Shown: in pieces, positions 1-64,000 of the stretch
Layout of the letters: every line of letters starts with the position of its first letter
Position numbering within the stretch: position 1 is the stretch's first letter
NCBI RefSeq assembly: GCF_014926405.1
Contig: NZ_JACXXJ020000005.1
Coordinates: forward strand, 377,001-441,000
DNA length: 64,000 nucleotides
Direction: 5' to 3'
DNA from: Agrobacterium vitis
GTDB taxonomy: Bacteria; Pseudomonadota; Alphaproteobacteria; Rhizobiales; Rhizobiaceae
Position numbers and translations under genes: made by a program
Notes under the pieces: generated by a model
What the model saw: only the letters and a program-made list of their open reading frames with translations
What the model was told of the DNA's origin: nothing
Databases searched by the model: none

Positions 1-501
1 GGCTACACGCTGCTGGGCGCAACCTGGCTGGTGTTCAAGACGGTCGGGCCGCTGCGCGCCCAGGCACAACGCTATGCGCTTGCCGCCGCCGTGCTGACGG
101 TTGGGGCGATGGGCGTGTTCAGCCTGTGGACGCCGTGGTTGAAGCCGCATTATCTCGACCGCTGGTTCACCTTTCCGACGGCGGTGTTTTCCGTCATCGT
201 GCCAATTCTGGTGCTCGGCTGCCTCTATCTGGTGTTCAAGGGGCTGCGCGACGGTAAGGACTGGCTGCCCTTCGTGGCGTCGCTTGCGCTGTTCGTGCTT
301 GGCTATGTTGGTATCGGTATCAGTTTCTATCCCTATATCGTCCCCACCTCGGTGACGATCTGGGAAGCGGCGGCGCCCGATACCAGCCTGAAATTCCTAT
401 TGGTTGGTGCGGCTATCCTTGTGCCGATCATTCTGATTTATACGACCTATGCCTATTGGGTGTTCCGAGGCAAGATCGATCCGGAAGAAGGGTATCATTG
501 A
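1..501 (+). CDS. cydB: Cytochrome bd ubiquinol oxidase subunit II, C-terminal part
   Basis: Partial gene, open at the left edge; frame 1 reads from base 1 to TGA at 499-501. The visible 166 residues form about four hydrophobic membrane segments. The ending, with FYPYIVP followed by SVTIWEAAAPD and then a last helix with YAYWVFRGK, is characteristic of CydB, the quinol oxidase subunit that with CydA reduces oxygen in the inner membrane under low oxygen. The next gene, a one-helix small subunit, overlaps the stop codon (TGATG), as expected for a cyd operon. cydA would lie upstream, outside the window. Family assignment is firm; whether the enzyme is of the cyanide-insensitive (CioB) subtype cannot be told from this fragment. 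Confidence 0.9.
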   Translation, partial: GYTLLGATWLVFKTVGPLRAQAQRYALAAAVLTVGAMGVFSLWTPWLKPHYLDRWFTFPTAVFSVIVPILVLGCLYLVFKGLRDGKDWLPFVASLALFVLGYVGIGISFYPYIVPTSVTIWEAAAPDTSLKFLLVGAAILVPIILIYTTYAYWVFRGKIDPEEGYH

Positions 502-635
502 TGGCGCAAGACATTGGGACAGAACCGAAATCGCTGAAACAGAAGATCCTGTGGTTTGCGATTTTCTGGATTGTCGGCGTGGCGGTGGTGGGCGCGGTTG
601 CGGCCTCCATCCGGCTGGTGCTGATGCAATCATAA
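501..635 (+). CDS. CydX-like/DUF2474 small subunit of cytochrome bd oxidase
   Basis: A 44-residue ORF whose ATG (501-503) overlaps the cydB stop; AGAAGG lies about 9 bases upstream. It starts MAQDIGTEPK and has a single membrane helix (about residues 17-40), opening with LWFAIFWIVG and ending in a short basic/polar tail. Position, size and the K-x-x-L-W-F entry to the helix match the DUF2474 family found behind cydAB/cioAB, whose members, like CydX, are thought to stabilise the oxidase. The gene is short enough for automatic annotation to miss it. Function is inferred from position and family resemblance. Confidence 0.8.
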   Translation: MAQDIGTEPKSLKQKILWFAIFWIVGVAVVGAVAASIRLVLMQS

Positions 636-752
636 GGTTAGCCCGTTTTTTGCGATCCGGCCCTTAACATCAAGCAAGTCCATCGCCATATGGGCAAGGA
701 AGGCTCATTTGGGCGCAACAGCCCGAACGGGCAGGTTTGGAGAGAGGACGTC

Positions 753-1742
753 ATGGGAAGAGCAGGCAGGATCATCGGCATCGTGGCAATCGGAGTGGCA
801 GTAACCCTGTCAGCAGTCGATTTCGCGGAGGCCCGCCGGGCCGGAAGCTCCAGCAGTTTTGGCAGCCGTGGCGAGCGCACCTTTAGCGCGCCGCCCGCGA
901 CCAGCACGGCCCCAACGACGGCAGCCCCCATTCAGCGGAGCATGACGCCGAATACTGGCGCGACAACGCCCGGCATGCAGCAGCCCGCTTCGCGTGGCCT
1001 GTTCGGCGGCATGGCCGGTGGTTTGATGGGCGGCCTTTTGATGGGCGGTCTGTTCGGCATGTTGCTCGGCGGCGGGTTCGGCGGTGCGGCTGGCATGTTC
1101 GGCATGTTGTTCCAACTGCTGCTGATTGGCGGCTTGATCATGCTGGCCATGCGGTTCTTCAACCGCAATCGCACGGCATCCTCCTATGCCGGTCCGGCTT
1201 CGCGCAATGATATGTCGCAGCCGGGGAACGCTCCTCAAGGATCGCCTGGCGGTTTCGGTGGCTTCTCCATTCCGAAAATGGGTTCTGGCGCGGCGCTCGG
1301 TGCCACTCGTCCGGCCGTTGTTAAGGCCGGTACAGATGATGTCGGCATCGGCCCGAAGGATCTGGAGATTTTCGAGAGCCTGCTGAAAGACATGCAGAAG
1401 GCCTATGCAGAGGAAGATTATTCGGCGCTTCGCCGGATCACCACGCCGGAAGCCATGTCCTACCTTGCCGAAGAGCTTGGTGAACATGCGACCAAGGGTG
1501 TCAAGAACGAGGTGCGCGATGTGCACCTTCTGCAGGGCGATCTGGCCGAAGCCTGGCGCGAAGGCACGGTTGATTATGCCACGGTCGCCATGCGCTATGA
1601 AGCCATCGATGTGATGCGTGATCGCGCCACCGGCGCTGTGGTGGATGGTGATCCCGATCATCCGCAGCAGTCGGTGGAAGTCTGGACCTTCGTGCGCCGT
1701 CCCGGTTCGGGCTGGAGCATCTCGGCAATCCAGTCGGCCTGA
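753..1742 (+). CDS. Tim44-domain membrane protein
   Basis: 329 residues. ATG at 753 is preferred over an in-frame ATG 63 bases upstream because it follows AGAGAGGA and begins a clean signal sequence (MGRAGRIIGI, cleavage near FAEA-RR). Residues about 35-80 are Ser/Thr/Ala/Pro-rich, followed by a Gly/Met/Leu-rich stretch (about 85-150) that contains one or two membrane-compatible segments. The C-terminal 130 residues (from KDLEIFESLL to SGWSISAIQSA) have the Tim44-like fold seen in bacterial Tim44 proteins, whose role is poorly known. It ends just before a strong terminator, so it is probably a single-gene unit. Confidence 0.8.
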   Translation: MGRAGRIIGIVAIGVAVTLSAVDFAEARRAGSSSSFGSRGERTFSAPPATSTAPTTAAPIQRSMTPNTGATTPGMQQPASRGLFGGMAGGLMGGLLMGGLFGMLLGGGFGGAAGMFGMLFQLLLIGGLIMLAMRFFNRNRTASSYAGPASRNDMSQPGNAPQGSPGGFGGFSIPKMGSGAALGATRPAVVKAGTDDVGIGPKDLEIFESLLKDMQKAYAEEDYSALRRITTPEAMSYLAEELGEHATKGVKNEVRDVHLLQGDLAEAWREGTVDYATVAMRYEAIDVMRDRATGAVVDGDPDHPQQSVEVWTFVRRPGSGWSISAIQSA

Positions 1743-1781
1743 GACGAACGGACCAACAGTAAAAGCCAAGAGTTATGAGAG

Positions 1782-1809
1782 CCTCCGATCGCAAGATCGG
1801 GGGTTTTTT
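1782..1809 (+). terminator. Rho-independent terminator of the Tim44 gene
   Basis: Nine-pair stem (CCTCCGATC, GCAA loop, GATCGGGGG, one G-T pair) directly followed by six T residues, 40 bases after the stop codon. Confidence 0.9.
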
Positions 1810-1845
1810 CATGCGCCGTATTTGTGCGTCCGGCTCCTCCATTCA

Positions 1846-1887
1846 TACCAAGGCTCTGACATGCTGACGCATCTTCGAGACTTGGTA
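1846..1887. repeat. 42-bp mini copy of the TACCAAG palindromic element
   Basis: Begins TACCAAG and ends CTTGGTA; the last 25 bases closely match the right end of the 123-bp element at 12295-12417 (CATCTTCG then CTTGGTATTA). Flanks are TCA and TTA, so no exact target duplication remains. A copy of CAGTACACGACGC, also found at the composite repeats near 12.2 and 60.4 kb, lies nearby at 1918-1930. The rest of the gap up to 2281 holds the repeat pair at 2026-2184 and no gene. Confidence 0.7.
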
Positions 1888-2025
1888 TTAGAAGAGGATC
1901 GTGCCGGTTCCGATTGACAGTACACGACGCTATCGTTTTTATCCGTGGCTTACTCCTCTGGCTTGCTAGCGTTCGTCATGTAAAACGATTCACTGGATCG
2001 TTTCATCGGCTTTGCTAACCACTCC

Positions 2026-2184
2026 TTACCCCCTCATGGGGGAGATCGGTAAGAAGCACATACGGCATATCTTTTTAGCGACTGAATATGCTGGAAATAA
2101 CAAGGTTTCTGTAGGGTAAGTGGTTTCCACATATCGATCTCCCCCCATGAGGGGGAGATGCCCGGCAGGGTAGAGGGGGGTAAG
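2026..2184. repeat. RIME-like inverted repeat pair (type B)
   Basis: Two inverted copies built on CCCCCTCATGGGGGAGATCG and its complement (about 2026-2050 and 2134-2184), the right copy continuing with GCCCGGCAGGGTAGAGGGGGG. The same unit recurs at 24594-24777. Composition and arrangement match rhizobial intergenic mosaic elements; naming them RIME is from memory of the type. Confidence 0.7.
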
Positions 2185-2281
2185 CGGCATATAAAAATGT
2201 TTGCGTCGTGTTACTATTTTACCCGCATTGCGGCCCCAGACCGTATTCTCTTCAGAACACTTGCTGATGTAACGCCAAGCC

Positions 2282-2857
2282 TCACGGGCAGCGGCGCAGC
2301 TGCTGCTCGTAAACGGCGGTGATGGCGGCGAAGCGCTTGGCACCGGCCAAAGCCTCCGGGCGGGCGCGGTAAGCGCCTCGGCGGTAGCCGTCCTGGCCGG
2401 AATGGTAGGCCAGATAGATGTTGTAGGGACTGCTGAAGGGGATGCCGTTACGCAGGTGGCTCTGATAGTGATACCAGCCGATGAAGCGGACGGCGTCGCC
2501 GAAATTGGTGCGCCGGGCAAGGTAACGACCCGTTTCACGCTGATAGCGGTCCCAGGTGCCGTCAAGCGCCTGCGAATAGCCATAGGCCGTCGAGACGCGC
2601 TTCCACGGAATGAAGCCGAGAATATAGCGTCTGGGTGGCCGGGCACGGGCGCGGAAGCTGGATTCGGTATAGATGGTCGCCAGCAGGATTGGCACCGGAA
2701 CGCCGTATTCGCGCTCCACCGAGCGGGCGGCGCGTTTCCAGTTTTCAAAGGCCCCGTCCTTCTGCTCGAAGATCGCGCAGGCATTGCGGATCTGGCTGGG
2801 CGGCCGAGCGCAGCTTGCCAAAGCCAGCAAGAGGGCGATGATGAGGATTCTACGCAT
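2282..2857 (-). CDS. Lytic-transglycosylase-like lipoprotein
   Basis: 191 residues. The ATG at 2857 follows AGAGG and gives a short lipoprotein signal ending in the lipobox LASC (Cys16), so the protein is probably a lipid-anchored envelope protein; an upstream in-frame ATG lacks this logic. The domain shows hallmarks of the SLT/lysozyme-like fold: the catalytic Glu in YTESSF (about residue 65), AYGYSQ about 22 residues later, and an aromatic IGWYHYQ region followed by YNIYLAYHSGQDGY. Such enzymes cleave peptidoglycan non-hydrolytically to 1,6-anhydromuropeptides. It stands alone, so no process can be assigned. Confidence 0.75.
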   Translation of the reverse strand: MRRILIIALLLALASCARPPSQIRNACAIFEQKDGAFENWKRAARSVEREYGVPVPILLATIYTESSFRARARPPRRYILGFIPWKRVSTAYGYSQALDGTWDRYQRETGRYLARRTNFGDAVRFIGWYHYQSHLRNGIPFSSPYNIYLAYHSGQDGYRRGAYRARPEALAGAKRFAAITAVYEQQLRRCP

Positions 2858-3108
2858 TACAATAATACCTCTTCTATCACCCCTCATCATATTCGCTAAA
2901 ATTTAACGAAAAGTTTTCATTTCATTTACCGTTGATAGCCATGGGTTTTGGCCTGCAACCATTGCTGTTGCAGCATGAGACAGTCGGTCTCTTCTCTTTA
3001 ATATTTCGTTAACACTTCGATCACTAAAGCTTGCGGCAACAACCACGCTGCCCGTCTTGCAGACGGTGCGAGGACGCGGCACAAAACGACTGGGCCGGAT
3101 TATTTCGC

Positions 3109-3130
3109 CTTAAATCAATCCTGATTTAAG
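3109..3130. repeat. Small palindrome related to the 48.4/60.6 kb hairpin family
   Basis: CTTAAATCA, a 4-base loop, then TGATTTAAG. The right flank (ATGATGCGGTAG) resembles the outer part of the longer hairpins at 48411 and 60647. It lies in the 312-base gap before the next gene, about 40 bases before its start codon, and may be a degenerate repeat or part of the leader. Confidence 0.4.
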
Positions 3131-3169
3131 AAATGATGCGGTAGGATGGGTTTGACGAGGTAAACGGCT

Positions 3170-3895
3170 ATGAAAACCACAGATGACCAATGTCCCGGCA
3201 AGGGTAGTGCCCCTGCCGCAAATCTAAGCTTGCGACGGATCGGAACGCTCTTGTCGATGCTTGGCGTCGCCTTGGTGGCGTCTTCCTGCGTGGCTGGTAT
3301 CGATCCCAACTCAACAGGATCGATTTCCAAGAAGAAGCCGCTGGCGGCAAAGACGCAGGCTGTGGAAAAGGGCGCGCCCGAAGTGGCGATGCTGAAACTC
3401 TCTGGCCTGACGGCACCGATCACGGGCAATCGTCATCGCGTCGAACCGGCTTCGGCTTTTCAGACCCTGCTATACCCGACCGCCGGCAAGCTTGGCGAGA
3501 ACAGCCTGGCAATCGAGATCGGCCTTGCCGACAGCGACCGCTTTCGCCAGATGGCGATGACCGATGAAGCGCCAGCGTCGATCAAGAAACTGTTTCCCGG
3601 AGTCAAAATGGTGACCGACACCGCCATTCATCAGAACGGCTATGGGCAATTCGGGGTTGCCACCGGCACGCTCGGCAAAAGCGGCGGCGCCTGCGTTTAT
3701 GCCTGGCAGGCGGTGAAGGACCCGCGTGCCTTCAAGACCGCGGTCAGTCTGTCCGACAAGTCCGAACTGGAACTGCCGGTGCGGGTCACGCTCCGCTATT
3801 GCGACGCCAAGGCGAGGCCTGAACAGTTGGTCGATCTGATGCGGACACTGTCGATCCGCTCGGTTACCAGCCGTAACCTCGATCTTTTGAGATAA
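3170..3895 (+). CDS. Predicted envelope lipoprotein, possibly BcsN-like
   Basis: 241 residues; ATG preceded by GACGAGGT. After a long polar N-terminus (about 20 residues) comes a hydrophobic stretch ending in a lipobox-like VASSC (Cys40), then a low-complexity linker and a globular part with GGACVYAWQAVKD (near 180) and RYCDAKARPEQLVDLM near the C-terminus. The overall plan (lipobox, Cys in a CVYAWQ strand, second Cys in RYCDA) reminds me of BcsN, a rhizobial cellulose-biosynthesis lipoprotein, but no cellulose synthase gene is nearby and I hold this only as a possibility. The two Cys may form a disulfide. A hairpin follows directly after the stop. Confidence 0.55.
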   Translation: MKTTDDQCPGKGSAPAANLSLRRIGTLLSMLGVALVASSCVAGIDPNSTGSISKKKPLAAKTQAVEKGAPEVAMLKLSGLTAPITGNRHRVEPASAFQTLLYPTAGKLGENSLAIEIGLADSDRFRQMAMTDEAPASIKKLFPGVKMVTDTAIHQNGYGQFGVATGTLGKSGGACVYAWQAVKDPRAFKTAVSLSDKSELELPVRVTLRYCDAKARPEQLVDLMRTLSIRSVTSRNLDLLR

Positions 3896-3899
3896 GAGG

Positions 3900-3925
3900 G
3901 TCGGCAATGTTTACCCATTGCCGAC
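3900..3925 (+). terminator. Hairpin after the lipoprotein gene
   Basis: Ten-pair perfect stem (GTCGGCAATG / CATTGCCGAC) with a 6-base loop starting 5 bases after the stop. There is no T run, so it may act as an mRNA 3'-end stabiliser or weak terminator. Confidence 0.55.
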
Positions 3926-3960
3926 TCCCCAGCTCAAATCTGGATTAAGTGTTTCGAAAT

Positions 3961-3990
3961 TGCCGCAAGACGCAACGTTGTCTTGCGGCA
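3961..3990 (-). terminator. Hairpin at the 3' end of the 106-aa orphan gene
   Basis: Eleven-pair stem (TGCCGCAAGAC / GTCTTGCGGCA) located 13 bases past the stop of the leftward gene; on the minus strand it is followed by ATTT only, so termination strength is uncertain. Confidence 0.5.
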
Positions 3991-4002
3991 GCCTGATCTT
4001 GA

Positions 4003-4323
4003 TCAGTGCAGGTTCTCGGGTTCTTCCGAAATGTCGGCACCTGCTACGGCCAAAGGCTGCTGTGGTCCGGGAAACTTGTGTGATACGCCGTCCACACGCA
4101 CTTCGTTATTCTCGACAACAATATTGCTGGTTGCCCAGACCAGATATGATCCGGTTTTTCCATTTGACTCGATGAAAAGAACGAAGCCGCGCTTGTCGGA
4201 ACGTCCCCAGCTATCGGTCTTGCCGGGCGAGATTTCATAAGGGTTTGTTGAGCCTTCACTCCCCCAATGATTGATAGAAGCCTGGATTTTGAAATTCGAT
4301 GCGTTAAACACAGTGATTGCCAT
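4003..4323 (-). CDS. Orphan 106-residue protein of unknown function
   Basis: The open frame extends upstream, but ATG at 4323 is chosen because it follows a near-perfect ribosome site (AGGGAGGAAATA). The product starts MAITVFNASNFKIQ and shows alternating hydrophobic/polar residues consistent with an all-beta fold: INHWGSEG, ISPGKTDSWGRSDKRGFVLFI, SYLVWATSNIVVEN, then an acidic tail. There is no signal peptide or Cys. The WGRSD turn and overall beta pattern loosely recall aegerolysin-type small beta-sandwich proteins, but the protein is shorter and this is only an impression. Flanked by hairpins and monocistronic, it looks like an accessory gene. Confidence 0.65.
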   Translation of the reverse strand: MAITVFNASNFKIQASINHWGSEGSTNPYEISPGKTDSWGRSDKRGFVLFIESNGKTGSYLVWATSNIVVENNEVRVDGVSHKFPGPQQPLAVAGADISEEPENLH

Positions 4324-4415
4324 TATTTCCTCCCTGAAAAGCAACGTTTTCTGTTGCGAGAGCAGTGATAATTCAGGTTTGGTTTTGCAATCAATGAGAG
4401 AAGTCAATCGACCCA

Positions 4416-4438
4416 AATTTCGCCGATAGGGCGAAATT
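4416..4438. other. Inverted repeat upstream of the orphan gene
   Basis: AATTTCGCC and GGCGAAATT, 5-base loop, about 95 bases upstream of the 4323 start and 100 bases past the receptor stop. It could be a terminator stem for the leftward receptor gene or an operator; no T run is seen on the minus strand. Confidence 0.4.
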
Positions 4439-4539
4439 CGATTGTGTTGATGGCAGACGGATGTCAGCACGAAGACGCTCATATGATCGCCCATGCCAGC
4501 ACCTTTCGCCTGCCGAACGCGCTGGCATGATGTCTGACC

Positions 4540-6765
4540 TTACCAGCTTTTCGAAATCTTCAGCGTCACCGTGCGGCCTTCGCCATAGCCGCAGGTCAGC
4601 GTGCCCTGGCAACCGGAGACATATTGCTTGTCGAACAGGTTGGTGACGGAGAGCGCCGCACCCCAGTCGTCCTTCTTGTAACGAATGGCGGCATCGAACA
4701 GCACGGCATCAGGTACTTTTTTGGTATTGGCGTAATCGGCCCAGCTTTCGCCCTGATAGCGAATGCCACCACCCAGGCTGAAGCCTTCGAGTTTTCCGGC
4801 CATAACCGTGGTTGGGATCGCGTAATCCAGCCAGGCGGATGCCAGCATCTTTGGCACGAGATAGGGTGAATTGCCGATCAGCGATGAGTCGGCGTGTTCG
4901 AGAATCTCCAGATCCTGATAGGTGAAGGAGGCCAGCGCCTTCCAATCGGCATTTAGCTCCACCTTGCCTTCCAGTTCGAAGCCGCGCGAGCGCACCTCGC
5001 CGATCTGGGTGGAGAGAAAGGTGAGCGGATCGGTCACGGTCCAGTTCTTCTTGTCAATCTGGAAGACCGAGGCGGTGATCATGCCCGGAAAGAAGCTGGG
5101 TTCGTATTTGACGCCCGCTTCATACTGCTCGCCTTTTTCCGCCTTCAGTGGATCGCCCTGGGTGACACCGATCTGCGGATTGAAGAAACTGGCGACACTG
5201 ACATAGGGCGTCAAGCCATTGTCGAATTGATAGGCGAGACCCGCCCGGCCGCTGGCCGCACTCTCATTGCTGTCATAGTCGGCATTGCTGGCGGTACGGT
5301 CGTTGGACGTGGTGTAGACATAGTCGTAACGGCCATTCAGCGTGGCGATAAAGCCGCCGCCGAAATGGATCTGGTCTTGCACATAGCCGCCGATCTGGTT
5401 CTGGCGCAGGATCTGGTTGAGATAGACCGAATTGGCAGGCTGGGTGGTGCCATAGACCGGATCGGTGGCGCTGATCGGCGTGTCGGTGGTGCTGGCCTGC
5501 ACCTGATCGAGCTGGTAGAATTTGTAATCGACGCCTAGCGTTACGTCATGCTTCAGTGCGCCAGTCTCGACCTCGCCGTTCAGGTGATTGTCGATGGCGA
5601 AGGAATTCACCTCTGTATGGTGGTTGAAGCCGAGTCGCGTCAGGTAGGCATCGCTGCTTGTTGGTTCCGAGAGATAATTGCTGCCGGTGGCCGGATCGTA
5701 ATAGCCATAGGTATAGGGCGTGTTCTCGGCCTTGTTGAGGTAGGAATAACGGGCGGTTTGCGAAAACGTCCAGCCGTTTTCCAGTTCGTGGCTGAAATCC
5801 GTACCCACCATGGTCTGGCGCGAATAGCTGTAGTCGCTCCCCGGCTCGCCGTAATAGGCATCCCGGTCGATCCGTCCGAAGGAGGCTTTCTCCACCGTGC
5901 CGACATAGGGCAGGAAGCCGTTGGTGCCGGAGGTCTGGTCGAGATAGGAATAATAGGCATAGACATTCAGCTTGGTGCCGTCATCGGGAGCCCAGGTAAT
6001 TTGCGGCATGATCACGCCGCGGAAATCATGGGCGTAATCGGCAGCCTTGTCGCCACCGGCGATCTTGCCGGTGACCCGGTAGCTGACATCGCTGTCCTTG
6101 ACCGTATCGCCGGTATCGAAGGTCAGGAAGGCATTGCCATAATTGTTGATACCAACTTCGGTGGTAAGAAATTTCTCACCCGTCGGACGCTTGCCGACCA
6201 TATTGACGAGCCCGCCCGGATTGGAGCCGCCATAGAGAACCGAGGCCGGGCCTTTCAGCACTTCCACCCGCTCCAGCACGACAGGGTCCACCAGAAACCC
6301 GCCGAAACCGTAGCTCCACAGGTTCAACCCGTCGAGGAAGCTGCCGGTCTGGGTGGCCTCGAATCCACGGATATACATCCAGTTGGTGTCGCCATCGGCA
6401 CCGAATGGCTGGGTATAGACGCCGGATGTATAGCGCAGCGCCTCATCAACCTTGTTGGTGACGCCGCGATCCGCCATTTCGGCGGTGCCAATCACCGAGA
6501 CCGATTGCGGCACTTGCGTGATCGGCGTATCGGATTTGGAGCCTGTCGAGGTGCGCTTGGCGACATAGCCATCAACCGGGCCAGTTGCGGTTTCGCTCTT
6601 GCCTTCGACGGTGATGGTCGACAATTGCGTGGTGGCGTCCTGCGCATGGACAAGGCCCGGCAGGCATAGCGTCTGTAGGGCAATCCCTGCCAGCAAGGCG
6701 GCGCGATGCCGGTTTGAGCGATCTTGCCCATCTGTTTTCCGTGCCTGAACCAATGCCGTCCCCAT
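4540..6765 (-). CDS. TonB-dependent siderophore receptor (FhuA/FoxA-like)
   Basis: 741 residues, the usual size for this family. A signal peptide ends near LPGLVHAQ, then a TonB-box-like STITVEGK. The plug (about 70-200) contains ITQVPQSVSVI, the IRGF motif and VLERVEVLKGPASVLYGGSNPGG with VNMVGKRP, all typical of ferric-hydroxamate receptors. The rest is a 22-strand beta-barrel ending in YGEGRTVTLKISKSW, with a terminal aromatic residue as required for outer-membrane assembly. A CQGTLTCG pair near the end may form a disulfide. Next to an AraC regulator and fhuCDB, it probably imports a ferric hydroxamate such as ferrichrome or ferrioxamine; the exact ligand is unknown. Confidence 0.9.
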   Translation of the reverse strand: MGTALVQARKTDGQDRSNRHRAALLAGIALQTLCLPGLVHAQDATTQLSTITVEGKSETATGPVDGYVAKRTSTGSKSDTPITQVPQSVSVIGTAEMADRGVTNKVDEALRYTSGVYTQPFGADGDTNWMYIRGFEATQTGSFLDGLNLWSYGFGGFLVDPVVLERVEVLKGPASVLYGGSNPGGLVNMVGKRPTGEKFLTTEVGINNYGNAFLTFDTGDTVKDSDVSYRVTGKIAGGDKAADYAHDFRGVIMPQITWAPDDGTKLNVYAYYSYLDQTSGTNGFLPYVGTVEKASFGRIDRDAYYGEPGSDYSYSRQTMVGTDFSHELENGWTFSQTARYSYLNKAENTPYTYGYYDPATGSNYLSEPTSSDAYLTRLGFNHHTEVNSFAIDNHLNGEVETGALKHDVTLGVDYKFYQLDQVQASTTDTPISATDPVYGTTQPANSVYLNQILRQNQIGGYVQDQIHFGGGFIATLNGRYDYVYTTSNDRTASNADYDSNESAASGRAGLAYQFDNGLTPYVSVASFFNPQIGVTQGDPLKAEKGEQYEAGVKYEPSFFPGMITASVFQIDKKNWTVTDPLTFLSTQIGEVRSRGFELEGKVELNADWKALASFTYQDLEILEHADSSLIGNSPYLVPKMLASAWLDYAIPTTVMAGKLEGFSLGGGIRYQGESWADYANTKKVPDAVLFDAAIRYKKDDWGAALSVTNLFDKQYVSGCQGTLTCGYGEGRTVTLKISKSW

Positions 6766-6796
6766 GTCATCACCCCATTGCCAATGCCCCGCCGGG

Positions 6797-6829
6797 CATG
6801 AATTTCAAATGATGACTGATTAATTCATG
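6797..6829. promoter_or_regulatory. Candidate operator upstream of the siderophore receptor
   Basis: Perfect 8-base arms CATGAATT and AATTCATG separated by 17 bases, 32-64 bases upstream of the receptor start, in the 195-base gap between it and the AraC gene. Suitable in form for a dimeric or AraC-type activator or an iron regulator; not a clear match to an Irr or RirA box that I know. Confidence 0.4.
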
Positions 6830-6960
6830 TATTTCTGTCGTGCTTGTCTGAAGCATGGAAGGCTTGAACGGATTTGGGCAAACCGTGTCCCGCCGCACAG
6901 AATTTTAACGGGTATTGCACAGCGATTGCCGAACCGGGCAGGGTGAACTCCCCAGCCAAC

Positions 6961-7860
6961 TCAATTGAGCCGGACCCGTCGCCATTCGGACGGCGACAGA
7001 CCGACGGCGCGGCGAAAGCTGCGGGCAAAATGGGCGGCATCGGCAAAGCCGGTTTCAGCCGCGATCACCGTCAGCGGCACGGCGGGGTCGCGCAACCGTT
7101 GTTTGACCGTTTCAATCCGCGCCTTCATTTGCCATTGATGCGGCGATAGGCCGGTTGACGCCTTGAAGGCGTGGCTGAAATAGGTGGGTGACAGGCCCGC
7201 CAATCCGGCCAATTCCTCCAGCCGGATGGTGCGCAGGCAATGGGCTTCGATGAAATCGCAGACCCGTCGGAGCTGCCAGGCGGCCAGCTTGCTGCGTTTG
7301 CGGTTGGGCATTTGGTGTGCAGGGGTGGGGCGAATGTTCAGCACATCAATCAGCAGCGCGCTGACCAGGCCATCGCCATAGAGGTCATGCAGCGGCTGCG
7401 GATTGGCGACATCGGCAGCGATCAGTTCGGCCAGCGCCAGCAGCCGGGGATCATCAAGCAGGTAGCGCGGCTGGTGCAATGCCGCCAGCCCGGCATCCTC
7501 GCCCAACCGGTGCCGCAAGATATCGGCATCGAAATGCAGATCCAGATGCCGCAGGCTTTTGACCCCGGTGATTGCGGTCGATAGTTCCAGCCCGGCGGGA
7601 ATGAAATGGGCGGCTCTGGCCATCGCGCCTGAAATCCGCCTGCCACTGCCTTCGGCCATGCTGAGGTCGGCCCCATCCTCGCCTGCGGCGTCCAAAAGAA
7701 TGAATAAGCGCGGATCGTTGCTGACATAATGGCCACCCGCATCGTTTTGGCAATCCACTGACCAGAGATCGGCGACCATGCCGTTCCAATAGCGCCGGTG
7801 CAGGCCGGAGGCGACGGACAGTCCGTCGATCTTGCTGGTCATGCGGGGCAGGTAGGACAT
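6961..7860 (-). CDS. AraC-family regulator of siderophore uptake
   Basis: About 299 residues from the chosen ATG (7860); the frame continues upstream to a TTG at 7932 and neither start has a good ribosome site, so the N-terminus is uncertain. The N-terminal 200 residues are a ligand-sensing region; the last 100 hold two helix-turn-helix motifs (LEELAGLAGLSPTYFSHAFK and the second with AAETGFADAAHFARSFRRAVG) ending in GLSPSEWRRVR, the standard AraC signature. It lies between the receptor and the divergent fhuC. AraC regulators such as FoxR or PchR switch on receptors when the cognate ferric siderophore is sensed; a similar role is inferred here. Confidence 0.85.
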   Translation of the reverse strand: MSYLPRMTSKIDGLSVASGLHRRYWNGMVADLWSVDCQNDAGGHYVSNDPRLFILLDAAGEDGADLSMAEGSGRRISGAMARAAHFIPAGLELSTAITGVKSLRHLDLHFDADILRHRLGEDAGLAALHQPRYLLDDPRLLALAELIAADVANPQPLHDLYGDGLVSALLIDVLNIRPTPAHQMPNRKRSKLAAWQLRRVCDFIEAHCLRTIRLEELAGLAGLSPTYFSHAFKASTGLSPHQWQMKARIETVKQRLRDPAVPLTVIAAETGFADAAHFARSFRRAVGLSPSEWRRVRLN

Positions 7861-8028
7861 TGGCCAATCCGGGACAAGTGAGGTGCAGGCGATGGGCAAA
7901 ACAGAGTTGAAAACACACTTGCGAAGCGGCAAGACTGTGTATAGTTGATTTTTATTATCATGTTTTATCCGCCCAGTTCAAGCTTGGTGGGGTCAAGCTG
8001 AGTGGCACTGTGTATTAGAGGATCTTTG

Positions 8029-8844
8029 ATGGCGAGCGAACATCGCAAAATCCTGGCCGCAGGCGAGCCGGAGATGATTTTCGAAACGCAGGCGCTTGGT
8101 TTCACCGTCGATGGCCGTGCGTTGTTGCGGGATGTGTCGATCGGTTTCCGTAAGGGTGAGATTTCCGGCCTTGTCGGCCATAATGGTTCGGGCAAATCCA
8201 CATTGCTGAAGCTTCTCGCCCGCCAGCAAAGCCTGACATCCGGGACGATCCATTTTGCCGGGGCGGATGCCAGCGCGCTTGGGGCGCGTGATTTTGCCCG
8301 CAAGGTTGCCTATCTTCCACAGGACGTCACGGCGGCCCATGGCATGACCGTGCGCGAACTGGTGGCCTGCGGGCGCTATCCCTGGCATGGAGCGCTTGGC
8401 CGGTTTACCGAGATTGACAAAGCCAAGGTGGAAGAGGCGCTGGATCTTACCCATGTCCTGCCCATGGCGGACCGCATGGTGGATACGCTGTCGGGCGGCG
8501 AGCGCCAGCGGGCCTGGATCGCCATGCTGGTGGCGCAGGACAGCGAATGCCTGCTGCTGGATGAGCCGACCTCAGCGCTGGATATCGCCCATCAGATGGA
8601 CGTGCTGGCGCTGGTGCGCCGTCTGTCGCAGGAAAAGGGTTTGAGCGTCATCATCGTCCTGCATGACATCAACATGGCCAGCCGCTTCTGCGACCGGCTC
8701 TATGCGCTGAAGGCCGGGCAATTGATTGCCGAGGGCTCCCCCACCGCGCTGATGACCCGTGAGACGCTGAACGCCATCTACGGCGTCGATATGGACGTCA
8801 CCCGCCATCCAGGTTTGGAGATCCCGCTCGCCTATGTCTGCTGA
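8029..8844 (+). CDS. fhuC: Ferric hydroxamate ABC transporter ATP-binding protein
   Basis: 271 residues. ATG at 8029 follows AGAGGA with good spacing; an in-frame start 27 bases upstream is less likely. The motifs are complete: Walker A GHNGSGKST, Q-loop YLPQDVT, signature LSGGERQR, Walker B CLLLDEPTSALD and the switch His in VLHDIN. This is the FecE/FhuC/BtuD subfamily of metal-chelate importers. It is the first gene of a tightly overlapping fhuCDB operon (11-base overlap with fhuD) and powers uptake from periplasm to cytoplasm. It is divergent from the AraC gene, with about 100 bases for shared control. Confidence 0.93.
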   Translation: MASEHRKILAAGEPEMIFETQALGFTVDGRALLRDVSIGFRKGEISGLVGHNGSGKSTLLKLLARQQSLTSGTIHFAGADASALGARDFARKVAYLPQDVTAAHGMTVRELVACGRYPWHGALGRFTEIDKAKVEEALDLTHVLPMADRMVDTLSGGERQRAWIAMLVAQDSECLLLDEPTSALDIAHQMDVLALVRRLSQEKGLSVIIVLHDINMASRFCDRLYALKAGQLIAEGSPTALMTRETLNAIYGVDMDVTRHPGLEIPLAYVC

Positions 8845-9733
8845 TCCTTTCCTGCCGCTCAGCCGCCGCCATCTTTTGGCCGGGGGTGTGAGCCTGTTGA
8901 TGACATCCGTTGTTCATGCCGACGAAGCCCGGCACAGCCGTGTTGTCTGCCTGGATTACGGACTTGCCTCGACCCTGTTGGCCTTCGGGGTCACGCCGCT
9001 GGCGGTCGCGTCTCTGGCCGATTGGGACAAATGGGTGGAAGAGCCACGCATGCCTGATGGCGTGATCGATCTCGGCTCGTCCTGGGAGGTCAATTTCGAA
9101 TTGCTGATCGCCCTGAAGCCCGACCTGATCCTGTCGACGGCTTTTAACGACCCGCTGAACCCGCGGCTGCAAGCCTTGGCACCGCTGTTTCGCGCCAGCA
9201 TCTATGCGCCTGACACCACCGATATCCTGACCGCCTCTTACAGCGCGACGCGGGATCTCGGCAAGGTGATGCGGCTGGAGGCAAGGGCCGAGGCCTTTCT
9301 GGCCGAGGCCGATGCGTTTTTCGAGGCCTGCCGCGCCCGCCTTGCCCGACTGAATGCGCCGCCGGTGGCCCTGGTCAATTTTATGGATGCCCGCCATGTG
9401 CGGGTCTATACGGCGCCCGGTCTTTACCACGATGTCCTCCAGCGGCTGGGCCTCACCAATGCCTGGCAAAAGCCCGGCAATTACTGGGGCTTCGAGCTGA
9501 TCGGCATCGAGACCCTGGCGACAATCACTGATCCGCGCGCCCGGCTGATTGCCTTCGAGCCTGTTCCCGCCGATGTCATGCCGACCTTGGCAAAGAGCCC
9601 GCTCTGGCAGGCCTTGCCGATGGCAAAGCCGGAGCGCTTCGCTGTCCTGCCCTCGACCCTGATGTTCGGGATGGTGGTGGAAGCCATGCGCTTCGCGCGC
9701 CTGCTGACCGACTACTTGGACAGTCAAGCATGA
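8834..9733 (+). CDS. fhuD: Ferric hydroxamate-binding protein
   Basis: 299 residues. The N-terminus has SRRHLLAGG followed by a hydrophobic segment, resembling a Tat-type signal, with cleavage near VVHA-DE. No lipobox is present, so it should be soluble in the periplasm. The body follows the FhuD/BtuF-type fold: VVCLDYGLASTLLAFGVTPLAV at the start, LGSSWEVNFELLIALKPDLIL in the middle lobe and a long backbone helix. It delivers the ferric siderophore to FhuB/FhuC. It overlaps fhuC by 11 bases and fhuB by 4 (ATGA), indicating translational coupling. Confidence 0.88.
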   Translation: MSADPFLPLSRRHLLAGGVSLLMTSVVHADEARHSRVVCLDYGLASTLLAFGVTPLAVASLADWDKWVEEPRMPDGVIDLGSSWEVNFELLIALKPDLILSTAFNDPLNPRLQALAPLFRASIYAPDTTDILTASYSATRDLGKVMRLEARAEAFLAEADAFFEACRARLARLNAPPVALVNFMDARHVRVYTAPGLYHDVLQRLGLTNAWQKPGNYWGFELIGIETLATITDPRARLIAFEPVPADVMPTLAKSPLWQALPMAKPERFAVLPSTLMFGMVVEAMRFARLLTDYLDSQA

Positions 9734-11709
9734 ATATTCCGTTCTCTTCCAGACCGTCCTATCTAGGTCCGCTCCTCGTCACCCTGCTGCTTGCCGGTCT
9801 TGGGGGCCTGATGGCCTGGCACGGCATTGCGCCGGTACTGGCGCGGCCTGAAAGTGCGGGTTACGACATCGATTATGCCGTGCTTTACAATGCCACCCTG
9901 CCGCGTTTGGCGATGGCGTTAATCTGCGGGGGCGCGCTGTCTCTGTCGGGGGCGCTGTTCCAGCAGGTGCTGCGCAATCCGCTGGCCTCGCCGACCACGC
10001 TTGGCGTTTCGGCGGGGGCCAATCTCGCCATCGTCCTGGCGCTGCTGCTGTCGCCCGGTCTGCTGGGTTTTGGCCGCGATATGGTGGCGCTGGCCGGCAG
10101 CGCCCTTGCGGCGGGCCTGGTGCTGCTGATGGGCTTGCGGCGTGGCTTTTCACCGTTTTCGCTGGTTATGTCCGGGCTGGTGGTCAGCCTGTGGTGCGGG
10201 GCGCTGTCGAGCGTGCTGGTGCTGCTGAACGAGCGCTATCTGGTCAGCTTGTTCATCTGGGGGGCGGGATCGCTCGCCCAGCAAAGCTGGGTTCCGGCGC
10301 TCACCCTTCTGCCCAAGGTCGGGCTGGTGGCACTGGCCGCTGCCCTGTTGCTGCGGCCGCTTACTCTCGTCGAACTGGGGGAGGCGGGGGCCTCGGCGCT
10401 TGGCGTCAAGACCGGCCATTTGAGGGCGGCGGCTATTGCGCTTGCCGTGTTGCTGGCGGCCTTCGTCACCAGTGCGGTCGGGGTTGTCGGCTTTATCGGG
10501 CTTGTGGCACCAACGCTTGCCCGGCTGACTGGCGCGCGGCGCTCCGGCGCGCTTTTGGTCTGGTCGACCCTGATCGGTGCGGCGCTGTTGTTCTTTGCCG
10601 ATAGCGCATTGCTGCTGCTTGCCGACCAATTCAGCGACATGCTGCCGACCGGGGCTGTCACCGCCTTGTTCGGTTCGCCGCTGCTGCTGGTGTTGCTGCC
10701 GTTGTTGAAAACCCGGCATCGGATCATAGTCGAGCGGGTGCCGAAGCCTCGGCATCTTGCCTCGACGCGGACGGTCTTGATCGTGGGGCTGATCGGTGGC
10801 GTTGCGTTGATCGCCATGGCGCTACTGTTCGGGCGCAGTACCGTCGGCGATTGGGCTTTTCTGTCTCCTTCGCTCTACAGCGAAATTCTGCCTGTGCGCT
10901 TTCCCCGCGTTTTGGCCGCCTTTGCCTCTGGAGCCATGCTGGCGGTGGCCGGGTTGATCCTGCAACGGCTGACCGGCAATGAAATGGCCAGTCCGGAAGT
11001 GCTGGGCATCAGTGCCGGAGCAACCTTCGGGGTCACGGTGGCGGTGTTCTTCCTGGCGGCGCCAAGTCTTGGGATGCAACTCGGTTTTGCTGCGGCAGGT
11101 TCGCTGACTGTGTTGGCGGTGATTTTCCTGTTTGCCGCCCGGGCCGGTTTTGCGCCGGAACGGGTGCTGCTGGCGGGCATTGCGCTGAGCGCCATGGTCG
11201 ATGCCGTGGTCGGCGTGCTGGCGGCCAGCGGCGATCCCCGCGCCACCTTCCTGATGCGCTGGATGAGTGGCTCGACCTATAATGTCACGATGACGAGTGC
11301 CATCACGGTGACGGTCATCGCCGTGGCTCTGGTGGTGATTGTCGCCTTGCTGCGCCGCTGGCTGGACCTGCTGCCGCTGGGTCCTTCTGCTGCGGGCGCA
11401 CTTGGCGTGCCGCTCGCAATGGCCCGGCTGTTGCTGCTGCTGTTGGCAGGTGCTCTCAGCGGTGCGGCTACCCTGACGGTCGGCCCCTTGAGCTTCGTCG
11501 GCCTGATGGCCCCGCATCTGGCCCGCGAGGCCGGATTGCTGCGCGCCGGGCCGCAACTGACCGGTGCCGTGTTGATCGGCGGCGTGCTGATGATGATGGC
11601 CGACTGGATTGGCCGGACCCTGGTCCACCCTTACGAAATCGCCGCTGGCCTGGTCTCGGCGCTGATCGGCGCGCCGGTGCTGATCCTGCTGATGCGCCGG
11701 AGGGCTTGA
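9730..11709 (+). CDS. fhuB: Ferric hydroxamate ABC transporter permease, double-length
   Basis: 659 residues, the fused double permease peculiar to FhuB: two homologous FecCD-type halves (about 1-325 and 345-659). Each has around ten membrane helices and the conserved elements GALFQQVLRNPLASP / ALILQRLTGNEMASPEVLG-like, LGVSAGA / LGISAGA, and GFIGLVAPTLAR / SFVGLMAPHLAR near the ATPase-contact loop. A single polypeptide therefore makes the whole membrane channel with two FhuC subunits. The ATG overlaps the fhuD stop. The double length supports hydroxamate rather than heme or B12 specificity, since those systems use a single-length permease dimer. Confidence 0.93.
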   Translation: MNIPFSSRPSYLGPLLVTLLLAGLGGLMAWHGIAPVLARPESAGYDIDYAVLYNATLPRLAMALICGGALSLSGALFQQVLRNPLASPTTLGVSAGANLAIVLALLLSPGLLGFGRDMVALAGSALAAGLVLLMGLRRGFSPFSLVMSGLVVSLWCGALSSVLVLLNERYLVSLFIWGAGSLAQQSWVPALTLLPKVGLVALAAALLLRPLTLVELGEAGASALGVKTGHLRAAAIALAVLLAAFVTSAVGVVGFIGLVAPTLARLTGARRSGALLVWSTLIGAALLFFADSALLLLADQFSDMLPTGAVTALFGSPLLLVLLPLLKTRHRIIVERVPKPRHLASTRTVLIVGLIGGVALIAMALLFGRSTVGDWAFLSPSLYSEILPVRFPRVLAAFASGAMLAVAGLILQRLTGNEMASPEVLGISAGATFGVTVAVFFLAAPSLGMQLGFAAAGSLTVLAVIFLFAARAGFAPERVLLAGIALSAMVDAVVGVLAASGDPRATFLMRWMSGSTYNVTMTSAITVTVIAVALVVIVALLRRWLDLLPLGPSAAGALGVPLAMARLLLLLLAGALSGAATLTVGPLSFVGLMAPHLAREAGLLRAGPQLTGAVLIGGVLMMMADWIGRTLVHPYEIAAGLVSALIGAPVLILLMRRRA

Positions 11710-11781
11710 GGGACTTTCCTGCACCCCCGTTTCCAGGCATGATTTGCTCGTTGTGATGATGACGGGGAACGGAAAAAGCCC

Positions 11782-12162
11782 ATGCATAAGGGATCATGTC
11801 TTTGCGGCGCTGTTCGCTTTCAAGTGAACGGTGATTTACCGCCGCCGGATGCTTGCCATTGTTCTAAATGCCGCAAGCATTCTGGCCATTATTTTGCCTC
11901 GACCGATGTGCCAAAAGACAAAATAGAGATCGATGGCAGCGAGACTATCAGCTGGTATCAGTCCTCGGAAAAAGTCAGGCGCGGCTTCTGCTCAGTCTGC
12001 GGAACGTCGCTGTTCTTCGATCCGCCAGCAAGAGACTGGATCGCCGTTGCCATGGGCGCTTTCGATGGTCCCACCCAGACGCGGCTCAAAATGCATATCT
12101 TCGTTGCCGACAAGGGTGACTATTACGATATCGCTGACGGTTTGCCGCAGAACCAGCAATAG
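11782..12162 (+). CDS. GFA/CENP-V family zinc protein
   Basis: 126 residues, the normal length. Zinc-binding Cys pattern: SCLCGAV near the start, CHCSKCRK (about 31-38) and CSVCGTSLF (about 70-78). The family includes glutathione-dependent formaldehyde-activating enzyme, but most members with this arrangement have unproven substrates, so only the fold and metal sites are claimed. GGAACGGAAAAAG precedes the ATG. It follows fhuB by 72 bases on the same strand without an obvious terminator, but iron transport relevance is not implied by its family. Confidence 0.85.
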   Translation: MHKGSCLCGAVRFQVNGDLPPPDACHCSKCRKHSGHYFASTDVPKDKIEIDGSETISWYQSSEKVRRGFCSVCGTSLFFDPPARDWIAVAMGAFDGPTQTRLKMHIFVADKGDYYDIADGLPQNQQ

Positions 12163-12188
12163 AGTATCGAGGTGAAAATCCGCATTCA

Positions 12189-12546
12189 CAGTACACGACT
12201 CAAACGGTTTGATATGCCGCGTACCCCCTCATCCCCCTGCCGGGACCTTCTCCCCGATGGGGAGAAGAGACCTGCGGCATCCTCTTGTGCCTTATACCAA
12301 GAGTCATTTAAAATGACCGATGGCATGCCTTTTTCGAATATCTCAAGCCTTTGATGCATTTGAGATATTCGAAAATGTTATCAGGTGAGGATGCGTCAGC
12401 ATCTTCGGGCCTTGGTATTATATGCGCGGCAAAAGCCGATAAAACCCTTTGCCAACAGCCTTAGGATGAGGCTCAGTGCTGTCGTGTTGACCTCTTCTCC
12501 CCAGCGGGGAGAAGTCCCCGGCAGGGGGATGAGGGGGGCGAAGCCA
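12189..12546. repeat. Composite intergenic repeat with inverted RIME-like units
   Basis: Starts CAGTACACGAC, contains two inverted type-A units (about 12224-12272 and 12491-12545; core CCTTCTCCCC with GGGGAGAAG), and carries the 123-bp element at 12295-12417 in the middle. The whole block without that element matches 60351-60580: the right part from TTATATGCGCGGC to GGCGAAGCCAATT has about nine differences in 130 bases by eye. It fills the 548-base gap between the GFA gene and the receptor together with a palindrome and terminator; no gene is seen. Confidence 0.85.
12295..12417. mobile_element. 123-bp non-autonomous palindromic element (MITE-like)
   Basis: Ends are TACCAAG and CTTGGTA, flanked on both sides by TTA (12292-12294 and 12418-12420). 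The related composite repeat at 60451-60460 reads GCCTTATATGC, exactly what results from removing this element and one TTA, so it is an empty site and the TTA is a target duplication. Inside is a perfect 16-base inverted repeat (TTTTCGAATATCTCAA at 12331-12346 and its complement at 12360-12375) and a smaller GTCATTTAAAATGAC palindrome. No coding capacity; it would need a transposase elsewhere. Confidence 0.8.
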
Positions 12547-12589
12547 ATTACAGCGCCGTGCGCCATATATGGCGCACGGCGCTGTAATT
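12546..12589. repeat. 44-bp perfect palindrome
   Basis: Perfect two-fold symmetry centred between 12567 and 12568, reading AATTACAGCGCCGTGCGCCATA then its complement. A divergent relative (ACAGCGCCGTGCG then a 16-base palindrome) sits at 60321-60348 next to the other composite repeat, so this is another repeat family rather than a gene-specific operator. Confidence 0.8.
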
Positions 12590-12643
12590 TCAAATCGAAC
12601 CTTGATTTTCGGTCCGATGGCTAACCAGCCTTGCGGCAGGCGC

Positions 12644-12680
12644 AAAAAAACCGGCGACTTCTTTCGAAGCCGCCGGTTTA
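12644..12680 (-). terminator. Rho-independent terminator of the second siderophore receptor
   Basis: On the minus strand AACCGGCGGCTTC, GAAA loop and GAAGTCGCCGGTT, followed by a run of T residues; one mismatch in a 13-pair stem, starting about 30 bases after the stop. Confidence 0.9.
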
Positions 12681-12710
12681 GTTGATCTGCGTTTTGATAA
12701 AGGCTTGCCG

Positions 12711-14867
12711 TTACCAGGTATATTTCAGCGTCCCCAGCACCGTACGGCGGTCGCCGTAGTAGGAGCTGCCGTAATAGGTGGTGGTGACGTATTTCTTGTC
12801 GAACAGGTTTTTGGCATTGATCGCGAAGGTGACGTTGTCTGTCACCTTGTAGCTCGCCATGGCATCGACCACGGTATAAGCATCGACCTTCACGGTATTG
12901 GCCGAATCGCCGTAGCTGGAGCCGACATAGCGGACACCGCCGCCCAGCGTCAGGTCGCCGCGCCAGCCATCGCCTGGAATGGTATAATCCACCCAGGCCG
13001 AGGCGGTGTTCCTCGGAACGCGCTCGGGGCGGTTGCCAGCATCGCCGCCGGTACCGTCTTCCTTGATCTCGGCATCCCAATAGGAATAGGCAAGCGTCAT
13101 GTTCCAGCGGTCGTTGAGCGCCACCTTACCCTCCACTTCCACGCCGCGCACCCCGACCTTGCCGATCTGGCGCTGTAGTATGGGGGTGACGTTGGAGGGA
13201 ACATTGGTTTGGGTTATGTCGAACAGGGCGACCGTGAACAGGGCGTCGAAACTGTCGGGCTTGTATTTCAAGCCGATTTCATACTGTTCGCCTTCCTGCG
13301 GCTTCAGGGAGCCTTCAACGGAATAGCCATTGGCGGTCGGGGTCACCAGCGGCTGGAAGGACGTGGAATAATTGGCATAAGCCGCCAGTTCCGGCGTGAT
13401 CTTGTAGCTCAAGCCGATCCGCTTGGTGAAGGCTTCCGACGTGTTGTTGTCGCTCGTGCCGGTATAGAGGTAGTCGGCTTTGGTATTGACATAATCATAA
13501 CGCCCGCCCAGCGTCAGGATCCAGCGGTCATCCAGCGTCAGCTGTTCCTGGGCGTAGACGCCAAGAGCCTTCTGCTTGACCTTCCAATCGAGATAGGGAT
13601 CGAGAGACACGCAAGAGCGACCGCAATACACCGGATTGTTGATGTCGATGCCCGGGGCCGAGCCATAGCCAATGACTTCATGGGTGCTGTCATAGGCATA
13701 GTCGACGCCTAGCAAAGTCTTGCTGTCGAGGCGATCCGTGCTGGTGTCATATTCCAGCTGATTGTCGATGGCGAAACGATCCGCCACGCCGTCCACGGCA
13801 TAGGCTTCCCGATTGACGCTCGAATCCGTGCTGGCGCCATAGACTGTCTCATAATCCAGGTCCACATGCGAGTAGCGGGCATTCTGCCGGAAGGTCAGGC
13901 CCTCGGTGATCTCGTGGCGGAACTCGTAGCCGACATCCTTCTGGATCGTATCGAACTTATTGAAGTCCGGCTCGCCGTAGAACCGGGTCGTATCGACGTC
14001 GAGACCGGCAGGGAAGCCCAGGGCCGGGGTGGTGTCGCGCTTGTTGTAGTCGGTCAGGAAGGTCAGTGACGTGCTCTCGTCGGGGCTGATGGTCAGGGCC
14101 GGTGCGACGTAGATGCGGTCATCGTTGGAATAATCCGAGCCCAGGTCGGCATTCTGCCATTTGGCGGTGACGCGGTAGGTAAAGACACCTTCCTTGTCGA
14201 GCGGCCCACCAAAATCCGTGCCGGTTTCGATATGGTTGTCGCCGAAGGTGGTATAGACCTCGGCATGGAACGTGTCGGTCGGATGTTTGGTGACGGCATT
14301 GATCATCCCGCCCGGACCGTTGAGGCCGAACAGGGTGGAGGTCGAGCCTTTCAGCACTTCCACGCGTTCCAGGCCATAGGGTTCGGTGCGGGCTGCGGTA
14401 AACCAGGCGGGAATGCGCGCACTCAGGCCATCGCGGTAGATGCCGAGCGTGGTCGTGTCGAAGCCGCGAATACGGTAATAGTCGTAGCGATCGTCGGAGC
14501 CGAATTCATCGACAACCACACCGGACGTATAGGCGACGGCGGCCTGCATGTCGCTGACGCCGCGTGTTTCCATTTCCTTCATGGTGACAACGGAGACAGC
14601 CAGGGGAATGTCGATGATCGGTGTATCGGTCTTGCTGCCGACAGTCGTCTCCTTGGCGACGATATTGGCATCCGGGCCGGTGGCCGAGGATTTGCCCTGA
14701 ACGGTAATGGTCGAGAGTTCCGTATCTTTCTCTTGCGACCACGCTTGCGAGGCGGCAGCAATCAGCGCCAGGCCGGCAATACTGCCGAGCAGCAATTGTC
14801 CATGTCTGGACATCGTCCGGTTCGCAGCCTGCGCGCGTCCACCGGCCCCCTTCGTCATTTTCGTCAT
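12711..14867 (-). CDS. TonB-dependent siderophore receptor
   Basis: 718 residues. The ATG at 14867 follows GGAAGGCGGAG; the signal sequence ends near ASQAWSQE and is followed by a TonB-box-like STITVQGK. Plug signatures: IDIPLAVSVVT, YRIRGFDTT, LERVEVLKGSTSTLFG and GPGGMINAVTKHP. The barrel ends in RRTVLGTLKYTW with the terminal Trp needed for barrel insertion. A CGRSC pair about two-thirds through may form a surface disulfide. It is related to but clearly distinct from the receptor at 4540, so the fhuCDB transporter between them may serve two siderophores. Its own terminator and long upstream region show separate transcription. Confidence 0.9.
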   Translation of the reverse strand: MTKMTKGAGGRAQAANRTMSRHGQLLLGSIAGLALIAAASQAWSQEKDTELSTITVQGKSSATGPDANIVAKETTVGSKTDTPIIDIPLAVSVVTMKEMETRGVSDMQAAVAYTSGVVVDEFGSDDRYDYYRIRGFDTTTLGIYRDGLSARIPAWFTAARTEPYGLERVEVLKGSTSTLFGLNGPGGMINAVTKHPTDTFHAEVYTTFGDNHIETGTDFGGPLDKEGVFTYRVTAKWQNADLGSDYSNDDRIYVAPALTISPDESTSLTFLTDYNKRDTTPALGFPAGLDVDTTRFYGEPDFNKFDTIQKDVGYEFRHEITEGLTFRQNARYSHVDLDYETVYGASTDSSVNREAYAVDGVADRFAIDNQLEYDTSTDRLDSKTLLGVDYAYDSTHEVIGYGSAPGIDINNPVYCGRSCVSLDPYLDWKVKQKALGVYAQEQLTLDDRWILTLGGRYDYVNTKADYLYTGTSDNNTSEAFTKRIGLSYKITPELAAYANYSTSFQPLVTPTANGYSVEGSLKPQEGEQYEIGLKYKPDSFDALFTVALFDITQTNVPSNVTPILQRQIGKVGVRGVEVEGKVALNDRWNMTLAYSYWDAEIKEDGTGGDAGNRPERVPRNTASAWVDYTIPGDGWRGDLTLGGGVRYVGSSYGDSANTVKVDAYTVVDAMASYKVTDNVTFAINAKNLFDKKYVTTTYYGSSYYGDRRTVLGTLKYTW

Positions 14868-14948
14868 GCTCCGCCTTCCTTCATGCTGTCGGCGTGAGGA
14901 GATATCCCGTCTCCGTCACAGGCGGACAATATGAACTATACAAACGGA

Positions 14949-14966
14949 GTCAACTTTAAAATTGAC
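14949..14966. promoter_or_regulatory. Candidate operator upstream of the second receptor
   Basis: GTCAACTTTAAAATTGAC, an 18-base imperfect palindrome (one mismatched position) about 80 bases upstream of the receptor start in an AT-rich tract. Likely iron-responsive control is inferred from the gene, not from a recognised box. Confidence 0.4.
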
Positions 14967-15040
14967 AAATCCACGAAGGTTTTATTTGTTTAAAAATGCC
15001 TTTAAAAGATATGGCTTTTAGAGGTTTTCAGGGAAAACCT

Positions 15041-15077
15041 AGAGTCTGTCTGGCTCAATCTGAACCTGACAGACTCT
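15041..15077. repeat. Hairpin repeat (GTCTGTC family)
   Basis: AGAGTCTGTC and GACAGACTCT, 10-base perfect arms with a 17-base loop (TGGCTCAATCTGAACCT). A second copy with the same loop length and similar loop sequence lies at 29982-30014. Located between the receptor and the tRNA gene. Confidence 0.7.
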
Positions 15078-15162
15078 CAGTGAAGTAGATGCCGGGATGG
15101 AAAAAGGTCAGCAAAATAAAACCAGTCATGACTGATATTTAAAGGTCTGGTTTTTTGAAGAA

Positions 15163-15239
15163 TGGTAGCGGGAGGCGGACTTGAACCGCCGACCTTGGGG
15201 TTATGAATCCCACGCTCTAACCACCTGAGCTATCCCGCC
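15163..15239 (-). tRNA. tRNA-Met(CAT)
   Basis: 77 nt cloverleaf on the minus strand: acceptor GGCGGGA / TCCCGCT, D-arm GCTC...GAGC, anticodon loop TTCATAA with CAT, T-arm GGCGG TTCAAGT CCGCC and an encoded ACCA end. The first acceptor pair is G-T and the last anticodon-stem pair is weak. CAT could in principle be tRNA-Ile2 read after lysidine modification; the body sequence fits elongator tRNA-Met of rhizobia better. Confidence 0.9.
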
Positions 15240-15332
15240 GCACCTCAAGGACTTTTGCTTGTCGAGAAAGCTGTCCGAAGCGATGGGCGGCTTATAAGGC
15301 GAGCGTCGTTGCAAAGTCAAGCAGGCAAAATG

Positions 15333-15360
15333 CAAAAAAGGACCGCTGGTCGCGGTCCTC
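15333..15360 (-). terminator. Rho-independent terminator of mnmA
   Basis: On the minus strand AGGACCGC, 5-base loop, GCGGTCCT, then six T residues; 38 bases after the mnmA stop. Confidence 0.92.
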
Positions 15361-15397
15361 TTGCAATAAGCGGCTTTTACCTTGGGACAACAAGCGG

Positions 15398-16606
15398 TTA
15401 GGCAGCTTGTGCGCCCGCCAGAAGCGCCTTCAGGAAGGTCTCGGCTTCGGCCTGGCGTTCCGAGCGTTCGATAAAGCCGCCGCCATAGACGCGGGCGTCA
15501 GCACCTTCGCCCGAATAGAGCACGCAGGCCTGGCCCGGCGCAACGCCAGCTTCCCCCATGTCGAGGTCAACATAAATGCCGGTTTCATCGGCATGCAGAT
15601 GGGCCGGAGCAGGGGGACGGGTGGAGCGCACCTTGGCAAAACAGGCAAAACCGCCGCTTGCCTCATCCTCGATGGCGCGGTCGCCCAGCCAGTTGATGTC
15701 GCGCAGATAGACGCGGCGGGTTTCCAGCGCTTCACGCGGCCCGACGATGACCCGGCGCGACCGGGCGTCCAGATAAACGACGTAAAGCGGCTCGCCGGTG
15801 GCGACGCCGAGGCCTTTGCGTTGGCCGATCGTGTAGTGCAGGATGCCTTCATGCTGGCCCAGAACCCGGCCATCGAGATGGACGATATCGCCGCTCAATG
15901 CCGCGTTCGGCTTCAGCTTGTTGATGATATCGGCATATTTGCCCTGTGGCACGAAACAGATATCCTGGCTGTCGGCCTTTTGTGCGACGACGAGGCCCAT
16001 GTCCTCGGCCAGTTTGCGGGTCTCGGCCTTGGACAGGCCGCCCAGCGGAAAGCGCAGATAATCGATCTGTTCCTGGGTGGTGGCGAACAGGAAATAGCTC
16101 TGGTCGCGTTCGCTATCAATCGGGCGAAACAGGGCGCGGTGGCCCGGATCGTTCGGCAGGGGCGTGGCGCGTGAACGGATATAGTGGCCGGTGGCCAGCG
16201 CGTCGGCCCCAAGCTCGCGGGCGGTGGCCAGAAGATCGGCGAATTTGACCGTCTGGTTGCAGGCCACGCAGGGGATCGGCGTTTCACCGGCGATATAGCT
16301 GTCCATGAACGGATTGATCACCGTGTCGCGGAAGCGCTGTTCGTAATCCAGCACATAGTGGGGAATGCCCAGCGTCTCGCAGACCCGGCGCGCATCATCG
16401 ATATCCTGACCGGCGCAACACGACCCGGCCCGATGCACGGCGGCACCATGATCGTAAAGCTGGAGGGTAATGCCCAGCACATCATAGCCTTCGCGTTTCA
16501 ACATTCCGGCCACGACAGAACTATCGACGCCGCCTGACATGGCGACGACAACGCGGGTATCTTCCGGTCTCTTGTCAAAATCCAGCGTATTCACGGGGCG
16601 CGTCAT
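15398..16606 (-). CDS. mnmA: tRNA-specific 2-thiouridylase
   Basis: 402 residues. MnmA makes the 2-thio group of the wobble uridine in tRNA-Glu, -Gln and -Lys using sulfur relayed from a cysteine desulfurase. The PP-loop [11 protein letters not shown] lies at about residues 24-34, the catalytic Cys pair is in [14 protein letters not shown] and [11 protein letters not shown], and the IGQRKGLG element and C-terminal beta-barrel are present. The length is slightly above average, with an extra C-terminal tail ([17 protein letters not shown]). No strong ribosome site precedes the ATG, but the PP-loop position supports the start. A clear terminator follows. Confidence 0.95.
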
Positions 16607-16818
16607 TTCTCAAATGTCTGCGAGAAGACCGTTCTCGGCTGCTGCGGGCGGGCCTTGAGCACCGCCATGGGCAGGAAGAAGCGGATCATTCACAATGCAG
16701 CTTGCACGATGCAGCTTGGCTTATCATTCTATCAGCCAATTCCCGCCCGATATAGAAACAATTGGCCGTGCAATCAAGACCGGTGTTTTCATGTCCGTTA
16801 TGGTGGGGCTTCTGCCGC

Positions 16819-18390
16819 TCAGATAGCATCCAGCTCGGCCCGGTGCCGCTGCATGGCGAGAAAACGCGCATAGTCACGGTCGTAAATCTCTTTCATATCC
16901 GGGTTCGGCACTACAAGCCGCCCTGGTTCAGCCATCGCCGCGCCTGCCTCAGCAAGGCCGGGATAAAGCCCGGCGGCGCTGGCGGCATTGATGGCGGTGC
17001 CAATCAACACGGCATCGGTGCCGTCGGCCACCACCAGTTCGCAGCCGGTTGCCGCGGCGTAAAGCTCGACCAGAAGCGGGTTTTTGACATGACCGCCGGT
17101 CAGATGCAGGCGCAGCGGGCCTATACCGTCCTTGCCGAGCGTCTCGACGATCTGGCGCAGGCCAAGCACAATGCCGACGCAGGCGCGCCAATAGAGGCGG
17201 CAGAGGCCGTCAAACGAAGCATCCAGCGTCAGGCCGGAGATGGTTCCGGTCAGGTTTGGGTCGGCGAAGGGCGAACGGTTGCCGTGAAAATCCGGCAGGA
17301 CGTTGATTTTCTGTCCGAAAGACGCGCCTTCCTCGGCGCGCAATGCAGCGATCCGGTCAATAATGCGGCGATGATTGTCGATGCTCGGCTCGCCGCCCTC
17401 CGCATGGCTGCGCACAATATGGTTGAGAAGCGCGCCGGTTGCCGATTGTCCGGCCTCCACCAGCCAGAGATCGGGGAAAATCGCCCCGAAATAAGGCCCC
17501 CAGAGGCTGAAACCGTAAAAGGGCTGGGGCCTGAGCGCAATCAGGCAGCTGGACGTGCCGCCGATCATCGCGACATGGTTGAGGTCAGGGTCGGAGAGAT
17601 CCGTCGATCCCAGCACGCCAAGCGCGCCTGCATAGGCATCGACCATGCCGGCGGCAACGGGAATTCCGGCCATAAGCCCCAGCGCGTCTGCGGCTTTCGT
17701 GCTGAGCGCACCGACACTTTTGCCGACAGCAACCGCCTCTTGGGGCAAGCCTGCGCGGGCCAACAGATCATCCAGCCCGACGTGATCCAGAAAATCCTGC
17801 TGCCAGCCGGGTTTGCTGTGGCCGAAAAACGTCCATTTCGATGTCAGGGTGCAGAGCGAACGCGCCGGGCTGCCCGTCGCCTTCCAGGTGAGGAAATCAG
17901 CGAGATCGAAGGCGGAGCCGAGCCTTTGCCAGAGATCCGGGCGATGACGCTTCAGCCACATCAGCTTGGGGATTTCCGCTTCCGGCGATATCACCCCGCC
18001 ATTGTGGTGCAGCACAGGATGGTCGATGCGGCTGCATTCTTCGGCTTCAGCCGTGGCGCGGTGATCCAGCCAGGCAATGGTGTCGAAACCATCTTGCCCA
18101 TTCAGGCAGAGTGGCTGGCCGCTGCTGTCAAGCAGTACCAGCGAGCAAGTGGCGTCGAAACCGATACCGGCAATGGCTGCAGGACCGATACCGGCCTCGG
18201 CAAGGGCTGCCTTGACCGCGATGCAGCAGGCCTCCCAGATATCCTGGGAATTGTGTTCGCCACGCTCATCGCTTGGGCGTGAAAGCAGGATCGGGTGTTC
18301 GCGCCGGGCCAGCAAGCGACCGGTGCGCGTCACGACACCGGCACGCGCACTGCCGGTGCCGACATCCACCGCAATCAGATGATCTCGCAT
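16819..18390 (-). CDS. FGGY-family carbohydrate kinase
   Basis: 523 residues. Starts with the ATP-binding strand HLIAVDVGTGSARAGVV; the catalytic base region DTIAWLDHRA, GFDATCSLVLLD and the FGGY C-terminal signature region LHLTGGHVKNPLLVELYA with DGTDAVLIGTAI are present. Sequence features (GTGSARAGV, GGTSSCLIAL) point to the ribulokinase-like/D-ribulose kinase subgroup rather than glycerol kinase. As last gene behind the smo/mtlK operon it probably phosphorylates the ketose released by polyol oxidation (fructose, sorbose, xylulose or ribulose), which is inference. The 167 bases between it and the HAD gene contain no terminator that I can see. Confidence 0.88.
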   Translation of the reverse strand: MRDHLIAVDVGTGSARAGVVTRTGRLLARREHPILLSRPSDERGEHNSQDIWEACCIAVKAALAEAGIGPAAIAGIGFDATCSLVLLDSSGQPLCLNGQDGFDTIAWLDHRATAEAEECSRIDHPVLHHNGGVISPEAEIPKLMWLKRHRPDLWQRLGSAFDLADFLTWKATGSPARSLCTLTSKWTFFGHSKPGWQQDFLDHVGLDDLLARAGLPQEAVAVGKSVGALSTKAADALGLMAGIPVAAGMVDAYAGALGVLGSTDLSDPDLNHVAMIGGTSSCLIALRPQPFYGFSLWGPYFGAIFPDLWLVEAGQSATGALLNHIVRSHAEGGEPSIDNHRRIIDRIAALRAEEGASFGQKINVLPDFHGNRSPFADPNLTGTISGLTLDASFDGLCRLYWRACVGIVLGLRQIVETLGKDGIGPLRLHLTGGHVKNPLLVELYAAATGCELVVADGTDAVLIGTAINAASAAGLYPGLAEAGAAMAEPGRLVVPNPDMKEIYDRDYARFLAMQRHRAELDAI

Positions 18391-18557
18391 GATGAATTTG
18401 TTTCCGCCCTAATGCTTTCAGTCCGTCCCAAAATGGCCGCTGACGGGCTGCAAAAGGCAATTTCTGCGCTTCCAGTGCTCACGTACTTGAGTACGCTCCG
18501 CTCCGGTTCTCGAAATCACCATTTTCGCCACGCCAACAGCAATTTTGGAACAAACTG

Positions 18558-19235
18558 TCATAAAACAAACTGAACCAGATTGGCCATGACGTCAAATTTG
18601 GCGTCTGGCTTCAGGGCGTCAATGCTGCCGTGGTAGCTTTCGCCTGTCGCATGGCCGCCGCCGGTGAAGGCTAAGGCGCGCATACCAGCGGCGCGGGCGG
18701 CGGTGAGGCCTGCGGGGCTATCTTCCACCACCACGCAATGGTGTGGATCGATCCCCATTTTCTCGGCGGCATAGAGGAACAGATCCGGAGCGGGCTTGCC
18801 GTTCTTGACCATGGTGGCGCTGAAAATATGCGGTTCGAAACGCTCGATCAGGCCGGTGACGCTGAGAGATAGGGCGATGCGATCCGGCTGACTTGAGGAG
18901 GCCACGCACCAGCCAACGCCCGCCTTGCCCAAATCGTCGAGCGCGGTATGCAGACCGGAAATCGGCTTCAAATCCTGCCGAAAGCGTCGATACAGATGGG
19001 TGCGCAGGCTGGTGAGAAAGGTGTCGCCAATGGCGAACGAAAACTCCTCGTGGGCCACCTCCACTACCGTTGCCATGCTGCGGCCAAGGAAATTGCGATA
19101 GACGTAATCCTCGTCAATCGCCACACCGGCTTTTTCAAATTCGGCCACCATGACCTCGACCGAGATCGGCTCGCTATCGACAAGCACGCCGTCGCAGTCG
19201 AAAATCACCAGCTTGGTGGCCGGGTCATGCATCAT
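18558..19235 (-). CDS. HAD-superfamily sugar-phosphate phosphatase
   Basis: 225 residues, beta-phosphoglucomutase-like subfamily. Motif I FDCDGVLVDSEP (nucleophile Asp, acid/base Asp two residues on), motif II CVASSSQ, motif III Lys in KNGKPAPDLF, and motif IV VVEDSPAG. The cap domain (about 15-85) is helical, as in subclass I HADs acting on small sugar phosphates or phosphoglycolate. AAAGGATAAG precedes a double ATG and overlaps the last codons of mtlK, 8 bases away, so it is translated as part of the polyol operon. Substrate unknown; clearing of a dead-end hexitol or ketose phosphate is a plausible role. Confidence 0.88.
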   Translation of the reverse strand: MMHDPATKLVIFDCDGVLVDSEPISVEVMVAEFEKAGVAIDEDYVYRNFLGRSMATVVEVAHEEFSFAIGDTFLTSLRTHLYRRFRQDLKPISGLHTALDDLGKAGVGWCVASSSQPDRIALSLSVTGLIERFEPHIFSATMVKNGKPAPDLFLYAAEKMGIDPHHCVVVEDSPAGLTAARAAGMRALAFTGGGHATGESYHGSIDALKPDAKFDVMANLVQFVL

Positions 19236-19243
19236 CTTATCCT

Positions 19244-20731
19244 TTATGCCGCTGCAAGATGCCCATCGATGTAGCTTTGCAGGGTCTGTGCTGTGCCATG
19301 GGTGCGAAGGCTTGAGAGTGCCTTTGCAAAGCGCGTCTTGAACAGCTCATTTTGCCCCACGGTGCCGAAAATATCGTCCAGCGTCAGGAATAGCAGCGGA
19401 TCTTGTCGTGACGCAATGGCGGTTTTTTGCAGACGATCAGCGTTGGCATCGTTGAACACAATCGGCTTGCCGCTATCGGATATGCCCTCGAAATAATGGC
19501 ACCAAAGGGCGGACACCAAGGCCAGTCCGGTAACATCCAAACCCTTGGCGAGACGATCCGCTGTCGATGGCAGAATGAATTTTGGCTGACGGTTGGATCC
19601 ATCCTGCGCCAAGCGCGGAATGGTGTCGCCGATTTTGGGGTTGGAGAAGCGGCTCTCGATCAGCGTGGCATAGTCCTGCAAGCTGGTGTTGGGCACGGGC
19701 GGCACCACGGGGATGATTTCATCATGGGTCAGCTTGGCAAGGAACGCCCGGATCAGCGGGTTTTCCATGGCTTCATGCACGAAGTGAATGTCCATCAGCG
19801 CGGCGGGATAGGCAATGGCCGCATGGCCGCCATTGAGAATGCGCAGTTTCATCAGCTCATAGGGTGCGACATCCTCGACAAAGGTGACGCCAACCTCTTC
19901 AAAGGCAGGGCGACCGAGCGGGAATTTGTCCTCCAGCACCCATTGCTTGAATTCCTCGCAAAACACTGGCCATGCATCATCAATGCCGTAGGTGTCGCGG
20001 GTGATGTCGATTTCGCGTGGGCCGGTGGCGGGGGTGATACGGTCCACCATGGAATTGGGGAAGGCAACGTGGTGGTGAATCCACTCGGCAAAATCGGGAT
20101 CGGAGAGTTTGGCAAGGCCAATCACGGTGGCTTCCGTGACCTCGCCATTGCCGGGGATGTTGTCGCAACACATCACGGTGAAGGGTGGGATATTGGCGGC
20201 GCGGCGGGCCTTGAGGCCTGCGATGATCAGGCCAAACACGGTTTTGGGCTGATCGGGGTTTTGTGCATCGGCCATAATGGCCGGGTGTTTGGGGTCAAAA
20301 TGCCCGGTGGCGGGATCGATGAAATAGCCGCCTTCGGTGATGGTCATGGAGACAATGCGAATGGCGGGATCGGCAAGCTTGGCTATGATGCCGTCAAAAT
20401 CCGGTGCCGCGATCATATCCACCATCGGGCCGGTGACGGTGGCGGCACTCTTGGCCACGTCCTGTTCCACCACGGTGGTCAGGTAATCCTGGCCTGCCAG
20501 CTTGTCTTTCATGGTGGCGTCGGAGGGAAGCACGCCCGCGCCGACAATCGCAAAATCGAGGTCTTTGCCGAGGTTGAACAGCTCATGCAGGTAAACCGCC
20601 TGATGGGCGCGGTGGAAATTGCCCACGCCGAAATGGACAATGCCTGATGTGAGGCTTTCGCGGGTGTAGGTGGGGATGGCGGCCTTTGAGGCTGCGTCTT
20701 TCAGGGTGGAAAGGGAGAGTTTTATGGTCAT
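19244..20731 (-). CDS. mtlK: Mannitol/polyol 2-dehydrogenase
   Basis: 495 residues, the standard length of long-chain polyol dehydrogenases. N-terminal Rossmann domain begins GIVHFGVGNFHRAHQA; the substrate-domain signatures are TITEGGY, CCDNIPGNG, FPNSMVDRITP and the catalytic lysine/asparagine motif ELMKLRILNGGHA. It oxidises D-mannitol (and often D-arabinitol or sorbitol) to the ketose with NAD+. Ribosome site AGGACC precedes the ATG. It sits in the smo operon, separated from smoS by a RIME-like pair, and is coupled to the HAD gene downstream. Confidence 0.94.
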   Translation of the reverse strand: MTIKLSLSTLKDAASKAAIPTYTRESLTSGIVHFGVGNFHRAHQAVYLHELFNLGKDLDFAIVGAGVLPSDATMKDKLAGQDYLTTVVEQDVAKSAATVTGPMVDMIAAPDFDGIIAKLADPAIRIVSMTITEGGYFIDPATGHFDPKHPAIMADAQNPDQPKTVFGLIIAGLKARRAANIPPFTVMCCDNIPGNGEVTEATVIGLAKLSDPDFAEWIHHHVAFPNSMVDRITPATGPREIDITRDTYGIDDAWPVFCEEFKQWVLEDKFPLGRPAFEEVGVTFVEDVAPYELMKLRILNGGHAAIAYPAALMDIHFVHEAMENPLIRAFLAKLTHDEIIPVVPPVPNTSLQDYATLIESRFSNPKIGDTIPRLAQDGSNRQPKFILPSTADRLAKGLDVTGLALVSALWCHYFEGISDSGKPIVFNDANADRLQKTAIASRQDPLLFLTLDDIFGTVGQNELFKTRFAKALSSLRTHGTAQTLQSYIDGHLAAA

Positions 20732-20799
20732 TGGGTTAGGTCCTGAATGAATTTTGGGAAATGGGTGGGGGCTAGGCGATGGAGTGTGTGGCTTGTGGC

Positions 20800-20993
20800 T
20801 TCGCCCCCCTCATCCCCCTGCCGGGACCTTCTCCCCGCAGGGGAGAAGAGACTTTGTCGATATGGCATCTCGAAAAAGCAACCGTCATCAACCGCTTGTT
20901 CCAGACCTATCCATTCCGGGCATTGAGGTGTGCCACCTGCCTCTTCTCCCCAGCGGGGAGAAGGTGGCGGCAGCCGGATGAGGGGGGCGAAGC
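20800..20993. repeat. RIME-like inverted repeat pair (type A) inside the smo operon
   Basis: Left unit about 20800-20852 (CCCCTCATCCCCCTGCCGGG, CTCCCC with GGGGAGAAGAG) and inverted right unit 20941-20993. The units face each other over about 88 bases and fill most of the 296-base smoS-mtlK gap. The strong secondary structure could reduce or process the downstream mtlK message. Confidence 0.82.
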
Positions 20994-21027
20994 CCATGCC
21001 CCAAAACGCCTCAGCAAACCGACCATC

Positions 21028-21804
21028 TCAGCTCATCCAATTGCCGCCATCGACGTTATACGTCTGGGCCACCACGTAATCGGCTTCAGCGGAGGCCAGA
21101 AAAACCGCCATGCCGGTGAGATCGTTTGCAGTCCCCATGCGCCCAAACGGAACAGCCTCACCCACCAGCTTTTTCTTCTCGCCGGGGGCGCGGTTTTCAA
21201 ACTTGGCAAACAGCGCATCCACACCATCCCAATGCTCGCCATCGACCACGCCGGGGGCGATCGCATTGACATTGATGCTATGCTTGATCAGGTCCAGCCC
21301 GGCGGATTGGGTGAGCGAAATAATTGCCGCCTTGGTGGCGCAATAGACCGCCACCAGTGCTTCACCGCGTCGCCCAGCTTGGCTGGCCATATTGATGATC
21401 TTGCCACCCTTGCCACGGGCAATCATCGATTTTGCCGCCGCTTGCAGCATGAAGAGTGAGCCAGCCACGTTGATGGAAAACAGCCGATCATAGCTCTCGC
21501 GGGTGATGTCCACGATGGGCGCAAGATCAAACAAGGCGGCGTTGTTGATGAGAATGTCGAGGCCACCCGTCTTGTCTTCCACGGCCTTGATGGCGGCATC
21601 AATCGAAGCCTGATTGGTAACGTCAAGATGCACTGCATAGGCTTTTTCGCCAATGGCTTTCGCCGTTTCGGTCGCCCGTTCCATATTGATGTCGGCAATG
21701 GCAACCGTGGCACCTTCACGCACATAGGCCTCTGCAAAGGCCCGGCCAATGCCACGGGCGGAACCGGTAATCAGGGCAGATTTTCCGTCTAACCGTCCGC
21801 TCAT
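21028..21804 (-). CDS. smoS: Sorbitol dehydrogenase, short-chain type
   Basis: 258 residues, SDR family. Cofactor motif TGSARGIG, Asp in AIADIN (NAD preference), NNAA, catalytic Ser in MASQAG and YCATK with the YxxxK pair; C-terminal DGGNWMS. It oxidises D-sorbitol (glucitol) or galactitol to the ketose in the cytoplasm. The ATG overlaps the smoK stop by 4 bases, showing it is part of the transporter operon, the arrangement known for smoS in rhizobia and Rhodobacter. Confidence 0.92.
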
Positions 21805-22814
21805 GCTGACATTTCCTTCTCGTTTAGACCTTGCGCATTGAAACGATGAATGCGGCTGTCATCCGGGGTGAGAAACACCGTATCGCCGTGGCGGGCGGTG
21901 AAGTCGCCATCTGTGCGGGCGGTCATGGTGCCAAGGCCTTCGACATCCACATGCAAATGGGTGTCGGAGCCAAGATGTTCGGCAATGGTCACCTTGCCTT
22001 TCCACGCGCCGTCACTTGTGGAGAGCGTCACATGTTCCGGGCGAATGCCAATGGTGGCAGCACCATATTTTTGGGCTGTCGCGCCGGAAATCAGGTTCAT
22101 CTTCGGCGAGCCGATAAAGCCTGCAACAAACAGATTGGCGGGCTTGTGATACAACTCCATCGGTGAGCCAACCTGCTCGATATTGCCTTTGTTCAGCACC
22201 ACAATCTTATCCGCCATGGTCATGGCTTCGACCTGATCGTGGGTGACGTAGATTGACGTTGCCCCCAACTTTTGGTGCAGCTCGGTAATTTCCAGCCGCA
22301 TGTTGACGCGCAGCGCCGCATCAAGGTTGGACAGCGGCTCATCAAACAAAAAGCACGAGGGTGAGCGCACAATCGCCCGGCCAATCGCCACACGCTGGCG
22401 CTGACCGCCAGAAAGCTGGCGCGGTTTGCGGTCGAGATAATCCGTAAGGTTGAGGATGCGGGCGGCATCCGTGACCTTCTTGTCAATCTCGCCCTTATCA
22501 ATGCCCGCCATTTTCAGCGGAAAGCCAATGTTGGAGCGTACGCTCATATGCGGGTAAAGCGCATAGGACTGGAACACCATGGCAAGGCCGCGCTCAGAGG
22601 GTTTGCGGTCTGTGGCATCTGTGCCGTCAATAAAAATCTTGCCGCCGGATGTGTCCTCCAGTCCGGCAATCAGCCGCAGCAGGGTGGATTTGCCGCAGCC
22701 GGAGGGACCAACAAACACAACAAATTCGCCATTGTTGATCTCCAGATCAATGCCGGGAATGACCTTGTGCTCGGCAAAGGCTTTCGAGACGTTTTTAAGC
22801 TGAATACTGCCCAT
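21801..22814 (-). CDS. smoK: Sorbitol/mannitol ABC transporter ATP-binding protein
   Basis: 337 residues, MalK/UgpC-type. ATG at 22814 ([11 protein letters not shown]) follows AAAGGA; the frame opens 30 bases earlier without support. Walker [11 protein letters not shown]-loop [26 protein letters not shown], Walker [13 protein letters not shown], His loop YVTHDQ, then a C-terminal OB/TOBE regulatory domain (GIRPEHV). It energises the SmoFG permease and may be shared with other sugar transporters. Overlaps smoS by 4 bases. Confidence 0.94.
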
Positions 22815-22827
22815 GGAAAAATTCCTT

Positions 22828-23658
22828 TTACTTGACCGCGCCAAAAGTCAGTCCGCGCACCAGCTGTTTCTGGCTGAACCATCCGAGCACAACGATTGGA
22901 GCAATCGCCATGGTGGAGGCAGCCGAGAGCTTGGCGTAAAACAGGCCTTCGGGGCTGGAATAGGAGGCGATGAAAGTGGTCAGCGGTGCTGCCACTGATG
23001 TGGTGAGGTTGAGGGTCCAAAACGCCTCGTTCCACGACAGAATGATGTTGAGCAGCATGGTCGAGGCAATGCCCGGAACCGCCATCGGCGTCAGCACATA
23101 GATGATTTCCTTGATCAGGGATGCGCCATCCATGCGGGCGGCTTCGAGAATTTCGCCGGGAATTTCCTTGAAATAGGTGTAGAGCATCCAGATGATGATC
23201 GGCAGGTTGATCATGGTCAGCACGCCGACCAGACCGATGCGGCTATCGAGCAATCCACCATCGCGAAACAGCAGATAGATCGGGATCAGTGCGCCCACGG
23301 GCGGCATCATCTTGGTGGAGAGCATCCACATCAGCACATCCTTGGTGCGCTTGGTGGGCGAAAACGCCATGGCCCAAGCCGACGGGATGGCAATGACTAG
23401 GCCCAGAAGCGTGGAGCCAAAGGAGATGATCACTGAGTTCATGAAGTGGGCAAAATAGTCAGAGCGGCCCTGCACCTCGACATAGTTTTCCGTGGTCCAG
23501 TGGAAGAACAGAAACACCGGCGGCGAGGCGATCGCATCGCCCTCGCTTTTGAAACTGGTGAGGAAGGTCCACAGGATCGGGAAGAACAGCAACAGCCCGA
23601 TTGCCCATGCTATGAGTGTAAAGGTCAGCTTACGCTTGGTGGAAATTGCGCGTGCCAT
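22828..23658 (-). CDS. smoG: Sorbitol/mannitol ABC transporter permease (second)
   Basis: 276 residues, six membrane helices, MalG type. The EAA loop that contacts the ATPase reads [20 protein letters not shown], and the C-terminus ends [15 protein letters not shown], a typical MalG-family tail. It forms the membrane channel with SmoF. Only three bases separate it from the smoF stop, and smoK starts 13 bases after its own stop. Confidence 0.93.
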
Positions 23659-23661
23659 TGA

Positions 23662-24534
23662 TCAGCTCTCCAGGTTCTTGCCGATGAGGCGGATCAGGAA
23701 AAGGGCAACGATATTGGCAAGCACTACAGCCACAATACCGCCTGCGGACGCGCCGCCAATGTCAAATTGCAGCAGGGCCTGATTGTAGATCAGATAGGTC
23801 AGGTTGGTGCTGTCGGTGCCGGGTCCGCCATTGGTGGTGACGAGAATTTCGGCAAATACCGAGAGCAGGAAGATGGTCTCAATCAGCACCACCACGGTGA
23901 TGGCGCGGGCCATATGCGGCAGGGTGATATAGATGAATTTCGAGATCGGCCCTGCGCCATCCATTTCGGCGGCTTCCTTCTGCTCCTCGTCCAGCGATTG
24001 CAGGGCGGTGAGCAGGATCAGGGTGGCAAAGGGCAGCCATTGCCATGCCACAATGATGATGATGGAGAGCAGCGGAATGGTGGCCAGCCAATCCAGCGGC
24101 TCCAGCCCAAGCATGCGAAACGCGAAGGCAAACAGGCCGTTCACCGGGTTCATCAGCATGTTTTTCCACACCAAGGCGGCCACGGTTGGCATGATGAAAA
24201 ACGGCGAAATCACCAGAATGCGGACAATGCCTTGGCCAAACATTGGCTGATCCAGCAGCAGCGCCAGCGCAATGCCACCAATGATGGAAATGGCCAGCAC
24301 GCCACCCACCAATATCAGAGTGTTGGTGAGGGCTGCGAAAAACGCCGGATCGGTGAGGAAATATTGATAATTCAGTAGGCCGACGAAGTCATGCACGCCG
24401 GGCATCAGCAGATTATAGTTCAGAGTTGAGAAATAGATGGTCATGGCCAGCGGCACAATCATCCATGCAAACAGCAGGATAACCGAAGGGGCCATCATCC
24501 ATCGGGCCGAGGAATGGGTATGGGTCGTCGCCAT
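23662..24534 (-). CDS. smoF: Sorbitol/mannitol ABC transporter permease (first)
   Basis: 290 residues, MalF type with six helices. ATG at 24534 (MATTHTHSSARW) follows AAGAGG; an upstream in-frame start would run into the RIME-like repeat and is rejected. EAA loop KEAAEMDGAGPISKFIYITLP. It is separated from smoE by 259 bases that carry an inverted repeat pair, so binding protein and permeases may differ in message level. Confidence 0.92.
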   Translation of the reverse strand: MATTHTHSSARWMMAPSVILLFAWMIVPLAMTIYFSTLNYNLLMPGVHDFVGLLNYQYFLTDPAFFAALTNTLILVGGVLAISIIGGIALALLLDQPMFGQGIVRILVISPFFIMPTVAALVWKNMLMNPVNGLFAFAFRMLGLEPLDWLATIPLLSIIIIVAWQWLPFATLILLTALQSLDEEQKEAAEMDGAGPISKFIYITLPHMARAITVVVLIETIFLLSVFAEILVTTNGGPGTDSTNLTYLIYNQALLQFDIGGASAGGIVAVVLANIVALFLIRLIGKNLES

Positions 24535-24593
24535 GTCTGCCGCGCCTCTTGGGGGTGTTGGAAATTGAAATGTTCGTGTTGGAGTGTGTGGCC

Positions 24594-24777
24594 TACCCCC
24601 CTCTGTCCTGCCGGACATCTCCCCCTCAAGGGGGGAGATCGGATAGACGCATCTGCCAGTTTCTCCAGCACCGCTCGTATTATCGACCTGTTGACGAGAA
24701 AATCAGGAGCGAGACGTAAACTCCGAGTCGATCTCCCCCCTTGAGGGGGAGATGCCCGGCAGGGCAGAGGGGGGTAA
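24594..24777. repeat. RIME-like inverted repeat pair (type B) between smoE and smoF
   Basis: Left unit about 24594-24643 (CCCCCCTCTGTCCTGCCGG, ACATCTCCCCCTCAAGGGG) and inverted right unit 24728-24777, with 84 bases between. The same unit occurs at 2026-2184. Placed exactly after the first gene of the operon, where a processing or attenuation structure is common in binding-protein-dependent transporters. Confidence 0.82.
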
Positions 24778-24793
24778 ACCCCAACCTCAACCC

Positions 24794-26113
24794 TTACTTC
24801 TTCGGATAACCCGCCTTCTTCATTTCACGCTCGGTGAGTGTTTGCGCCGTTTTCAACGCCTGATCCACCGTGGCCTGACCGGCCAGTGCTGCCGAGAATT
24901 GCTGGCCAACGGCAGTGCCGATGCCCTGGAATTCCGGGATAGCCACATATTGCACGCCCTCATAAGGCACAGGCTTGACGGTGGGTTGCTTGGGGTCTGC
25001 CGAGTTGATGCTATCCAGCGTCATCTTCGCAAACGGTGCAGCCTTCTGGTAATCGGCATTGGCATAGAGCGAAGTGCGCGTGCCCGGAGGAACATTGGCC
25101 CAGCCGTCCTTTTCGGCCACCAGCTTCAGATAGTCCTTACTGGTTGCCCAGGCGATGAACTTTTCAGCGGCTTCGACCTTCTTGGAGCCAGCCGGAATGG
25201 CGAGGTTCCACGACCACAGCCAGTTGCCGCGCTTGCCAAGACCATTATCGGGAGCCAAAGCAAAGCCGACCTGATCAGCAACCTTGGATTCCTTCGGGTT
25301 GGTCACGAAGGAGGCAGCCACGGTGGCATCAATCCACATGCCGCATTTGCCAGTCTGGAACAGGGCGAGGTTTTCATTGAAGCCATTGGAAGACGCACCG
25401 GGAGGGCCGTTCTTCTTCATCAGGTCCACATAGAACTGAAGGGTCTTTTTCCACTCCGGCTGATCAAACTGTGGCTTCCACTGTTCATCAAACCAGCGTG
25501 CGCCAAAGGAGTTGGACATGGCGGAGAGGAAAGCGATGTTTTCACCCCAGCCAGCCTTGCCGCGCAGGCAGATGCCGTACACTTCCTTGGATTTATCGGT
25601 AATCTTGTCGGCGGCTTCCTTGATGAAGTCCCAGGTGGGGGCTTCCGGCATTTTCAGGCCCGCTTTTTCAAACAGATCCTTGCGATACATCACCATCGAG
25701 CTTTCGGCATAAAACGGTGCCGCATAAAGCTTGCCATCGACGGTCAGGCCAGAGCGCACCGGCGGCAGAAGGTCGGCTGCGTCGTAATCCTTGTCGGCAC
25801 TCAGCTTGTCCAGCGGTGCCAGCCAGCCCTGCTTGCCCCAGATCGGCGCTTCGTAAATGCCGATAGTCATCACGTCATACTGGCCGCCCTTGGTGGCCAC
25901 ATCGGTGGTCACTTTCTGGCGCAGCACGTTTTCTTCCAGCGTCACCCACTTCACATCAATGCCGGGATTCTTCTTGGTAAAATCATCCGTCAGCTTTTGC
26001 ATGCGGATCATGTCGCCGTTGTTGACGGTGGCAACCGTCAGCGTTTCGGCAGAGGTCACGCCAGCCATGGCGAAGACTGAGCAGGCGCCCAGCAATAGTG
26101 TTTTCAATGTCAT
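24794..26113 (-). CDS. smoE: Sorbitol/mannitol-binding protein
   Basis: 439 residues, extracellular solute-binding protein family 1. Signal peptide MTLKTLLLGACSVFAMAG with cleavage near TSA-ET; GGGAGGAAGAA precedes the ATG. Features include PGIDVKWVTLEENVLRQ, the hinge-region VMTIGIYEAP, YAAPFYAESSMVMYRKDLF and a C-terminal EREMKKAGYPKK helix. It captures the polyol in the periplasm for SmoFGK. First gene of the leftward operon; the 610-base upstream gap holds its promoter, with TACTCA repeated at 26231 and 26245, and the AT-rich leader of the opposite operon. Confidence 0.92.
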   Translation of the reverse strand: MTLKTLLLGACSVFAMAGVTSAETLTVATVNNGDMIRMQKLTDDFTKKNPGIDVKWVTLEENVLRQKVTTDVATKGGQYDVMTIGIYEAPIWGKQGWLAPLDKLSADKDYDAADLLPPVRSGLTVDGKLYAAPFYAESSMVMYRKDLFEKAGLKMPEAPTWDFIKEAADKITDKSKEVYGICLRGKAGWGENIAFLSAMSNSFGARWFDEQWKPQFDQPEWKKTLQFYVDLMKKNGPPGASSNGFNENLALFQTGKCGMWIDATVAASFVTNPKESKVADQVGFALAPDNGLGKRGNWLWSWNLAIPAGSKKVEAAEKFIAWATSKDYLKLVAEKDGWANVPPGTRTSLYANADYQKAAPFAKMTLDSINSADPKQPTVKPVPYEGVQYVAIPEFQGIGTAVGQQFSAALAGQATVDQALKTAQTLTEREMKKAGYPKK

Positions 26114-26479
26114 TTCTTCCTCCCAGAAGACCAGGTGGAACCCGGAGGCCCCTTGAGGGTCTGCCGACGGGCCACTGGTAAATCAACCGATAGACCTTGA
26201 TCTCACTCGCGATCTAATGAGCATTCGCTTTACTCATGGGCAAATACTCACATCCTGCCTCGAAATGTCAATCGCAATTCGTTGCTGCACTGCCGAAGTC
26301 ATGTTCGAATTCCTGTCCAGCGGCAGGCCTAATGTCGTAAACCCTCGTGATATTGAAGGAATTTTGAATATTTCAAATTTATCAGGAGCTTGATATTCAT
26401 TCGCGTCATCTACCAAATGTCATTGGTAAGGAATGCTGGACAGGCAAACATGTGGGAGAAATAGCCGCCATCGTGAAAA

Positions 26480-26700
26480 GGAGAATTGAAAAATACATAT
26501 TTATATTAATATATATCGTTATATGTATTTTAATTTACTTTATTTTTTTGTGGCTTTTTGAAAATATTGATTTACTTACATAAAATATAAATATAATTAT
26601 CAATATTGAATAATATATAAAATATAATCGATTATATTTATTATTTTTTAATAAATAAATTGACTCTTGCTAATAATATATCAAAATTCCTGGTTATGTT
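26480..26700. promoter_or_regulatory. Extremely AT-rich leader of the chitin-synthase-like operon
   Basis: From about 26480 to 26695 the strand is almost only A and T, with many TATATA-type steps, in sharp contrast to the surrounding high-GC DNA. A TTGACT box at 26660-26665 could be a -35 element. Such tracts are the targets of rhizobial Ros/MucR-type zinc-finger silencers and of H-NS-like proteins, so silencing of the operon is a plausible inference. No ORF is supported between 26114 and 26723. Confidence 0.6.
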
Positions 26701-26723
26701 GTTTTCGCTGGGGGGCGATAAGC

Positions 26724-28730
26724 ATGATTTTCGCGAATTGTTTATTCAATCGGCTTGTTTTGCCGATGGTTTTGCTTGTCCTTTTATCTTTATCAGCGCG
26801 CGCCATGGACGTTGACGAGGCGCGTCATCTATTGCAGCGCCTTACCTTCGGTGCCAGTCCGGCTGAAGTGACCACTTTAGTGAAACTGACGCGGGAAGAG
26901 GCTGTCGACCGTTTTCTTGACAGTCTCGCCCATCCGGAGTTACCGGAGCCGCCGCCGTTTGTTTCCCGCCCAAGGCCGGATTACTGGGCGAGTGGCTGGG
27001 AAAACCGCGACATGATCTTGCAACATGTGGCGGAGCGCGATCAGATGCAGGCGGTGTGGATCAGCCATATGATCGCGACCGATACGCCTGTTGCCGAAAG
27101 ACTGGCGTTGTTCTGGCATGGTCACTTCGTGTCGCGCTTCGATCCGGGCCGGGTCAGTGCGCCGCTCTTCGATCAGATCGCGCTGTTTCGTCGGGAAGGC
27201 GGCGGAAATTTTCGGGTCCTGCTGCGGGATGTCCTACGCGATCCGATGATGCTGACCAGCCTGGACAATGTCTGGAACACCAGCAGCCGTCCCAATGAAA
27301 ATCTGGCGCGCGAGCTGATGGAATTGTTCACGCTTGGCATCGGACACTATGACCAGCGCGATGTGCGTGAAGTGTCGCGGGTCCTGGCGGGGCATGGCGT
27401 GGATTTTGAAGGTGGCTGGCGCTATCGCTTCGCTGTCGATCAGGCGGATACCGGGGAAAAGATCGTTCTGGGCCAGCCTATTGCGGCGGGCAGTCAGGAT
27501 CAGATTGATCGCCTTACGGATATTCTCTTAGCGCAACCGCAAACAGCCGAGTTTATTGCCGGAAAATTCTATGCCGCCTTCGTTTCGATACGTCCGAACC
27601 CTGAGGCCACCAACCGGCTGGCGGGTGTCTTGCGCGATCACGATTATGAGCTGCGGCCCTTCTTGCGCGCCCTGTTGCTCAGCCCGGAGTTCTGGAGCCC
27701 GGCCAACAGAGGCGATCTGGTCAAATCGCCGATTGATCTCGTTGTCGGGTTCTGCCGCAGCTTCGGTCTGACCCCGCCGGACGCGATGATTTTGGTAACC
27801 TATCTCGATAAGCTTGGGCAGACACCGTTCATGGCACCGTCCGTTGCCGGTTGGCGCGAGGGGACGTCTTGGCTGAACATGAAGACCTTGGTGCTTCGGC
27901 GGCTTGTGGTCTCCAGGCTTTGGGATGCGATGCGGGTTGCTGATCGCACCCCCAAACCAGGTGATCTCGCCATCCGTTTCAGCTCGGAATTTATCATGGT
28001 GCCGACCGTGTTTACCGTGCGGGTCAATGGGGCTGAGGTTGCCACCGTCAGGCAAACCATTGGACTGGATCTGCAAAAGCAGCGGACCCAGGGCGATAAT
28101 GGCGGTTTGAAACCGATGTGGGAAACCGCAATCATCCCGGCGGAAAACCTGCCCGCGGAGATCCGCAGTGTCGAGATAACCCATGTTTCCAACGATCCTG
28201 ACAGCCGCCTGTTCGTCAATTGGGTCGAGGTTGCGGGACGCCGCTATCCGCCGCAGCTTAGCCGCTGGAGCCCGTCGGATGCGCCCTGTGCGGGTGCCCC
28301 TCGCGGCATGTTCTACTGTAATGTCGGTCTGGTGTTCGATATAGCGCCTTTCGATACGCAGCAGGCGACGATAGATGATCTGCGGGCCGACCATAACAGT
28401 CACATTGAATATACGACGGCACGCCTACAATCAAAAGATGTATTCGATGCCCGGGCGCCTCTCGAACAGGCATTCGAGGTGATGATGGCGCGTGTTGGCG
28501 GGGGGTCCATCAGCCGTGAGAACCTTGCTGGGCAATGGCTTCTGGCGCGGCCTGTCTTGTCTGCCCGGGCGGAAAAGCCAGCGCTCGTTCCCTCCGTTGC
28601 CCAGCCTGTGGTTCAACCAATTGCCATGACAATGCAGCCTGTCGGCAAGACCGGCGATGCTGAACGAAGTTCGGCATTGATCGATCTTATCCGGTCGATG
28701 ACGACAGATCCGCAATACAACCTTAAGTAA
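26724..28730 (+). CDS. Exported DUF1800 protein with carbohydrate-binding-like module
   Basis: 668 residues. ATG at 26724 follows GGGGGCG and starts a signal peptide (MIFANCLFNR, cleavage after SARA); an in-frame ATG 57 bases earlier is less suitable. Residues about 25-410 are a DUF1800 domain: LLQRLTFGASP, LFWHGHFVS, NENLARELMELFTLG and VSRVLAGHG. Residues about 420-530 look like a CBM60/CBM36-type beta-sandwich inserted in the C-terminal part (FTVRVNGAEVATV, VEITHVSNDPDSRLFVNW, VEVAGRRY), a fold that binds xylan-like glycans through calcium. The C-terminus resumes DUF1800-like helices. First gene of a three-gene operon with DUF1501 and a GT2 enzyme. The biochemical role of DUF1800 is unknown. 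Confidence 0.85.
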   Translation: MIFANCLFNRLVLPMVLLVLLSLSARAMDVDEARHLLQRLTFGASPAEVTTLVKLTREEAVDRFLDSLAHPELPEPPPFVSRPRPDYWASGWENRDMILQHVAERDQMQAVWISHMIATDTPVAERLALFWHGHFVSRFDPGRVSAPLFDQIALFRREGGGNFRVLLRDVLRDPMMLTSLDNVWNTSSRPNENLARELMELFTLGIGHYDQRDVREVSRVLAGHGVDFEGGWRYRFAVDQADTGEKIVLGQPIAAGSQDQIDRLTDILLAQPQTAEFIAGKFYAAFVSIRPNPEATNRLAGVLRDHDYELRPFLRALLLSPEFWSPANRGDLVKSPIDLVVGFCRSFGLTPPDAMILVTYLDKLGQTPFMAPSVAGWREGTSWLNMKTLVLRRLVVSRLWDAMRVADRTPKPGDLAIRFSSEFIMVPTVFTVRVNGAEVATVRQTIGLDLQKQRTQGDNGGLKPMWETAIIPAENLPAEIRSVEITHVSNDPDSRLFVNWVEVAGRRYPPQLSRWSPSDAPCAGAPRGMFYCNVGLVFDIAPFDTQQATIDDLRADHNSHIEYTTARLQSKDVFDARAPLEQAFEVMMARVGGGSISRENLAGQWLLARPVLSARAEKPALVPSVAQPVVQPIAMTMQPVGKTGDAERSSALIDLIRSMTTDPQYNLK

Positions 28731-28760
28731 TTTTTTCACCATTATATTTCGGGGGAATGA

Positions 28761-29981
28761 ATGGCTATGTTTAACAGGCATGGGTTATCGCGCCGTGAAT
28801 TTGCGACATGGATGGGTCGGTGTCTTGCGCTAGGCTCTATGCCGCTGTGGGCAAGGCAGGCTTTGGCGGCGGCCGGACCGGGCGCTGCCGGTTCTGCCCG
28901 CCGGTTGATTTTACTCGAACTTTTCGGTGGCAATGATGCCCTGAACACACTGGTGCCTTTCAAAGACCCGGTCTACCGGCATTTGCGCCCAACCATCGGC
29001 CTGAAAGGCGATGAAATCCTGTCACTCAACTCGGAGTTGGGATTCAATGCGGCTTGGCGGCAGATGGCGGATCTTTATCACAATGGCGAAATCGCCATCA
29101 TCCAGGATGTCGGCTATCCCGATAACAATCTCTCGCATTTCCAATCTGCGGAAATTTGGGCGGGCGGGTCCAGGAAAGGCATTTCCAGTGGCGGTTGGGT
29201 TAGCCAGGTCTTGCAGGCGAACCGGAAGGATGCAGGACCCTTCGATGCGGATGGTGTGGTATTTTCAGGCAATCAGGACCTGCTTGAGGGCGAGGGCATG
29301 CGCATCCTGACAGTTCACGATAAGCATGCATTGCACAGCGGAGCTCCGAGCGCGATGGCTGGCACCGACAAGACGGATGATCATGCTGCGCTCGCCTATC
29401 TGACCCGCCTTATGGACGACCAGCAGGAGGTTATCGGGCGGGTTGCCGCCAAGTTGAAGGGCAATAACCGTTTCGAGGCGCGGTTTACACGGGATTATTA
29501 CATGGACCCGATTGATGCTCAGACAGCTCTTTTGCTCTGGATGTTTGAGCAGGATGTCAAGTCACCACTGTTCAAGATCAGCATCGGCGGCTTCGATCAG
29601 CATTCCAATCTGCGGGGCGAGCACGAGCGCCTTCTGACGAAAGTTCAAAACACCCTCATAGGCCTGCGTCGCGGGCTGAAGGAGATTGGCGTCTGGAACG
29701 ATACGCTTGTCATTGCCCATTCGGAATTTGGCCGCCGACCGGCTGAAAATGCCTCTGGCGGCACCGACCATGGTTCTTGCAGTCCCGTTATCATGATGGG
29801 GGGCGGGATCAAGCCTGGGCTTTATGGCAGCCGCAGTGATCTGGAAAAGCTCGATGCGGAAGGCAATCCGGTTTTCACCACCGATTTTCGTAGTGTCTAT
29901 GCGTCGGTGATCGGCAATTTCTGGCGGTTTCCAACCAATCCGATTGCCGCACAGGGTTTTGCGCCCTTGGCCTTGTTCTAG
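28761..29981 (+). CDS. Tat-exported DUF1501 protein
   Basis: 406 residues; GGGGGAATGA precedes the ATG. The N-terminus carries a twin-arginine signal (LSRREFATWMGR) ending near ALAAAG. The domain belongs to DUF1501, an alkaline-phosphatase/sulfatase-like fold: LILLELFGGNDALNTLVP near the start, HFQSAEIW, and VIAHSEFGRRPAENASGGTDHG with MMGGGIKPG near the end, where the metal-binding His/Asp residues lie. DUF1501 and DUF1800 genes are often neighbours, suggesting that the proteins act together in the periplasm or at the surface. Here the pair is coupled to a polysaccharide synthase, pointing to modification or export of that glycan (inference). Confidence 0.87.
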   Translation: MAMFNRHGLSRREFATWMGRCLALGSMPLWARQALAAAGPGAAGSARRLILLELFGGNDALNTLVPFKDPVYRHLRPTIGLKGDEILSLNSELGFNAAWRQMADLYHNGEIAIIQDVGYPDNNLSHFQSAEIWAGGSRKGISSGGWVSQVLQANRKDAGPFDADGVVFSGNQDLLEGEGMRILTVHDKHALHSGAPSAMAGTDKTDDHAALAYLTRLMDDQQEVIGRVAAKLKGNNRFEARFTRDYYMDPIDAQTALLLWMFEQDVKSPLFKISIGGFDQHSNLRGEHERLLTKVQNTLIGLRRGLKEIGVWNDTLVIAHSEFGRRPAENASGGTDHGSCSPVIMMGGGIKPGLYGSRSDLEKLDAEGNPVFTTDFRSVYASVIGNFWRFPTNPIAAQGFAPLALF

Positions 29982-30014
29982 AGGCTGTCGGGCTCAGTAT
30001 GACCCTGACAGCCT
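29982..30014. repeat. Hairpin repeat (GTCTGTC family), second copy
   Basis: AGGCTGTC and GACAGCCT with a 17-base loop (GGGCTCAGTATGACCCT), matching the copy at 15041-15077. It begins one base after the DUF1501 stop, in the 68-base gap before the synthase gene, so it may tune expression of the third gene. Confidence 0.68.
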
Positions 30015-30049
30015 GCAAAGACTGACCCGAATAATTTAAGGATATTGCT

Positions 30050-31960
30050 GTGACATTGTTCTCTCCAGTTGCACCTGACGGTGCAGCCGGACAGGCTGCC
30101 GCTTTGCGCGCGCCTGTCTCGGTGCAGAATGCGCCTCTCAACACCGGTTGGTTTGATGATCAACCCTTCGATCAGGCCTCGTCCGAGGGTACGGAAATTC
30201 TTGCCTGCCTCACACTTTTCAACGAGCCTGCCGAGGCGGTGGCGGCGACATTGGCCTGCCTTGCCGCCAATCAGGCTGTGTTGCTCAGCCGAAATGGCCC
30301 TATACAGCGGCTGGAAGTGGCCATCGTGCTGGATGGCCGCGACCGCGTTCACCCAGAGACCGAGGCACTGTTCAACCGGCTTGGCTTCGATCTCGATTGG
30401 GGTTGCGATCCTGAGGCAGCGGGCATCGGCCAGCATGGGGCGGATGAGGCGCAAGTTCGCGTTCAGACCCGCCTTATTCCGATGGATCTGCTGACCGGGG
30501 TCAGCGGCAATCCTCTTCGCGTGCATCTGGCGGTGAAGGACCGCAACAGGGGTAAGCTGGATAGCCATGCCTTCTTCTTTCGAAGCCTTGCCGAACGCCT
30601 GCGGCCAGATTTTGTCTTGCAGATCGATGCCGGGTCGAGACCTGCTGCCGATTGCCTACCGGCATTGCTGGCGCAGATGGAACGCGAGCCTGACTGTGCA
30701 GCCCTTGCCACCAATATCGTCATGGAAGACGCCGCCTTGACCGATTGGCTGCAAAGCTGGCAACAGGCAGATTTTCTCTGGCAGAAATTATCCGATTGGC
30801 CGATTGGCAACGGTTTGGGCTATCTTGAAGTCGTGCCGGGGCAGGCCAGCCTGTTCAGAATGTCGGCCATGAGACGCGGGGCAAACGGCGATCCTCTGGC
30901 AGCCTATCTTCGCGGGCTTTCCAGGCCGAAGAGCCTGATGGAGGCCAATCTGTTTCTCGCGGAAGATCGAATCATCGGCGCGGAAATCGTCAAAAGCCAT
31001 CCTGCCTGCACCATCTGCTATCATCACGATGCCAATCTTGTCACCGATGGCTGCGCGACGGTTGGCGAATTGCTGCGCCAGCGCCGCCGTTGGACAAACA
31101 GTACGCTTGTGGCGCGCCTGGTGGCCATCGGCAGCCTTGCCGATCTGCTGTGGCATGGTCGCCTGCCGCCTGCACGCTGGTGCTCAATGGCACTGGCGCT
31201 GGCCTGGACTCTGCTGCAATTGCTGGAACAATGGTTCATCCCAGCGTCACTGGCCCTGCTTGTCTCCCTGACGTCAGGGGTTTGGCAAGACGAGGCGGGC
31301 CAGAGTTTGGCATGGGGAATGGCAGCCGGTGTGTTGCTGTTCTGGCTTTATTGTCTGGCCAGCATGAAGGCGCGGGAGGGGAAAAGGTCTCTCAGCCGTA
31401 GGCTGCATGGCTGCTTGCATGGCCTTGGTCTTGGCATCCTTCTGGCCTGCACGGTCCTGGGGTTTGCCATCTGCCTTGTTGAGGTCGGTCCTGTCATTCA
31501 GGGCGTGATCCTGATGGTTGCCCTGATCCTTGGCATGGCGGTCTTGCACCATTCGTCCCGCAGGATGTCCGATCTGCTGAGACTATTTGTGATCTATATT
31601 CCCTCCGCACCCGTCGCCAGCTTTTATCTGCTGAGTTATGCGCTTGCCAATTTCCACGATGTCAGTTGGGGCACCAAGGGCTTGGTCAATGACAGCAGGA
31701 CTGCCATTCCGGCTGGCTGGCGCCAAATGCGGTTGCGGCTTTTGACCCTTTGGGTCGTGAGCAATACGGGCTTGGTCTGGCTGGTGGTGGGTATCGTGCC
31801 GGGCGGCGCAATCAGCGTCCTTCAGTATGCCTGCCTGCCGGTCGTCGGGCAGATCGCCCTTGCGTCCTTGCTCTTGATATCGGCATGCTATCGTAAGCCC
31901 AATTTGCCGTTTACAAAGATCAGAGACCGAGCAGATAGCGTGCCGCATCTTCATCGATGA
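30050..31960 (+). CDS. Chitin-synthase-like membrane glycosyltransferase (GT2)
   Basis: 636 residues; GTG start with AAGGAT 8 bases upstream. The order of motifs follows fungal chitin synthases: LTLFNEP (54-60), VLDGRDRV (93-100), KDRNRGKLDSHAFFF (163-177), QIDAGSRP (191-198, metal/UDP Asp), GYLEVVPGQASLFR (257-270), NLFLAEDRI (300-308, catalytic Asp), QRRRWTNST (344-352, acceptor/processive motif) and, after several helices, NFHDVSWGTKG (534-544). Hydrophobic segments lie at about 380-410, 420-437, 455-500, 508-533 and 565-620. Bacterial NodC has only the generic DxD/ED/QxxRW set, so this is a different branch. The likely product is a beta-1,4-GlcNAc or related homopolymer extruded through the membrane. 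The last 41 bases overlap the convergent SorC gene. Confidence 0.85.
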   Translation: MTLFSPVAPDGAAGQAAALRAPVSVQNAPLNTGWFDDQPFDQASSEGTEILACLTLFNEPAEAVAATLACLAANQAVLLSRNGPIQRLEVAIVLDGRDRVHPETEALFNRLGFDLDWGCDPEAAGIGQHGADEAQVRVQTRLIPMDLLTGVSGNPLRVHLAVKDRNRGKLDSHAFFFRSLAERLRPDFVLQIDAGSRPAADCLPALLAQMEREPDCAALATNIVMEDAALTDWLQSWQQADFLWQKLSDWPIGNGLGYLEVVPGQASLFRMSAMRRGANGDPLAAYLRGLSRPKSLMEANLFLAEDRIIGAEIVKSHPACTICYHHDANLVTDGCATVGELLRQRRRWTNSTLVARLVAIGSLADLLWHGRLPPARWCSMALALAWTLLQLLEQWFIPASLALLVSLTSGVWQDEAGQSLAWGMAAGVLLFWLYCLASMKAREGKRSLSRRLHGCLHGLGLGILLACTVLGFAICLVEVGPVIQGVILMVALILGMAVLHHSSRRMSDLLRLFVIYIPSAPVASFYLLSYALANFHDVSWGTKGLVNDSRTAIPAGWRQMRLRLLTLWVVSNTGLVWLVVGIVPGGAISVLQYACLPVVGQIALASLLLISACYRKPNLPFTKIRDRADSVPHLHR

Positions 31961-32873
31961 TCAGCGCGTTGACATGGCCACCCCGTGCAGCGGCGCGGAT
32001 GGCGGCGTGTTTGCGTTTGCCGCGCGCCATGCCGATGACGACAGAGGTTTGGCGCGACGGGATCGCCATACTGGCGACACGGCTGTTGACCGGGTCGTCC
32101 AGCAGCTTGCCCTTGGCATCGAAAATCCAGCCGCAGATTTCGCCGGTGGCACCGATGGCCAGAAGATTGCGCATTTCGGCTTCCTTCAAGAATCCGTCCT
32201 GAAGCAAGGGCGCGTTGAGGGTCATCTCACCGATACCGACGAAGGTCACATCGGATTGGCTGCCAAGCGCGATGGTGGGAGCAACTAGCGGCTGGCGGTG
32301 CAAAAGGTCGCGCTCCTCTGCGCTGGAAACGATGACCGGTAGTGGCATCGGAAAATGCCGGGCCTTCACCGCATCGGCCATGGAAAAGATCACGTTGAAA
32401 TAGGCCGCCGATCCATCCGGGCTGATATTGCCGGTCAGCGAGACGATCTTGTGCTGCGGACAGTCCATCTGCGGCAATTGGTCGATCATGGCGCGCAGCG
32501 TGCGGCCCGTGCCCATGGCGATGGTGAGCGGGTCCGGCCGTTTCAGCCAGCGCTCCAGTTCGGCGGCACCCGCCTCGGCAATGCCTGTCGCGGTGGCGTC
32601 CGAGCCGGGATCGGTTGGCACGACCTCGACCTGCTTCAGGCCATAGGCCTGCTTCACCGCATCGGCCAGTTCCAGACAGACAGCAATCGGGTGATCGAGG
32701 CGGACCTTGACCAGCTTTTCGGCAACCGCCAGGGACACCAGCCGCTGGGCGCTCTGGCGGGAAATATTCATCGCCGCGGCGATCTCGTCCTGCGTGCGGC
32801 CAGCAACATAATAGAGCCAGCCGGCGCGGGCGGCGTCGTCCAGCCTGGCGTTTGAACCTACTTTGCGTGCCAT
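31920..32873 (-). CDS. SorC-family sugar-binding transcriptional regulator
   Basis: 317 residues. The N-terminal helix-turn-helix (AGRTQDEIAAAMNISRQSAQRLVSLAV, read from about residue 25) is followed by the sugar-phosphate-like sensor domain with AMGTGRTLRAMI, IVSLTGNI, GIGEMT and NLLAIGATGEICG. The family responds to phosphorylated sugars or polyols. It has the same orientation as the smo operon and would sit directly upstream of smoE were it not for the synthase operon between them, so it is probably the smo regulator (SmoC-type). This is inference from order. Its start faces the aldolase gene across 146 bases. Confidence 0.85.
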   Translation of the reverse strand: MARKVGSNARLDDAARAGWLYYVAGRTQDEIAAAMNISRQSAQRLVSLAVAEKLVKVRLDHPIAVCLELADAVKQAYGLKQVEVVPTDPGSDATATGIAEAGAAELERWLKRPDPLTIAMGTGRTLRAMIDQLPQMDCPQHKIVSLTGNISPDGSAAYFNVIFSMADAVKARHFPMPLPVIVSSAEERDLLHRQPLVAPTIALGSQSDVTFVGIGEMTLNAPLLQDGFLKEAEMRNLLAIGATGEICGWIFDAKGKLLDDPVNSRVASMAIPSRQTSVVIGMARGKRKHAAIRAAARGGHVNALIIDEDAARYLLGL

Positions 32874-33019
32874 CGAAAAACCTCTTCCCTTGGTGGATGA
32901 GGTAGAGGCAAAGGGGATGGGCTGTCAATTGTTTCAGTCCGATACCGGCAGGATCGGCCTTGAACCGCATCTGCAATGAGGGCTATGAAAGTCTGACGAC
33001 AGCGAATGGAGATTGGCCG

Positions 33020-33817
33020 ATGCCCGCACCCGTCAATGGTTTCAAGCAAGCCCTGCGGCAGGAGGCTGTTCTCTACGGCCTGTGGGTGGCGCTGGCCTCT
33101 GCGCATGGGGCCGAGCTTTGTGCCGGTGCCGGTTATGACTGGGTGCTGATCGATGGCGAGCATGGGCCAAACGACATTCCGCTGCTGGCAGCCCAGCTTG
33201 CCGCTTCCGCCCGTCAATCCGCCCATCAGGTGGTGCGTCTGCCGATGGGCGAAGCCTGGCTGATCAAGCAGGCGCTGGATATTGGCGCGCAGACGCTGCT
33301 GATCCCGATGGTCGATACGCCGGACCAGGCCTTGGCTGCTGCAAAAGCCTGCCGCTACCCGCCCTTTGGCATTCGCGGCATGGGGGCCGGGCTTGGCCGG
33401 GCCTCCGACTTTGGCCGGATCGGGGATTATGTGGCAAGTGCCAATGACCAGATCTGCCTGATCGTGCAGATCGAAAGCCGGTTGGCGATGGCCAATCTGG
33501 AGGCGATCCTTGCGACTGACGGCGTCGATGCTTTTCTGATCGGGCCTGCGGATCTTGCAGCCGATCTCGGCTTTCCGGGCCGCGCCGATGTGCCGGAGGT
33601 TTACGCGGCGGTGGAGGATATTCTGCGTCGGGCCAAGGCGCTGGGCAAGCCCGCTGGAATCATGTCAACCGATCCTGTGATGATCGATCTTGCCCGCCGG
33701 TCAGGCGCGCGCTTCATCGCCACGCAAAGCGATGTCGGCCTGCTGGTTGCGGCTGCGGCCAACCATCTGCGCAGCGTCAAAGGTGAGGCGGGACCAGAGG
33801 CGACTGGCGGTTATTGA
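33020..33817 (+). CDS. HpcH/HpaI-family class II aldolase
   Basis: 265 residues. ATG at 33020 follows TGGAGA; upstream in-frame codons are rejected because the family begins just before the [15 protein letters not shown] element. Metal and substrate residues are in [34 protein letters not shown] (metal Glu) and [11 protein letters not shown] (metal Asp). Members cleave 2-keto-3-deoxy acids, for example 4-hydroxy-2-oxoheptanedioate, 5-keto-4-deoxyglucarate or 2-keto-3-deoxyrhamnonate, to pyruvate and an aldehyde. Substrate not determinable here. The next gene, ung, starts 25 bases downstream on the same strand. Confidence 0.88.
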
Positions 33818-33842
33818 CACCCCTGACAGTGAGGAGAGACTG

Positions 33843-34544
33843 ATGGCGCAATCGACGCTTCGCCTGGAAGACAGCTGGAAGGCCGTGGTCGGCGAGGAAT
33901 TCGAAAAGCCCTATATGCAGACCCTCAAGCAGTTTCTGGTCGAGGAAAAGCAGCAGGGCAAGCCGATTTTTCCCAGAGGGCCGGAGTATTTCCGGGCGCT
34001 GGATCTGACCCCCATCGACAAGGTGCGAGTGGTGATCCTGGGGCAGGACCCCTATCATGGCGCAGGACAGGCGCACGGCCTGTGCTTTTCTGTGCAGCCC
34101 GGCGTGCGCATTCCGCCGTCGCTGGTCAATATCTATAAGGAATTGCAGGCCGATCTCGGCATTGCCCCGGTGCGGCACGGTTTTCTGGAACATTGGGCGC
34201 GCCAGGGCGTGCTGCTGCTCAACAGCGTGTTGACCGTGGAAGAGGGCAGGGCGGGATCACATCAGGGCAAGGGTTGGGAAAAATTCACCGACCGGGTCAT
34301 CCATGCCGTGGCCGAAAGCCGCGAGCATGTGGTTTTCATCCTCTGGGGTGCCTATGCGCAGAAAAAGGCGGCTTTCGTCGATCCGGCCCGGCATCTGGTG
34401 CTGAAATCCGTGCATCCATCGCCGCTATCCGCCCATAACGGCTTTTTCGGCTCAAAGCCGTTTTCCAAGGCCAATGCCTATCTGGAGGCGCATGGAGAGG
34501 TCCCCATCGACTGGCAGCTCCCAGCCGATCCAGGACAGGGATAG
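33843..34544 (+). CDS. ung: Uracil-DNA glycosylase
   Basis: 233 residues, family 1 UDG. Catalytic water-activating Asp in [47 protein letters not shown] and the minor-groove His loop [13 protein letters not shown] are all present. It removes uracil arising from cytosine deamination or dUTP misincorporation. GTGAGGAGAGACTG precedes the ATG; an upstream in-frame extension overlapping the aldolase gene is rejected. Confidence 0.96.
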
Positions 34545-34612
34545 GCGTAAATCGGCTTGCAGCTCTGCCATCTTTATCGATAGTCTTGCCCAAACAATCC
34601 ACCGGAGGCACT

Positions 34613-36040
34613 ATGAGCAATCATCTGAAATTCTTCATCGATGGTGAATGGGTTGATCCGGTTCATCCCGCAACGCTTGAGGTGATCGATCCTTCGACCG
34701 AAGAGGCCTATACATCGATTTCGGTTGGCTCCAAGGCCGATGTCGATAAGGCGGTGGCTGCCGCCAAACGGGCTTTCACCAGTTTCTCACTATGGTCGGT
34801 GGAAGAGCGGTTGGCGCTGCTGAAGCGCATGCTTGCCGAATACAACAACCGGTTTGAGGATATTGCCAAGGCTGTCAGCCAGGAAATGGGCGCTCCACTC
34901 AGCTTTGCGCTGGAAAGCCAGGCCTGGGCCGGACGTGCGCATATGGAAGCGACGATTGCCGGGCTGGAGACGTTCAAATTTTCCGAGCAGCGCGGCGGTA
35001 CCATGGTGGTCAAAGAGCCGATTGGGGTCTGCGCGCTGATCACGCCGTGGAACTGGCCGCTGAACCAGATCGTCTGCAAGGTCGCGCCCGCCATCGCCGC
35101 TGGCTGCACTGTGGTGCTTAAACCGTCGGAGATCGCCCCGATCAGCGGCATCATCTTCTCCGAAGTGATGGAGGCCGCCGGTACGCCGAAGGGCGTCTAC
35201 AATATGGTCAGCGGCAATGGCCCGGATGTCGGCCAGGTGATGGCCGGTCATCCCGATGTCGATATGGTGTCCTTCACCGGCTCAACCCGGGCCGGGATTA
35301 TCGTTGCGAAGACGGCAGCGGAAACAGTGAAGCGCGTCGCCCAGGAACTCGGCGGCAAATCCGCCAATATCATTCTGCCCGATGCCGATTTCGAAACGGC
35401 AGTGCGCAAGGGCGTGCAGGGATGTTTCGGCAATTCCGGCCAGTCCTGCGATGCACCGACGCGAATGCTGGTTCCCGCCGACCGTCATGACGAGGCGCTG
35501 ACCTATGCGAAGTCCGAGGCCGAAAGTTTCGTGACCGGCGATCCGCGCAGTGAAGACACCAAGCTCGGCCCTGTTGTCAGCCAGATCCAGTATGACAAGA
35601 TCCAAGGGCTGATCGAAGCGGGCATCAAGGACGGAGCGACGCTGGTTACCGGCGGGCCGGGGCGTCCGGAAGGGTTGAACCGCGGCTATTACATTCGCCC
35701 GACCATTTTCGGCAATGTCACCAACGATATGACCATCGCGCGGGAGGAAATCTTCGGCCCGGTCCTGTCGATCCTGCCCTATAAAGACGAGACTGAGGCG
35801 GTCGAGATCGCCAATGACACGGTCTATGGGCTGGCGGCCTATGTGCAATCGACCGATATTGAGCATGCCCGCGACGTGGCAAAGAAGATGCGGGCCGGGT
35901 CGGTCTATCTCAACTATCCGGATTGGGACACGTTCGCGCCGTTCGGCGGCTACAAACAGTCGGGCAATGGCCGCGAATATGCCGATTGGGCCATCCACGA
36001 TTTCCTGGAAATCAAAGGCATCGTCGGGTGGGACGCATGA
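34613..36040 (+). CDS. NAD(P)-dependent aldehyde dehydrogenase
   Basis: 475 residues, ALDH superfamily. CCGGAGGCACT precedes the ATG. Conserved elements: TPWNWPLNQ, KPSEIAP, the cofactor loop FTGSTRAG, general-base Glu in QELGGKSANI, nucleophile Cys in NSGQSCDAPTRM, EEIFGPVLSI and the C-terminal FGGYKQSGNGRE. The D-A-P after the catalytic Cys is typical of a subgroup annotated only generically. It oxidises an aldehyde to the acid in the cytoplasm; its substrate is unknown, but its translational coupling to a RidA protein (ATGA overlap) suggests that reactive enamine/imine by-products arise in the same pathway. Confidence 0.92.
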   Translation: MSNHLKFFIDGEWVDPVHPATLEVIDPSTEEAYTSISVGSKADVDKAVAAAKRAFTSFSLWSVEERLALLKRMLAEYNNRFEDIAKAVSQEMGAPLSFALESQAWAGRAHMEATIAGLETFKFSEQRGGTMVVKEPIGVCALITPWNWPLNQIVCKVAPAIAAGCTVVLKPSEIAPISGIIFSEVMEAAGTPKGVYNMVSGNGPDVGQVMAGHPDVDMVSFTGSTRAGIIVAKTAAETVKRVAQELGGKSANIILPDADFETAVRKGVQGCFGNSGQSCDAPTRMLVPADRHDEALTYAKSEAESFVTGDPRSEDTKLGPVVSQIQYDKIQGLIEAGIKDGATLVTGGPGRPEGLNRGYYIRPTIFGNVTNDMTIAREEIFGPVLSILPYKDETEAVEIANDTVYGLAAYVQSTDIEHARDVAKKMRAGSVYLNYPDWDTFAPFGGYKQSGNGREYADWAIHDFLEIKGIVGWDA

Positions 36041-36426
36041 AGCAAAGCTTCAATCCGCCTTCGGTGCGCAGACCCTTCGGCAATTACAATCACGGCCTGC
36101 TGGTGCCTCCGGGCGCCAGCCTGCTGGTCACCTCCGGCCAAGTCGGGATCGGTGTCGATGACAGCATTCCCAATGATCTCGAAGGCCAGGCGGTTCTGTG
36201 CTTCGAGGCCATTGGCACCATCCTGGCCGAAGCGGGCATGAGTTATGCGGATGTCATCCGCATCGCCGGGTTTGTAACGCGCCGAGAGGATTTTGCACCC
36301 TATATGGCGGTGCGTGATCGTTATACGTTGGAACCAAAACCGGTTTCAACGCTTCTTATCGTCACCGGATTTACACGTCCGGAATTTTTGGTTGAAGTAG
36401 AAGTGACGGCGGCTAAATCATTTTGA
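36037..36426 (+). CDS. RidA-family protein
   Basis: 129 residues, YjgF/YER057c/UK114 fold. ATG overlaps the aldehyde dehydrogenase stop by 4 bases. Family elements: YNHGLLVPPGASLLVTSGQVG near the start, AGMSYADVIRIAGFVT and the signature ending STLLIVTGFTRPEFLVEVEVTA. The substrate Arg that in RidA lies before P.xxxTxxV is not conserved as such (KPVSTLLIV), so this may be an Rid2-7 subgroup rather than the canonical imine deaminase. Confidence 0.88.
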   Translation: MKQSFNPPSVRRPFGNYNHGLLVPPGASLLVTSGQVGIGVDDSIPNDLEGQAVLCFEAIGTILAEAGMSYADVIRIAGFVTRREDFAPYMAVRDRYTLEPKPVSTLLIVTGFTRPEFLVEVEVTAAKSF

Positions 36427-36674
36427 ATTTTTTTCCGGCTTGATTTTGTCGAGCCGGAATATTCTTCTGTTTACAGATCAAAGACACAAGATCTGAACAT
36501 TTCTTTACATTTCAAAAAATGAGTGTTTTTGGTTTTTTTTGTATACTGTCGATCGATTATTCAATATGAATGATAGATGAACGACTTATTCATTTGATGT
36601 TATTTAAAATATTCGGAACAAATAGTTTCCTTCTCCGTTATCCCACCAGATAATCGGAAAGAAGGAATATTCGG

Positions 36675-37076
36675 ATGAAAACCAAGATTGCTCTTATTGT
36701 CGCCGCCGCCCTTGCTGGCTCGATTGCAACTTCGGCCATTGCGCAGAATGCCACAGTGACCGGTGCAGCCGGCGGTGCGGTTACCGGTGCTGTTGTTGGT
36801 GGTCCAGTCGGCGCAGCCGTTGGCGGCGTTGTCGGCGCGGTTGCTGGCACGGCTATCGATCCGCCACCGCCGCGTGTTGTCACCTATGTTCGCCAGCAAC
36901 CAATGCCAGCTCAACCCTATGTGACCGACCAGCAAATCGTCGTCGGTCAGCATTTGCCGCGCCAGATTGTGATCACCCCGATCCCGGAAGATCCGACCTA
37001 TGCGTATGCAATTGTCAATAATGAGCGTGTTATCGTCGATCCGCAGTCCTATACGGTCATTGATATCATTCAGTAA
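36675..37076 (+). CDS. Exported DUF1236 protein
   Basis: 133 residues. AAAGAAGGAATATTCGG precedes the ATG. A cleavable signal peptide (AIA-QN) is followed by a glycine-zipper-like segment rich in Gly/Ala/Val (about 27-60) and a DUF1236 C-terminal domain: VVGQHLPRQIVITPIPEDP, YAYAIVNNERVIVDP and VIDII. The family is common in Rhizobiales and of unknown function, probably envelope-associated. The 248-base upstream gap is AT-rich, with a TATACT box at 36542 as a possible -10; a terminator follows. Confidence 0.87.
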   Translation: MKTKIALIVAAALAGSIATSAIAQNATVTGAAGGAVTGAVVGGPVGAAVGGVVGAVAGTAIDPPPPRVVTYVRQQPMPAQPYVTDQQIVVGQHLPRQIVITPIPEDPTYAYAIVNNERVIVDPQSYTVIDIIQ

Positions 37077-37101
37077 CGTTTTTTGACTCTCCAGTCATCT
37101 T

Positions 37102-37133
37102 GCCCCACCGGCTTACGCCAGTGGGGCTTTTTT
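37102..37133 (+). terminator. Rho-independent terminator of the DUF1236 gene
   Basis: GCCCCAC and GTGGGGC with a 12-base loop, followed by six T residues; 25 bases after the stop. Confidence 0.93.
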
Positions 37134-37296
37134 GCGTTGGAGCAGGGCGATCTATAGTTCAAATCAGGCAGCAAGCTGATATGCTGTAAAACATACCCTG
37201 AAATAGTACAGATCGATTTCGCAATTCCCAGCGACAGACGGATAGAAATCTCTATTTTCGCCAATCGACATCCGATCGATACTAGGGGGACCATCC

Positions 37297-37788
37297 GTGA
37301 AGAGATTATTTGCCGTTGCTGTGCTGACCTTCCTTCTGCCAAACCTGTCTTTTGCCGATACGCTGCTGTTTCCAAGCGATAATCCGGTCGCGCGCATCAC
37401 CATTCCCGCCGATTGGGAGCCGAAGGAAACCGAAAGCGGCATTGATGCGACCTCCGAGGACGGCGCTATCTATATCGCCATCGACGTCGCCAACGCCAAG
37501 ACCACGGATAAGGTAATCGATGACGCCATCGCTTTCCTTCAGGACAACGGCGTCAAGATCGACGGCTCGACCCAGAAGCAGTCGGACGAAGTCATCAACG
37601 GCATGGACATGACCAATTTCGACTGGACCGGCGTCGATGAAGACGGCGCCGTCAATGTTGGCCTGTCGCTGCTCTCACCCCGTCCCGGCAAGCTGCTTGT
37701 CATCACCTATTGGGGAACGAAGGGCAAACAGGAAAAGCACGGTGCAGAATTGCAGGAGATCATCTCTTCGCTGAAAGCAGCGCGGTAA
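37297..37788 (+). CDS. Small exported protein of unknown function
   Basis: 163 residues; GTG start after AGGGGGACC. Signal peptide MKRLFAVAVLTFLLPN, cleavage near SFA-DT. The mature part has alternating strands (ARITIPADWEPKETES, AIYIAIDVANAK, NVGLSLLSPRPGKLLVITYWG) and a C-terminal helix, suggesting a compact alpha/beta periplasmic domain. No Cys in the mature region. I do not recognise the family; it sits alone between a DUF1236 gene and a convergent NADPH-quinone-reductase-like gene 9 bases away. Confidence 0.78.
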   Translation: MKRLFAVAVLTFLLPNLSFADTLLFPSDNPVARITIPADWEPKETESGIDATSEDGAIYIAIDVANAKTTDKVIDDAIAFLQDNGVKIDGSTQKQSDEVINGMDMTNFDWTGVDEDGAVNVGLSLLSPRPGKLLVITYWGTKGKQEKHGAELQEIISSLKAAR

Positions 37789-37797
37789 ATTCAGCGC

Positions 37798-38379
37798 TCA
37801 AAACCGACCCATCTCGCGCCGGACCTTTTCCAGAAAGGCGGCGCGGCTTTCGTCTGTGCAATTGTTCATGTCGTAATGGGCCATGAATTTGACTGGCGCG
37901 CCCAGCTTGATCTGGGCGCGGATCACGCGCGTCACGGATTTCTTTGGCGGATTGCCCGCAAGAAACGCTCTTAACGGTGTTGCGCCATAGGTCATCACCG
38001 CCGCGAGTTTGCGGATATGGCGCAGTGTCGGCGTCAGTTTTCCATCGACCAGTTCGAACGTGACGCCCGGTAGCCAGACACGGTCGAAATAACCGCTCAG
38101 CATGGCGGGAAAGCTGAAGTTCCAGACGGGGGTGACGATGACCAGCCCTTCGGCCGCCTTGAGCCGCTCGACATAGGATTTCACCGGCTCGATATTGTCA
38201 GGATAATCATGATAGATCCGCCGCTCTTCAGCCGAAAGAACCGGGTTGAAACCCTCGTCATACAAATTGCAGCCATCGACCTCATGGCCCGCTGCCTCCA
38301 GGCTTTGGCAGGTCTTGTGGTAGAGCGCCCGGTTGAAGCTTTCAGCCAAGGGATGGGAATGAAGAACGAGCACGCGCAT
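37798..38379 (-). CDS. NAD(P)H-dependent oxidoreductase, flavodoxin fold
   Basis: 193 residues, NQO1/MdaB/KefF-like family. N-terminal LVLHSHPLAESFNRALY holds the FMN phosphate site, VIVTPVWNFSFPAMLSGYFDRVW is the isoalloxazine loop, and AVMTYGATPLRAFL follows. Such enzymes reduce quinones or other electrophiles by two electrons, using FMN or FAD. It ends 9 bases past the convergent exported-protein gene and has its own upstream region of about 220 bases, in which I see no further gene. Confidence 0.88.
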   Translation of the reverse strand: MRVLVLHSHPLAESFNRALYHKTCQSLEAAGHEVDGCNLYDEGFNPVLSAEERRIYHDYPDNIEPVKSYVERLKAAEGLVIVTPVWNFSFPAMLSGYFDRVWLPGVTFELVDGKLTPTLRHIRKLAAVMTYGATPLRAFLAGNPPKKSVTRVIRAQIKLGAPVKFMAHYDMNNCTDESRAAFLEKVRREMGRF

Positions 38380-38603
38380 GCAAAAGTCCCTGGTTTGCGC
38401 CCGCCGGTGCCCCGGAGGGTTTTGTCAAAAACATCCGCGCCGTTTGTCCCGATACCTTCTTCCGCCGATCGGCGGGATGAAAGGCCATGTTCATTGCATG
38501 ATCAGGGACAAGCCCCGCCAGGAGTACCTTCGGACTGTGAAGACGGCCTCATGCCGTCAAGCCGTTGCGTTCTAAATCATCTCAGGTTGAAAGTGCAAGG
38601 ATT

Positions 38604-40010
38604 TCAATCGTCTCCCATCGATTGCAATCCCGGAAACAAATAGTTTCGCCCGGCGGAAAAATCGAAATCGGGATTTTCCCAGGCAATCATCTTGCCGGGA
38701 TTGAGCAGGCCCTTGGGGTCGGTTTCCTGTTTGAAGGCCAGTTGCACCGTATCGGTCTGCTTCATGCCGCCTTCTTCCAGCGTGTAGCGATGCGGGTTGA
38801 AGATCGGACAACCGTTGTCCTCGTGGATGCGGATGATCTCCTCCAGCCGCTCCTTGGTGGTGTAGCGCACCAACGGCAGGCCGGAACATTGGATCGCACC
38901 ATCAAAGCGCATGAATTCCAGGTGGCCGATTACCTCATCACCAAAAATTTCGGTCATCTTCCCGACCTTTTCGACATGATCCGGCCCCGGATACTGTACT
39001 TGAAGATAGGTGATCGAGGGATCGACCTTCAGCGCCCGGAGCGTCGTGTGGTTCCAGGCCAGTTCATAGGTATGAGGAATGCCCTTCATGCTCTCCACTG
39101 TGTCAGAGCGGAAGCGCAGATCGGCTTTCATTTTCTCGGCATAGGCAATAAACGGCCCCATGGAATGCGGCGCGACCATCAGCACCACCACCGACTGGCC
39201 GTCCTTCAGCCAGGGCTTGTGACGGGAGAAATACGCATAGGGAACAGGGGCCGCGATGGGGGCCACTTCCTTCAACAGAATACCGTTGCGGTGGCTGAGC
39301 GCATCGGCAAAGCGCACGGCGTCCATGTAGTCGTCATAACCGACGATGACGTCCACCCAGTCATAGGCAGGGGCCAGCGGCATTTCCACTTCGGTGATGA
39401 TGCCGTTGGTGCCATAGGCGTGGCTGACCTTTTGCAAATCCCAGGCGGATAGTTCCAGTACGCGTGGTTCCGCCTCCATGGTGACGACCCTTAGCGACAG
39501 GATATTGCCGAGATCGCGAAGCCCACCCCAGGTGATCGAGCCGACTCCGCCCGAGCCGCCTGCGACAAAGCCGCCGATTGAGGCTGTCTGGGCGGTGGAG
39601 GGGTGGAAGCGCAGTTCCTGACCGGAATGGGCGCGTGTCTGGCGATCCAGTTCGGCGATAACGATGCCTGGCTCGCAGATCACCCGGCCTGGGTGAATCT
39701 CTTTCACCTTGTTCATGTTGATCAGGTTCAGCACGATGCCGCCGGAAAGCGGCATGGCCTGACCGTAATTGCCGGTGCCAGCACCGCGCGGAGTGACTGG
39801 AACGCCGTGGGCATAGGCCACTTTCAGCGTGCGGATCACCTCTTCTTCGCTGACCGGAGAAACCACGAGGTCAGCCGTGACATGGTCCAGCTCGGCCTTC
39901 AGGATTGGCGAGTACCAGTAGAAATCCCGGGACTTCTGCTTGACCAACGCCGGATTATCCTCGACGGCGATCCCGGCAAGTTCAGCTTTGATTTTTGCGT
40001 AATCGGGCAT
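38604..40010 (-). CDS. FAD-linked oxidoreductase, GlcD-like
   Basis: 468 residues, FAD-binding PCMH type. The pyrophosphate loop TPRGAGTGNYGQAMPLSGG is at about residues 75-93; STAQTASIGGFVAGGSGGVGSITWG continues the FAD site, and the C-terminal LLNPGKMI is typical of the glycolate/D-lactate dehydrogenase family. It should oxidise an alpha-hydroxy acid or related compound. It is the last gene of a leftward run (periplasmic binding protein, ATPase, permease, amidohydrolase, this gene); its start lies 3 bases after the amidohydrolase stop. Confidence 0.88.
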   Translation of the reverse strand: MPDYAKIKAELAGIAVEDNPALVKQKSRDFYWYSPILKAELDHVTADLVVSPVSEEEVIRTLKVAYAHGVPVTPRGAGTGNYGQAMPLSGGIVLNLINMNKVKEIHPGRVICEPGIVIAELDRQTRAHSGQELRFHPSTAQTASIGGFVAGGSGGVGSITWGGLRDLGNILSLRVVTMEAEPRVLELSAWDLQKVSHAYGTNGIITEVEMPLAPAYDWVDVIVGYDDYMDAVRFADALSHRNGILLKEVAPIAAPVPYAYFSRHKPWLKDGQSVVVLMVAPHSMGPFIAYAEKMKADLRFRSDTVESMKGIPHTYELAWNHTTLRALKVDPSITYLQVQYPGPDHVEKVGKMTEIFGDEVIGHLEFMRFDGAIQCSGLPLVRYTTKERLEEIIRIHEDNGCPIFNPHRYTLEEGGMKQTDTVQLAFKQETDPKGLLNPGKMIAWENPDFDFSAGRNYLFPGLQSMGDD

Positions 40011-40013
40011 TGT

Positions 40014-41345
40014 TCAATCTTCCATCAAATGGTCAAGGTCGCGGTAGTCAGGCACCTGCGCGTCGATAGCCTGACCGGAGCGCAACACGGTGCGGTCAGA
40101 CTGTGGACGCGATAGCAATTCGCTCCAGGTTCTCGCCGAAAACAGCACCAGATCTGCCTTGGCCCCGACCTTGATACGGCCATGGTCGGGACGTCCGAGA
40201 ATATCGGCGGGGCTGCGGGTGACGATTCGGGCCGTGCTGTCCAGCGGGTGATCGAGATGGACGATCCGCACCGCTTCGCGCAGCACTTCCACGCAATCGA
40301 GATCGCCATAAGCGTAGAAGGGATCGCGGGTATTGTCTGACGCAACCGCCGTCTGAACACCTGCTGCCGCCAGTTCATGAAACAGGGTGACGCCGCGCTG
40401 GCGCGGCGTGCGGCCCGGATGGCGATCCTGCAAATACATGTTGCACATCGGCAGCGACACGACGGCAAGCCCGGCTTCCGCCACCTTGTCGATGGTGGCC
40501 TTGGCGATATCGTTGCTCTGCTGGGTCAGCGAACAGCAATGGCCGACCACGACCGAGCCTTGAAATGCATTGCGCAGCTTGGCTTCGGCAATGGATTTCA
40601 AGGTCAGCACGGAAGCATCCTGCGTCTCATCGACATGCAGGTCGATGTCGAGCCCGTGGTCGCTTGCGGCGCGAAACAACAGGTCCAGCCGGTGATCGAG
40701 ATCCGGCGAGACCTGGGTGACGCCGCCGAGAATGCCCTTGTGCGCAACAAGCACCTCCAGCAAATCTCTAAAAAACGCCTGATCAGTGATGTCGTCGAAG
40801 GGGAAAAGGGCGACCGCCTGAAGGTCGATCCGGCCCGCCCACTCCTTGCGTATCTGCGAAAACACCTCAAAGGAAATCCGGTGCTGAGGTGCGCTGCTGT
40901 CGAGATGGGTACGGATCAGGCTGGTGCCATGGGCATAGGCGCAGCGCAGCGAAAATTCCATCCGTGCCCGCACATCGTCCGCCGACCAATTCGCCTCGCG
41001 GTCATCCTTCACGGCGCTCAATGCGCCGATGAAATCGCCTGTTGGATTGGGCTTTCGCGGCCAGATATGGCCCTTGTCGAGATGGGTGTGCATGTCGGTA
41101 AAGGTCGGCCAGACCATGGCATCGCGTAGATCGATGATCGGCAGGTCCGCCCCGGTCTTGTATTGAGATGTGGTGCCGACCTTAACAATAGCTTCGACCT
41201 TGCCGTTGTTGATAATCAGATCGGCGCTGACCAGCCCCTCGCGGACCGGTCCAGCGGGAACATCATCAACCGCTTCGACGGGTAAGGTGGCGCGCGTCAG
41301 GGCAAACCGCCCGGTTTGCGGAAGATCGGCAAACAATCTGGTCAT
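40014..41345 (-). CDS. CodA-like amidohydrolase/deaminase
   Basis: 443 residues, cytosine deaminase branch of the amidohydrolase superfamily. Metal ligands: DMHTHLDKG, HVDETQD, GHCCSLTQQ and the Asp in ASDNTRDPFYAYG; RTHLDSSAPQ is the substrate strand. Members deaminate or hydrolyse cyclic nitrogen compounds (cytosine, isoguanine, creatinine, triazines, hydantoin-like rings). It overlaps the permease stop by one base (41345) and its own stop is 3 bases before the oxidoreductase, so it is tightly operonic. Substrate unknown. Confidence 0.88.
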   Translation of the reverse strand: MTRLFADLPQTGRFALTRATLPVEAVDDVPAGPVREGLVSADLIINNGKVEAIVKVGTTSQYKTGADLPIIDLRDAMVWPTFTDMHTHLDKGHIWPRKPNPTGDFIGALSAVKDDREANWSADDVRARMEFSLRCAYAHGTSLIRTHLDSSAPQHRISFEVFSQIRKEWAGRIDLQAVALFPFDDITDQAFFRDLLEVLVAHKGILGGVTQVSPDLDHRLDLLFRAASDHGLDIDLHVDETQDASVLTLKSIAEAKLRNAFQGSVVVGHCCSLTQQSNDIAKATIDKVAEAGLAVVSLPMCNMYLQDRHPGRTPRQRGVTLFHELAAAGVQTAVASDNTRDPFYAYGDLDCVEVLREAVRIVHLDHPLDSTARIVTRSPADILGRPDHGRIKVGAKADLVLFSARTWSELLSRPQSDRTVLRSGQAIDAQVPDYRDLDHLMED

Positions 41346-42202
41346 CAGTTTTCTCGCTTGATGCTGCTTTCATGCCAGCGATGCAGCGCCAGCCATGAGA
41401 TGAAGGAGGTGATGGCGAAGATCACCACGCCGAGGCACGATAGCAGAAACAGGGCGGCAAACAGCCGGGGAATGTTAAGCCGGAACTGCGATTCCAGCAG
41501 GCGGAAAGCCAGACCAGAGCCCGCACCGGCTGAACCTGCCGCAAATTCCGCCACCACGGCGGCAATCAGTGCCAAGCCGCCGCCAATCTTCAGACCGGTC
41601 ATGAAATAGGGTAGCGATGCCGGCAATTTTAGATAGAGCAGCGTTTGCAGCCGTGAGGCGCCGTAAAGGTCGAACAGGTTGAGCAGATTATGATCGACGC
41701 TTTTCAACCCCTGCACCATGTTGGAGAGGATCGGGAAGAAGGCGACCAGGAAAGCGCAGATCAGCAGGGCCACCTGGGTTGAGGGTGCGTAGATCAGGAT
41801 CAGCGGCGAAATGGCGACGACAGGCGTGACCTGAAGGATCACCGCAATCGGATAAAAGGCCGTTTCAATCCACTTTGACTGGATGAGAAACACCGCAATG
41901 CCGACACCGCCGATCAGCGCCAGGGCCAGCGACATCAAAGTGATTTTCGTTGTCACCCAAAGCGCCGGTCCCAGAATGCCCCAATCGGTATAAAGTGCCT
42001 TTGCCACGGCCAGCGGACCGGGCAGGATATATTGCGGCACCTCGGAGACGGTGACGCCGACATGCCAGACCAGCACCAAAGCCGCGACCACCACAAACGG
42101 GATCACCACCCGGAGAATGGTTTCTCCGTGGCGGGCAAAAACGCCTTGTTTTGGCATGGCCAGGCTTTCAGCGTCGGCTGCTGTTTCAATCTTCTGGCTC
42201 AT
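41345..42202 (-). CDS. ABC transporter permease, SsuC/TauC-like
   Basis: 285 residues, six predicted helices after a 20-residue cytoplasmic start. The ATPase-contact region reads GASRLQTLLYLKLPASLPYFMTGLKIGGGLALIAAVVAEF with the G-x-G-SGLAF element after it, the signature of nitrate/sulfonate/taurine/pyrimidine-precursor permeases. Forms the channel for the binding protein encoded at 43375. Starts 4 bases inside the ATPase gene. Confidence 0.92.
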   Translation of the reverse strand: MSQKIETAADAESLAMPKQGVFARHGETILRVVIPFVVVAALVLVWHVGVTVSEVPQYILPGPLAVAKALYTDWGILGPALWVTTKITLMSLALALIGGVGIAVFLIQSKWIETAFYPIAVILQVTPVVAISPLILIYAPSTQVALLICAFLVAFFPILSNMVQGLKSVDHNLLNLFDLYGASRLQTLLYLKLPASLPYFMTGLKIGGGLALIAAVVAEFAAGSAGAGSGLAFRLLESQFRLNIPRLFAALFLLSCLGVVIFAITSFISWLALHRWHESSIKREN

Positions 42203-43056
42203 CCGTGATGCTCCAATCCCGCCATGGAGAGGCCGCCATCAAGAGGAAAGCCGATGGCTTCCAGCAGCACATTCGAGGCCTTTTCGCAGACCTGCCGGTA
42301 TTCTTCCGAGGTTCGGTAATGGGCGTCACGTTCCAGGCTGGTGGCAATGGTGAAATCCGCATGCACCCGGCCAGGCCTTGCCTTCATCACCACGATGCGA
42401 TTGGATAGATAGGCGGCCTCGAACACCGAATGCGTCACGAAGATCACGGTAATGCCGGTCTCGCGCCAAAGCCGCAGCACGTCGTCGTTCAGCTTTTGCC
42501 GGGTGATTTCATCAAGGGCTGCAAACGGTTCGTCCATCAGCAGCAGTTTCGGCTTGGTCACCAGGGCGCGGGCAATCGACACCCGCATTTTCATGCCGCC
42601 TGAAAGCTGGCGCGGATAGGCCTGCGCGAAATCCTTCAGGCCCACCGTGTCAAGGGTTTCGAGAACAGTCGAGGTTGCTGCTGCCTTGGAAATCCCTTGC
42701 AGACGCAGCGGCAGATAGACATTGCCGAACACCGTCTGCCAGGGCAGCAGGGTCGGCTCCTGGAAAACAAAGCTGATATCGCCTTCCGGCAAGCCCTTGG
42801 CATTGATCCGCGAACTCGGCCAATCGACCGTGCCGCTGGAGATGCCACCGAGACCGGCAATGATCCGCAGCGCCGTCGATTTGCCGCAGCCGGAGGGACC
42901 GAGCAGGCTGACGAATTCCCCCGCCTCGACGGTGAGTGACATGTTGGACAGTGCCACCGTGCCGCTGGAAAACACTTTGGACACGCCTGTTAGCATGACG
43001 AGGGCGCGCTGGCGGTTTTCAGTGCGCGGCTTTTGCAGTGGTTCAGTCGGGGTCAT
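42199..43056 (-). CDS. ABC transporter ATP-binding protein, SsuB/TauB-like
   Basis: About 285 residues from ATG 43056; the open frame continues 168 bases upstream through a palindromic repeat and lacks a domain there, so the longer version is rejected, although the ribosome site at 43056 is weak. Walker [39 protein letters not shown], Walker B LLLMDEPFAALDE, FVTHSVFEA. Energises uptake by the neighbouring permease. Confidence 0.92.
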   Translation of the reverse strand: MTPTEPLQKPRTENRQRALVMLTGVSKVFSSGTVALSNMSLTVEAGEFVSLLGPSGCGKSTALRIIAGLGGISSGTVDWPSSRINAKGLPEGDISFVFQEPTLLPWQTVFGNVYLPLRLQGISKAAATSTVLETLDTVGLKDFAQAYPRQLSGGMKMRVSIARALVTKPKLLLMDEPFAALDEITRQKLNDDVLRLWRETGITVIFVTHSVFEAAYLSNRIVVMKARPGRVHADFTIATSLERDAHYRTSEEYRQVCEKASNVLLEAIGFPLDGGLSMAGLEHHG

Positions 43057-43082
43057 TCCGGGGCCTGTTGTTGAAGGGCCTA

Positions 43083-43129
43083 GAGTTTGTCTTAGGGAAA
43101 ACCGGTTTCCACTTTTCCCCAAGACAAAC
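43083..43129. repeat. Imperfect palindrome upstream of the ATPase gene
   Basis: AGAGTTTGTCTTAGGGAAAA and, after CCGGTTTCCAC, TTTTCCCCAAGACAAACG: arms of about 17 bases with one bulge. It lies in the 318-base gap between the binding-protein and ATPase genes; nothing else in the gap is recognised. Similar AAAACCGGTTTCCACTTTT hairpins are frequent in rhizobial intergenic DNA. Confidence 0.6.
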
Positions 43130-43374
43130 GCAAACAAGAAAATAGGATGAGGAGGAAGGAGCATCCTCATCATCCCGCTACTGCTGGCTCTCGCCTGAAC
43201 TTGTGCGCTCAAGTTTGTGAACAAGAAGAGCGCAAGTGGGCAGAGCGCAGGTCGGCAAAGTCCATACAGGCAAGCACATATTGGTAAGCATTGGCGAGGT
43301 GAGGGGTTACACGCCTCATCCGGATGCTGTGGCGGCGCTTATCCGGTGCGCCGCCCTGTCTTGCTTCTTTAGCT

Positions 43375-44394
43375 TCACTTCTTCAGGGTCAGGCCGACGC
43401 CCTTGCAGACGAACTTGGTCGTATAGGCCTTGTGATAGTCGAGCTTGGCATCAACGACGCCGATCTGGACCAGGGTATCGAAGAAGGCCTTATAGCGTTC
43501 GTCGGTCATGCAGCCGATGCCCTTGTCCAGGGTCGGGCCGGATTCGACGATGCCGTATTCCTTCATCTTGTCGATGGAGAAGGCGATCTGGGCGTCGGTG
43601 ATTTCCGGATTGTCTTTTTTGATCAGCGCATTGGCGGCCTTGTTGTCGCCGTAGAGGTACTTGTACCAGCCCTCGATCGAGGCATCGACGAAGCGCTGCA
43701 CCACATCCGGCTTCTTGTCGACCATGGACTGGGTGGTGGTGATCATCGTCGCATAGGAACTGTAGCCGTTGTCGGCCAGCAGGAAGAGTTTCGGCTTGAA
43801 GCCGCCCTGCTGTTCGATCTCGTAGGGCTCCGAAGTGATATAGCCCTGCTGGGCGGATTTCTTGTTGGCGAGGAACGGCGCCGGGTTGAAGGTATAGGGC
43901 TTGTATTGCTCGTCCTTGAAGCCCTTGAAATTCTTCTTCATCCACTCGAAATAGGTGGCATAGCCGTCCTTGCCCATGAAAATCGTATCGAGCTTGGCGA
44001 GATCCTCGAATTTTTCGATCCCCTGGTCTGGATGGGCGATCAGCACCTGTGGGTCCTTCTGGAACAGCGCCGCGACGTCGATCAGCGGAATGCCCTGCTT
44101 GACAGCGTCCATTTCCTGAAGCGGGAAGCCCATGTAGAAATCGACCTTGCCGGCGATCAGCAGTGCCTGATTGGCCGCGTTCGGGCCACCCTGGACGATC
44201 TTCACCTTCAAACCATATTTTTCATAGGTGCCGTCAGCCACGGCCTGGTAAAAGCCGCCATGCTCGGCCTGGGCCAGCCAGTTGGTGCCGTAGCTGACCT
44301 CGTCCAGCGCCATGGCCGGGCTGCCAAGGCCAAGGGCCAGGGCGGTTGCGGCCAAAGTGTTGACAATCGTCTTGTGCAGTATGGTTTTCGTCAT
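43375..44394 (-). CDS. ABC transporter substrate-binding protein, NMT1/THI5-like
   Basis: 339 residues. ATG at 44394 follows AGGGGAAAATACAC and starts a signal peptide (MTKTILHKTIVN, cleavage near SPAMA-LD); the open frame upstream is rejected. Family features: SYGTNWLAQAEHGGFYQAVADGTYEKYGLKV, VKIVQGGPNAANQALLIAGKVDFYMG and DGYATYFEWM. NMT1-type proteins bind small heterocycles or sulfonates (HMP, pyrimidine-like, taurine). No thiamine riboswitch is visible upstream. First gene of the leftward operon and divergent from a LysR regulator. Confidence 0.9.
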   Translation of the reverse strand: MTKTILHKTIVNTLAATALALGLGSPAMALDEVSYGTNWLAQAEHGGFYQAVADGTYEKYGLKVKIVQGGPNAANQALLIAGKVDFYMGFPLQEMDAVKQGIPLIDVAALFQKDPQVLIAHPDQGIEKFEDLAKLDTIFMGKDGYATYFEWMKKNFKGFKDEQYKPYTFNPAPFLANKKSAQQGYITSEPYEIEQQGGFKPKLFLLADNGYSSYATMITTTQSMVDKKPDVVQRFVDASIEGWYKYLYGDNKAANALIKKDNPEITDAQIAFSIDKMKEYGIVESGPTLDKGIGCMTDERYKAFFDTLVQIGVVDAKLDYHKAYTTKFVCKGVGLTLKK

Positions 44395-44553
44395 GTGTAT
44401 TTTCCCCTGATCCCTCGGATCGCGTGCTGCCGCCCGATGTCGCATGCCGCTGAAATGGTTCCGCTCAAAATGGCTCCACTGAAGTGGCCCGCCGCGTTTT
44501 ATGCATTTGAGCGGTTGCTTTGCGGCTTGAAAAGCATCAAATTTCGTCCGCTT

Positions 44554-44572
44554 CGATGCCTTAATGGCATCG
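44554..44572. promoter_or_regulatory. Inverted repeat between the binding-protein and LysR genes
   Basis: CGATGCC, 5-base spacer, GGCATCG; about 60 bases upstream of the LysR start and 160 upstream of the binding-protein start. Form and place suit a LysR-type operator, but the T-N11-A core is only loosely matched. Confidence 0.35.
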
Positions 44573-44633
44573 CTTGCTCGCTCTGTATGTGAATCGTTCA
44601 ATCTGCTTAAAAAATGGACTGGTGTGCTACGCC

Positions 44634-45590
44634 ATGCTTCACTCCCGTAAGCTGCTTTATATCGACGAGATTGCCCGTTGCGGTTCAATTCGTAAAGCCG
44701 CCGCTAGACTTAACGTTGCATCTTCCGCTGTCAACCGGCAGATTCTGGCACTGGAAGATGAGCTGGGCGTTCCCCTCTTCGAGCGTCTGCCGCGCGGGTT
44801 GCGGCTGACGGCGGCGGGGGAGCTGTGCGTCGAGCATATCCGCGACGTTCTGAAGGGCTATGAACGTCTGGAAACGCGGATCCGCAGCCTGAAAATGCCA
44901 CAGGTGGGCAAGGTGTCGCTGGTCGCCACGGTGGGGCTGGCGGCCGGGCCTCTACCGGAAATCATTGCCCGGTTTCTGGACGCGCATCCGCGCATCAAGG
45001 TGCATTTGCGCAATGACAGCGGCTCCACCACCCTCAATCCGGTGCTAACGGGCGAAGTGGATATCGGGCTGGGCTTCAACATCCCGGCAACACCAGGCAT
45101 TCGCACCATCGCCAATTTTGATATCCCTGTCGGCGCTGTTTTACCGCCCGGTCATCGGCTGGCGCGTGAAAAAGGTCCGATCGATCTGGTCGATGTGGTG
45201 CAGGAAAAACTGGTGCTGGCTGAGCCTGGCACCAGCCTGCGCAATGTCATCAACCTGGCGCTTGCCAACCTGCCGCTGCCGGTCGAGCCGCTGCTGGAAA
45301 CCAATGCCTCCGAATTGCTGAAGCAATTGGTCAAATGCGGCACGGCGCTGACCCTGCTCAACCCCCTGGATGTGATTGTCGAATGCCGCAAGGGCGAACT
45401 GGTGTTTCGACCGCTGGCCGAGCCGCATTGCCGCCATCAGCCGATGAAACTGTTTGCCCGGGCGCGGGCGCCGCTCGATGCGGCGACTAGCCTGTTCGTT
45501 GAATATCTGGTTCAGGAAATCCAGGCCCTGGTGATGGAATTGCAGGGCAGGGGATATCTTGCCGCGGACCGTTCTTATTCCGGGGAGTAA
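44634..45590 (+). CDS. LysR-family transcriptional regulator
   Basis: 318 residues from ATG 44634 (MLHSRKLLYIDEIAR); an in-frame TTG 60 bases upstream is possible. The helix-turn-helix is GSIRKAAARLNVASSAVNRQILALEDELGVPLFER, read from about residue 16, followed by the linker helix and a periplasmic-binding-like effector domain (VSLVATVGLAAGPLPEIIARF). Probably controls the divergent ABC/amidohydrolase operon, with its substrate as coinducer. The last 16 bases overlap the convergent creatininase gene. Confidence 0.88.
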   Translation: MLHSRKLLYIDEIARCGSIRKAAARLNVASSAVNRQILALEDELGVPLFERLPRGLRLTAAGELCVEHIRDVLKGYERLETRIRSLKMPQVGKVSLVATVGLAAGPLPEIIARFLDAHPRIKVHLRNDSGSTTLNPVLTGEVDIGLGFNIPATPGIRTIANFDIPVGAVLPPGHRLAREKGPIDLVDVVQEKLVLAEPGTSLRNVINLALANLPLPVEPLLETNASELLKQLVKCGTALTLLNPLDVIVECRKGELVFRPLAEPHCRHQPMKLFARARAPLDAATSLFVEYLVQEIQALVMELQGRGYLAADRSYSGE

Positions 45591-46375
45591 AGCGCCGACA
45601 GCGGATAGTCCCTGACGTCACGCAACAGCTGGATGAAGCCGGAAACCTGATGACGGCAGATCGCTTCACCCTTTTCCGCTGTCCCTTTCGAGGCATCGCC
45701 GACCACGCCAGCCGGATTGAGGTCATGGGCGATCCAGGCCAGCGAGTGGGGGGGTAAGGGCTGGAGAAAATCCGAGCGTTCCTTCATCCATTCCGCCTTG
45801 GAGACGAAGTTTTCGGCCTTGTCCATCCGCACCAGTTCGGGGCGGAAATGCAGCATCAGCGAGGTTTCCACTTCGCCGCCATGAATGCCATAGCGGTTTT
45901 CATGATCGGAAATCATGCCATCGGGGTTACCGAACCGGCTCCATTGGGTGGACACCACTGCCATCTTGTGGCGGACGCGCAATTCGCGCCCGACAATGCT
46001 CATGATATCGACATTGCCACCATGGGAATTGACGATGACCAGCTTGCGCAGGCCCGCTTCCGCCACCTTGGCACCGATGGCGGTCCAGGCCGCAATCAGC
46101 AGATCCGCGTTGAGTGAGAGCGTGCCGGGGCCATAAACATGTTCATTGGCCTTGCCGATTTCCTGAGTGGGAAGAACCAGGAAGTCCAGGTCATCCGGGC
46201 GCTGGCGCTTCAGCTCTGTCAACATGCCATTGGCAATCGCCACATCGGTTGCAATTGGCAGATGTGGCCCATGCTGCTCGGTGGAGGCAATCGGCAAAAC
46301 GGCGATGGTGCTGCCAGGTGACAGGCTGGCGAAATCATAGGTGTTCAATTCATTCCAGTAAAATGGCTTGGTCAT
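45575..46375 (-). CDS. Creatininase-family hydrolase
   Basis: 266 residues, the usual length. Metal-binding residues: the Glu/His of STEQHGPHLPIATD, the His in VNSHGGN and the Glu in GIHGGEVETSLML. The family covers creatinine amidohydrolase, formamide hydrolases such as ArfB and MftE-like proteases, so amide or ring C-N cleavage is expected rather than creatinine specifically. Together with the CodA-like deaminase and NMT1 transporter it suggests stepwise opening of a cyclic nitrogen compound. Good start context is lacking, but the N-terminus fits the family. Confidence 0.88.
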   Translation of the reverse strand: MTKPFYWNELNTYDFASLSPGSTIAVLPIASTEQHGPHLPIATDVAIANGMLTELKRQRPDDLDFLVLPTQEIGKANEHVYGPGTLSLNADLLIAAWTAIGAKVAEAGLRKLVIVNSHGGNVDIMSIVGRELRVRHKMAVVSTQWSRFGNPDGMISDHENRYGIHGGEVETSLMLHFRPELVRMDKAENFVSKAEWMKERSDFLQPLPPHSLAWIAHDLNPAGVVGDASKGTAEKGEAICRHQVSGFIQLLRDVRDYPLSALYSPE

Positions 46376-46678
46376 GATGCTTCCCCATTGATTGGCTAAA
46401 ATCGATCAAAGTTGATATTGGATCAGATAGAACTTTCGATCTTTTTGTAATCGCTCGTCTTTTTACGAAAGCTGGGATCCATTTTTCTCTCATAGTCCTA
46501 GGGATAAGCTCTGTTCATGTCGCGGAAAAGCATCGATTTGCGCGCGCCGCGATGCTGAAAAGCGCGCGATTCGAACCGATGTTAACCTTAATGGTTGGTA
46601 ATTATCACGATTGGCCCTGCGCGTGGTTGAGAAGCGCTTGTGACAGGCGTAAAACGGTTGCGGGAAGCTGGAACCATT

Positions 46679-47458
46679 ATGATAAAGTTGTTGCGTAAAT
46701 TTCTCGACGTCGGATCGGAAACCGGTGTGGCTGGCATGCGTAGTCGTGTGGATATCGATCCCAAGGCGTTTTCCGCGATCTATGCGGTGGGGGATGTGCA
46801 TGGTTGCTATGCTGAGTTGCTGGAAGCGGAATGCCGTATCCTGCACGATGCCGGCAGTATCGATGGTCCCAAGCTGATTGTCATGCTGGGTGACTATGTC
46901 GATCGTGGGCCGTCCTCGCGCCGGGTGATCGACCACCTGATGGCACCGCTGGCACCCGGTTTCGAGCGGGTATCGCTGTGCGGCAATCATGACGATGTAT
47001 TCTGCCATTTTCTCGACGATCCTTCGGCTGGACGGCGCTGGCTGGATTTCGGCGCGGCGGCCACGCTTTATTCTTATGGCATCGATATCGATCATGCCTT
47101 GCACCAGGCCGGCAGTTTCAAGGGGCTCTCTTCGGAACTGGCACGGGCCATTCCTGAAAGCCATTATGCCTGGCTGAAATCCCTACCGGTCATGCTCAAG
47201 GTGGGGCAATTTCTGTTCGTGCACGCAGGCCTGAAGCCGGGCGTCGCGCTGGAAGCCCAGGCCGATGACGACCTGATGTGGATCCGCGAACCCTTTCTCG
47301 GTCGTGGTCCGGAGCTGCCCTATACGGTTGTACATGGACATACCCCGACCGATGCGGTCACCTTCGGCAAGAACCGGATCGGCATCGATACCGGTGCCTA
47401 TGCCTCAGGACGCCTCGCCGTTTTGCGGATTGCCGATGGACATACGAGCCTGATCTAG
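46679..47458 (+). CDS. PPP-family metallophosphoesterase
   Basis: 259 residues from ATG 46679; an in-frame GTG at 46640 is an alternative. Motifs of bacterial PrpA/ApaH-like phosphatases: GDVHG (residues about 37-41), GDYVDRG, GNHD, the later metal His in FVHAG, and VVHGHTPT. The two metal ions hydrolyse phosphomonoesters of Ser/Thr/Tyr or dinucleoside polyphosphates. The 303-base upstream gap holds no gene that I can support. It ends 9 bases before the convergent transporter gene. Confidence 0.88.
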   Translation: MIKLLRKFLDVGSETGVAGMRSRVDIDPKAFSAIYAVGDVHGCYAELLEAECRILHDAGSIDGPKLIVMLGDYVDRGPSSRRVIDHLMAPLAPGFERVSLCGNHDDVFCHFLDDPSAGRRWLDFGAAATLYSYGIDIDHALHQAGSFKGLSSELARAIPESHYAWLKSLPVMLKVGQFLFVHAGLKPGVALEAQADDDLMWIREPFLGRGPELPYTVVHGHTPTDAVTFGKNRIGIDTGAYASGRLAVLRIADGHTSLI

Positions 47459-47467
47459 AGTTTGCCC

Positions 47468-48373
47468 TTAGCGGGCAGTGGTTTGCGGTTTGCCCCATTC
47501 GGCCAGCGCAATGCCGCCGATCACCAGGCTGAGCGCCAGCATATGAAAACCTTCCAGCTTTTCACCGACCACGGCGACCGACAGGATGGTGCCGAATACC
47601 GGCACGAGATTGATGAACAGGCCAGCCCGGTTGGCGCCGATCATGTTGACCCCTGATATATAGAGTGTTTGCGACACCAGGGATGGCAGGAGCCCGCAAA
47701 ACAGGATCAGCGCCCAGCCGGTGGTATCGGGTGCGATCAGGCTGCCATTGCTGGCTTCCCAGGCGACCAGCGGCAGGGAGGCCAGCGCTGCCCCGAAGGC
47801 GAGGGCTGCCATCAGCGTCTTCCAGTGCAGTTCCGGCTTCCAGCGCAGCGCCACGGTAAAGATCGCATAGCAGAGCACCGCCAGCAGCATCAGCGTATCG
47901 CCGAAATTCAGCCGCAGCGACAAAAGCGCCATCAGGTCGCCATGGCCTGCCGTCAGCGCAACGCCGATAAAGCTGATCAGGAAGCCGGCAATCTGGATGG
48001 CGGAGGCGGCAATCCGAAACAGCAGGAAATTCAACAGGAAGATCAGCACGGGAATGCCGCCCTGTTCAATAGCGCCATTCACGGCGGAGGTGTATTTCAG
48101 CGCTGAATAGAGAAAGCCGTTAAAACCGGTATAACCGATAGCGCCGAGCGCCAGCAGCAGGGGAATATGGCGGCGCACCACCGGCCAATCCGCCTTGATC
48201 TGGCGAGAGGAAACGGCCAGCAGCAGCGTCAAGGCCAGCGACCAGCGGCCAAGATTCAGCATCATCGGGCTGATATGGCCAACGGCCAGCTTGCCCGCCA
48301 CGGCATTGCCGCCCCAGAACAAGGTTGTCAGCACCAGATAGGCATAGGCTCTGATTTGCATCTGATCGTTCAA
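47468..48373 (-). CDS. EamA/DMT-family transporter
   Basis: 301 residues with ten hydrophobic helices in two EamA repeats. Begins LVLTTLFWGGNAVAGKLAVGHISP, typical of the family; the second repeat contains SLVSQTLYISGVNMIGANRAGLFINLVPVFG. These export metabolites such as amino acids. Divergent from purA with 366 bases between, which contain a perfect hairpin repeat. Confidence 0.9.
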   Translation of the reverse strand: MNDQMQIRAYAYLVLTTLFWGGNAVAGKLAVGHISPMMLNLGRWSLALTLLLAVSSRQIKADWPVVRRHIPLLLALGAIGYTGFNGFLYSALKYTSAVNGAIEQGGIPVLIFLLNFLLFRIAASAIQIAGFLISFIGVALTAGHGDLMALLSLRLNFGDTLMLLAVLCYAIFTVALRWKPELHWKTLMAALAFGAALASLPLVAWEASNGSLIAPDTTGWALILFCGLLPSLVSQTLYISGVNMIGANRAGLFINLVPVFGTILSVAVVGEKLEGFHMLALSLVIGGIALAEWGKPQTTAR

Positions 48374-48410
48374 CCTCTGCGCGTCGCCAATTTCGATGCA
48401 GTGTGACTAC

Positions 48411-48452
48411 TGCATAATTCCTGAAACCGGAATCGATTTCAGGAATTATGCA
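48411..48452. repeat. Perfect 16-bp-arm hairpin repeat
   Basis: TGCATAATTCCTGAAA, 10-base loop, then its exact complement. A related copy is at 60647-60690, a degenerate one at 3109. Located 38 bases upstream of the transporter start; the remaining 287 bases to purA show no gene. Confidence 0.8.
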
Positions 48453-48739
48453 ATCGTAAAATTGTGTTGCACCGTCATATGTCTCTGCCATGCAAAAAGC
48501 CGGATTAACGCGCATAAACGTGTCGCTTTCCGCAAAACAACACAGTATAGATGCGCGGGTTTGGGGACGCGCAGGCGCGAAAACGCGCTGCCTTGACTGG
48601 AAACCTGTTCAGGACGATCTGCTTCAGGGGAGAATGGCGGCGCGCAGCAGACAGAACGTGTGACGGCTTACGGCTTTATCAACCGCCAGCGCTGTCGCGA
48701 GGCGAAGGTACGCTTGAGGCGTAAAGACAGGATTTTGAA

Positions 48740-50038
48740 ATGACGAATGTCGTGGTGGTTGGCTCCCAATGGGGTGACGAAGGCAAAGGCAAGATCGTGG
48801 ACTGGCTGTCGGAGCGCGCTGACGTGGTCGTGCGCTTCCAGGGCGGTCACAATGCCGGTCATACCCTGGTCATCGACGGCATTTCCTATAAATTGTCGCT
48901 GCTGCCCTCAGGTGTTGTGCGCCCCGGCAAGATGGCGGTGATCGGCAATGGTGTCGTGGTCGATCCGCATGCGCTGATCGCCGAAATCGCCAAGCTCGGT
49001 GCCCAAGGCGTCACCGTAACACCTGACAATCTGCGCATCGCCGACAACGCGACGCTGATCCTGTCGCTGCACCGCGAACTGGATGGCATGCGCGAAGACG
49101 CCGCCACCAATAGCGGAACCAAAATCGGTACCACGCGGCGCGGCATCGGCCCGGCCTATGAAGACAAGGTTGGCCGCCGTGCTATCCGTGTGATGGATCT
49201 GGCCGATCCGGAAGGTCTGGCCGAGAAAGTTGCCCGTATCCTGCCGCACCACAACGCGCTTCGCCGTGGTTTTGGCGCGCCTGAGGTTGAACATTCGACG
49301 ATCATGGAAGAGCTGCTGTCGGTGGCCGACAAGGTTCTGCCCTTCCGCGAAACCGTCTGGTTGATGCTGGACAAGGAGCGCCGTCGCGGTGCCCGTATCC
49401 TGTTTGAAGGCGCGCAAGGTTCGCTGCTCGATATCGACCACGGCACCTATCCCTTCGTGACCTCGTCCAACACCGTTGCAGGACAGGCAGCGGCAGGCTC
49501 CGGCATGGGGCCAGGCTCGCTCGGCTATATCCTTGGCATTACCAAGGCCTATACGACCCGCGTTGGTGAAGGCCCGTTCCCGACCGAGCTGACCGACGAG
49601 GTCGGCCAGTTTCTTGGGGAAAAAGGTCATGAATTCGGCACGGTCACCGGCCGTAAACGCCGTTGCGGCTGGTTCGATGCGGCGCTGGTGCGCCAGTCGG
49701 TGGCCACCAATGGCATTACCGGCATCGCCCTGACCAAGCTCGATGTTCTCGATGGATTGGACGAGCTGAAGATCTGCGTCGGCTACAAGCTGGATGGTGT
49801 GGAAATCGACCATTTGCCGGCAGCCCAGGCCGCTCAGGCACGGGTCGAGCCGATTTACGTAACGCTGGAAGGCTGGAAGGAATCCACCGTCGGCGCGCGC
49901 AAATGGGCCGATCTTCCCGCCCAGGCGATCAAATATGTCCGCCAGGTGGAAGAGCTGATCGGTGCGCCGGTTGCCCTTCTGTCCACCAGCCCGGAACGCG
50001 ACGACACCATACTTGTGACCGATCCATTTGAGGATTAA
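48740..50038 (+). CDS. purA: Adenylosuccinate synthetase
   Basis: 432 residues, full length. GTP-binding loop [11 protein letters not shown] at the N-terminus, [45 protein letters not shown], and [11 protein letters not shown]. Converts IMP and aspartate to adenylosuccinate using GTP, the first committed step of AMP synthesis. ACAGGA precedes the ATG. Confidence 0.98.
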
Positions 50039-50097
50039 GGTTAGAGTTGAATTAATTTGTCTTGTCGGCCTGGGCCGGTGATCACGAGAAAGTACGG

Positions 50098-52245
50098 ATG
50101 GCAGATTTCGTAGCAGTTATTCGGCGCGCCGTTGATGGCCTGTCGAACAATACCCCGGAAATGCGCGTAAAGGTGTATGAGAAGGCTCGTGGCGCAGTGA
50201 TGCGGCAGCTGGACAATATGACACCCAAGCCGTCGGAAGACATGCTGCGCCGCCAGCTGGACAAGCTCGACGCCGCGATTGCCGAGGTCGAGGCAGATTA
50301 TGCAGAGGCTCTTCCTGCGGTGGAAGAGGATGCCTATGAGCCGGAGCCGGTTTATGAACCAGCACCGGCCTATGAACCTGAGCCGGAACCAGAACCCGTT
50401 TACCATGAACCGGCGCCTGTTGAGGAACCGGCGCATGAGCCCGAATACGTGCACCGGCCAGAACCTGTTCATGAGCCTGAGCCGGCTTATGTTCCTGCGC
50501 CTGCCCCAGCACCTGTCTATGTGCCTGAACCAGATCCTGAGCCGGTTTATGAACCGGAACCCGAGCCTTATAAGCCAGAACCGGCGCGCATTCCGCCTGC
50601 TATTTGGGAGAATGAAGAGCCTGTCCCGCCAGCCGTGTCTTCTGCGCCCGCGGCCCCAGAGCCAGCCGTAAAGCCTTCTGCGCCACAGAAACATTCGATG
50701 GACGAATGGCTGGAAAGCCATTTGGAGCCGACGCTAGCTCCGCTTGCACCTGTCCATTCCTTTGAAGCACAGCCGCAGTCGCGCGAGGAAGAGGCAGAAA
50801 AGCCCGCAGCCTATCCCTCCATTCCACCGGCACGCCAGCCGATGTTCGATGAAGCCGAGGCGCTGGGCGCTTTCGACGCTTTCGTGCGCGACAACAAGCA
50901 GCCTGCGGCGCAGGGTGGCTCCCTCTCGCAAGCTGGTCATGAAGATCCGAAGGATCTTCTGGACTGGAGCGACAAGCATCAGAATACCAGTTTCGGCACG
51001 CCTGCCGGCCAGGAATCCGGAAACGATGAAAAGGCCGTTCGCAACGGAGCTTCCGCCAGCAAGGCAGGCGAAGATCCTGCCTGGTTCGATGATTTCGTCG
51101 CTGCACAGCCTGTGCCTCCGGCGGCAGCTAAAAAGCAACAGCGCGCCGCCGCGCCAGACCGAAGCAATTCCTCGGAAGAGATGGCAGCCGTGCTGGCAAA
51201 GGCCAACAGGAAGGCTGGGCTGCGCACCAAGAAATCCCGCCGGACCGCGCCTTACATCATCACTGGTGTGCTGATCCTGCTGATCGGCGGCGGTGGCTAC
51301 TACGCCTATGCTCATCGTGACAATCTGCCGGGTGCCATCGCCGGGTTGAAGCAGACCGTTACAGGATTGTTTGCCTCGAAGGACTCTACACCAACATCCG
51401 CACCGTCTTCGCAGACGGGCAGCGCGGATGCCGGAAAGCCGGCTACCGTTCCGGCATCAACCGGCGATGCCGGGGCTGCGGGGCAGAAATTCACCCAGAA
51501 GCTGATGCCTGATGGTACGGAAGTGGATGAGGGGGCCTCAAACGCTGCCGCCAATAGCGGCGAGGGCCGTTCGGTGGCCCAGCAGAATGGCGGGGCCAAT
51601 CCGGCAGCGCCAGTATCCGGCGGTGCGGCCAGTGCGCCAGCCACCACCACGCCTGTGCAGGGTGCGCCCTTTACCGTGCCGGAAAATGGCCAGAAGGCCT
51701 ATCTCTACGAAGAGCGTCTCGGCCAGACGACACCGACCACCGTGCAGGGCTATATTGTCTGGGAAGCCCGACGTGAGACGGGCGACAGCGGCAAGCCGGA
51801 ACCGGAAATCCAAGGCAAGCTGACGATCCCTGAGCGGGGGCTGACAGCGCTGATTACCTTCAAGCGCAATACCGACAGCTCGCTTCCCGCCAGCCATCTG
51901 ATGGAAATCGTCTTCTCGGTGCCGCAGAATTTTGAGGGCGGCGGCATAGACAGTGTCCAGCGCGTTGCCATGAAGACAAGCGAGCAGGATCGCGGCGACC
52001 CGATCGTGGCGGTGCCTGCCAAGATCACCGACGACACGTTCATGATCGCCTTCAACGATTTTGCCGAAGTGGTGGCCCGCAATGTCGATCTGTTGCGCAG
52101 CCGTGACTGGATCGACATTCCCGTCACCTATCGCAACGGCCGCCGCGCGCTGATTACCCTCGACAAGGGGGTGGCTGGCAAGCCGATCTTCGACAGCGTC
52201 ATCAAGGAATGGGCGGCGCTCGGCAACAATCGCAGCGGCGGGTGA
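50098..52245 (+). CDS. Large Pro/Glu-rich single-pass membrane protein
   Basis: 715 residues from ATG 50098. The N-terminal 75 residues are helical and conserved-looking ([28 protein letters not shown], read as one amphipathic region). Residues about 80-175 are a degenerate Pro/Glu/Tyr repeat (units such as [10 protein letters not shown]), followed by a low-complexity acidic linker with two short WFDDF/DAFVRD-like motifs. One membrane helix lies at about 384-404, preceded by basic residues. The C-terminal 180 residues ([21 protein letters not shown] to IKEWAAL) look like a folded periplasmic domain. Topology is cytoplasmic N, periplasmic C. Function unknown; separated from purA by 59 bases. 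Confidence 0.82.
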
Positions 52246-52308
52246 TCACTGTCGCAGACGACTAAACTCAGCCTTGCGCCGCGCAGCGTCTGATCTGAGA
52301 TGTCCACC

Positions 52309-52347
52309 AGGGCATATCCGTGTTTCGTGCAAACACGGATATGCCCT
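52309..52347. terminator. Strong bidirectional hairpin between convergent genes
   Basis: Perfect 17-base arms (AGGGCATATCCGTGTTT and complement) around a 5-base loop, lying between the convergent ends of the membrane-protein gene and the MFS gene. Short T-rich tracts follow on the plus side (TCTATTTCTATT). Confidence 0.8.
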
Positions 52348-52386
52348 GTCTATTTCTATTGATGAATTTTAAGCGGTCCCAACACC

Positions 52387-53682
52387 CTACCGCCTATGCT
52401 CCGGCAGTTCCGGTGCGACCTGCTTATGATTGAAGACGAACAGCAGCAGTGCAAGGGCAGCGATACCACCATGAACGAAATAGGCGAGCGAATAGCCGCC
52501 TTCCTGCGTGAGCCAGCCAGCGACGACATTGCTGGATGATGCACCGATGCCCTGGACGGTCATGACGGCCCCTAGGCCAACGTTGAAACGACCGGAGCCG
52601 GACAGAATACGCTCGGCGGCAATCGGCGTGGCGATGCCGATCAAGCCAGCCCCGATGCCATCGAGGATCTGTACCGGGTAGATGGCGGCAAAGCTGGAAA
52701 AGCTACCAGCGATCATGCCCCGGATCGGCAGAGCCATCAAAGCGATAAAAAACACCGATCGCAGTCCAAACCTTGCAATCATCCACGGTGCGGCGCAGGC
52801 GACGACGATCATCGCCAGTTGCGAGACGCCTGTCGTGATGGCGGTGGTCTTGAACGGACTGTCGAGCTGGATGGAGAAATTCTGGGCGATCAATCGGCTG
52901 ATCGGCGCATTGCCGAAATGGAAAATCATCAGGATGAGGGCGAGTACGATCAGCCCGCGACTATGCACCAGCATGGAATAGCCGGAGGGCTGGGCTACGG
53001 TGTGGTGCTCATCCTCAGCCGATCTGTCCTTATGACTCAGCCCGCGGGCAACGTCCTGGTCGATTTCCTGGGGCCGGATTGCCAGGACCGCCGCGATGGT
53101 GGCAAGCGCTGAGGCGATCATCAGCCAGACAACGCCGTTCTGGCCGAAATAGCTGGTGAGGACGAAAATGCAGACCAGTGAAAACACATTGCCGGTATGG
53201 TTCCAGACTTCATTGCGGGAGACCTGGTCGGAAAAAGCTCTTTCCCCGACCAGTCCCAGTGTCATCCCCATCAGGGCGGGGCCGATCACCGCGCCCACCA
53301 GGGCCGTTGCCGATTGTCCGCCGAACACTGCCAGATTGTCGGGGCTCGCCAGCGTCCACAGTGCGGCGGCTGTGACGAGTGTGACCGGCAGGATGATCAG
53401 GGTCCGCTTATAGGGGCTGGCATCGACAACCGCGCCAAACAGGGGCGTCACCACCATGCCGAGCACGCCACCCATCGTGGCGATGATGCCCAGCGTCATC
53501 GGCGACCATCCATGGGTTGCCAGGAAGCCATCGAGGAAGGGGCCCAGCCCGTCACGGGCATCAGCGAGAAAGAAGTTGAGGAAGGCAAGGGCAATGAGCG
53601 AGCGGCGGCTCGCGGAGACAATCTTGGACTGTGCGATCACGGGCGCGCTTTCGGAAAGGTTGAAAAAACAGCAGTTTAGCAT
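52387..53682 (-). CDS. MFS transporter
   Basis: 431 residues with about 12 membrane helices. MFS features: GWSPMTLGIIATMGGVLGMVVTPLFGAVVDASPYKRT between helices 2 and 3 (the D-R-x-x-R-R-type loop), a central cytoplasmic loop rich in Asp/His/Glu (about 215-240), and the second half starting SMLVHSRGLIVLALILMIFHFG. Probably an exporter; substrate unknown. The start is unclear: an in-frame GTG at 53640 would shorten it by 14 residues, which the weak ribosome sites cannot decide. Confidence 0.87.
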   Translation of the reverse strand: MLNCCFFNLSESAPVIAQSKIVSASRRSLIALAFLNFFLADARDGLGPFLDGFLATHGWSPMTLGIIATMGGVLGMVVTPLFGAVVDASPYKRTLIILPVTLVTAAALWTLASPDNLAVFGGQSATALVGAVIGPALMGMTLGLVGERAFSDQVSRNEVWNHTGNVFSLVCIFVLTSYFGQNGVVWLMIASALATIAAVLAIRPQEIDQDVARGLSHKDRSAEDEHHTVAQPSGYSMLVHSRGLIVLALILMIFHFGNAPISRLIAQNFSIQLDSPFKTTAITTGVSQLAMIVVACAAPWMIARFGLRSVFFIALMALPIRGMIAGSFSSFAAIYPVQILDGIGAGLIGIATPIAAERILSGSGRFNVGLGAVMTVQGIGASSSNVVAGWLTQEGGYSLAYFVHGGIAALALLLFVFNHKQVAPELPEHRR

Positions 53683-53856
53683 GAATAGGCAGGGGCAGGC
53701 GCCTCGTTAATTTGCCAAATGCAAAATTGTTCCATGCCGCTTGCTCTTTGCGTATCCTGGACTAAATGGGAGATCTGATCCGCCGCCGGTTCTCGGCGTC
53801 TGCCTGCCAGTCCTTTCCTTGGCCCTCGTTCCGGCCGCGTCTTTTTCGGATGTTTC

Positions 53857-55134
53857 ATGACCGCGACTTACCTGACCTGGGCTGTTTGCGCCCTCTCCGT
53901 TCTGGGCGTTATTAGCCGGCCCTTTGGCTGGCCGGAGGCGATCTGGGCTGTGCTAGGCGCCATCGTGCTCCTGGGCCTGGGCGCGATTGGCTTGGGGGTG
54001 ATCGGCATCAACGATGCCTGGGCAGGTGTTGCCAAGGGCTATGATGTCTATCTGTTCCTGATCGGCATGATGCTGTTGTCGGAACTGGCGCGGCGCGAAG
54101 GTCTGTTCGATTGGCTGGCGGCGCTGGCGACGCAAAGGGCCAAGGGGTCGCCGCTCAGGCTGTTCGTGCTGCTCTATGGCGTCGGCGTTCTGGTGACGGC
54201 TTTTTTGTCGAACGATGCGACGGCAGTGGTGCTGACGCCTGCGGTCTATGCCGCCACCAAGGCGGCCAAACTCAAGAACCCGATGCCCTATCTGCTGATC
54301 TGCGCCTTCATCGCCAATGCGGCGAGTTTTGTGCTGCCGATTTCCAATCCGGCCAATCTGGTGATTTTCGGCGGTGGGGAAATGCCGCCGCTCTCCACCT
54401 GGCTTGCCACATTCGCGCTGCCCTCGCTGGTGGCCATCGTCGTCACCTTCGCCATGCTCTATTGGAGCCAGAGACGCGCCATCCACGCCGAGGTGATGGA
54501 TCGGCAGGTTGAGACGCCGCATCTCTCCCACAGCGCCAAGCTGGCCGGCTGGGGGCTGATCCTGACGGCTGTCGTGCTGATGGTGGCGTCGGCGCTGGGG
54601 TTGGACCTTGGCCTGCCGACCTTTATTGCCGGGGTGCTCACCACTGTGCTGGTGCTGGCCTTGAGCGGGCAGGGACCGGCTGAGACGCTGAAGGGCATGT
54701 CCTGGAGCGTGTTGCCGCTGGTGGCGGGCCTGTTCGTGCTGGTCGAGGCGCTTGACAAGACCGGCCTGACGGTGCTGCTTGCCCGTTATTTGTCCGAGGC
54801 GGCAGCAGCCGATGCCAAGGCTGCGGCCATGGGGGCAGGTCTGCTGGTCGGCTTCCTCTCCAACCTCGTCAACAATCTTCCAGCCGGTCTGGTGGCCGGT
54901 GCCACCGTGCAGGGCGCCCATGTCGGCAGCACTGTTTCCGGCGCTATGCTGATCGGGGTCGATCTTGGCCCCAATCTGTCTGTGACCGGTTCGCTTGCCA
55001 CCATTCTCTGGCTGTCAGCGCTCAGGCGCGAAGGCCTGCATATGGGCGCGCTGGAATTTTTGAAAATCGGCGCTGTCGTGATGATCCCGGCGCTGGTTCT
55101 CTCGCTGCTGGCGCTGGTTGCGGTGGCAGGGTAG
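53857..55134 (+). CDS. ArsB/SLC13-like anion transporter
   Basis: 425 residues with about 11-12 helices. ArsB-type signatures: AFLSNDATAVVLTPAVYA, FVLPISNPANLVIFGG, GFLSNLVNNLPAGLVAG and DLGPNLSVTGSLATILW, the paired half-helix motifs of the ion-transporter superfamily. ArsB expels arsenite/antimonite; without arsR or arsC nearby, arsenic resistance is plausible but unproved. The stop lies 3 bases from the convergent SnoaL-like gene. Confidence 0.87.
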   Translation: MTATYLTWAVCALSVLGVISRPFGWPEAIWAVLGAIVLLGLGAIGLGVIGINDAWAGVAKGYDVYLFLIGMMLLSELARREGLFDWLAALATQRAKGSPLRLFVLLYGVGVLVTAFLSNDATAVVLTPAVYAATKAAKLKNPMPYLLICAFIANAASFVLPISNPANLVIFGGGEMPPLSTWLATFALPSLVAIVVTFAMLYWSQRRAIHAEVMDRQVETPHLSHSAKLAGWGLILTAVVLMVASALGLDLGLPTFIAGVLTTVLVLALSGQGPAETLKGMSWSVLPLVAGLFVLVEALDKTGLTVLLARYLSEAAAADAKAAAMGAGLLVGFLSNLVNNLPAGLVAGATVQGAHVGSTVSGAMLIGVDLGPNLSVTGSLATILWLSALRREGLHMGALEFLKIGAVVMIPALVLSLLALVAVAG

Positions 55135-55137
55135 CTT

Positions 55138-55506
55138 TCAACCGAGAAGTCGCTTCTCGCCCATTTTGAACCAGGCCCTGGCGATCTTTCCGCGCTCAAT
55201 CTCGTAAAGGCAGAGCACGTCGATCTCGCCCTTGCCCTCCGGGAAGTTGCGGGTGACGCATTCAATATCAGTGACCATATTGCCAGTGATGTGGCGGGCA
55301 ATCAGCCTGCCATGCAGGTCCGGCTCACGAAAGCGCTCGATGTGGCGGCTGCGGATCTCTGCGGTGCCGTCCGCCAACAAAGTATCGGGGAAGGCATAGA
55401 TCCGGCAATCCGGTGCCCACTGTTCCATAAAGGCCTCGATATTCTTGGCATTATAGGCGTCGAGTTGTTTTGCAACCGGTTCCAGAATGGACTGTCGCTC
55501 TGTCAC
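55138..55506 (-). CDS. NTF2/SnoaL-like small protein
   Basis: 122 residues from GTG 55506 with GGGAGA upstream; the longer frame would run into rpoH and is rejected. Pattern of the cystatin-like NTF2 fold: helix with QLDAYNAKNIEAFMEQW, then PDCRIYAFPD, RSRHIERFREP, and strands IDVLCLYEIERGKIARAWF. Family members include steroid isomerases, polyketide cyclases and many with unknown function. It lies downstream of rpoH on the same strand, 88 bases away. Confidence 0.82.
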   Translation of the reverse strand: MTERQSILEPVAKQLDAYNAKNIEAFMEQWAPDCRIYAFPDTLLADGTAEIRSRHIERFREPDLHGRLIARHITGNMVTDIECVTRNFPEGKGEIDVLCLYEIERGKIARAWFKMGEKRLLG

Positions 55507-55539
55507 GGCACAATTCTCCCGGGAGGTGAAATGGACGAA

Positions 55540-55562
55540 GCCTCGCAGGGTTATTGCGAGGC
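55540..55562 (-). terminator. Hairpin after rpoH
   Basis: GCCTCGC and GCGAGGC with a 9-base loop, 33 bases past the rpoH stop; no T run on the minus strand, so a weak terminator or 3' stabiliser. Confidence 0.5.
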
Positions 55563-55594
55563 CTGTAAAACATTGCGATTGTCCTGGCTGAACG

Positions 55595-56497
55595 TCAGGA
55601 CTCGACCACCCGCAACGCCTTGGCCTGTTCCAGTGCGTCCTTCTGGACAGCATCCTGAACCTTTTCAAAGGCGCGTACTTCGATCTGGCGTACACGTTCG
55701 CGGCTGATGTCGAACTCGGAGGAGAGTTCTTCCAGGGTCACCGGCTCCTCGGCCAGGCGGCGTGCGGCGAAAATCCGGCGTTCACGGTCGTTCAGCACGC
55801 CCATGGCGCGCGACAGCATGTTGCGCCGGGTTTCCAGCTCATCCTGCTCGATCAGCGTGTCTTCCTGGCTGTCATGATCGTCCACCAGCCAATCCTGCCA
55901 CTGGCCGGATTCACCTTCGCTGGCGCGGATCGGCGCGTTCAGCGAGGCATCGCCCGACAGGCGGCGGTTCATGGAAATCACTTCCTCCTCGCTGACCTTC
56001 AGCTTGGTGGCGATTTCCGTGACCTGATCCGGCTTCAGGTCGCCTTCCTCGATGGCTTGGATCTTGCCCTTCAGGCGGCGCAGATTGAAGAACAGCCGCT
56101 TCTGGTTGGCGGTCGTGCCCATCTTTACCAGCGACCAGGAGCGCAGGATATATTCCTGAATCGAGGCCTTGATCCACCACATCGCATAGGTGGCAAGCCG
56201 GAAGCCGCGTTCGGGGTCGAATTTCTTGACGGCCTGCATCAGGCCGACATTGCCCTCGGAGACGACTTCGCCAATCGGCAGGCCATAGCCGCGATAGCCC
56301 ATGGCAATTTTCGCCACGAGGCGCAAATGGCTGGTCACGAGCCGGTGCGCGGCATCGCGGTCGCCGTGCTCGGCATAGCGCTTGGCAAGCATATATTCCA
56401 CCTGGGGTTCCAGCATCGGGAACTTGCGGATCTCATCCAGGTATCGGTTCAGTCCGCCTTCACCGGCGGTAATCGAAGGCAAGCTATTGCGGGCCAT
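55595..56497 (-). CDS. rpoH: RNA polymerase sigma factor, heat-shock sigma-32
   Basis: 300 residues. Region 2 contains LVTSHLRLVAKIAMGYRGYGLP and the -10-recognition helix YAMWWIKASIQEYILRSW; the sigma-32-specific RpoH box follows (QKRLFFNLRRLKGKI), the site of sigma stability and core binding. Region 4 ends with the helix-turn-helix TLEELSSEFDISRERVRQIE. GGGGGTGCTTT precedes the ATG. It directs heat-shock transcription; rhizobia often carry two rpoH genes and this sequence alone does not tell which. Adjacent to rluD, from which a FAD-dependent oxidoreductase separates it. Confidence 0.95.
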   Translation of the reverse strand: MARNSLPSITAGEGGLNRYLDEIRKFPMLEPQVEYMLAKRYAEHGDRDAAHRLVTSHLRLVAKIAMGYRGYGLPIGEVVSEGNVGLMQAVKKFDPERGFRLATYAMWWIKASIQEYILRSWSLVKMGTTANQKRLFFNLRRLKGKIQAIEEGDLKPDQVTEIATKLKVSEEEVISMNRRLSGDASLNAPIRASEGESGQWQDWLVDDHDSQEDTLIEQDELETRRNMLSRAMGVLNDRERRIFAARRLAEEPVTLEELSSEFDISRERVRQIEVRAFEKVQDAVQKDALEQAKALRVVES

Positions 56498-56639
56498 AAA
56501 GCACCCCCTTTATCCATGAGCTTCCCAATGCCAAACGGGCAAGCTCTATCATGCGGATTTCCTTATCCCGCACGAAATCCTATGTCAGATAAGTGTGGCA
56601 TGGCCGGGATTCAAGCACGCCACGCCGGTCACGATTGTT

Positions 56640-57872
56640 TTACGAGCGGAATCGGAACAAATCCTCGTCAGCATCCTTGCGACCGGCAATCCGGGCCGAG
56701 ATAATCTCCGACGCAATGGTCGAAAACGTAATGCCATTGCCGCCAAATCCCATCACTACATGCACATGACTGGTGCCGGGGACGCGGTCGATGATCGGCA
56801 GCCCATCCCGTGTCGTGCCGAATGGCGCGGACCAGCCATAGGCGATGTGGTCCATCTCAATCCCGGCCAGAGCCTTGAGCTTTTGCCGGATCGTTTCGAA
56901 TTTGCGCCGCGCCTTGACCGGGTTCTGATGGGCGAGCGGATCGTCCTCATCCTCGCCCCCAGCGATAATCCGGCCATCGGGCGTGGAGCGGAAATAGAGA
57001 TAGGGTTCGGAGGCCTCCCAGACCAAGTGGTCATCCAGCCAGTTCGGCCTTTGGGCGTTCGGCTCGGAGGCAATCGCCCAGGTGGAAATCACCTGATGCA
57101 GGGGGCTTTCCATCATCTTCAGATATTCATAGCCCGTGCAGGCGATAAGATCCGCCGCACAGAGCAATGTGCCGTCAGCTGTTGCGACCATCACCCCGTC
57201 GCGGGTTTCCCGGATGGCGGTAATCGCCAGCGGTGAGACAATTTCCACGCCGCCTTGCTGGGCGGCCTTCAGCAGGCCAGCCGTCATCTGGGCCGGATTG
57301 GCGCTGGCGGAGCAGGGGGAGAGGATCGCTCCCGTGCGCTCAATGCCGAACCGCTCCTTCACCTGCGCCCCGCTTAGATACTCGGCGTCCAATTGCGCTT
57401 CACGGCGCAGCTCCGCTTCAGCGGCGAGGGCGCGATGTCCCATCTCGTCACCGGCAAGGAAAAGGCTGCTGCGCTGCTGGAACTGGCAGGAAAGACCAAG
57501 GCTGGCGATGCGCTCTCCCAGGCTATCGACGGAGGCTGCCGAGCGCTGCCAGGCGCGCATGGCCTTCTTGGCTCCGATATGCTTCGACAATTGCGACAGC
57601 GGAATGTCGATTTCATGCTGGATCATCGCGGTGCTGGCCAGCGTGCTGCCCTTGACCGGCGCGCGACGATCAACCACCAGAATATGGCGGCCATCCGCTG
57701 CCAGCGCCTGCGCCATCAAGGCGCCACTGATCCCGGCGCCGATGATGATGACATCGTAATCGGTCCGCGCCGGGGCATCGCGGCTCTCAACCACAATATT
57801 CGGCGTCGCAGCCCAGAATGACTTGCCATCGTGCAGATCGCGCGATGTTCCGACTGCTTGCTTGGTATCCAT
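56640..57872 (-). CDS. FAD-dependent amino-acid/glycine oxidase family protein
   Basis: 410 residues from ATG 57872 (AAGGGA upstream); the long open frame before it has no domain. N-terminal ADP-binding fold DVIIIGAGISGALMAQALA, FAD ribose Asp in VVDRRAP, then STAMIQHEIDIPL and the C-terminal GTTRDGLPIIDRVPGTSHVHVVMGFGGNGITFS, typical of the DAO superfamily. It probably oxidises an amino or imino acid. It lies between rluD and rpoH on the same strand. Confidence 0.88.
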   Translation of the reverse strand: MDTKQAVGTSRDLHDGKSFWAATPNIVVESRDAPARTDYDVIIIGAGISGALMAQALAADGRHILVVDRRAPVKGSTLASTAMIQHEIDIPLSQLSKHIGAKKAMRAWQRSAASVDSLGERIASLGLSCQFQQRSSLFLAGDEMGHRALAAEAELRREAQLDAEYLSGAQVKERFGIERTGAILSPCSASANPAQMTAGLLKAAQQGGVEIVSPLAITAIRETRDGVMVATADGTLLCAADLIACTGYEYLKMMESPLHQVISTWAIASEPNAQRPNWLDDHLVWEASEPYLYFRSTPDGRIIAGGEDEDDPLAHQNPVKARRKFETIRQKLKALAGIEMDHIAYGWSAPFGTTRDGLPIIDRVPGTSHVHVVMGFGGNGITFSTIASEIISARIAGRKDADEDLFRFRS

Positions 57873-57960
57873 AATCGTCCCTTGCCCCGTTTGCCTGTCC
57901 GGCGCGCAACGGCTGCGCAGCCATGTCGGACGTGCGCTAACGTTTAACGGGGCAAAGGGT

Positions 57961-58989
57961 TCATGCGATATCGCGTAGCGCCTCGATAATTGTTTCCATG
58001 TCGTCGGGGATAGGCGCTTCGAAATGCATGACGTCGCCAGTGGTCGGGTGTTCGAACGCCAAGAGATAGGCATGCAGCGCCTGGCGGTGGAAATTATTGA
58101 CGATGGCCTTGGCCGCCTCCGGCAGCAGGTTGGCCTTGGTCTTGAAGGCGGCGCCATATTCGGGATCGCCAATCAGCGGATGGCCGATATGGGCCATATG
58201 CACCCGGATCTGGTGGGTACGTCCGGTTTCCAGCCGGCATTCCACCAGCGAGGCGAGGCAGGTAGCATCCGGCTTTTCGCCATAGCGCTCCATCACCTGA
58301 TAATGGGTGATGGCTTCGCGGGCGTCATCGGTATCCTCGCGCTTCACGGTACGCTTTGTACGGTCGCCAGCCCGGCCAAGGGCTGCGTCAATCGTGCCGC
58401 GCAGCCCACGCGGACGGCCCCAGACGAGCGCTTGATAGGCCCGTTCCAGCGGGCCGCTGCGGCCATGGTCGGCAAATTGGTCGGCCAGATGCCGGTGGGC
58501 GATGTCGTTCTTGGCGACGACCATGACGCCGGAGGTTTCCTTATCCAGCCGGTGGACGATGCCGGGACGCTTCACCCCGCCAATGCCGGAGAGGCTGTCG
58601 CCGCAATGGTGGATTAACGCATTGACCAGCGTGCCGGTCCAGTTGCCAGCACCCGGATGCACCACCAGACCGGCGGGCTTTGACAGCACGATCAGGTCCT
58701 TGTCCTCATAGAGCACGGTGAGCGGAATATCCTCGCCCTTGGGTTCGGGATCTTCCGGCTCCGGCATGGCGATCACCAGCTGGTCGCCGGGCTTGATCTT
58801 GCGCTTCGGCTCGGTAACGGCTGTGCCATTGACGAAGACCGCGCCTTGCTCGATCAGGGCCTTTACCCGGTTGCGCGACAGGTCGCCGCCCAGGCTTGCC
58901 GCCAGCCAGGCATCCAGACGGCCTTCGGCGTCCTCACCGGCAATCAGCTCTTTCCTTGGCTCGCCTGCTTGTTTAAAGGGGTCTGTCAT
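57961..58989 (-). CDS. rluD: Ribosomal large-subunit pseudouridine synthase, RluD-type
   Basis: 342 residues from ATG 58989 with ACAGGA upstream. N-terminal S4 RNA-binding domain (RLDAWLAASL to AVFVNGTAV), then the RluA-family catalytic domain with VLSKPAGLVVHPG, catalytic Asp in IVHRLDKETSG, and RTHQIRVH. Isomerises uridines of 23S rRNA helix 69. Divergent from the 126-aa membrane-protein gene. Confidence 0.93.
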   Translation of the reverse strand: MTDPFKQAGEPRKELIAGEDAEGRLDAWLAASLGGDLSRNRVKALIEQGAVFVNGTAVTEPKRKIKPGDQLVIAMPEPEDPEPKGEDIPLTVLYEDKDLIVLSKPAGLVVHPGAGNWTGTLVNALIHHCGDSLSGIGGVKRPGIVHRLDKETSGVMVVAKNDIAHRHLADQFADHGRSGPLERAYQALVWGRPRGLRGTIDAALGRAGDRTKRTVKREDTDDAREAITHYQVMERYGEKPDATCLASLVECRLETGRTHQIRVHMAHIGHPLIGDPEYGAAFKTKANLLPEAAKAIVNNFHRQALHAYLLAFEHPTTGDVMHFEAPIPDDMETIIEALRDIA

Positions 58990-59069
58990 AGCGCATCCTG
59001 TCTTTCGGCCCTTGTGGCCGAGGCCCAATGGGCGGCAGAGCAGCTCCATCAGGGAAAGGTTTAAGTTTT

Positions 59070-59450
59070 ATGAGCCAAGTCGAGACCGACGAACAGAAAG
59101 ACAAGCCGCTCGATCCGGTGCTCGAAAAAGTTCGCCGCAAGATGGTGCGTTTGCAACTCGTCTCGGCGGCCATCATGTTTGTCAGCCTTATGGCGGTGTT
59201 GGCCGCCGTTGTCTACAAGGTCAAACACGCGCCTACGCCGGAAAAGACGCAGGCCGGTGGCCTCACCATCCCCTCCGACCAGCCCTTGACACTGGCCGCC
59301 CGCCTGCCCGCCGGTTTCAAAGTGACCTCCACAGCGCTGTCAGGCACGCAGATCCTGTTTTACGGCACCACAGCTGAAGGCCAGTCCAAGGCCTATGTGT
59401 TTGACCTGTCGGTGGGCCGGATGATCGCGGATGTCGCGATCACGCAATAG
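59070..59450 (+). CDS. Small single-pass membrane protein
   Basis: 126 residues; AAAGGT upstream of ATG 59070. A polar N-terminus (DEQKDKPLDPVLEKVRRKMVRLQ) precedes one helix (about 29-48), then a linker and a periplasmic domain with LPAGFKVTSTALSGTQILFYGTT and KAYVFDLSVGRMI. Function unknown. The rRNA-methyltransferase gene starts 7 bases after it, so they are probably cotranscribed. Confidence 0.82.
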   Translation: MSQVETDEQKDKPLDPVLEKVRRKMVRLQLVSAAIMFVSLMAVLAAVVYKVKHAPTPEKTQAGGLTIPSDQPLTLAARLPAGFKVTSTALSGTQILFYGTTAEGQSKAYVFDLSVGRMIADVAITQ

Positions 59451-59457
59451 GCCGAGC

Positions 59458-60297
59458 ATGGTCCAGTTCGTCACCATCACCGATCCGCAGGACCCGCGCA
59501 TCGCTGCCTTCTGCAATATCCGCGAGCGCGACCTGACCGGGCGTGAGGGCCGGTTCATTGCAGAAGGCACGGTTGTGCTGCGTATGTTGCTGGCATCGCA
59601 TCAAGCTGGGCGCGGCATTCGCGCCGAGGCCCTGCTGCTGTTGGAAAACCGGGTGGGGGGTCTCCAGCCGCTTCTTGACCAATGGCCGGACGATCTGCCG
59701 GTCTACGTGGCAAGCGCTGCCGTGCTGGATGCAATCGCTGGCTTTCACCTGCATCGTGGCGTGCTGGCGCTGGGCAGCCGGCTCACCGCGCCCGATGCCA
59801 CGCAGCTGATTGCCAGCTTGCCGCAACGCGCCCTGGTTCTGGTCGGCTGCGGCATTTCCAATCATGACAATGTCGGCTCTATGTTTCGCAATGCCACCGG
59901 CTTCTGTGCCGATGCGGTGCTGCTGGATGAGACCAGTTGCGACCCGCTGTATCGTAAGGCGCTGCGGGTTTCGGTCGGCTCGGTGCTGACCATGCCCTAT
60001 GCGCGCGAACACAGCGCCATTGCGCTGTTGTCGGCGCTGGATACGGCGGGCTTTCTGGTGGCGGCGCTGACGCCCTCGGGGACCACTGAAATCGGCGATA
60101 TCGCCGCCGGGCTTGGTGGCCGGCAAAGGCTGGCGCTGGTGGTGGGGACCGAAGGCGAGGGCCTGCCCGCAGACGTGCTTGCCCGGTTCATGACGGTTCG
60201 GATCGCCCAGTCACCGCAACTCGACAGCCTCAACCTCGGCACCGCCAGCGGCATAGCGCTGCACAGTGCGGCGCGGGCGCTGGGTAAATTGGGGTAG
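59458..60297 (+). CDS. TrmH/SpoU-family RNA 2'-O-methyltransferase
   Basis: 279 residues from ATG 59458. N-terminal substrate-binding domain (DPRIAAFCNIRERDL, GRFIAEGTVVLRMLL) and C-terminal SPOUT knot with the three motifs NHDNVGSMFRNATGF, VVGTEGEGLP and LNLGTASGIALHSA. Methylates a ribose in tRNA or rRNA; which site cannot be told. Confidence 0.92.
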   Translation: MVQFVTITDPQDPRIAAFCNIRERDLTGREGRFIAEGTVVLRMLLASHQAGRGIRAEALLLLENRVGGLQPLLDQWPDDLPVYVASAAVLDAIAGFHLHRGVLALGSRLTAPDATQLIASLPQRALVLVGCGISNHDNVGSMFRNATGFCADAVLLDETSCDPLYRKALRVSVGSVLTMPYAREHSAIALLSALDTAGFLVAALTPSGTTEIGDIAAGLGGRQRLALVVGTEGEGLPADVLARFMTVRIAQSPQLDSLNLGTASGIALHSAARALGKLG

Positions 60298-60350
60298 GGG
60301 ATTTTGTCGCAATAGTTGGTCTACAGCGCCGTGCGTTTTATAAAACGCTA

Positions 60351-60606
60351 CAGTACACGACGCAAATGTCTCTCGGCTTTGCCGCCCCCTCTTGCCTCTG
60401 CCGCCACCTTCTCCCCGATGGGGAGAAGAGACCTGCAGCACCCTGTTGCGCCTTATATGCGCGGCAAAAACCGATAAACTCTTTTGTCAGCAGCCTCAGG
60501 ATGAGGCTCCGTGCTGTCGTGTTGACCTCTTCTCCCAAGCGGGGAGAAGTCCCCGGCAGGGGGATGAGGGGGGCGAAGCCAATTCATCAAGTTGCGTCGT
60601 GTACTG
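60351..60606. repeat. Composite intergenic repeat with empty insertion site
   Basis: Bounded by CAGTACACGACGC (60351-60363) and its complement (60594-60606), with inverted type-A units at about 60376-60433 and 60526-60580. It is the counterpart of 12189-12546 but lacks the 123-bp element; the empty site is around 60453-60455 (TTA). A 16-base palindrome at 60333-60348 with ACAGCGCCGTGCG lies beside it. It fills most of the 453-base gap after the methyltransferase; no gene is seen. Confidence 0.82.
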
Positions 60607-60646
60607 AAACAAAACGCACAAAGGATGCTGCAACACTTTAAATCGA

Positions 60647-60690
60647 CTGCATAAGTCCTTAAATCGAGTCTGATTTCAGGACTTATGCAG
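60647..60690. repeat. Hairpin repeat, 19-bp arms
   Basis: CTGCATAAGTCCTTAAATC and GATTTCAGGACTTATGCAG with a 6-base loop and one mismatch; same family as 48411-48452. Confidence 0.78.
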
Positions 60691-60750
60691 TAGGGGCATG
60701 GCGATGGCACCTCATCCGGCTGCGCCCTCCTGTTCTACGAGGCAATGGGC

Positions 60751-61059
60751 TCAATCGTTCAGAATGTCCGGCGCCAGTGCTCTTATCCGGTCCAGCAGCG
60801 GTTGCGGCGCATCGGCGCTGGGGGCAGGTTTTGCCAGCAGAGCCGGAACCGGCGATGCTTCGCCTTCCCTGCGGGCGGTGAACACGATCATCCCGGCGGC
60901 AATTTCGGCGATTTCAGCGCGAAGAGCCGCGTCTTCCTCGATACCATCACCAGCAAGCAGACGGGAATTGAGCGCTTCGCTGCGCTGGCGCAAGTCGTCC
61001 GCGAGCGTGTCGAGTGCTTCGGGCTTGGGATACTGCATGTCCGGGCGGCTTTCGCTCAT
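60751..61059 (-). CDS. Small conserved acidic protein
   Basis: 102 residues; its ATG overlaps the upstream gene's stop by 4 bases (ATGA). Mostly helical (ALDTLADDLRQRSEALNSRLL, ALRAEIAEIAAGMIVFTAR) and Pro-rich near the end, ending ALAPDILND. No signal or membrane segment. Unrecognised family; coupling to the coiled-coil membrane protein suggests a joint role. Confidence 0.75.
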   Translation of the reverse strand: MSESRPDMQYPKPEALDTLADDLRQRSEALNSRLLAGDGIEEDAALRAEIAEIAAGMIVFTARREGEASPVPALLAKPAPSADAPQPLLDRIRALAPDILND

Positions 61060-61778
61060 TTGGCGACCTGTTGCACAGGGGTTTCGGTCTTTTGCAGGCG
61101 TTCCAGCCGCTCTTCCAGCCGCAGCACCTTGTCTTCCTCCTGGAGAAGCCGTTGCTCTGCCTTCTGGGCGCGGCTGGCGGCGGCCTTGGCCTCGTCGCGC
61201 AACGTCTCGCGTTCGGTGCGCAAATCCTGGAGGCGCAGTTGCAGGTCTTCTGTCTGGTGCTTGTGGCTAGCGGTTTCCCGATTGCGGGCGGCCAGGTCCG
61301 CCTCCAGGCGGGTCAGTTTGACGGTTAGCGCCTCGATGTCGAGATCGCGGCTGGCGACCATCGCTTCGTGGCGCTGTAGCGTGGCTTTCAGCTGTTCCAG
61401 CTGAGCCTGGTTCTGGCGCAGTTCGACGCGGAGCGTTCCGGCCTCGTTGCTCATGGTGTGGATCTGCTCCTTCAGAGCATCTTCTGCTCCGAGCGCACGG
61501 ACCGCTTCCGCCTGGGCCTGATCGGCGGCGGCCTTGACGGAGACGAAATACTCCCGCTCGCGCCGGAGGTCATAGGACAGTTTCGCATTTTCGGCGGCAT
61601 AAACGGCGCGGACCATGTCCTTCTGGGCGCGGACTTCTTCCGGGCCGAGAGGGGCGGTGGCCCGCAGACGCCGTTCTGTATAGGCAACGATGCGGCCATG
61701 GATGGCAGGGCTGATCAACGCCGCCAGAAGCGCTGCGGCGGCAAATCCCAATGCAAAGAGCAGGGCGTATTCGATCAC
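61056..61778 (-). CDS. Membrane-anchored coiled-coil protein
   Basis: 240 residues; GTG start with a weak ribosome site. One N-terminal membrane helix (YALLFALGFAAAALLAALI) followed by about 200 residues of heptad-rich coiled coil with many Glu, Lys, Arg, Gln and Leu (for example LRVELRQNQAQLEQLK) and a short VQQVAK tail. Similar to rhizobial proteins annotated only as hypothetical; a structural or scaffolding role in the envelope is likely. Confidence 0.78.
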   Translation of the reverse strand: MIEYALLFALGFAAAALLAALISPAIHGRIVAYTERRLRATAPLGPEEVRAQKDMVRAVYAAENAKLSYDLRREREYFVSVKAAADQAQAEAVRALGAEDALKEQIHTMSNEAGTLRVELRQNQAQLEQLKATLQRHEAMVASRDLDIEALTVKLTRLEADLAARNRETASHKHQTEDLQLRLQDLRTERETLRDEAKAAASRAQKAEQRLLQEEDKVLRLEERLERLQKTETPVQQVAK

Positions 61779-61941
61779 GGCGGTGCCATATCCGTTAGAG
61801 CGGTTCCCAAAGTGTCAGATGACGGTCCAGATGCGCATTCTGTAAACCAAAACCCTATGCCATTCCATCTTAGCCTGTTCATGTTCGACAACAGCAGTTG
61901 CGGGCGATGGACCGACTTGACATCAACCAAGCCGGTGGAGG

Positions 61942-62529
61942 TCAGAAGGGGTTCCAGGTGGAGGATTGAGTCAGCTTCAGATAGCCGACATTGACGCCAA
62001 GCCTTGCTCCTACGCCGGTGCGGATCGGGACTAGAACCATATTGTTGTTTTTCAGCGCCGTCATGCCGACGCCGGCGACCACATAGGCGGAGCCGCTGAC
62101 GCCGCCATAGCGGCTGTAGAGGCTGCCGACGGCGGGCAGGTTATAGACCAGCATCATCGTGCGGCTGCCATTGCCACCGTAATCGATGCCCAGCGACGGC
62201 CCCTGCCAGAAGACGGGGTGCTGACCAGCATTCTTGGTATAGAGCGTGCCTTCGCCATAGGTGAGGCCAGCAATAAACGCGCCGGAGCCTTCCTGGCCGA
62301 GAATGTAGCCATTGGGTAGGCCATATTGCCCGAACGCCTTCTCGATCACCTTGGCCAGCGCGCCGCTGGTCGAGCCGAAGAAGGAGTGGCCGGCATCGAC
62401 CACTTCCTGCATGGTATATTGATCGCCCTGCGCCATTGCAGTCGCGGGCTGCGAAACAACACTTGCCGCAACCACGCCAGCCGTTACAATCCAGGTCCTG
62501 AACAGGTCCCGAATGATGGAAAAGCGCAT
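61942..62529 (-). CDS. eipA: DUF1134/EipA envelope-integrity protein
   Basis: 195 residues from ATG 62529, preceded by GGAGGAAGCG. Signal peptide with cleavage near ATAMA-QG, then the DUF1134 domain: YTMQEVVDAGHSFFGSTSGALAKVIEKAFGQYG, GYILGQEGSGAFIAGLTYGEG, LGIDYGGNGSRTMMLVYNLP and VAGVGMTALKNNNMVLVPIRTGVGARLG. DUF1134 is the EipA family, a beta-rich periplasmic protein needed for cell-envelope integrity in Brucella, where it is controlled by CtrA. A CtrA-like box lies 69 bases upstream and ChpT, the CtrA phosphorelay protein, is the divergent neighbour. Confidence 0.92.
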   Translation of the reverse strand: MRFSIIRDLFRTWIVTAGVVAASVVSQPATAMAQGDQYTMQEVVDAGHSFFGSTSGALAKVIEKAFGQYGLPNGYILGQEGSGAFIAGLTYGEGTLYTKNAGQHPVFWQGPSLGIDYGGNGSRTMMLVYNLPAVGSLYSRYGGVSGSAYVVAGVGMTALKNNNMVLVPIRTGVGARLGVNVGYLKLTQSSTWNPF

Positions 62530-62597
62530 CGCTTCCTCCTCGGATATGAATAGAATCGGCTCTGATGAGACCGGACTTCCATCTTGATGACTTCGTA

Positions 62598-62612
62598 TTA
62601 ACAATGGGTTTA
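62598..62612. promoter_or_regulatory. CtrA-like box between eipA and chpT
   Basis: TTAA, seven bases (CAATGGG), TTTA: one change from the TTAA-N7-TTAA CtrA consensus, in the 179-base divergent gap, 69 bases from the eipA start. Confidence 0.55.
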
Positions 62613-62708
62613 CCAAATATGGTGTCATTATGGCGTCGACATCATGCGGCTTGATGGGGCAGCTATGCCTCTCAGCCGATAACAGACTTTGCCGTCGAGG
62701 AGAATTCG

Positions 62709-63359
62709 ATGCTCAAGAACGTGAACCTAACGCTGGCCGGACCTGATCTGGCGGCACTGCTGTGCAGCCGTGTCTGCCATGATGTCATTTCGCCGGTTGG
62801 TGCCATCAATAACGGGCTGGAACTGCTGGATGAAGGCGGGGCGGATGCCGATGCCATGGACCTGATTCGCACCAGCGCGCTGAATGCTTCGGTTCGGTTG
62901 AAATTTGCCCGACTGGCATTTGGAGCCTCGGGCTCGGTCGGTGCGTCGATCGATACCGGCGAGGCCGAGAAAGCCGTCAAGGATTTCGCCGCCGCCGAAA
63001 AGAAAACCGAAATTACCTGGAACGGCCCGCGCGCCATTATCGCCAAGAACCGGGTAAAACTGCTCATGAACCTGATGCTGGTGGCCTACGGCGCCATTCC
63101 GCGCGGCGGCTCGCTGGACGTGACGTTGGAAAATCCGGAATATGACGCGAAATTTACCATCGTCGCCAAGGGCCGTATGCTGCGGGTGCCGCCGAAATTC
63201 GCTGAAATCTGCAATGGCCAGATGGAAGAAGCCGTCGATGCCCATTCTATCCAGCCTTATTATACCGTGCTGCTGGCCGACGAATCATCGATGGAGCTGA
63301 AATACAGCATCGGTGAAGGCGAAATTATCTTCACCGCCGAATCAGTTGCGGCCGGCTGA
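62709..63359 (+). CDS. chpT: Histidine phosphotransferase ChpT
   Basis: 216 residues. DHp-like helices begin LAALLCSRVCHDVISPVGAINNGLELL, with the phospho-accepting His24 in CHDVISP; the second part is a degenerate ATPase-like domain without ATP motifs. ChpT passes phosphate from CckA to CtrA and CpdR, controlling the alphaproteobacterial cell cycle. It lies beside EipA and a receiver-domain gene. AGGAGAATTCG precedes the ATG. Confidence 0.93.
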   Translation: MLKNVNLTLAGPDLAALLCSRVCHDVISPVGAINNGLELLDEGGADADAMDLIRTSALNASVRLKFARLAFGASGSVGASIDTGEAEKAVKDFAAAEKKTEITWNGPRAIIAKNRVKLLMNLMLVAYGAIPRGGSLDVTLENPEYDAKFTIVAKGRMLRVPPKFAEICNGQMEEAVDAHSIQPYYTVLLADESSMELKYSIGEGEIIFTAESVAAG

Positions 63360-63379
63360 TCACGCATAAAGATGCTCGA

Positions 63380-63415
63380 CGGCGCCCGGTGTCTCAGGCT
63401 TCGGGCGCCGCTTTC
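63380..63415 (+). terminator. Rho-independent-like terminator of chpT
   Basis: CGGCGCCCG, 13-base loop, CGGGCGCCG, then CTTTCCGTTT; 20 bases after the stop. Confidence 0.8.
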
Positions 63416-63507
63416 CGTTTCCACCAGATACGGGTAATGTTTCCTTAGTATTCTGGATTTACCATAAAGATAGTGCAGATATCTCAAATCCATTGGGGGT
63501 TTGAAAT

Positions 63508-63597
63508 ATGGGCAAAGTCAGACCGCGGGATGCGGCGACAATGGGTAAAGACGCGGTGCACGGGGCGCGCCGCTTGCTCTTTTGGAAAATTGCTTAA
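63508..63597 (+). CDS. Possible 29-residue ORF
   Basis: ATG after GGGGGTTTGAAAT, reading MGKVRPRDAA to LLFWKIA and TAA. The product is basic, with a short hydrophobic end. It sits in the gap between chpT and the receiver gene, 48 bases before the latter. Coding is not proven; it could equally be leader sequence. Confidence 0.25.
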   Translation: MGKVRPRDAATMGKDAVHGARRLLFWKIA

Positions 63598-63645
63598 TCT
63601 TTTTGATGTTTAAGCAAGGTCCATGGGCATCGAAAGGGGATCGGC

Positions 63646-64000
63646 ATGAAGAACCTGATCATTGCTGACTCGTCAGATATCGTTCGTAAGGTTGGCCGTA
63701 AAATTCTGTCCGAACTGGGTTTTGGAGTGACGGAAGCATCTACGGCGCGCGAGGCGATGCTGGCTTGCGAAGCACAATTACCGCATGTGATCATCGTTGA
63801 TTCGGGTCTGGAAGGCGCGCTTGGACTGATCACCAATATCCGGGCCATGCCGGAGGGCAAAACGGTGCGGATCTTCTATTGCGTCATCGAAGCCGACCTG
63901 AAACACATGATGCAAGGCAAACGGGCCGGAGCCAGCGACTTCCTGCTGAAGCCCTTCGACCGTAAAACACTGACCGAAGTGTTCAGTGACCGCGAAGCCG
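63646..64000 (+). CDS. Receiver-domain response regulator (partial)
   Basis: 118 codons visible, open at the right edge. AAGGGGATCGGC precedes the ATG. Single receiver fold: LIIADSSDIVRKVGRKIL (first strand and helix 1), phospho-Asp in VIIVDSGLEG, and switch Lys in DFLLKPFD. The usual acidic pair is reduced to one Asp (IADSS instead of VDDS). Its place after chpT suggests a role in the same phosphorelay, perhaps as a target or phosphate sink; no output domain is visible up to the window end. Confidence 0.85.
   Translation, partial: MKNLIIADSSDIVRKVGRKILSELGFGVTEASTAREAMLACEAQLPHVIIVDSGLEGALGLITNIRAMPEGKTVRIFYCVIEADLKHMMQGKRAGASDFLLKPFDRKTLTEVFSDREA

What the first reader, a model, noticed from the sequence alone, without database searches (positions are those of the whole stretch)
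26724..31960. Operon of a fungal-type chitin-synthase homologue with DUF1800 and DUF1501 proteins
The GT2 enzyme at 30050-31960 carries the whole ordered motif set of fungal chitin synthases, including DGRDRV, GKLDSH, VVPGQAS, LAEDR, QRRRW and the C-terminal HDVSWGTKG, which NodC and bacterial cellulose or hyaluronan synthases lack. It is the third gene after a Sec-exported DUF1800 protein with a carbohydrate-binding-like module and a Tat-exported DUF1501 protein. The close spacing (30 and 68 bases) supports one operon. I know of no characterised system joining these three families; a secreted chitin-like polymer with dedicated periplasmic partners is the inference.
Basis: partly seen in the sequence, partly recalled or inferred. 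Interest (0 to 1): 0.92.

Follow-up and report, generated by a model that had tools for sequence, protein, structure and literature searches.

The report
Bacterial chitin-synthase operon in Agrobacterium vitis
A grapevine bacterium carries an acquired chitin-making enzyme gene next to two exported helper proteins; the gene set is real and was described in 2016, but what it makes is still untested as far as was found here.

Summary
Window 26724-31960 holds DUF1800, DUF1501 and a chitin synthase (CHS) on one strand, 30 and 68 bases apart. The third protein is a eukaryote-type division 1 CHS by profile, motifs and tree, not NodC.

It is not new. Goncalves et al. 2016 (PMC5122149; abstract, passages and part of one section read) described bacterial chs genes, named Agrobacterium vitis, and reported the conserved DUF1800-DUF1501-CHS operon, the Tat signal and horizontal transfer.

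Added here: (1) CHS and this DUF1800 type occur in the same genomes in two genera (5 of 36; 8 of 25). (2) The operon sits between a regulator and a sugar-ABC operon that abut in 8 of 9 relatives looked at. (3) DUF1501 is predicted to have the alkaline-phosphatase/sulfatase fold. (4) DUF1800 carries a CBM60-like module; an acidic loop position of CBM60-type relatives is N in 37 of 43 aligned proteins. (5) All three genes are under purifying selection.

Best reading: a GlcNAc oligomer or polymer is made and exported, then bound and modified in the periplasm. The product is untested.

The parts
26440..26700 (+). AT-rich leader of the operon (GC 0.195, against 0.586 for the window); likely promoter region
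   Evidence: GC count; promoter-like hexamers at 26558-26586 and 26660-26687, but the scan found no more sites than shuffles (4 against mean 3.9), so the promoter is inference.
26724..28730 (+). DUF1800 protein, 668 aa: N-terminal export signal (by eye), helical DUF1800 domain about 30-405, CBM60-like beta module about 413-541, low-confidence stretch 613-643, C-terminal tail ending DPQYNLK
28761..29981 (+). DUF1501 protein, 406 aa: twin-arginine signal and alkaline-phosphatase/sulfatase-superfamily fold
30050..31960 (+). Chitin synthase (GT2, division 1 type), 636 aa: catalytic domain about 49-360, then hydrophobic membrane part with the SWGTKG motif (HDVSWGTKG at 536-544)
26114..31919 (.). 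Inserted block: everything between the solute-binding-protein gene and the regulator gene, whose matches lie only about 156-163 bases apart in 8 of 9 relatives looked at
   Evidence: the ninth (G014, L077) has the regulator without the solute-binding gene in its 1.5 kb flanks.

Best explanation
A horizontally acquired operon for making and handling a beta-1,4-GlcNAc product. The CHS in the inner membrane polymerises GlcNAc from UDP-GlcNAc and pushes the chain to the periplasm through its own membrane channel (inferred from homology to solved chitin synthases). The Sec-exported DUF1800 protein binds the emerging sugar chain with its CBM60-like module. The Tat-exported DUF1501 protein, which has a phosphatase/sulfatase-type fold, removes or transfers a phosphate- or sulfate-type group, or otherwise edits the chain. 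Shown: the homology, motifs, gene layout, co-inheritance, position between two genes that abut in relatives, and purifying selection. Inferred: one transcript, substrate, export, and the roles of both DUF proteins. I lean to a short or modified chitooligosaccharide rather than a structural fibre, because some other bacterial CHS genes lie among sugar-decorating and peptide-synthetase genes.
For: CHS motifs and profile matches. Tree with 37 bacterial CHS as one clade (90/83, moderate support) beside three eukaryotic CHS, with NodC on a long separate branch. CHS and DUF1800 in the same 5 of 36 genomes of the window's genus, 31 lacking both, and in the same 8 of 25 genomes of G659's genus (taken to be Pectobacterium), 17 lacking both; Fisher 2.7e-6 and 9.2e-7, not corrected for relatedness. 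Two more genomes of the window's genus found by DUF1800 (G965, G977) show DUF1501 and the first 51-58 residues of CHS at the locus edge. Whole triad in 9 of 17 species-genome loci. Purifying selection: dN/dS 0.10-0.13 for DUF1800, 0.07-0.12 for DUF1501, 0.25-0.32 for CHS over four comparisons. Predicted folds. Decorating or peptide-synthetase-type neighbours of CHS at 5 of 10 loci where I scanned some neighbours: YdjC protein, two sulfotransferases, thioesterase and ABC exporter (L019), sulfotransferase (L010, L018), A-PCP-TE (L013), NRPS (L022).
Against: No activity or product is known. The inserted block holds no outer-membrane export protein or deacetylase gene; the rest of the genome was not searched for them. 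Eight of 17 bacterial CHS loci show no DUF pair in the fetched flanks (three of these contigs are under 17 kb), so CHS does not always come with the DUFs. The other 5 of the 10 loci scanned for neighbours gave no decorating enzyme. One genome of the window's family (G304, L037) keeps both DUF genes beside a CHS cut short after about 116 residues. DUF1501 and DUF1800 relatives far outnumber CHS relatives (4487 and 3145 against 52, searches that scored capped candidate lists), so the families are not chitin-specific as such. CBM60 ligands known from memory (xylan, cellulose, galactan) are not GlcNAc polymers.
Confidence: 0.55

Rival explanations
1. Structural exopolysaccharide: the CHS makes long chitin chains that leave the cell as a biofilm or attachment matrix, with the DUF proteins as assembly factors.
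For: Full CHS membrane part and SWGTKG motif as in the solved eukaryotic enzymes. Goncalves 2016 suggests a chitin EPS as one option. A carbohydrate-binding module suits a matrix protein.
Against: No outer-membrane export gene in the inserted block, which holds only the three genes. Decorating enzymes beside some other bacterial CHS suggest small products.
Confidence: 0.25
2. Nod-factor-like signal: a short chitooligosaccharide for plant interaction, made by a CHS working in place of NodC.
For: Many of the carriers known in 2016 are plant pathogens (abstract). Sulfotransferases and a YdjC protein, as for decorated chitooligosaccharides, lie beside CHS in L010, L018 and L019.
Against: No acyltransferase, deacetylase or sulfotransferase in the window's inserted block. 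The enzyme is not NodC. Relatives also occur in soil, cyanobacterial and Geobacter genomes.
Confidence: 0.15
3. The DUF1800-DUF1501 pair does a general envelope job and merely travelled with chs as a passenger.
For: Thousands of DUF1501/DUF1800 relatives against 52 CHS relatives; 6 of 6 short loci of more distant DUF1800 relatives (L030-L035) show DUF1501 next to it and no CHS hit in about 4 kb; the pair survives beside a truncated CHS in G304.
Against: Same-genome occurrence in two genera, the triad in two separate CHS subclades, and a shared sequence signature of the CHS-side DUF1800 type.
Confidence: 0.2

Closest known systems
Bacterial chitin synthase operons (Goncalves et al. 2016, PMC5122149)
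   Same: A. vitis among the carriers, same three families in one operon, Tat signal on DUF1501, short N-terminus without the eukaryotic N-terminal domain. [quoted passage not shown] the figure itself is not held, so I could not see which genome they flank.
   Different: This window is another genome of the A. vitis group: its CHS is 88-91% identical to the A. vitis proteins listed. Predicted folds, co-occurrence counts and the insertion point are added here.
Eukaryotic division 1 chitin synthases (P. sojae Chs1 7wjm, yeast Chs1 7xs6, Candida Chs2 7stl)
   Same: Catalytic motifs, membrane part and WGTKG.
   Different: Short N-terminus; PF08407 not found; falls in a bacterial clade of its own.
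NodC (TIGR04242)
   Same: GT2 enzyme; shares the D-G, E-D-R and R-W positions.
   Different: Long separate branch (2.93) in the tree, no WGTKG, DxD in place of DxG.
Hyaluronan synthase
   Same: Weak GT2 match over 95 positions (E 0.0009).
   Different: No match over the C-terminal CHS region.
CBM60
   Different: The window protein does not hit PF16841; a loop position that is D or E in the six CBM60-type proteins is N in the other 37 of 43.
Alkaline phosphatase / sulfatase superfamily (NPP, YejM, LtaS, sulfatases)
   Same: Predicted fold of DUF1501.
   Different: No sequence match to any solved structure at E up to 10; the metal-ligand set was not mapped.

Membership tests
Chitin synthase (division 1 CHS) | Pfam CHS domains above cut-off | tested here: met
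   PF03142 62.7 bits (cut-off 27) and PF01644 56.5 bits (cut-off 25).
Chitin synthase (division 1 CHS) | Ordered motifs DG..DxG..EDR..Q(R/K)RRW and C-terminal WGTKG | tested here: met
   Window row, and 36 of 37 bacterial and 3 of 3 eukaryotic rows; positions. Yeast-type variation QRKRW occurs in one eukaryotic row (P. sojae).
Chitin synthase (division 1 CHS) | Groups with CHS rather than NodC in a tree | tested here: met
   40 CHS rows apart from 6 NodC rows (100/100); only three eukaryotic rows, so the donor lineage was not tested.
Chitin synthase (division 1 CHS) | N-terminal domain PF08407 typical of eukaryotic division 1 | tested here: not met
   Not among the matches; the 2016 paper says bacterial CHS lack it, so this bars a eukaryotic-type full-length CHS, not a bacterial CHS.
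Chitin synthase (division 1 CHS) | Makes chitin from UDP-GlcNAc | not testable with these tools
   Needs an assay.
Bacterial CHS operon of Goncalves 2016 | DUF1800, DUF1501 and chs co-oriented and adjacent | tested here: met
   same layout in 8 of 17 loci, with CHS first in one more (L013). One transcript was not tested.
NodC | Match to TIGR04242 above its cut-off | tested here: not met
   No NCBIfam hit for the window protein at E 0.001; best match in the window's genome is E 3.8e-9, below the cut-off.
CBM60 | PF16841 match | tested here: not met
   None for P0001 at E up to 10.
CBM60 | CBM60 fold | tested here: met
CBM60 | Calcium-site residues | tested here: inconclusive
   A loop position is N in 37 of 43 and D/E in 6 of 43; that it is the calcium ligand is recalled, not shown.
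Alkaline phosphatase superfamily (DUF1501) | Superfamily fold | tested here: met
   Predicted model.
Alkaline phosphatase superfamily (DUF1501) | Two-metal ligand set and nucleophile | tested here: inconclusive
   Invariant D59, S125, H126, D279, H281, E322, H337 suit a metal site, but were not mapped in space.

The most novel reading that the evidence does not exclude
The CHS-side DUF1800 and DUF1501 proteins are a dedicated two-part periplasmic machine of a new synthase-dependent glycan pathway: a re-tooled CBM60 module that holds a GlcNAc chain for a phosphatase/sulfatase-type enzyme that edits it, giving a bacterial product based on chitin but not seen before.
Probability: 0.3. Interest if true: 0.7.

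Novelty: already known. Interest (0 to 1): 0.35.

Why it matters
If bacteria really make chitin or chitooligosaccharides with a eukaryote-type enzyme, that changes who makes a molecule that plants read as a fungal signal, and it would give first functions to DUF1800 and DUF1501, two large families without an assigned one in Pfam. The gene set is known, but no test of its product turned up in the full-text searches made here (open-licence PMC papers only). The co-occurrence and the predicted folds make the question directly testable.

Tried and rejected
NodC reading of the GT2: rejected. Hyaluronan- or cellulose-synthase reading: rejected on profile scores only; neither was put in the tree. The neighbouring ABC transporter and regulator as parts of the system: not supported, since they abut each other in 8 of 9 relatives looked at and the triad lies between them here. 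Plasmid or phage copies of CHS: none found at E 1e-5. Solved structures of DUF1501 or DUF1800 by sequence: none useful. Rfam families at the locus: none at gathering scores; one tRNA elsewhere. Terminator and promoter scans: no excess over shuffles. Donor lineage and direction of transfer: not tested, as only three eukaryotic CHS were in the tree; the 2016 paper argues eukaryote to bacteria. A second DUF pair reported for A. vitis in that paper was not seen at E 1e-30 in this genome; not pursued. Fold matches to the helical part of DUF1800: none listed, but that part was not folded or searched by itself, so nothing is claimed about it.
Full report
What is there. Three co-oriented genes lie at 26724-31960: DUF1800 (668 aa), DUF1501 (406 aa) and a GT2 of 636 aa, with gaps of 30 and 68 bases. 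The GT2 matches both Pfam chitin synthase models above cut-off and solved chitin synthases (P. sojae Chs1, E 1.8e-32, residues 49-550). With a 24-row alignment the six solved chitin synthase sequences score E 7.7e-73 to 5.8e-89, while the four hyaluronan synthase sequences score 0.0009 to 0.0024 over 95 positions and nothing else appears at E up to 1. WGTKG is in 36 of 37 bacterial CHS rows, 3 of 3 eukaryotic rows and 0 of 6 NodC rows.

Where it comes from. The eight named homologues of 88-91% identity are Agrobacterium vitis, so the window is a genome of that species group. There is one CHS in the genome. CHS is rare: matches in 5 of 60 relatives, own genome included; in 5 of 394 genomes of the window's family, one of them only a fragment; in 8 of 25 genomes of G659's genus; and 17 loci in the collection of one genome for each of 84,980 species, at the sensitivity of two peptide patterns. 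None was found in the plasmid or phage collections at E 1e-5.

Already published. Goncalves et al. 2016 (PMC5122149; I read the abstract and section list, passages, and part 1 of 2 of the section on bacterial genes) report a dozen bacteria with division 1 chs, among them A. vitis, most in a conserved operon-like set with DUF1800 and DUF1501. They infer joint horizontal transfer, note the Tat motif, and propose a chitin exopolysaccharide or chitooligosaccharides. [quoted passage not shown] the figure is not held, so which genome they flank was not seen. A Dickeya fangzhongdai genome paper (PMC6329079) lists a DUF1501 gene followed by a glycosyltransferase with the label K00698 among species-specific genes (one passage; that K00698 means chitin synthase is recalled). 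A third paper (PMC6653060) only names DUF1800 and DUF1501 in a table of type VI secretion genes (one passage). Full-text searches for functional work on bacterial CHS found none (open-licence PMC papers only, seen as listings apart from these three).

Linkage, with misses. Of the 17 species-genome loci, 9 carry all three genes: eight in the order DUF1800-DUF1501-CHS and one (L013, Polaromonas MAG) with CHS, an A-PCP-TE gene and, further on, the DUF pair. Eight show CHS without the pair in the fetched flanks; three of those contigs are under 17 kb. In the window's genus, 36 genomes were searched for CHS (E 1e-10) and for DUF1800 (E 1e-30): the same five have both and 31 have neither; four of the 36 are under 90% complete. 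Twenty-four more genomes were searched for DUF1800; two of them have it (G965, G977), and their loci show DUF1501 and the start of CHS at the edge. In G659's genus the same 8 of 25 have both and 17 have neither, on one strand, with matches 1.43-1.47 kb apart. Against a strict link: one CHS of the window's family (G114, L039, apparently the contig of L020) has no DUF pair, and G304 has both DUF genes beside a CHS cut short after about 116 residues. The Fisher values (2.7e-6, 9.2e-7) ignore relatedness.

Insertion. The regulator was found in 9 of 9 relatives chosen; eight of the nine were without CHS and the ninth, G970, without DUF1800. In 8 of 9 its match lies 156-163 bases from that of the solute-binding protein; in G014 (L077) the solute-binding gene is not in the 1.5 kb flanks. 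Five of these were looked at over 17 kb, and the two permeases and the ATPase follow in all five. In the window, two A. vitis genomes (L006, L007) and A. taibaishanense (L009) the three genes sit between regulator and solute-binding protein. So the regulator and ABC genes look like the landing site, not demonstrated parts of the system. The stretch 26440-26700 before DUF1800 has GC 0.195, while the genes themselves are near the window average (0.578 against 0.586).

Selection. Against four related loci (L006-L009) dN/dS is 0.10-0.13 (DUF1800), 0.07-0.12 (DUF1501) and 0.25-0.32 (CHS) (Nei-Gojobori; dS is over 1 for these genes against L009, so that comparison is rough). All three genes are kept as proteins. 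The CHS changes fastest at the protein level; against L006 its changes lie mostly outside the catalytic core, against L007 this is less clear.

Tree. 46 rows: 37 bacterial CHS form one clade with moderate support (90/83), three eukaryotic CHS lie beside it (74/81 among themselves), and six NodC are far away (branch 2.93, 100/100). The bacterial clade is wide, including cyanobacterial, Geobacter, Steroidobacter, Cellvibrionaceae and soil lineages; three rows have very long branches, and the donor cannot be judged with three eukaryotic rows. The triad occurs in two separate subclades, of 14 and of 16 rows (L013 in the latter). P0049, P0050 and P0052, also in the latter, share longest-contig lengths with DUF1800 hits P0214, P0215 and P0208, which I take as the same contigs.

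Wider context. I scanned 21 chosen neighbours of CHS from 10 loci, not every gene. Five of the 10 gave decorating or peptide-synthetase-type genes: L019 (YdjC protein, two sulfotransferases, a thioesterase, a penicillin-amidase-type protein, an ABC exporter), L010 and L018 (a sulfotransferase each), L013 (A-PCP-TE) and L022 (NRPS). Five did not: L014, L015, L016, L017 (an ABC protein) and L020. The 2016 paper already noted secondary-metabolism clusters and a NodH-like sulfotransferase. This leans towards modified oligosaccharides for part of the family, but the window's own block holds none of these enzymes.

Verdict. A correct and well-read observation of a known, uncharacterised gene set. 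That the CHS is a working chitin-type synthase is likely from its conserved motifs and selection; the roles of the DUF proteins remain inference.

Noticed in passing
L037 (G304:C50) 5892-9461: DUF1800 and DUF1501 match A. rubi-type proteins over their length (94-95%), but the CHS matches only its first about 116 residues.
   Followed up: partly
L019 9105-19812: Cellvibrionaceae CHS in a cluster with thioesterase, YdjC, FAD/NAD-binding protein, two sulfotransferases, penicillin-amidase-type protein and ABC exporter: looks like a pathway for a decorated chitooligosaccharide product.
   Followed up: partly
L013 296-10011: Polaromonas MAG has CHS, then an adenylation-carrier-thioesterase gene, then, further on, DUF1800 and DUF1501.
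   Followed up: partly
L018 1405-4213: Leptolyngbya MAG CHS followed directly by a sulfotransferase gene.
   Followed up: no
window 21801-26113 and 31920-32873: A sugar-type ABC transporter operon and a Sugar-bind-domain regulator, adjacent in 8 of 9 relatives looked at, are separated here by the CHS operon, which may alter their regulation.
   Followed up: partly
window 8001-12000: Strong AT skew (-0.249) and raised GC (0.632) against the rest of the window.
   Followed up: no
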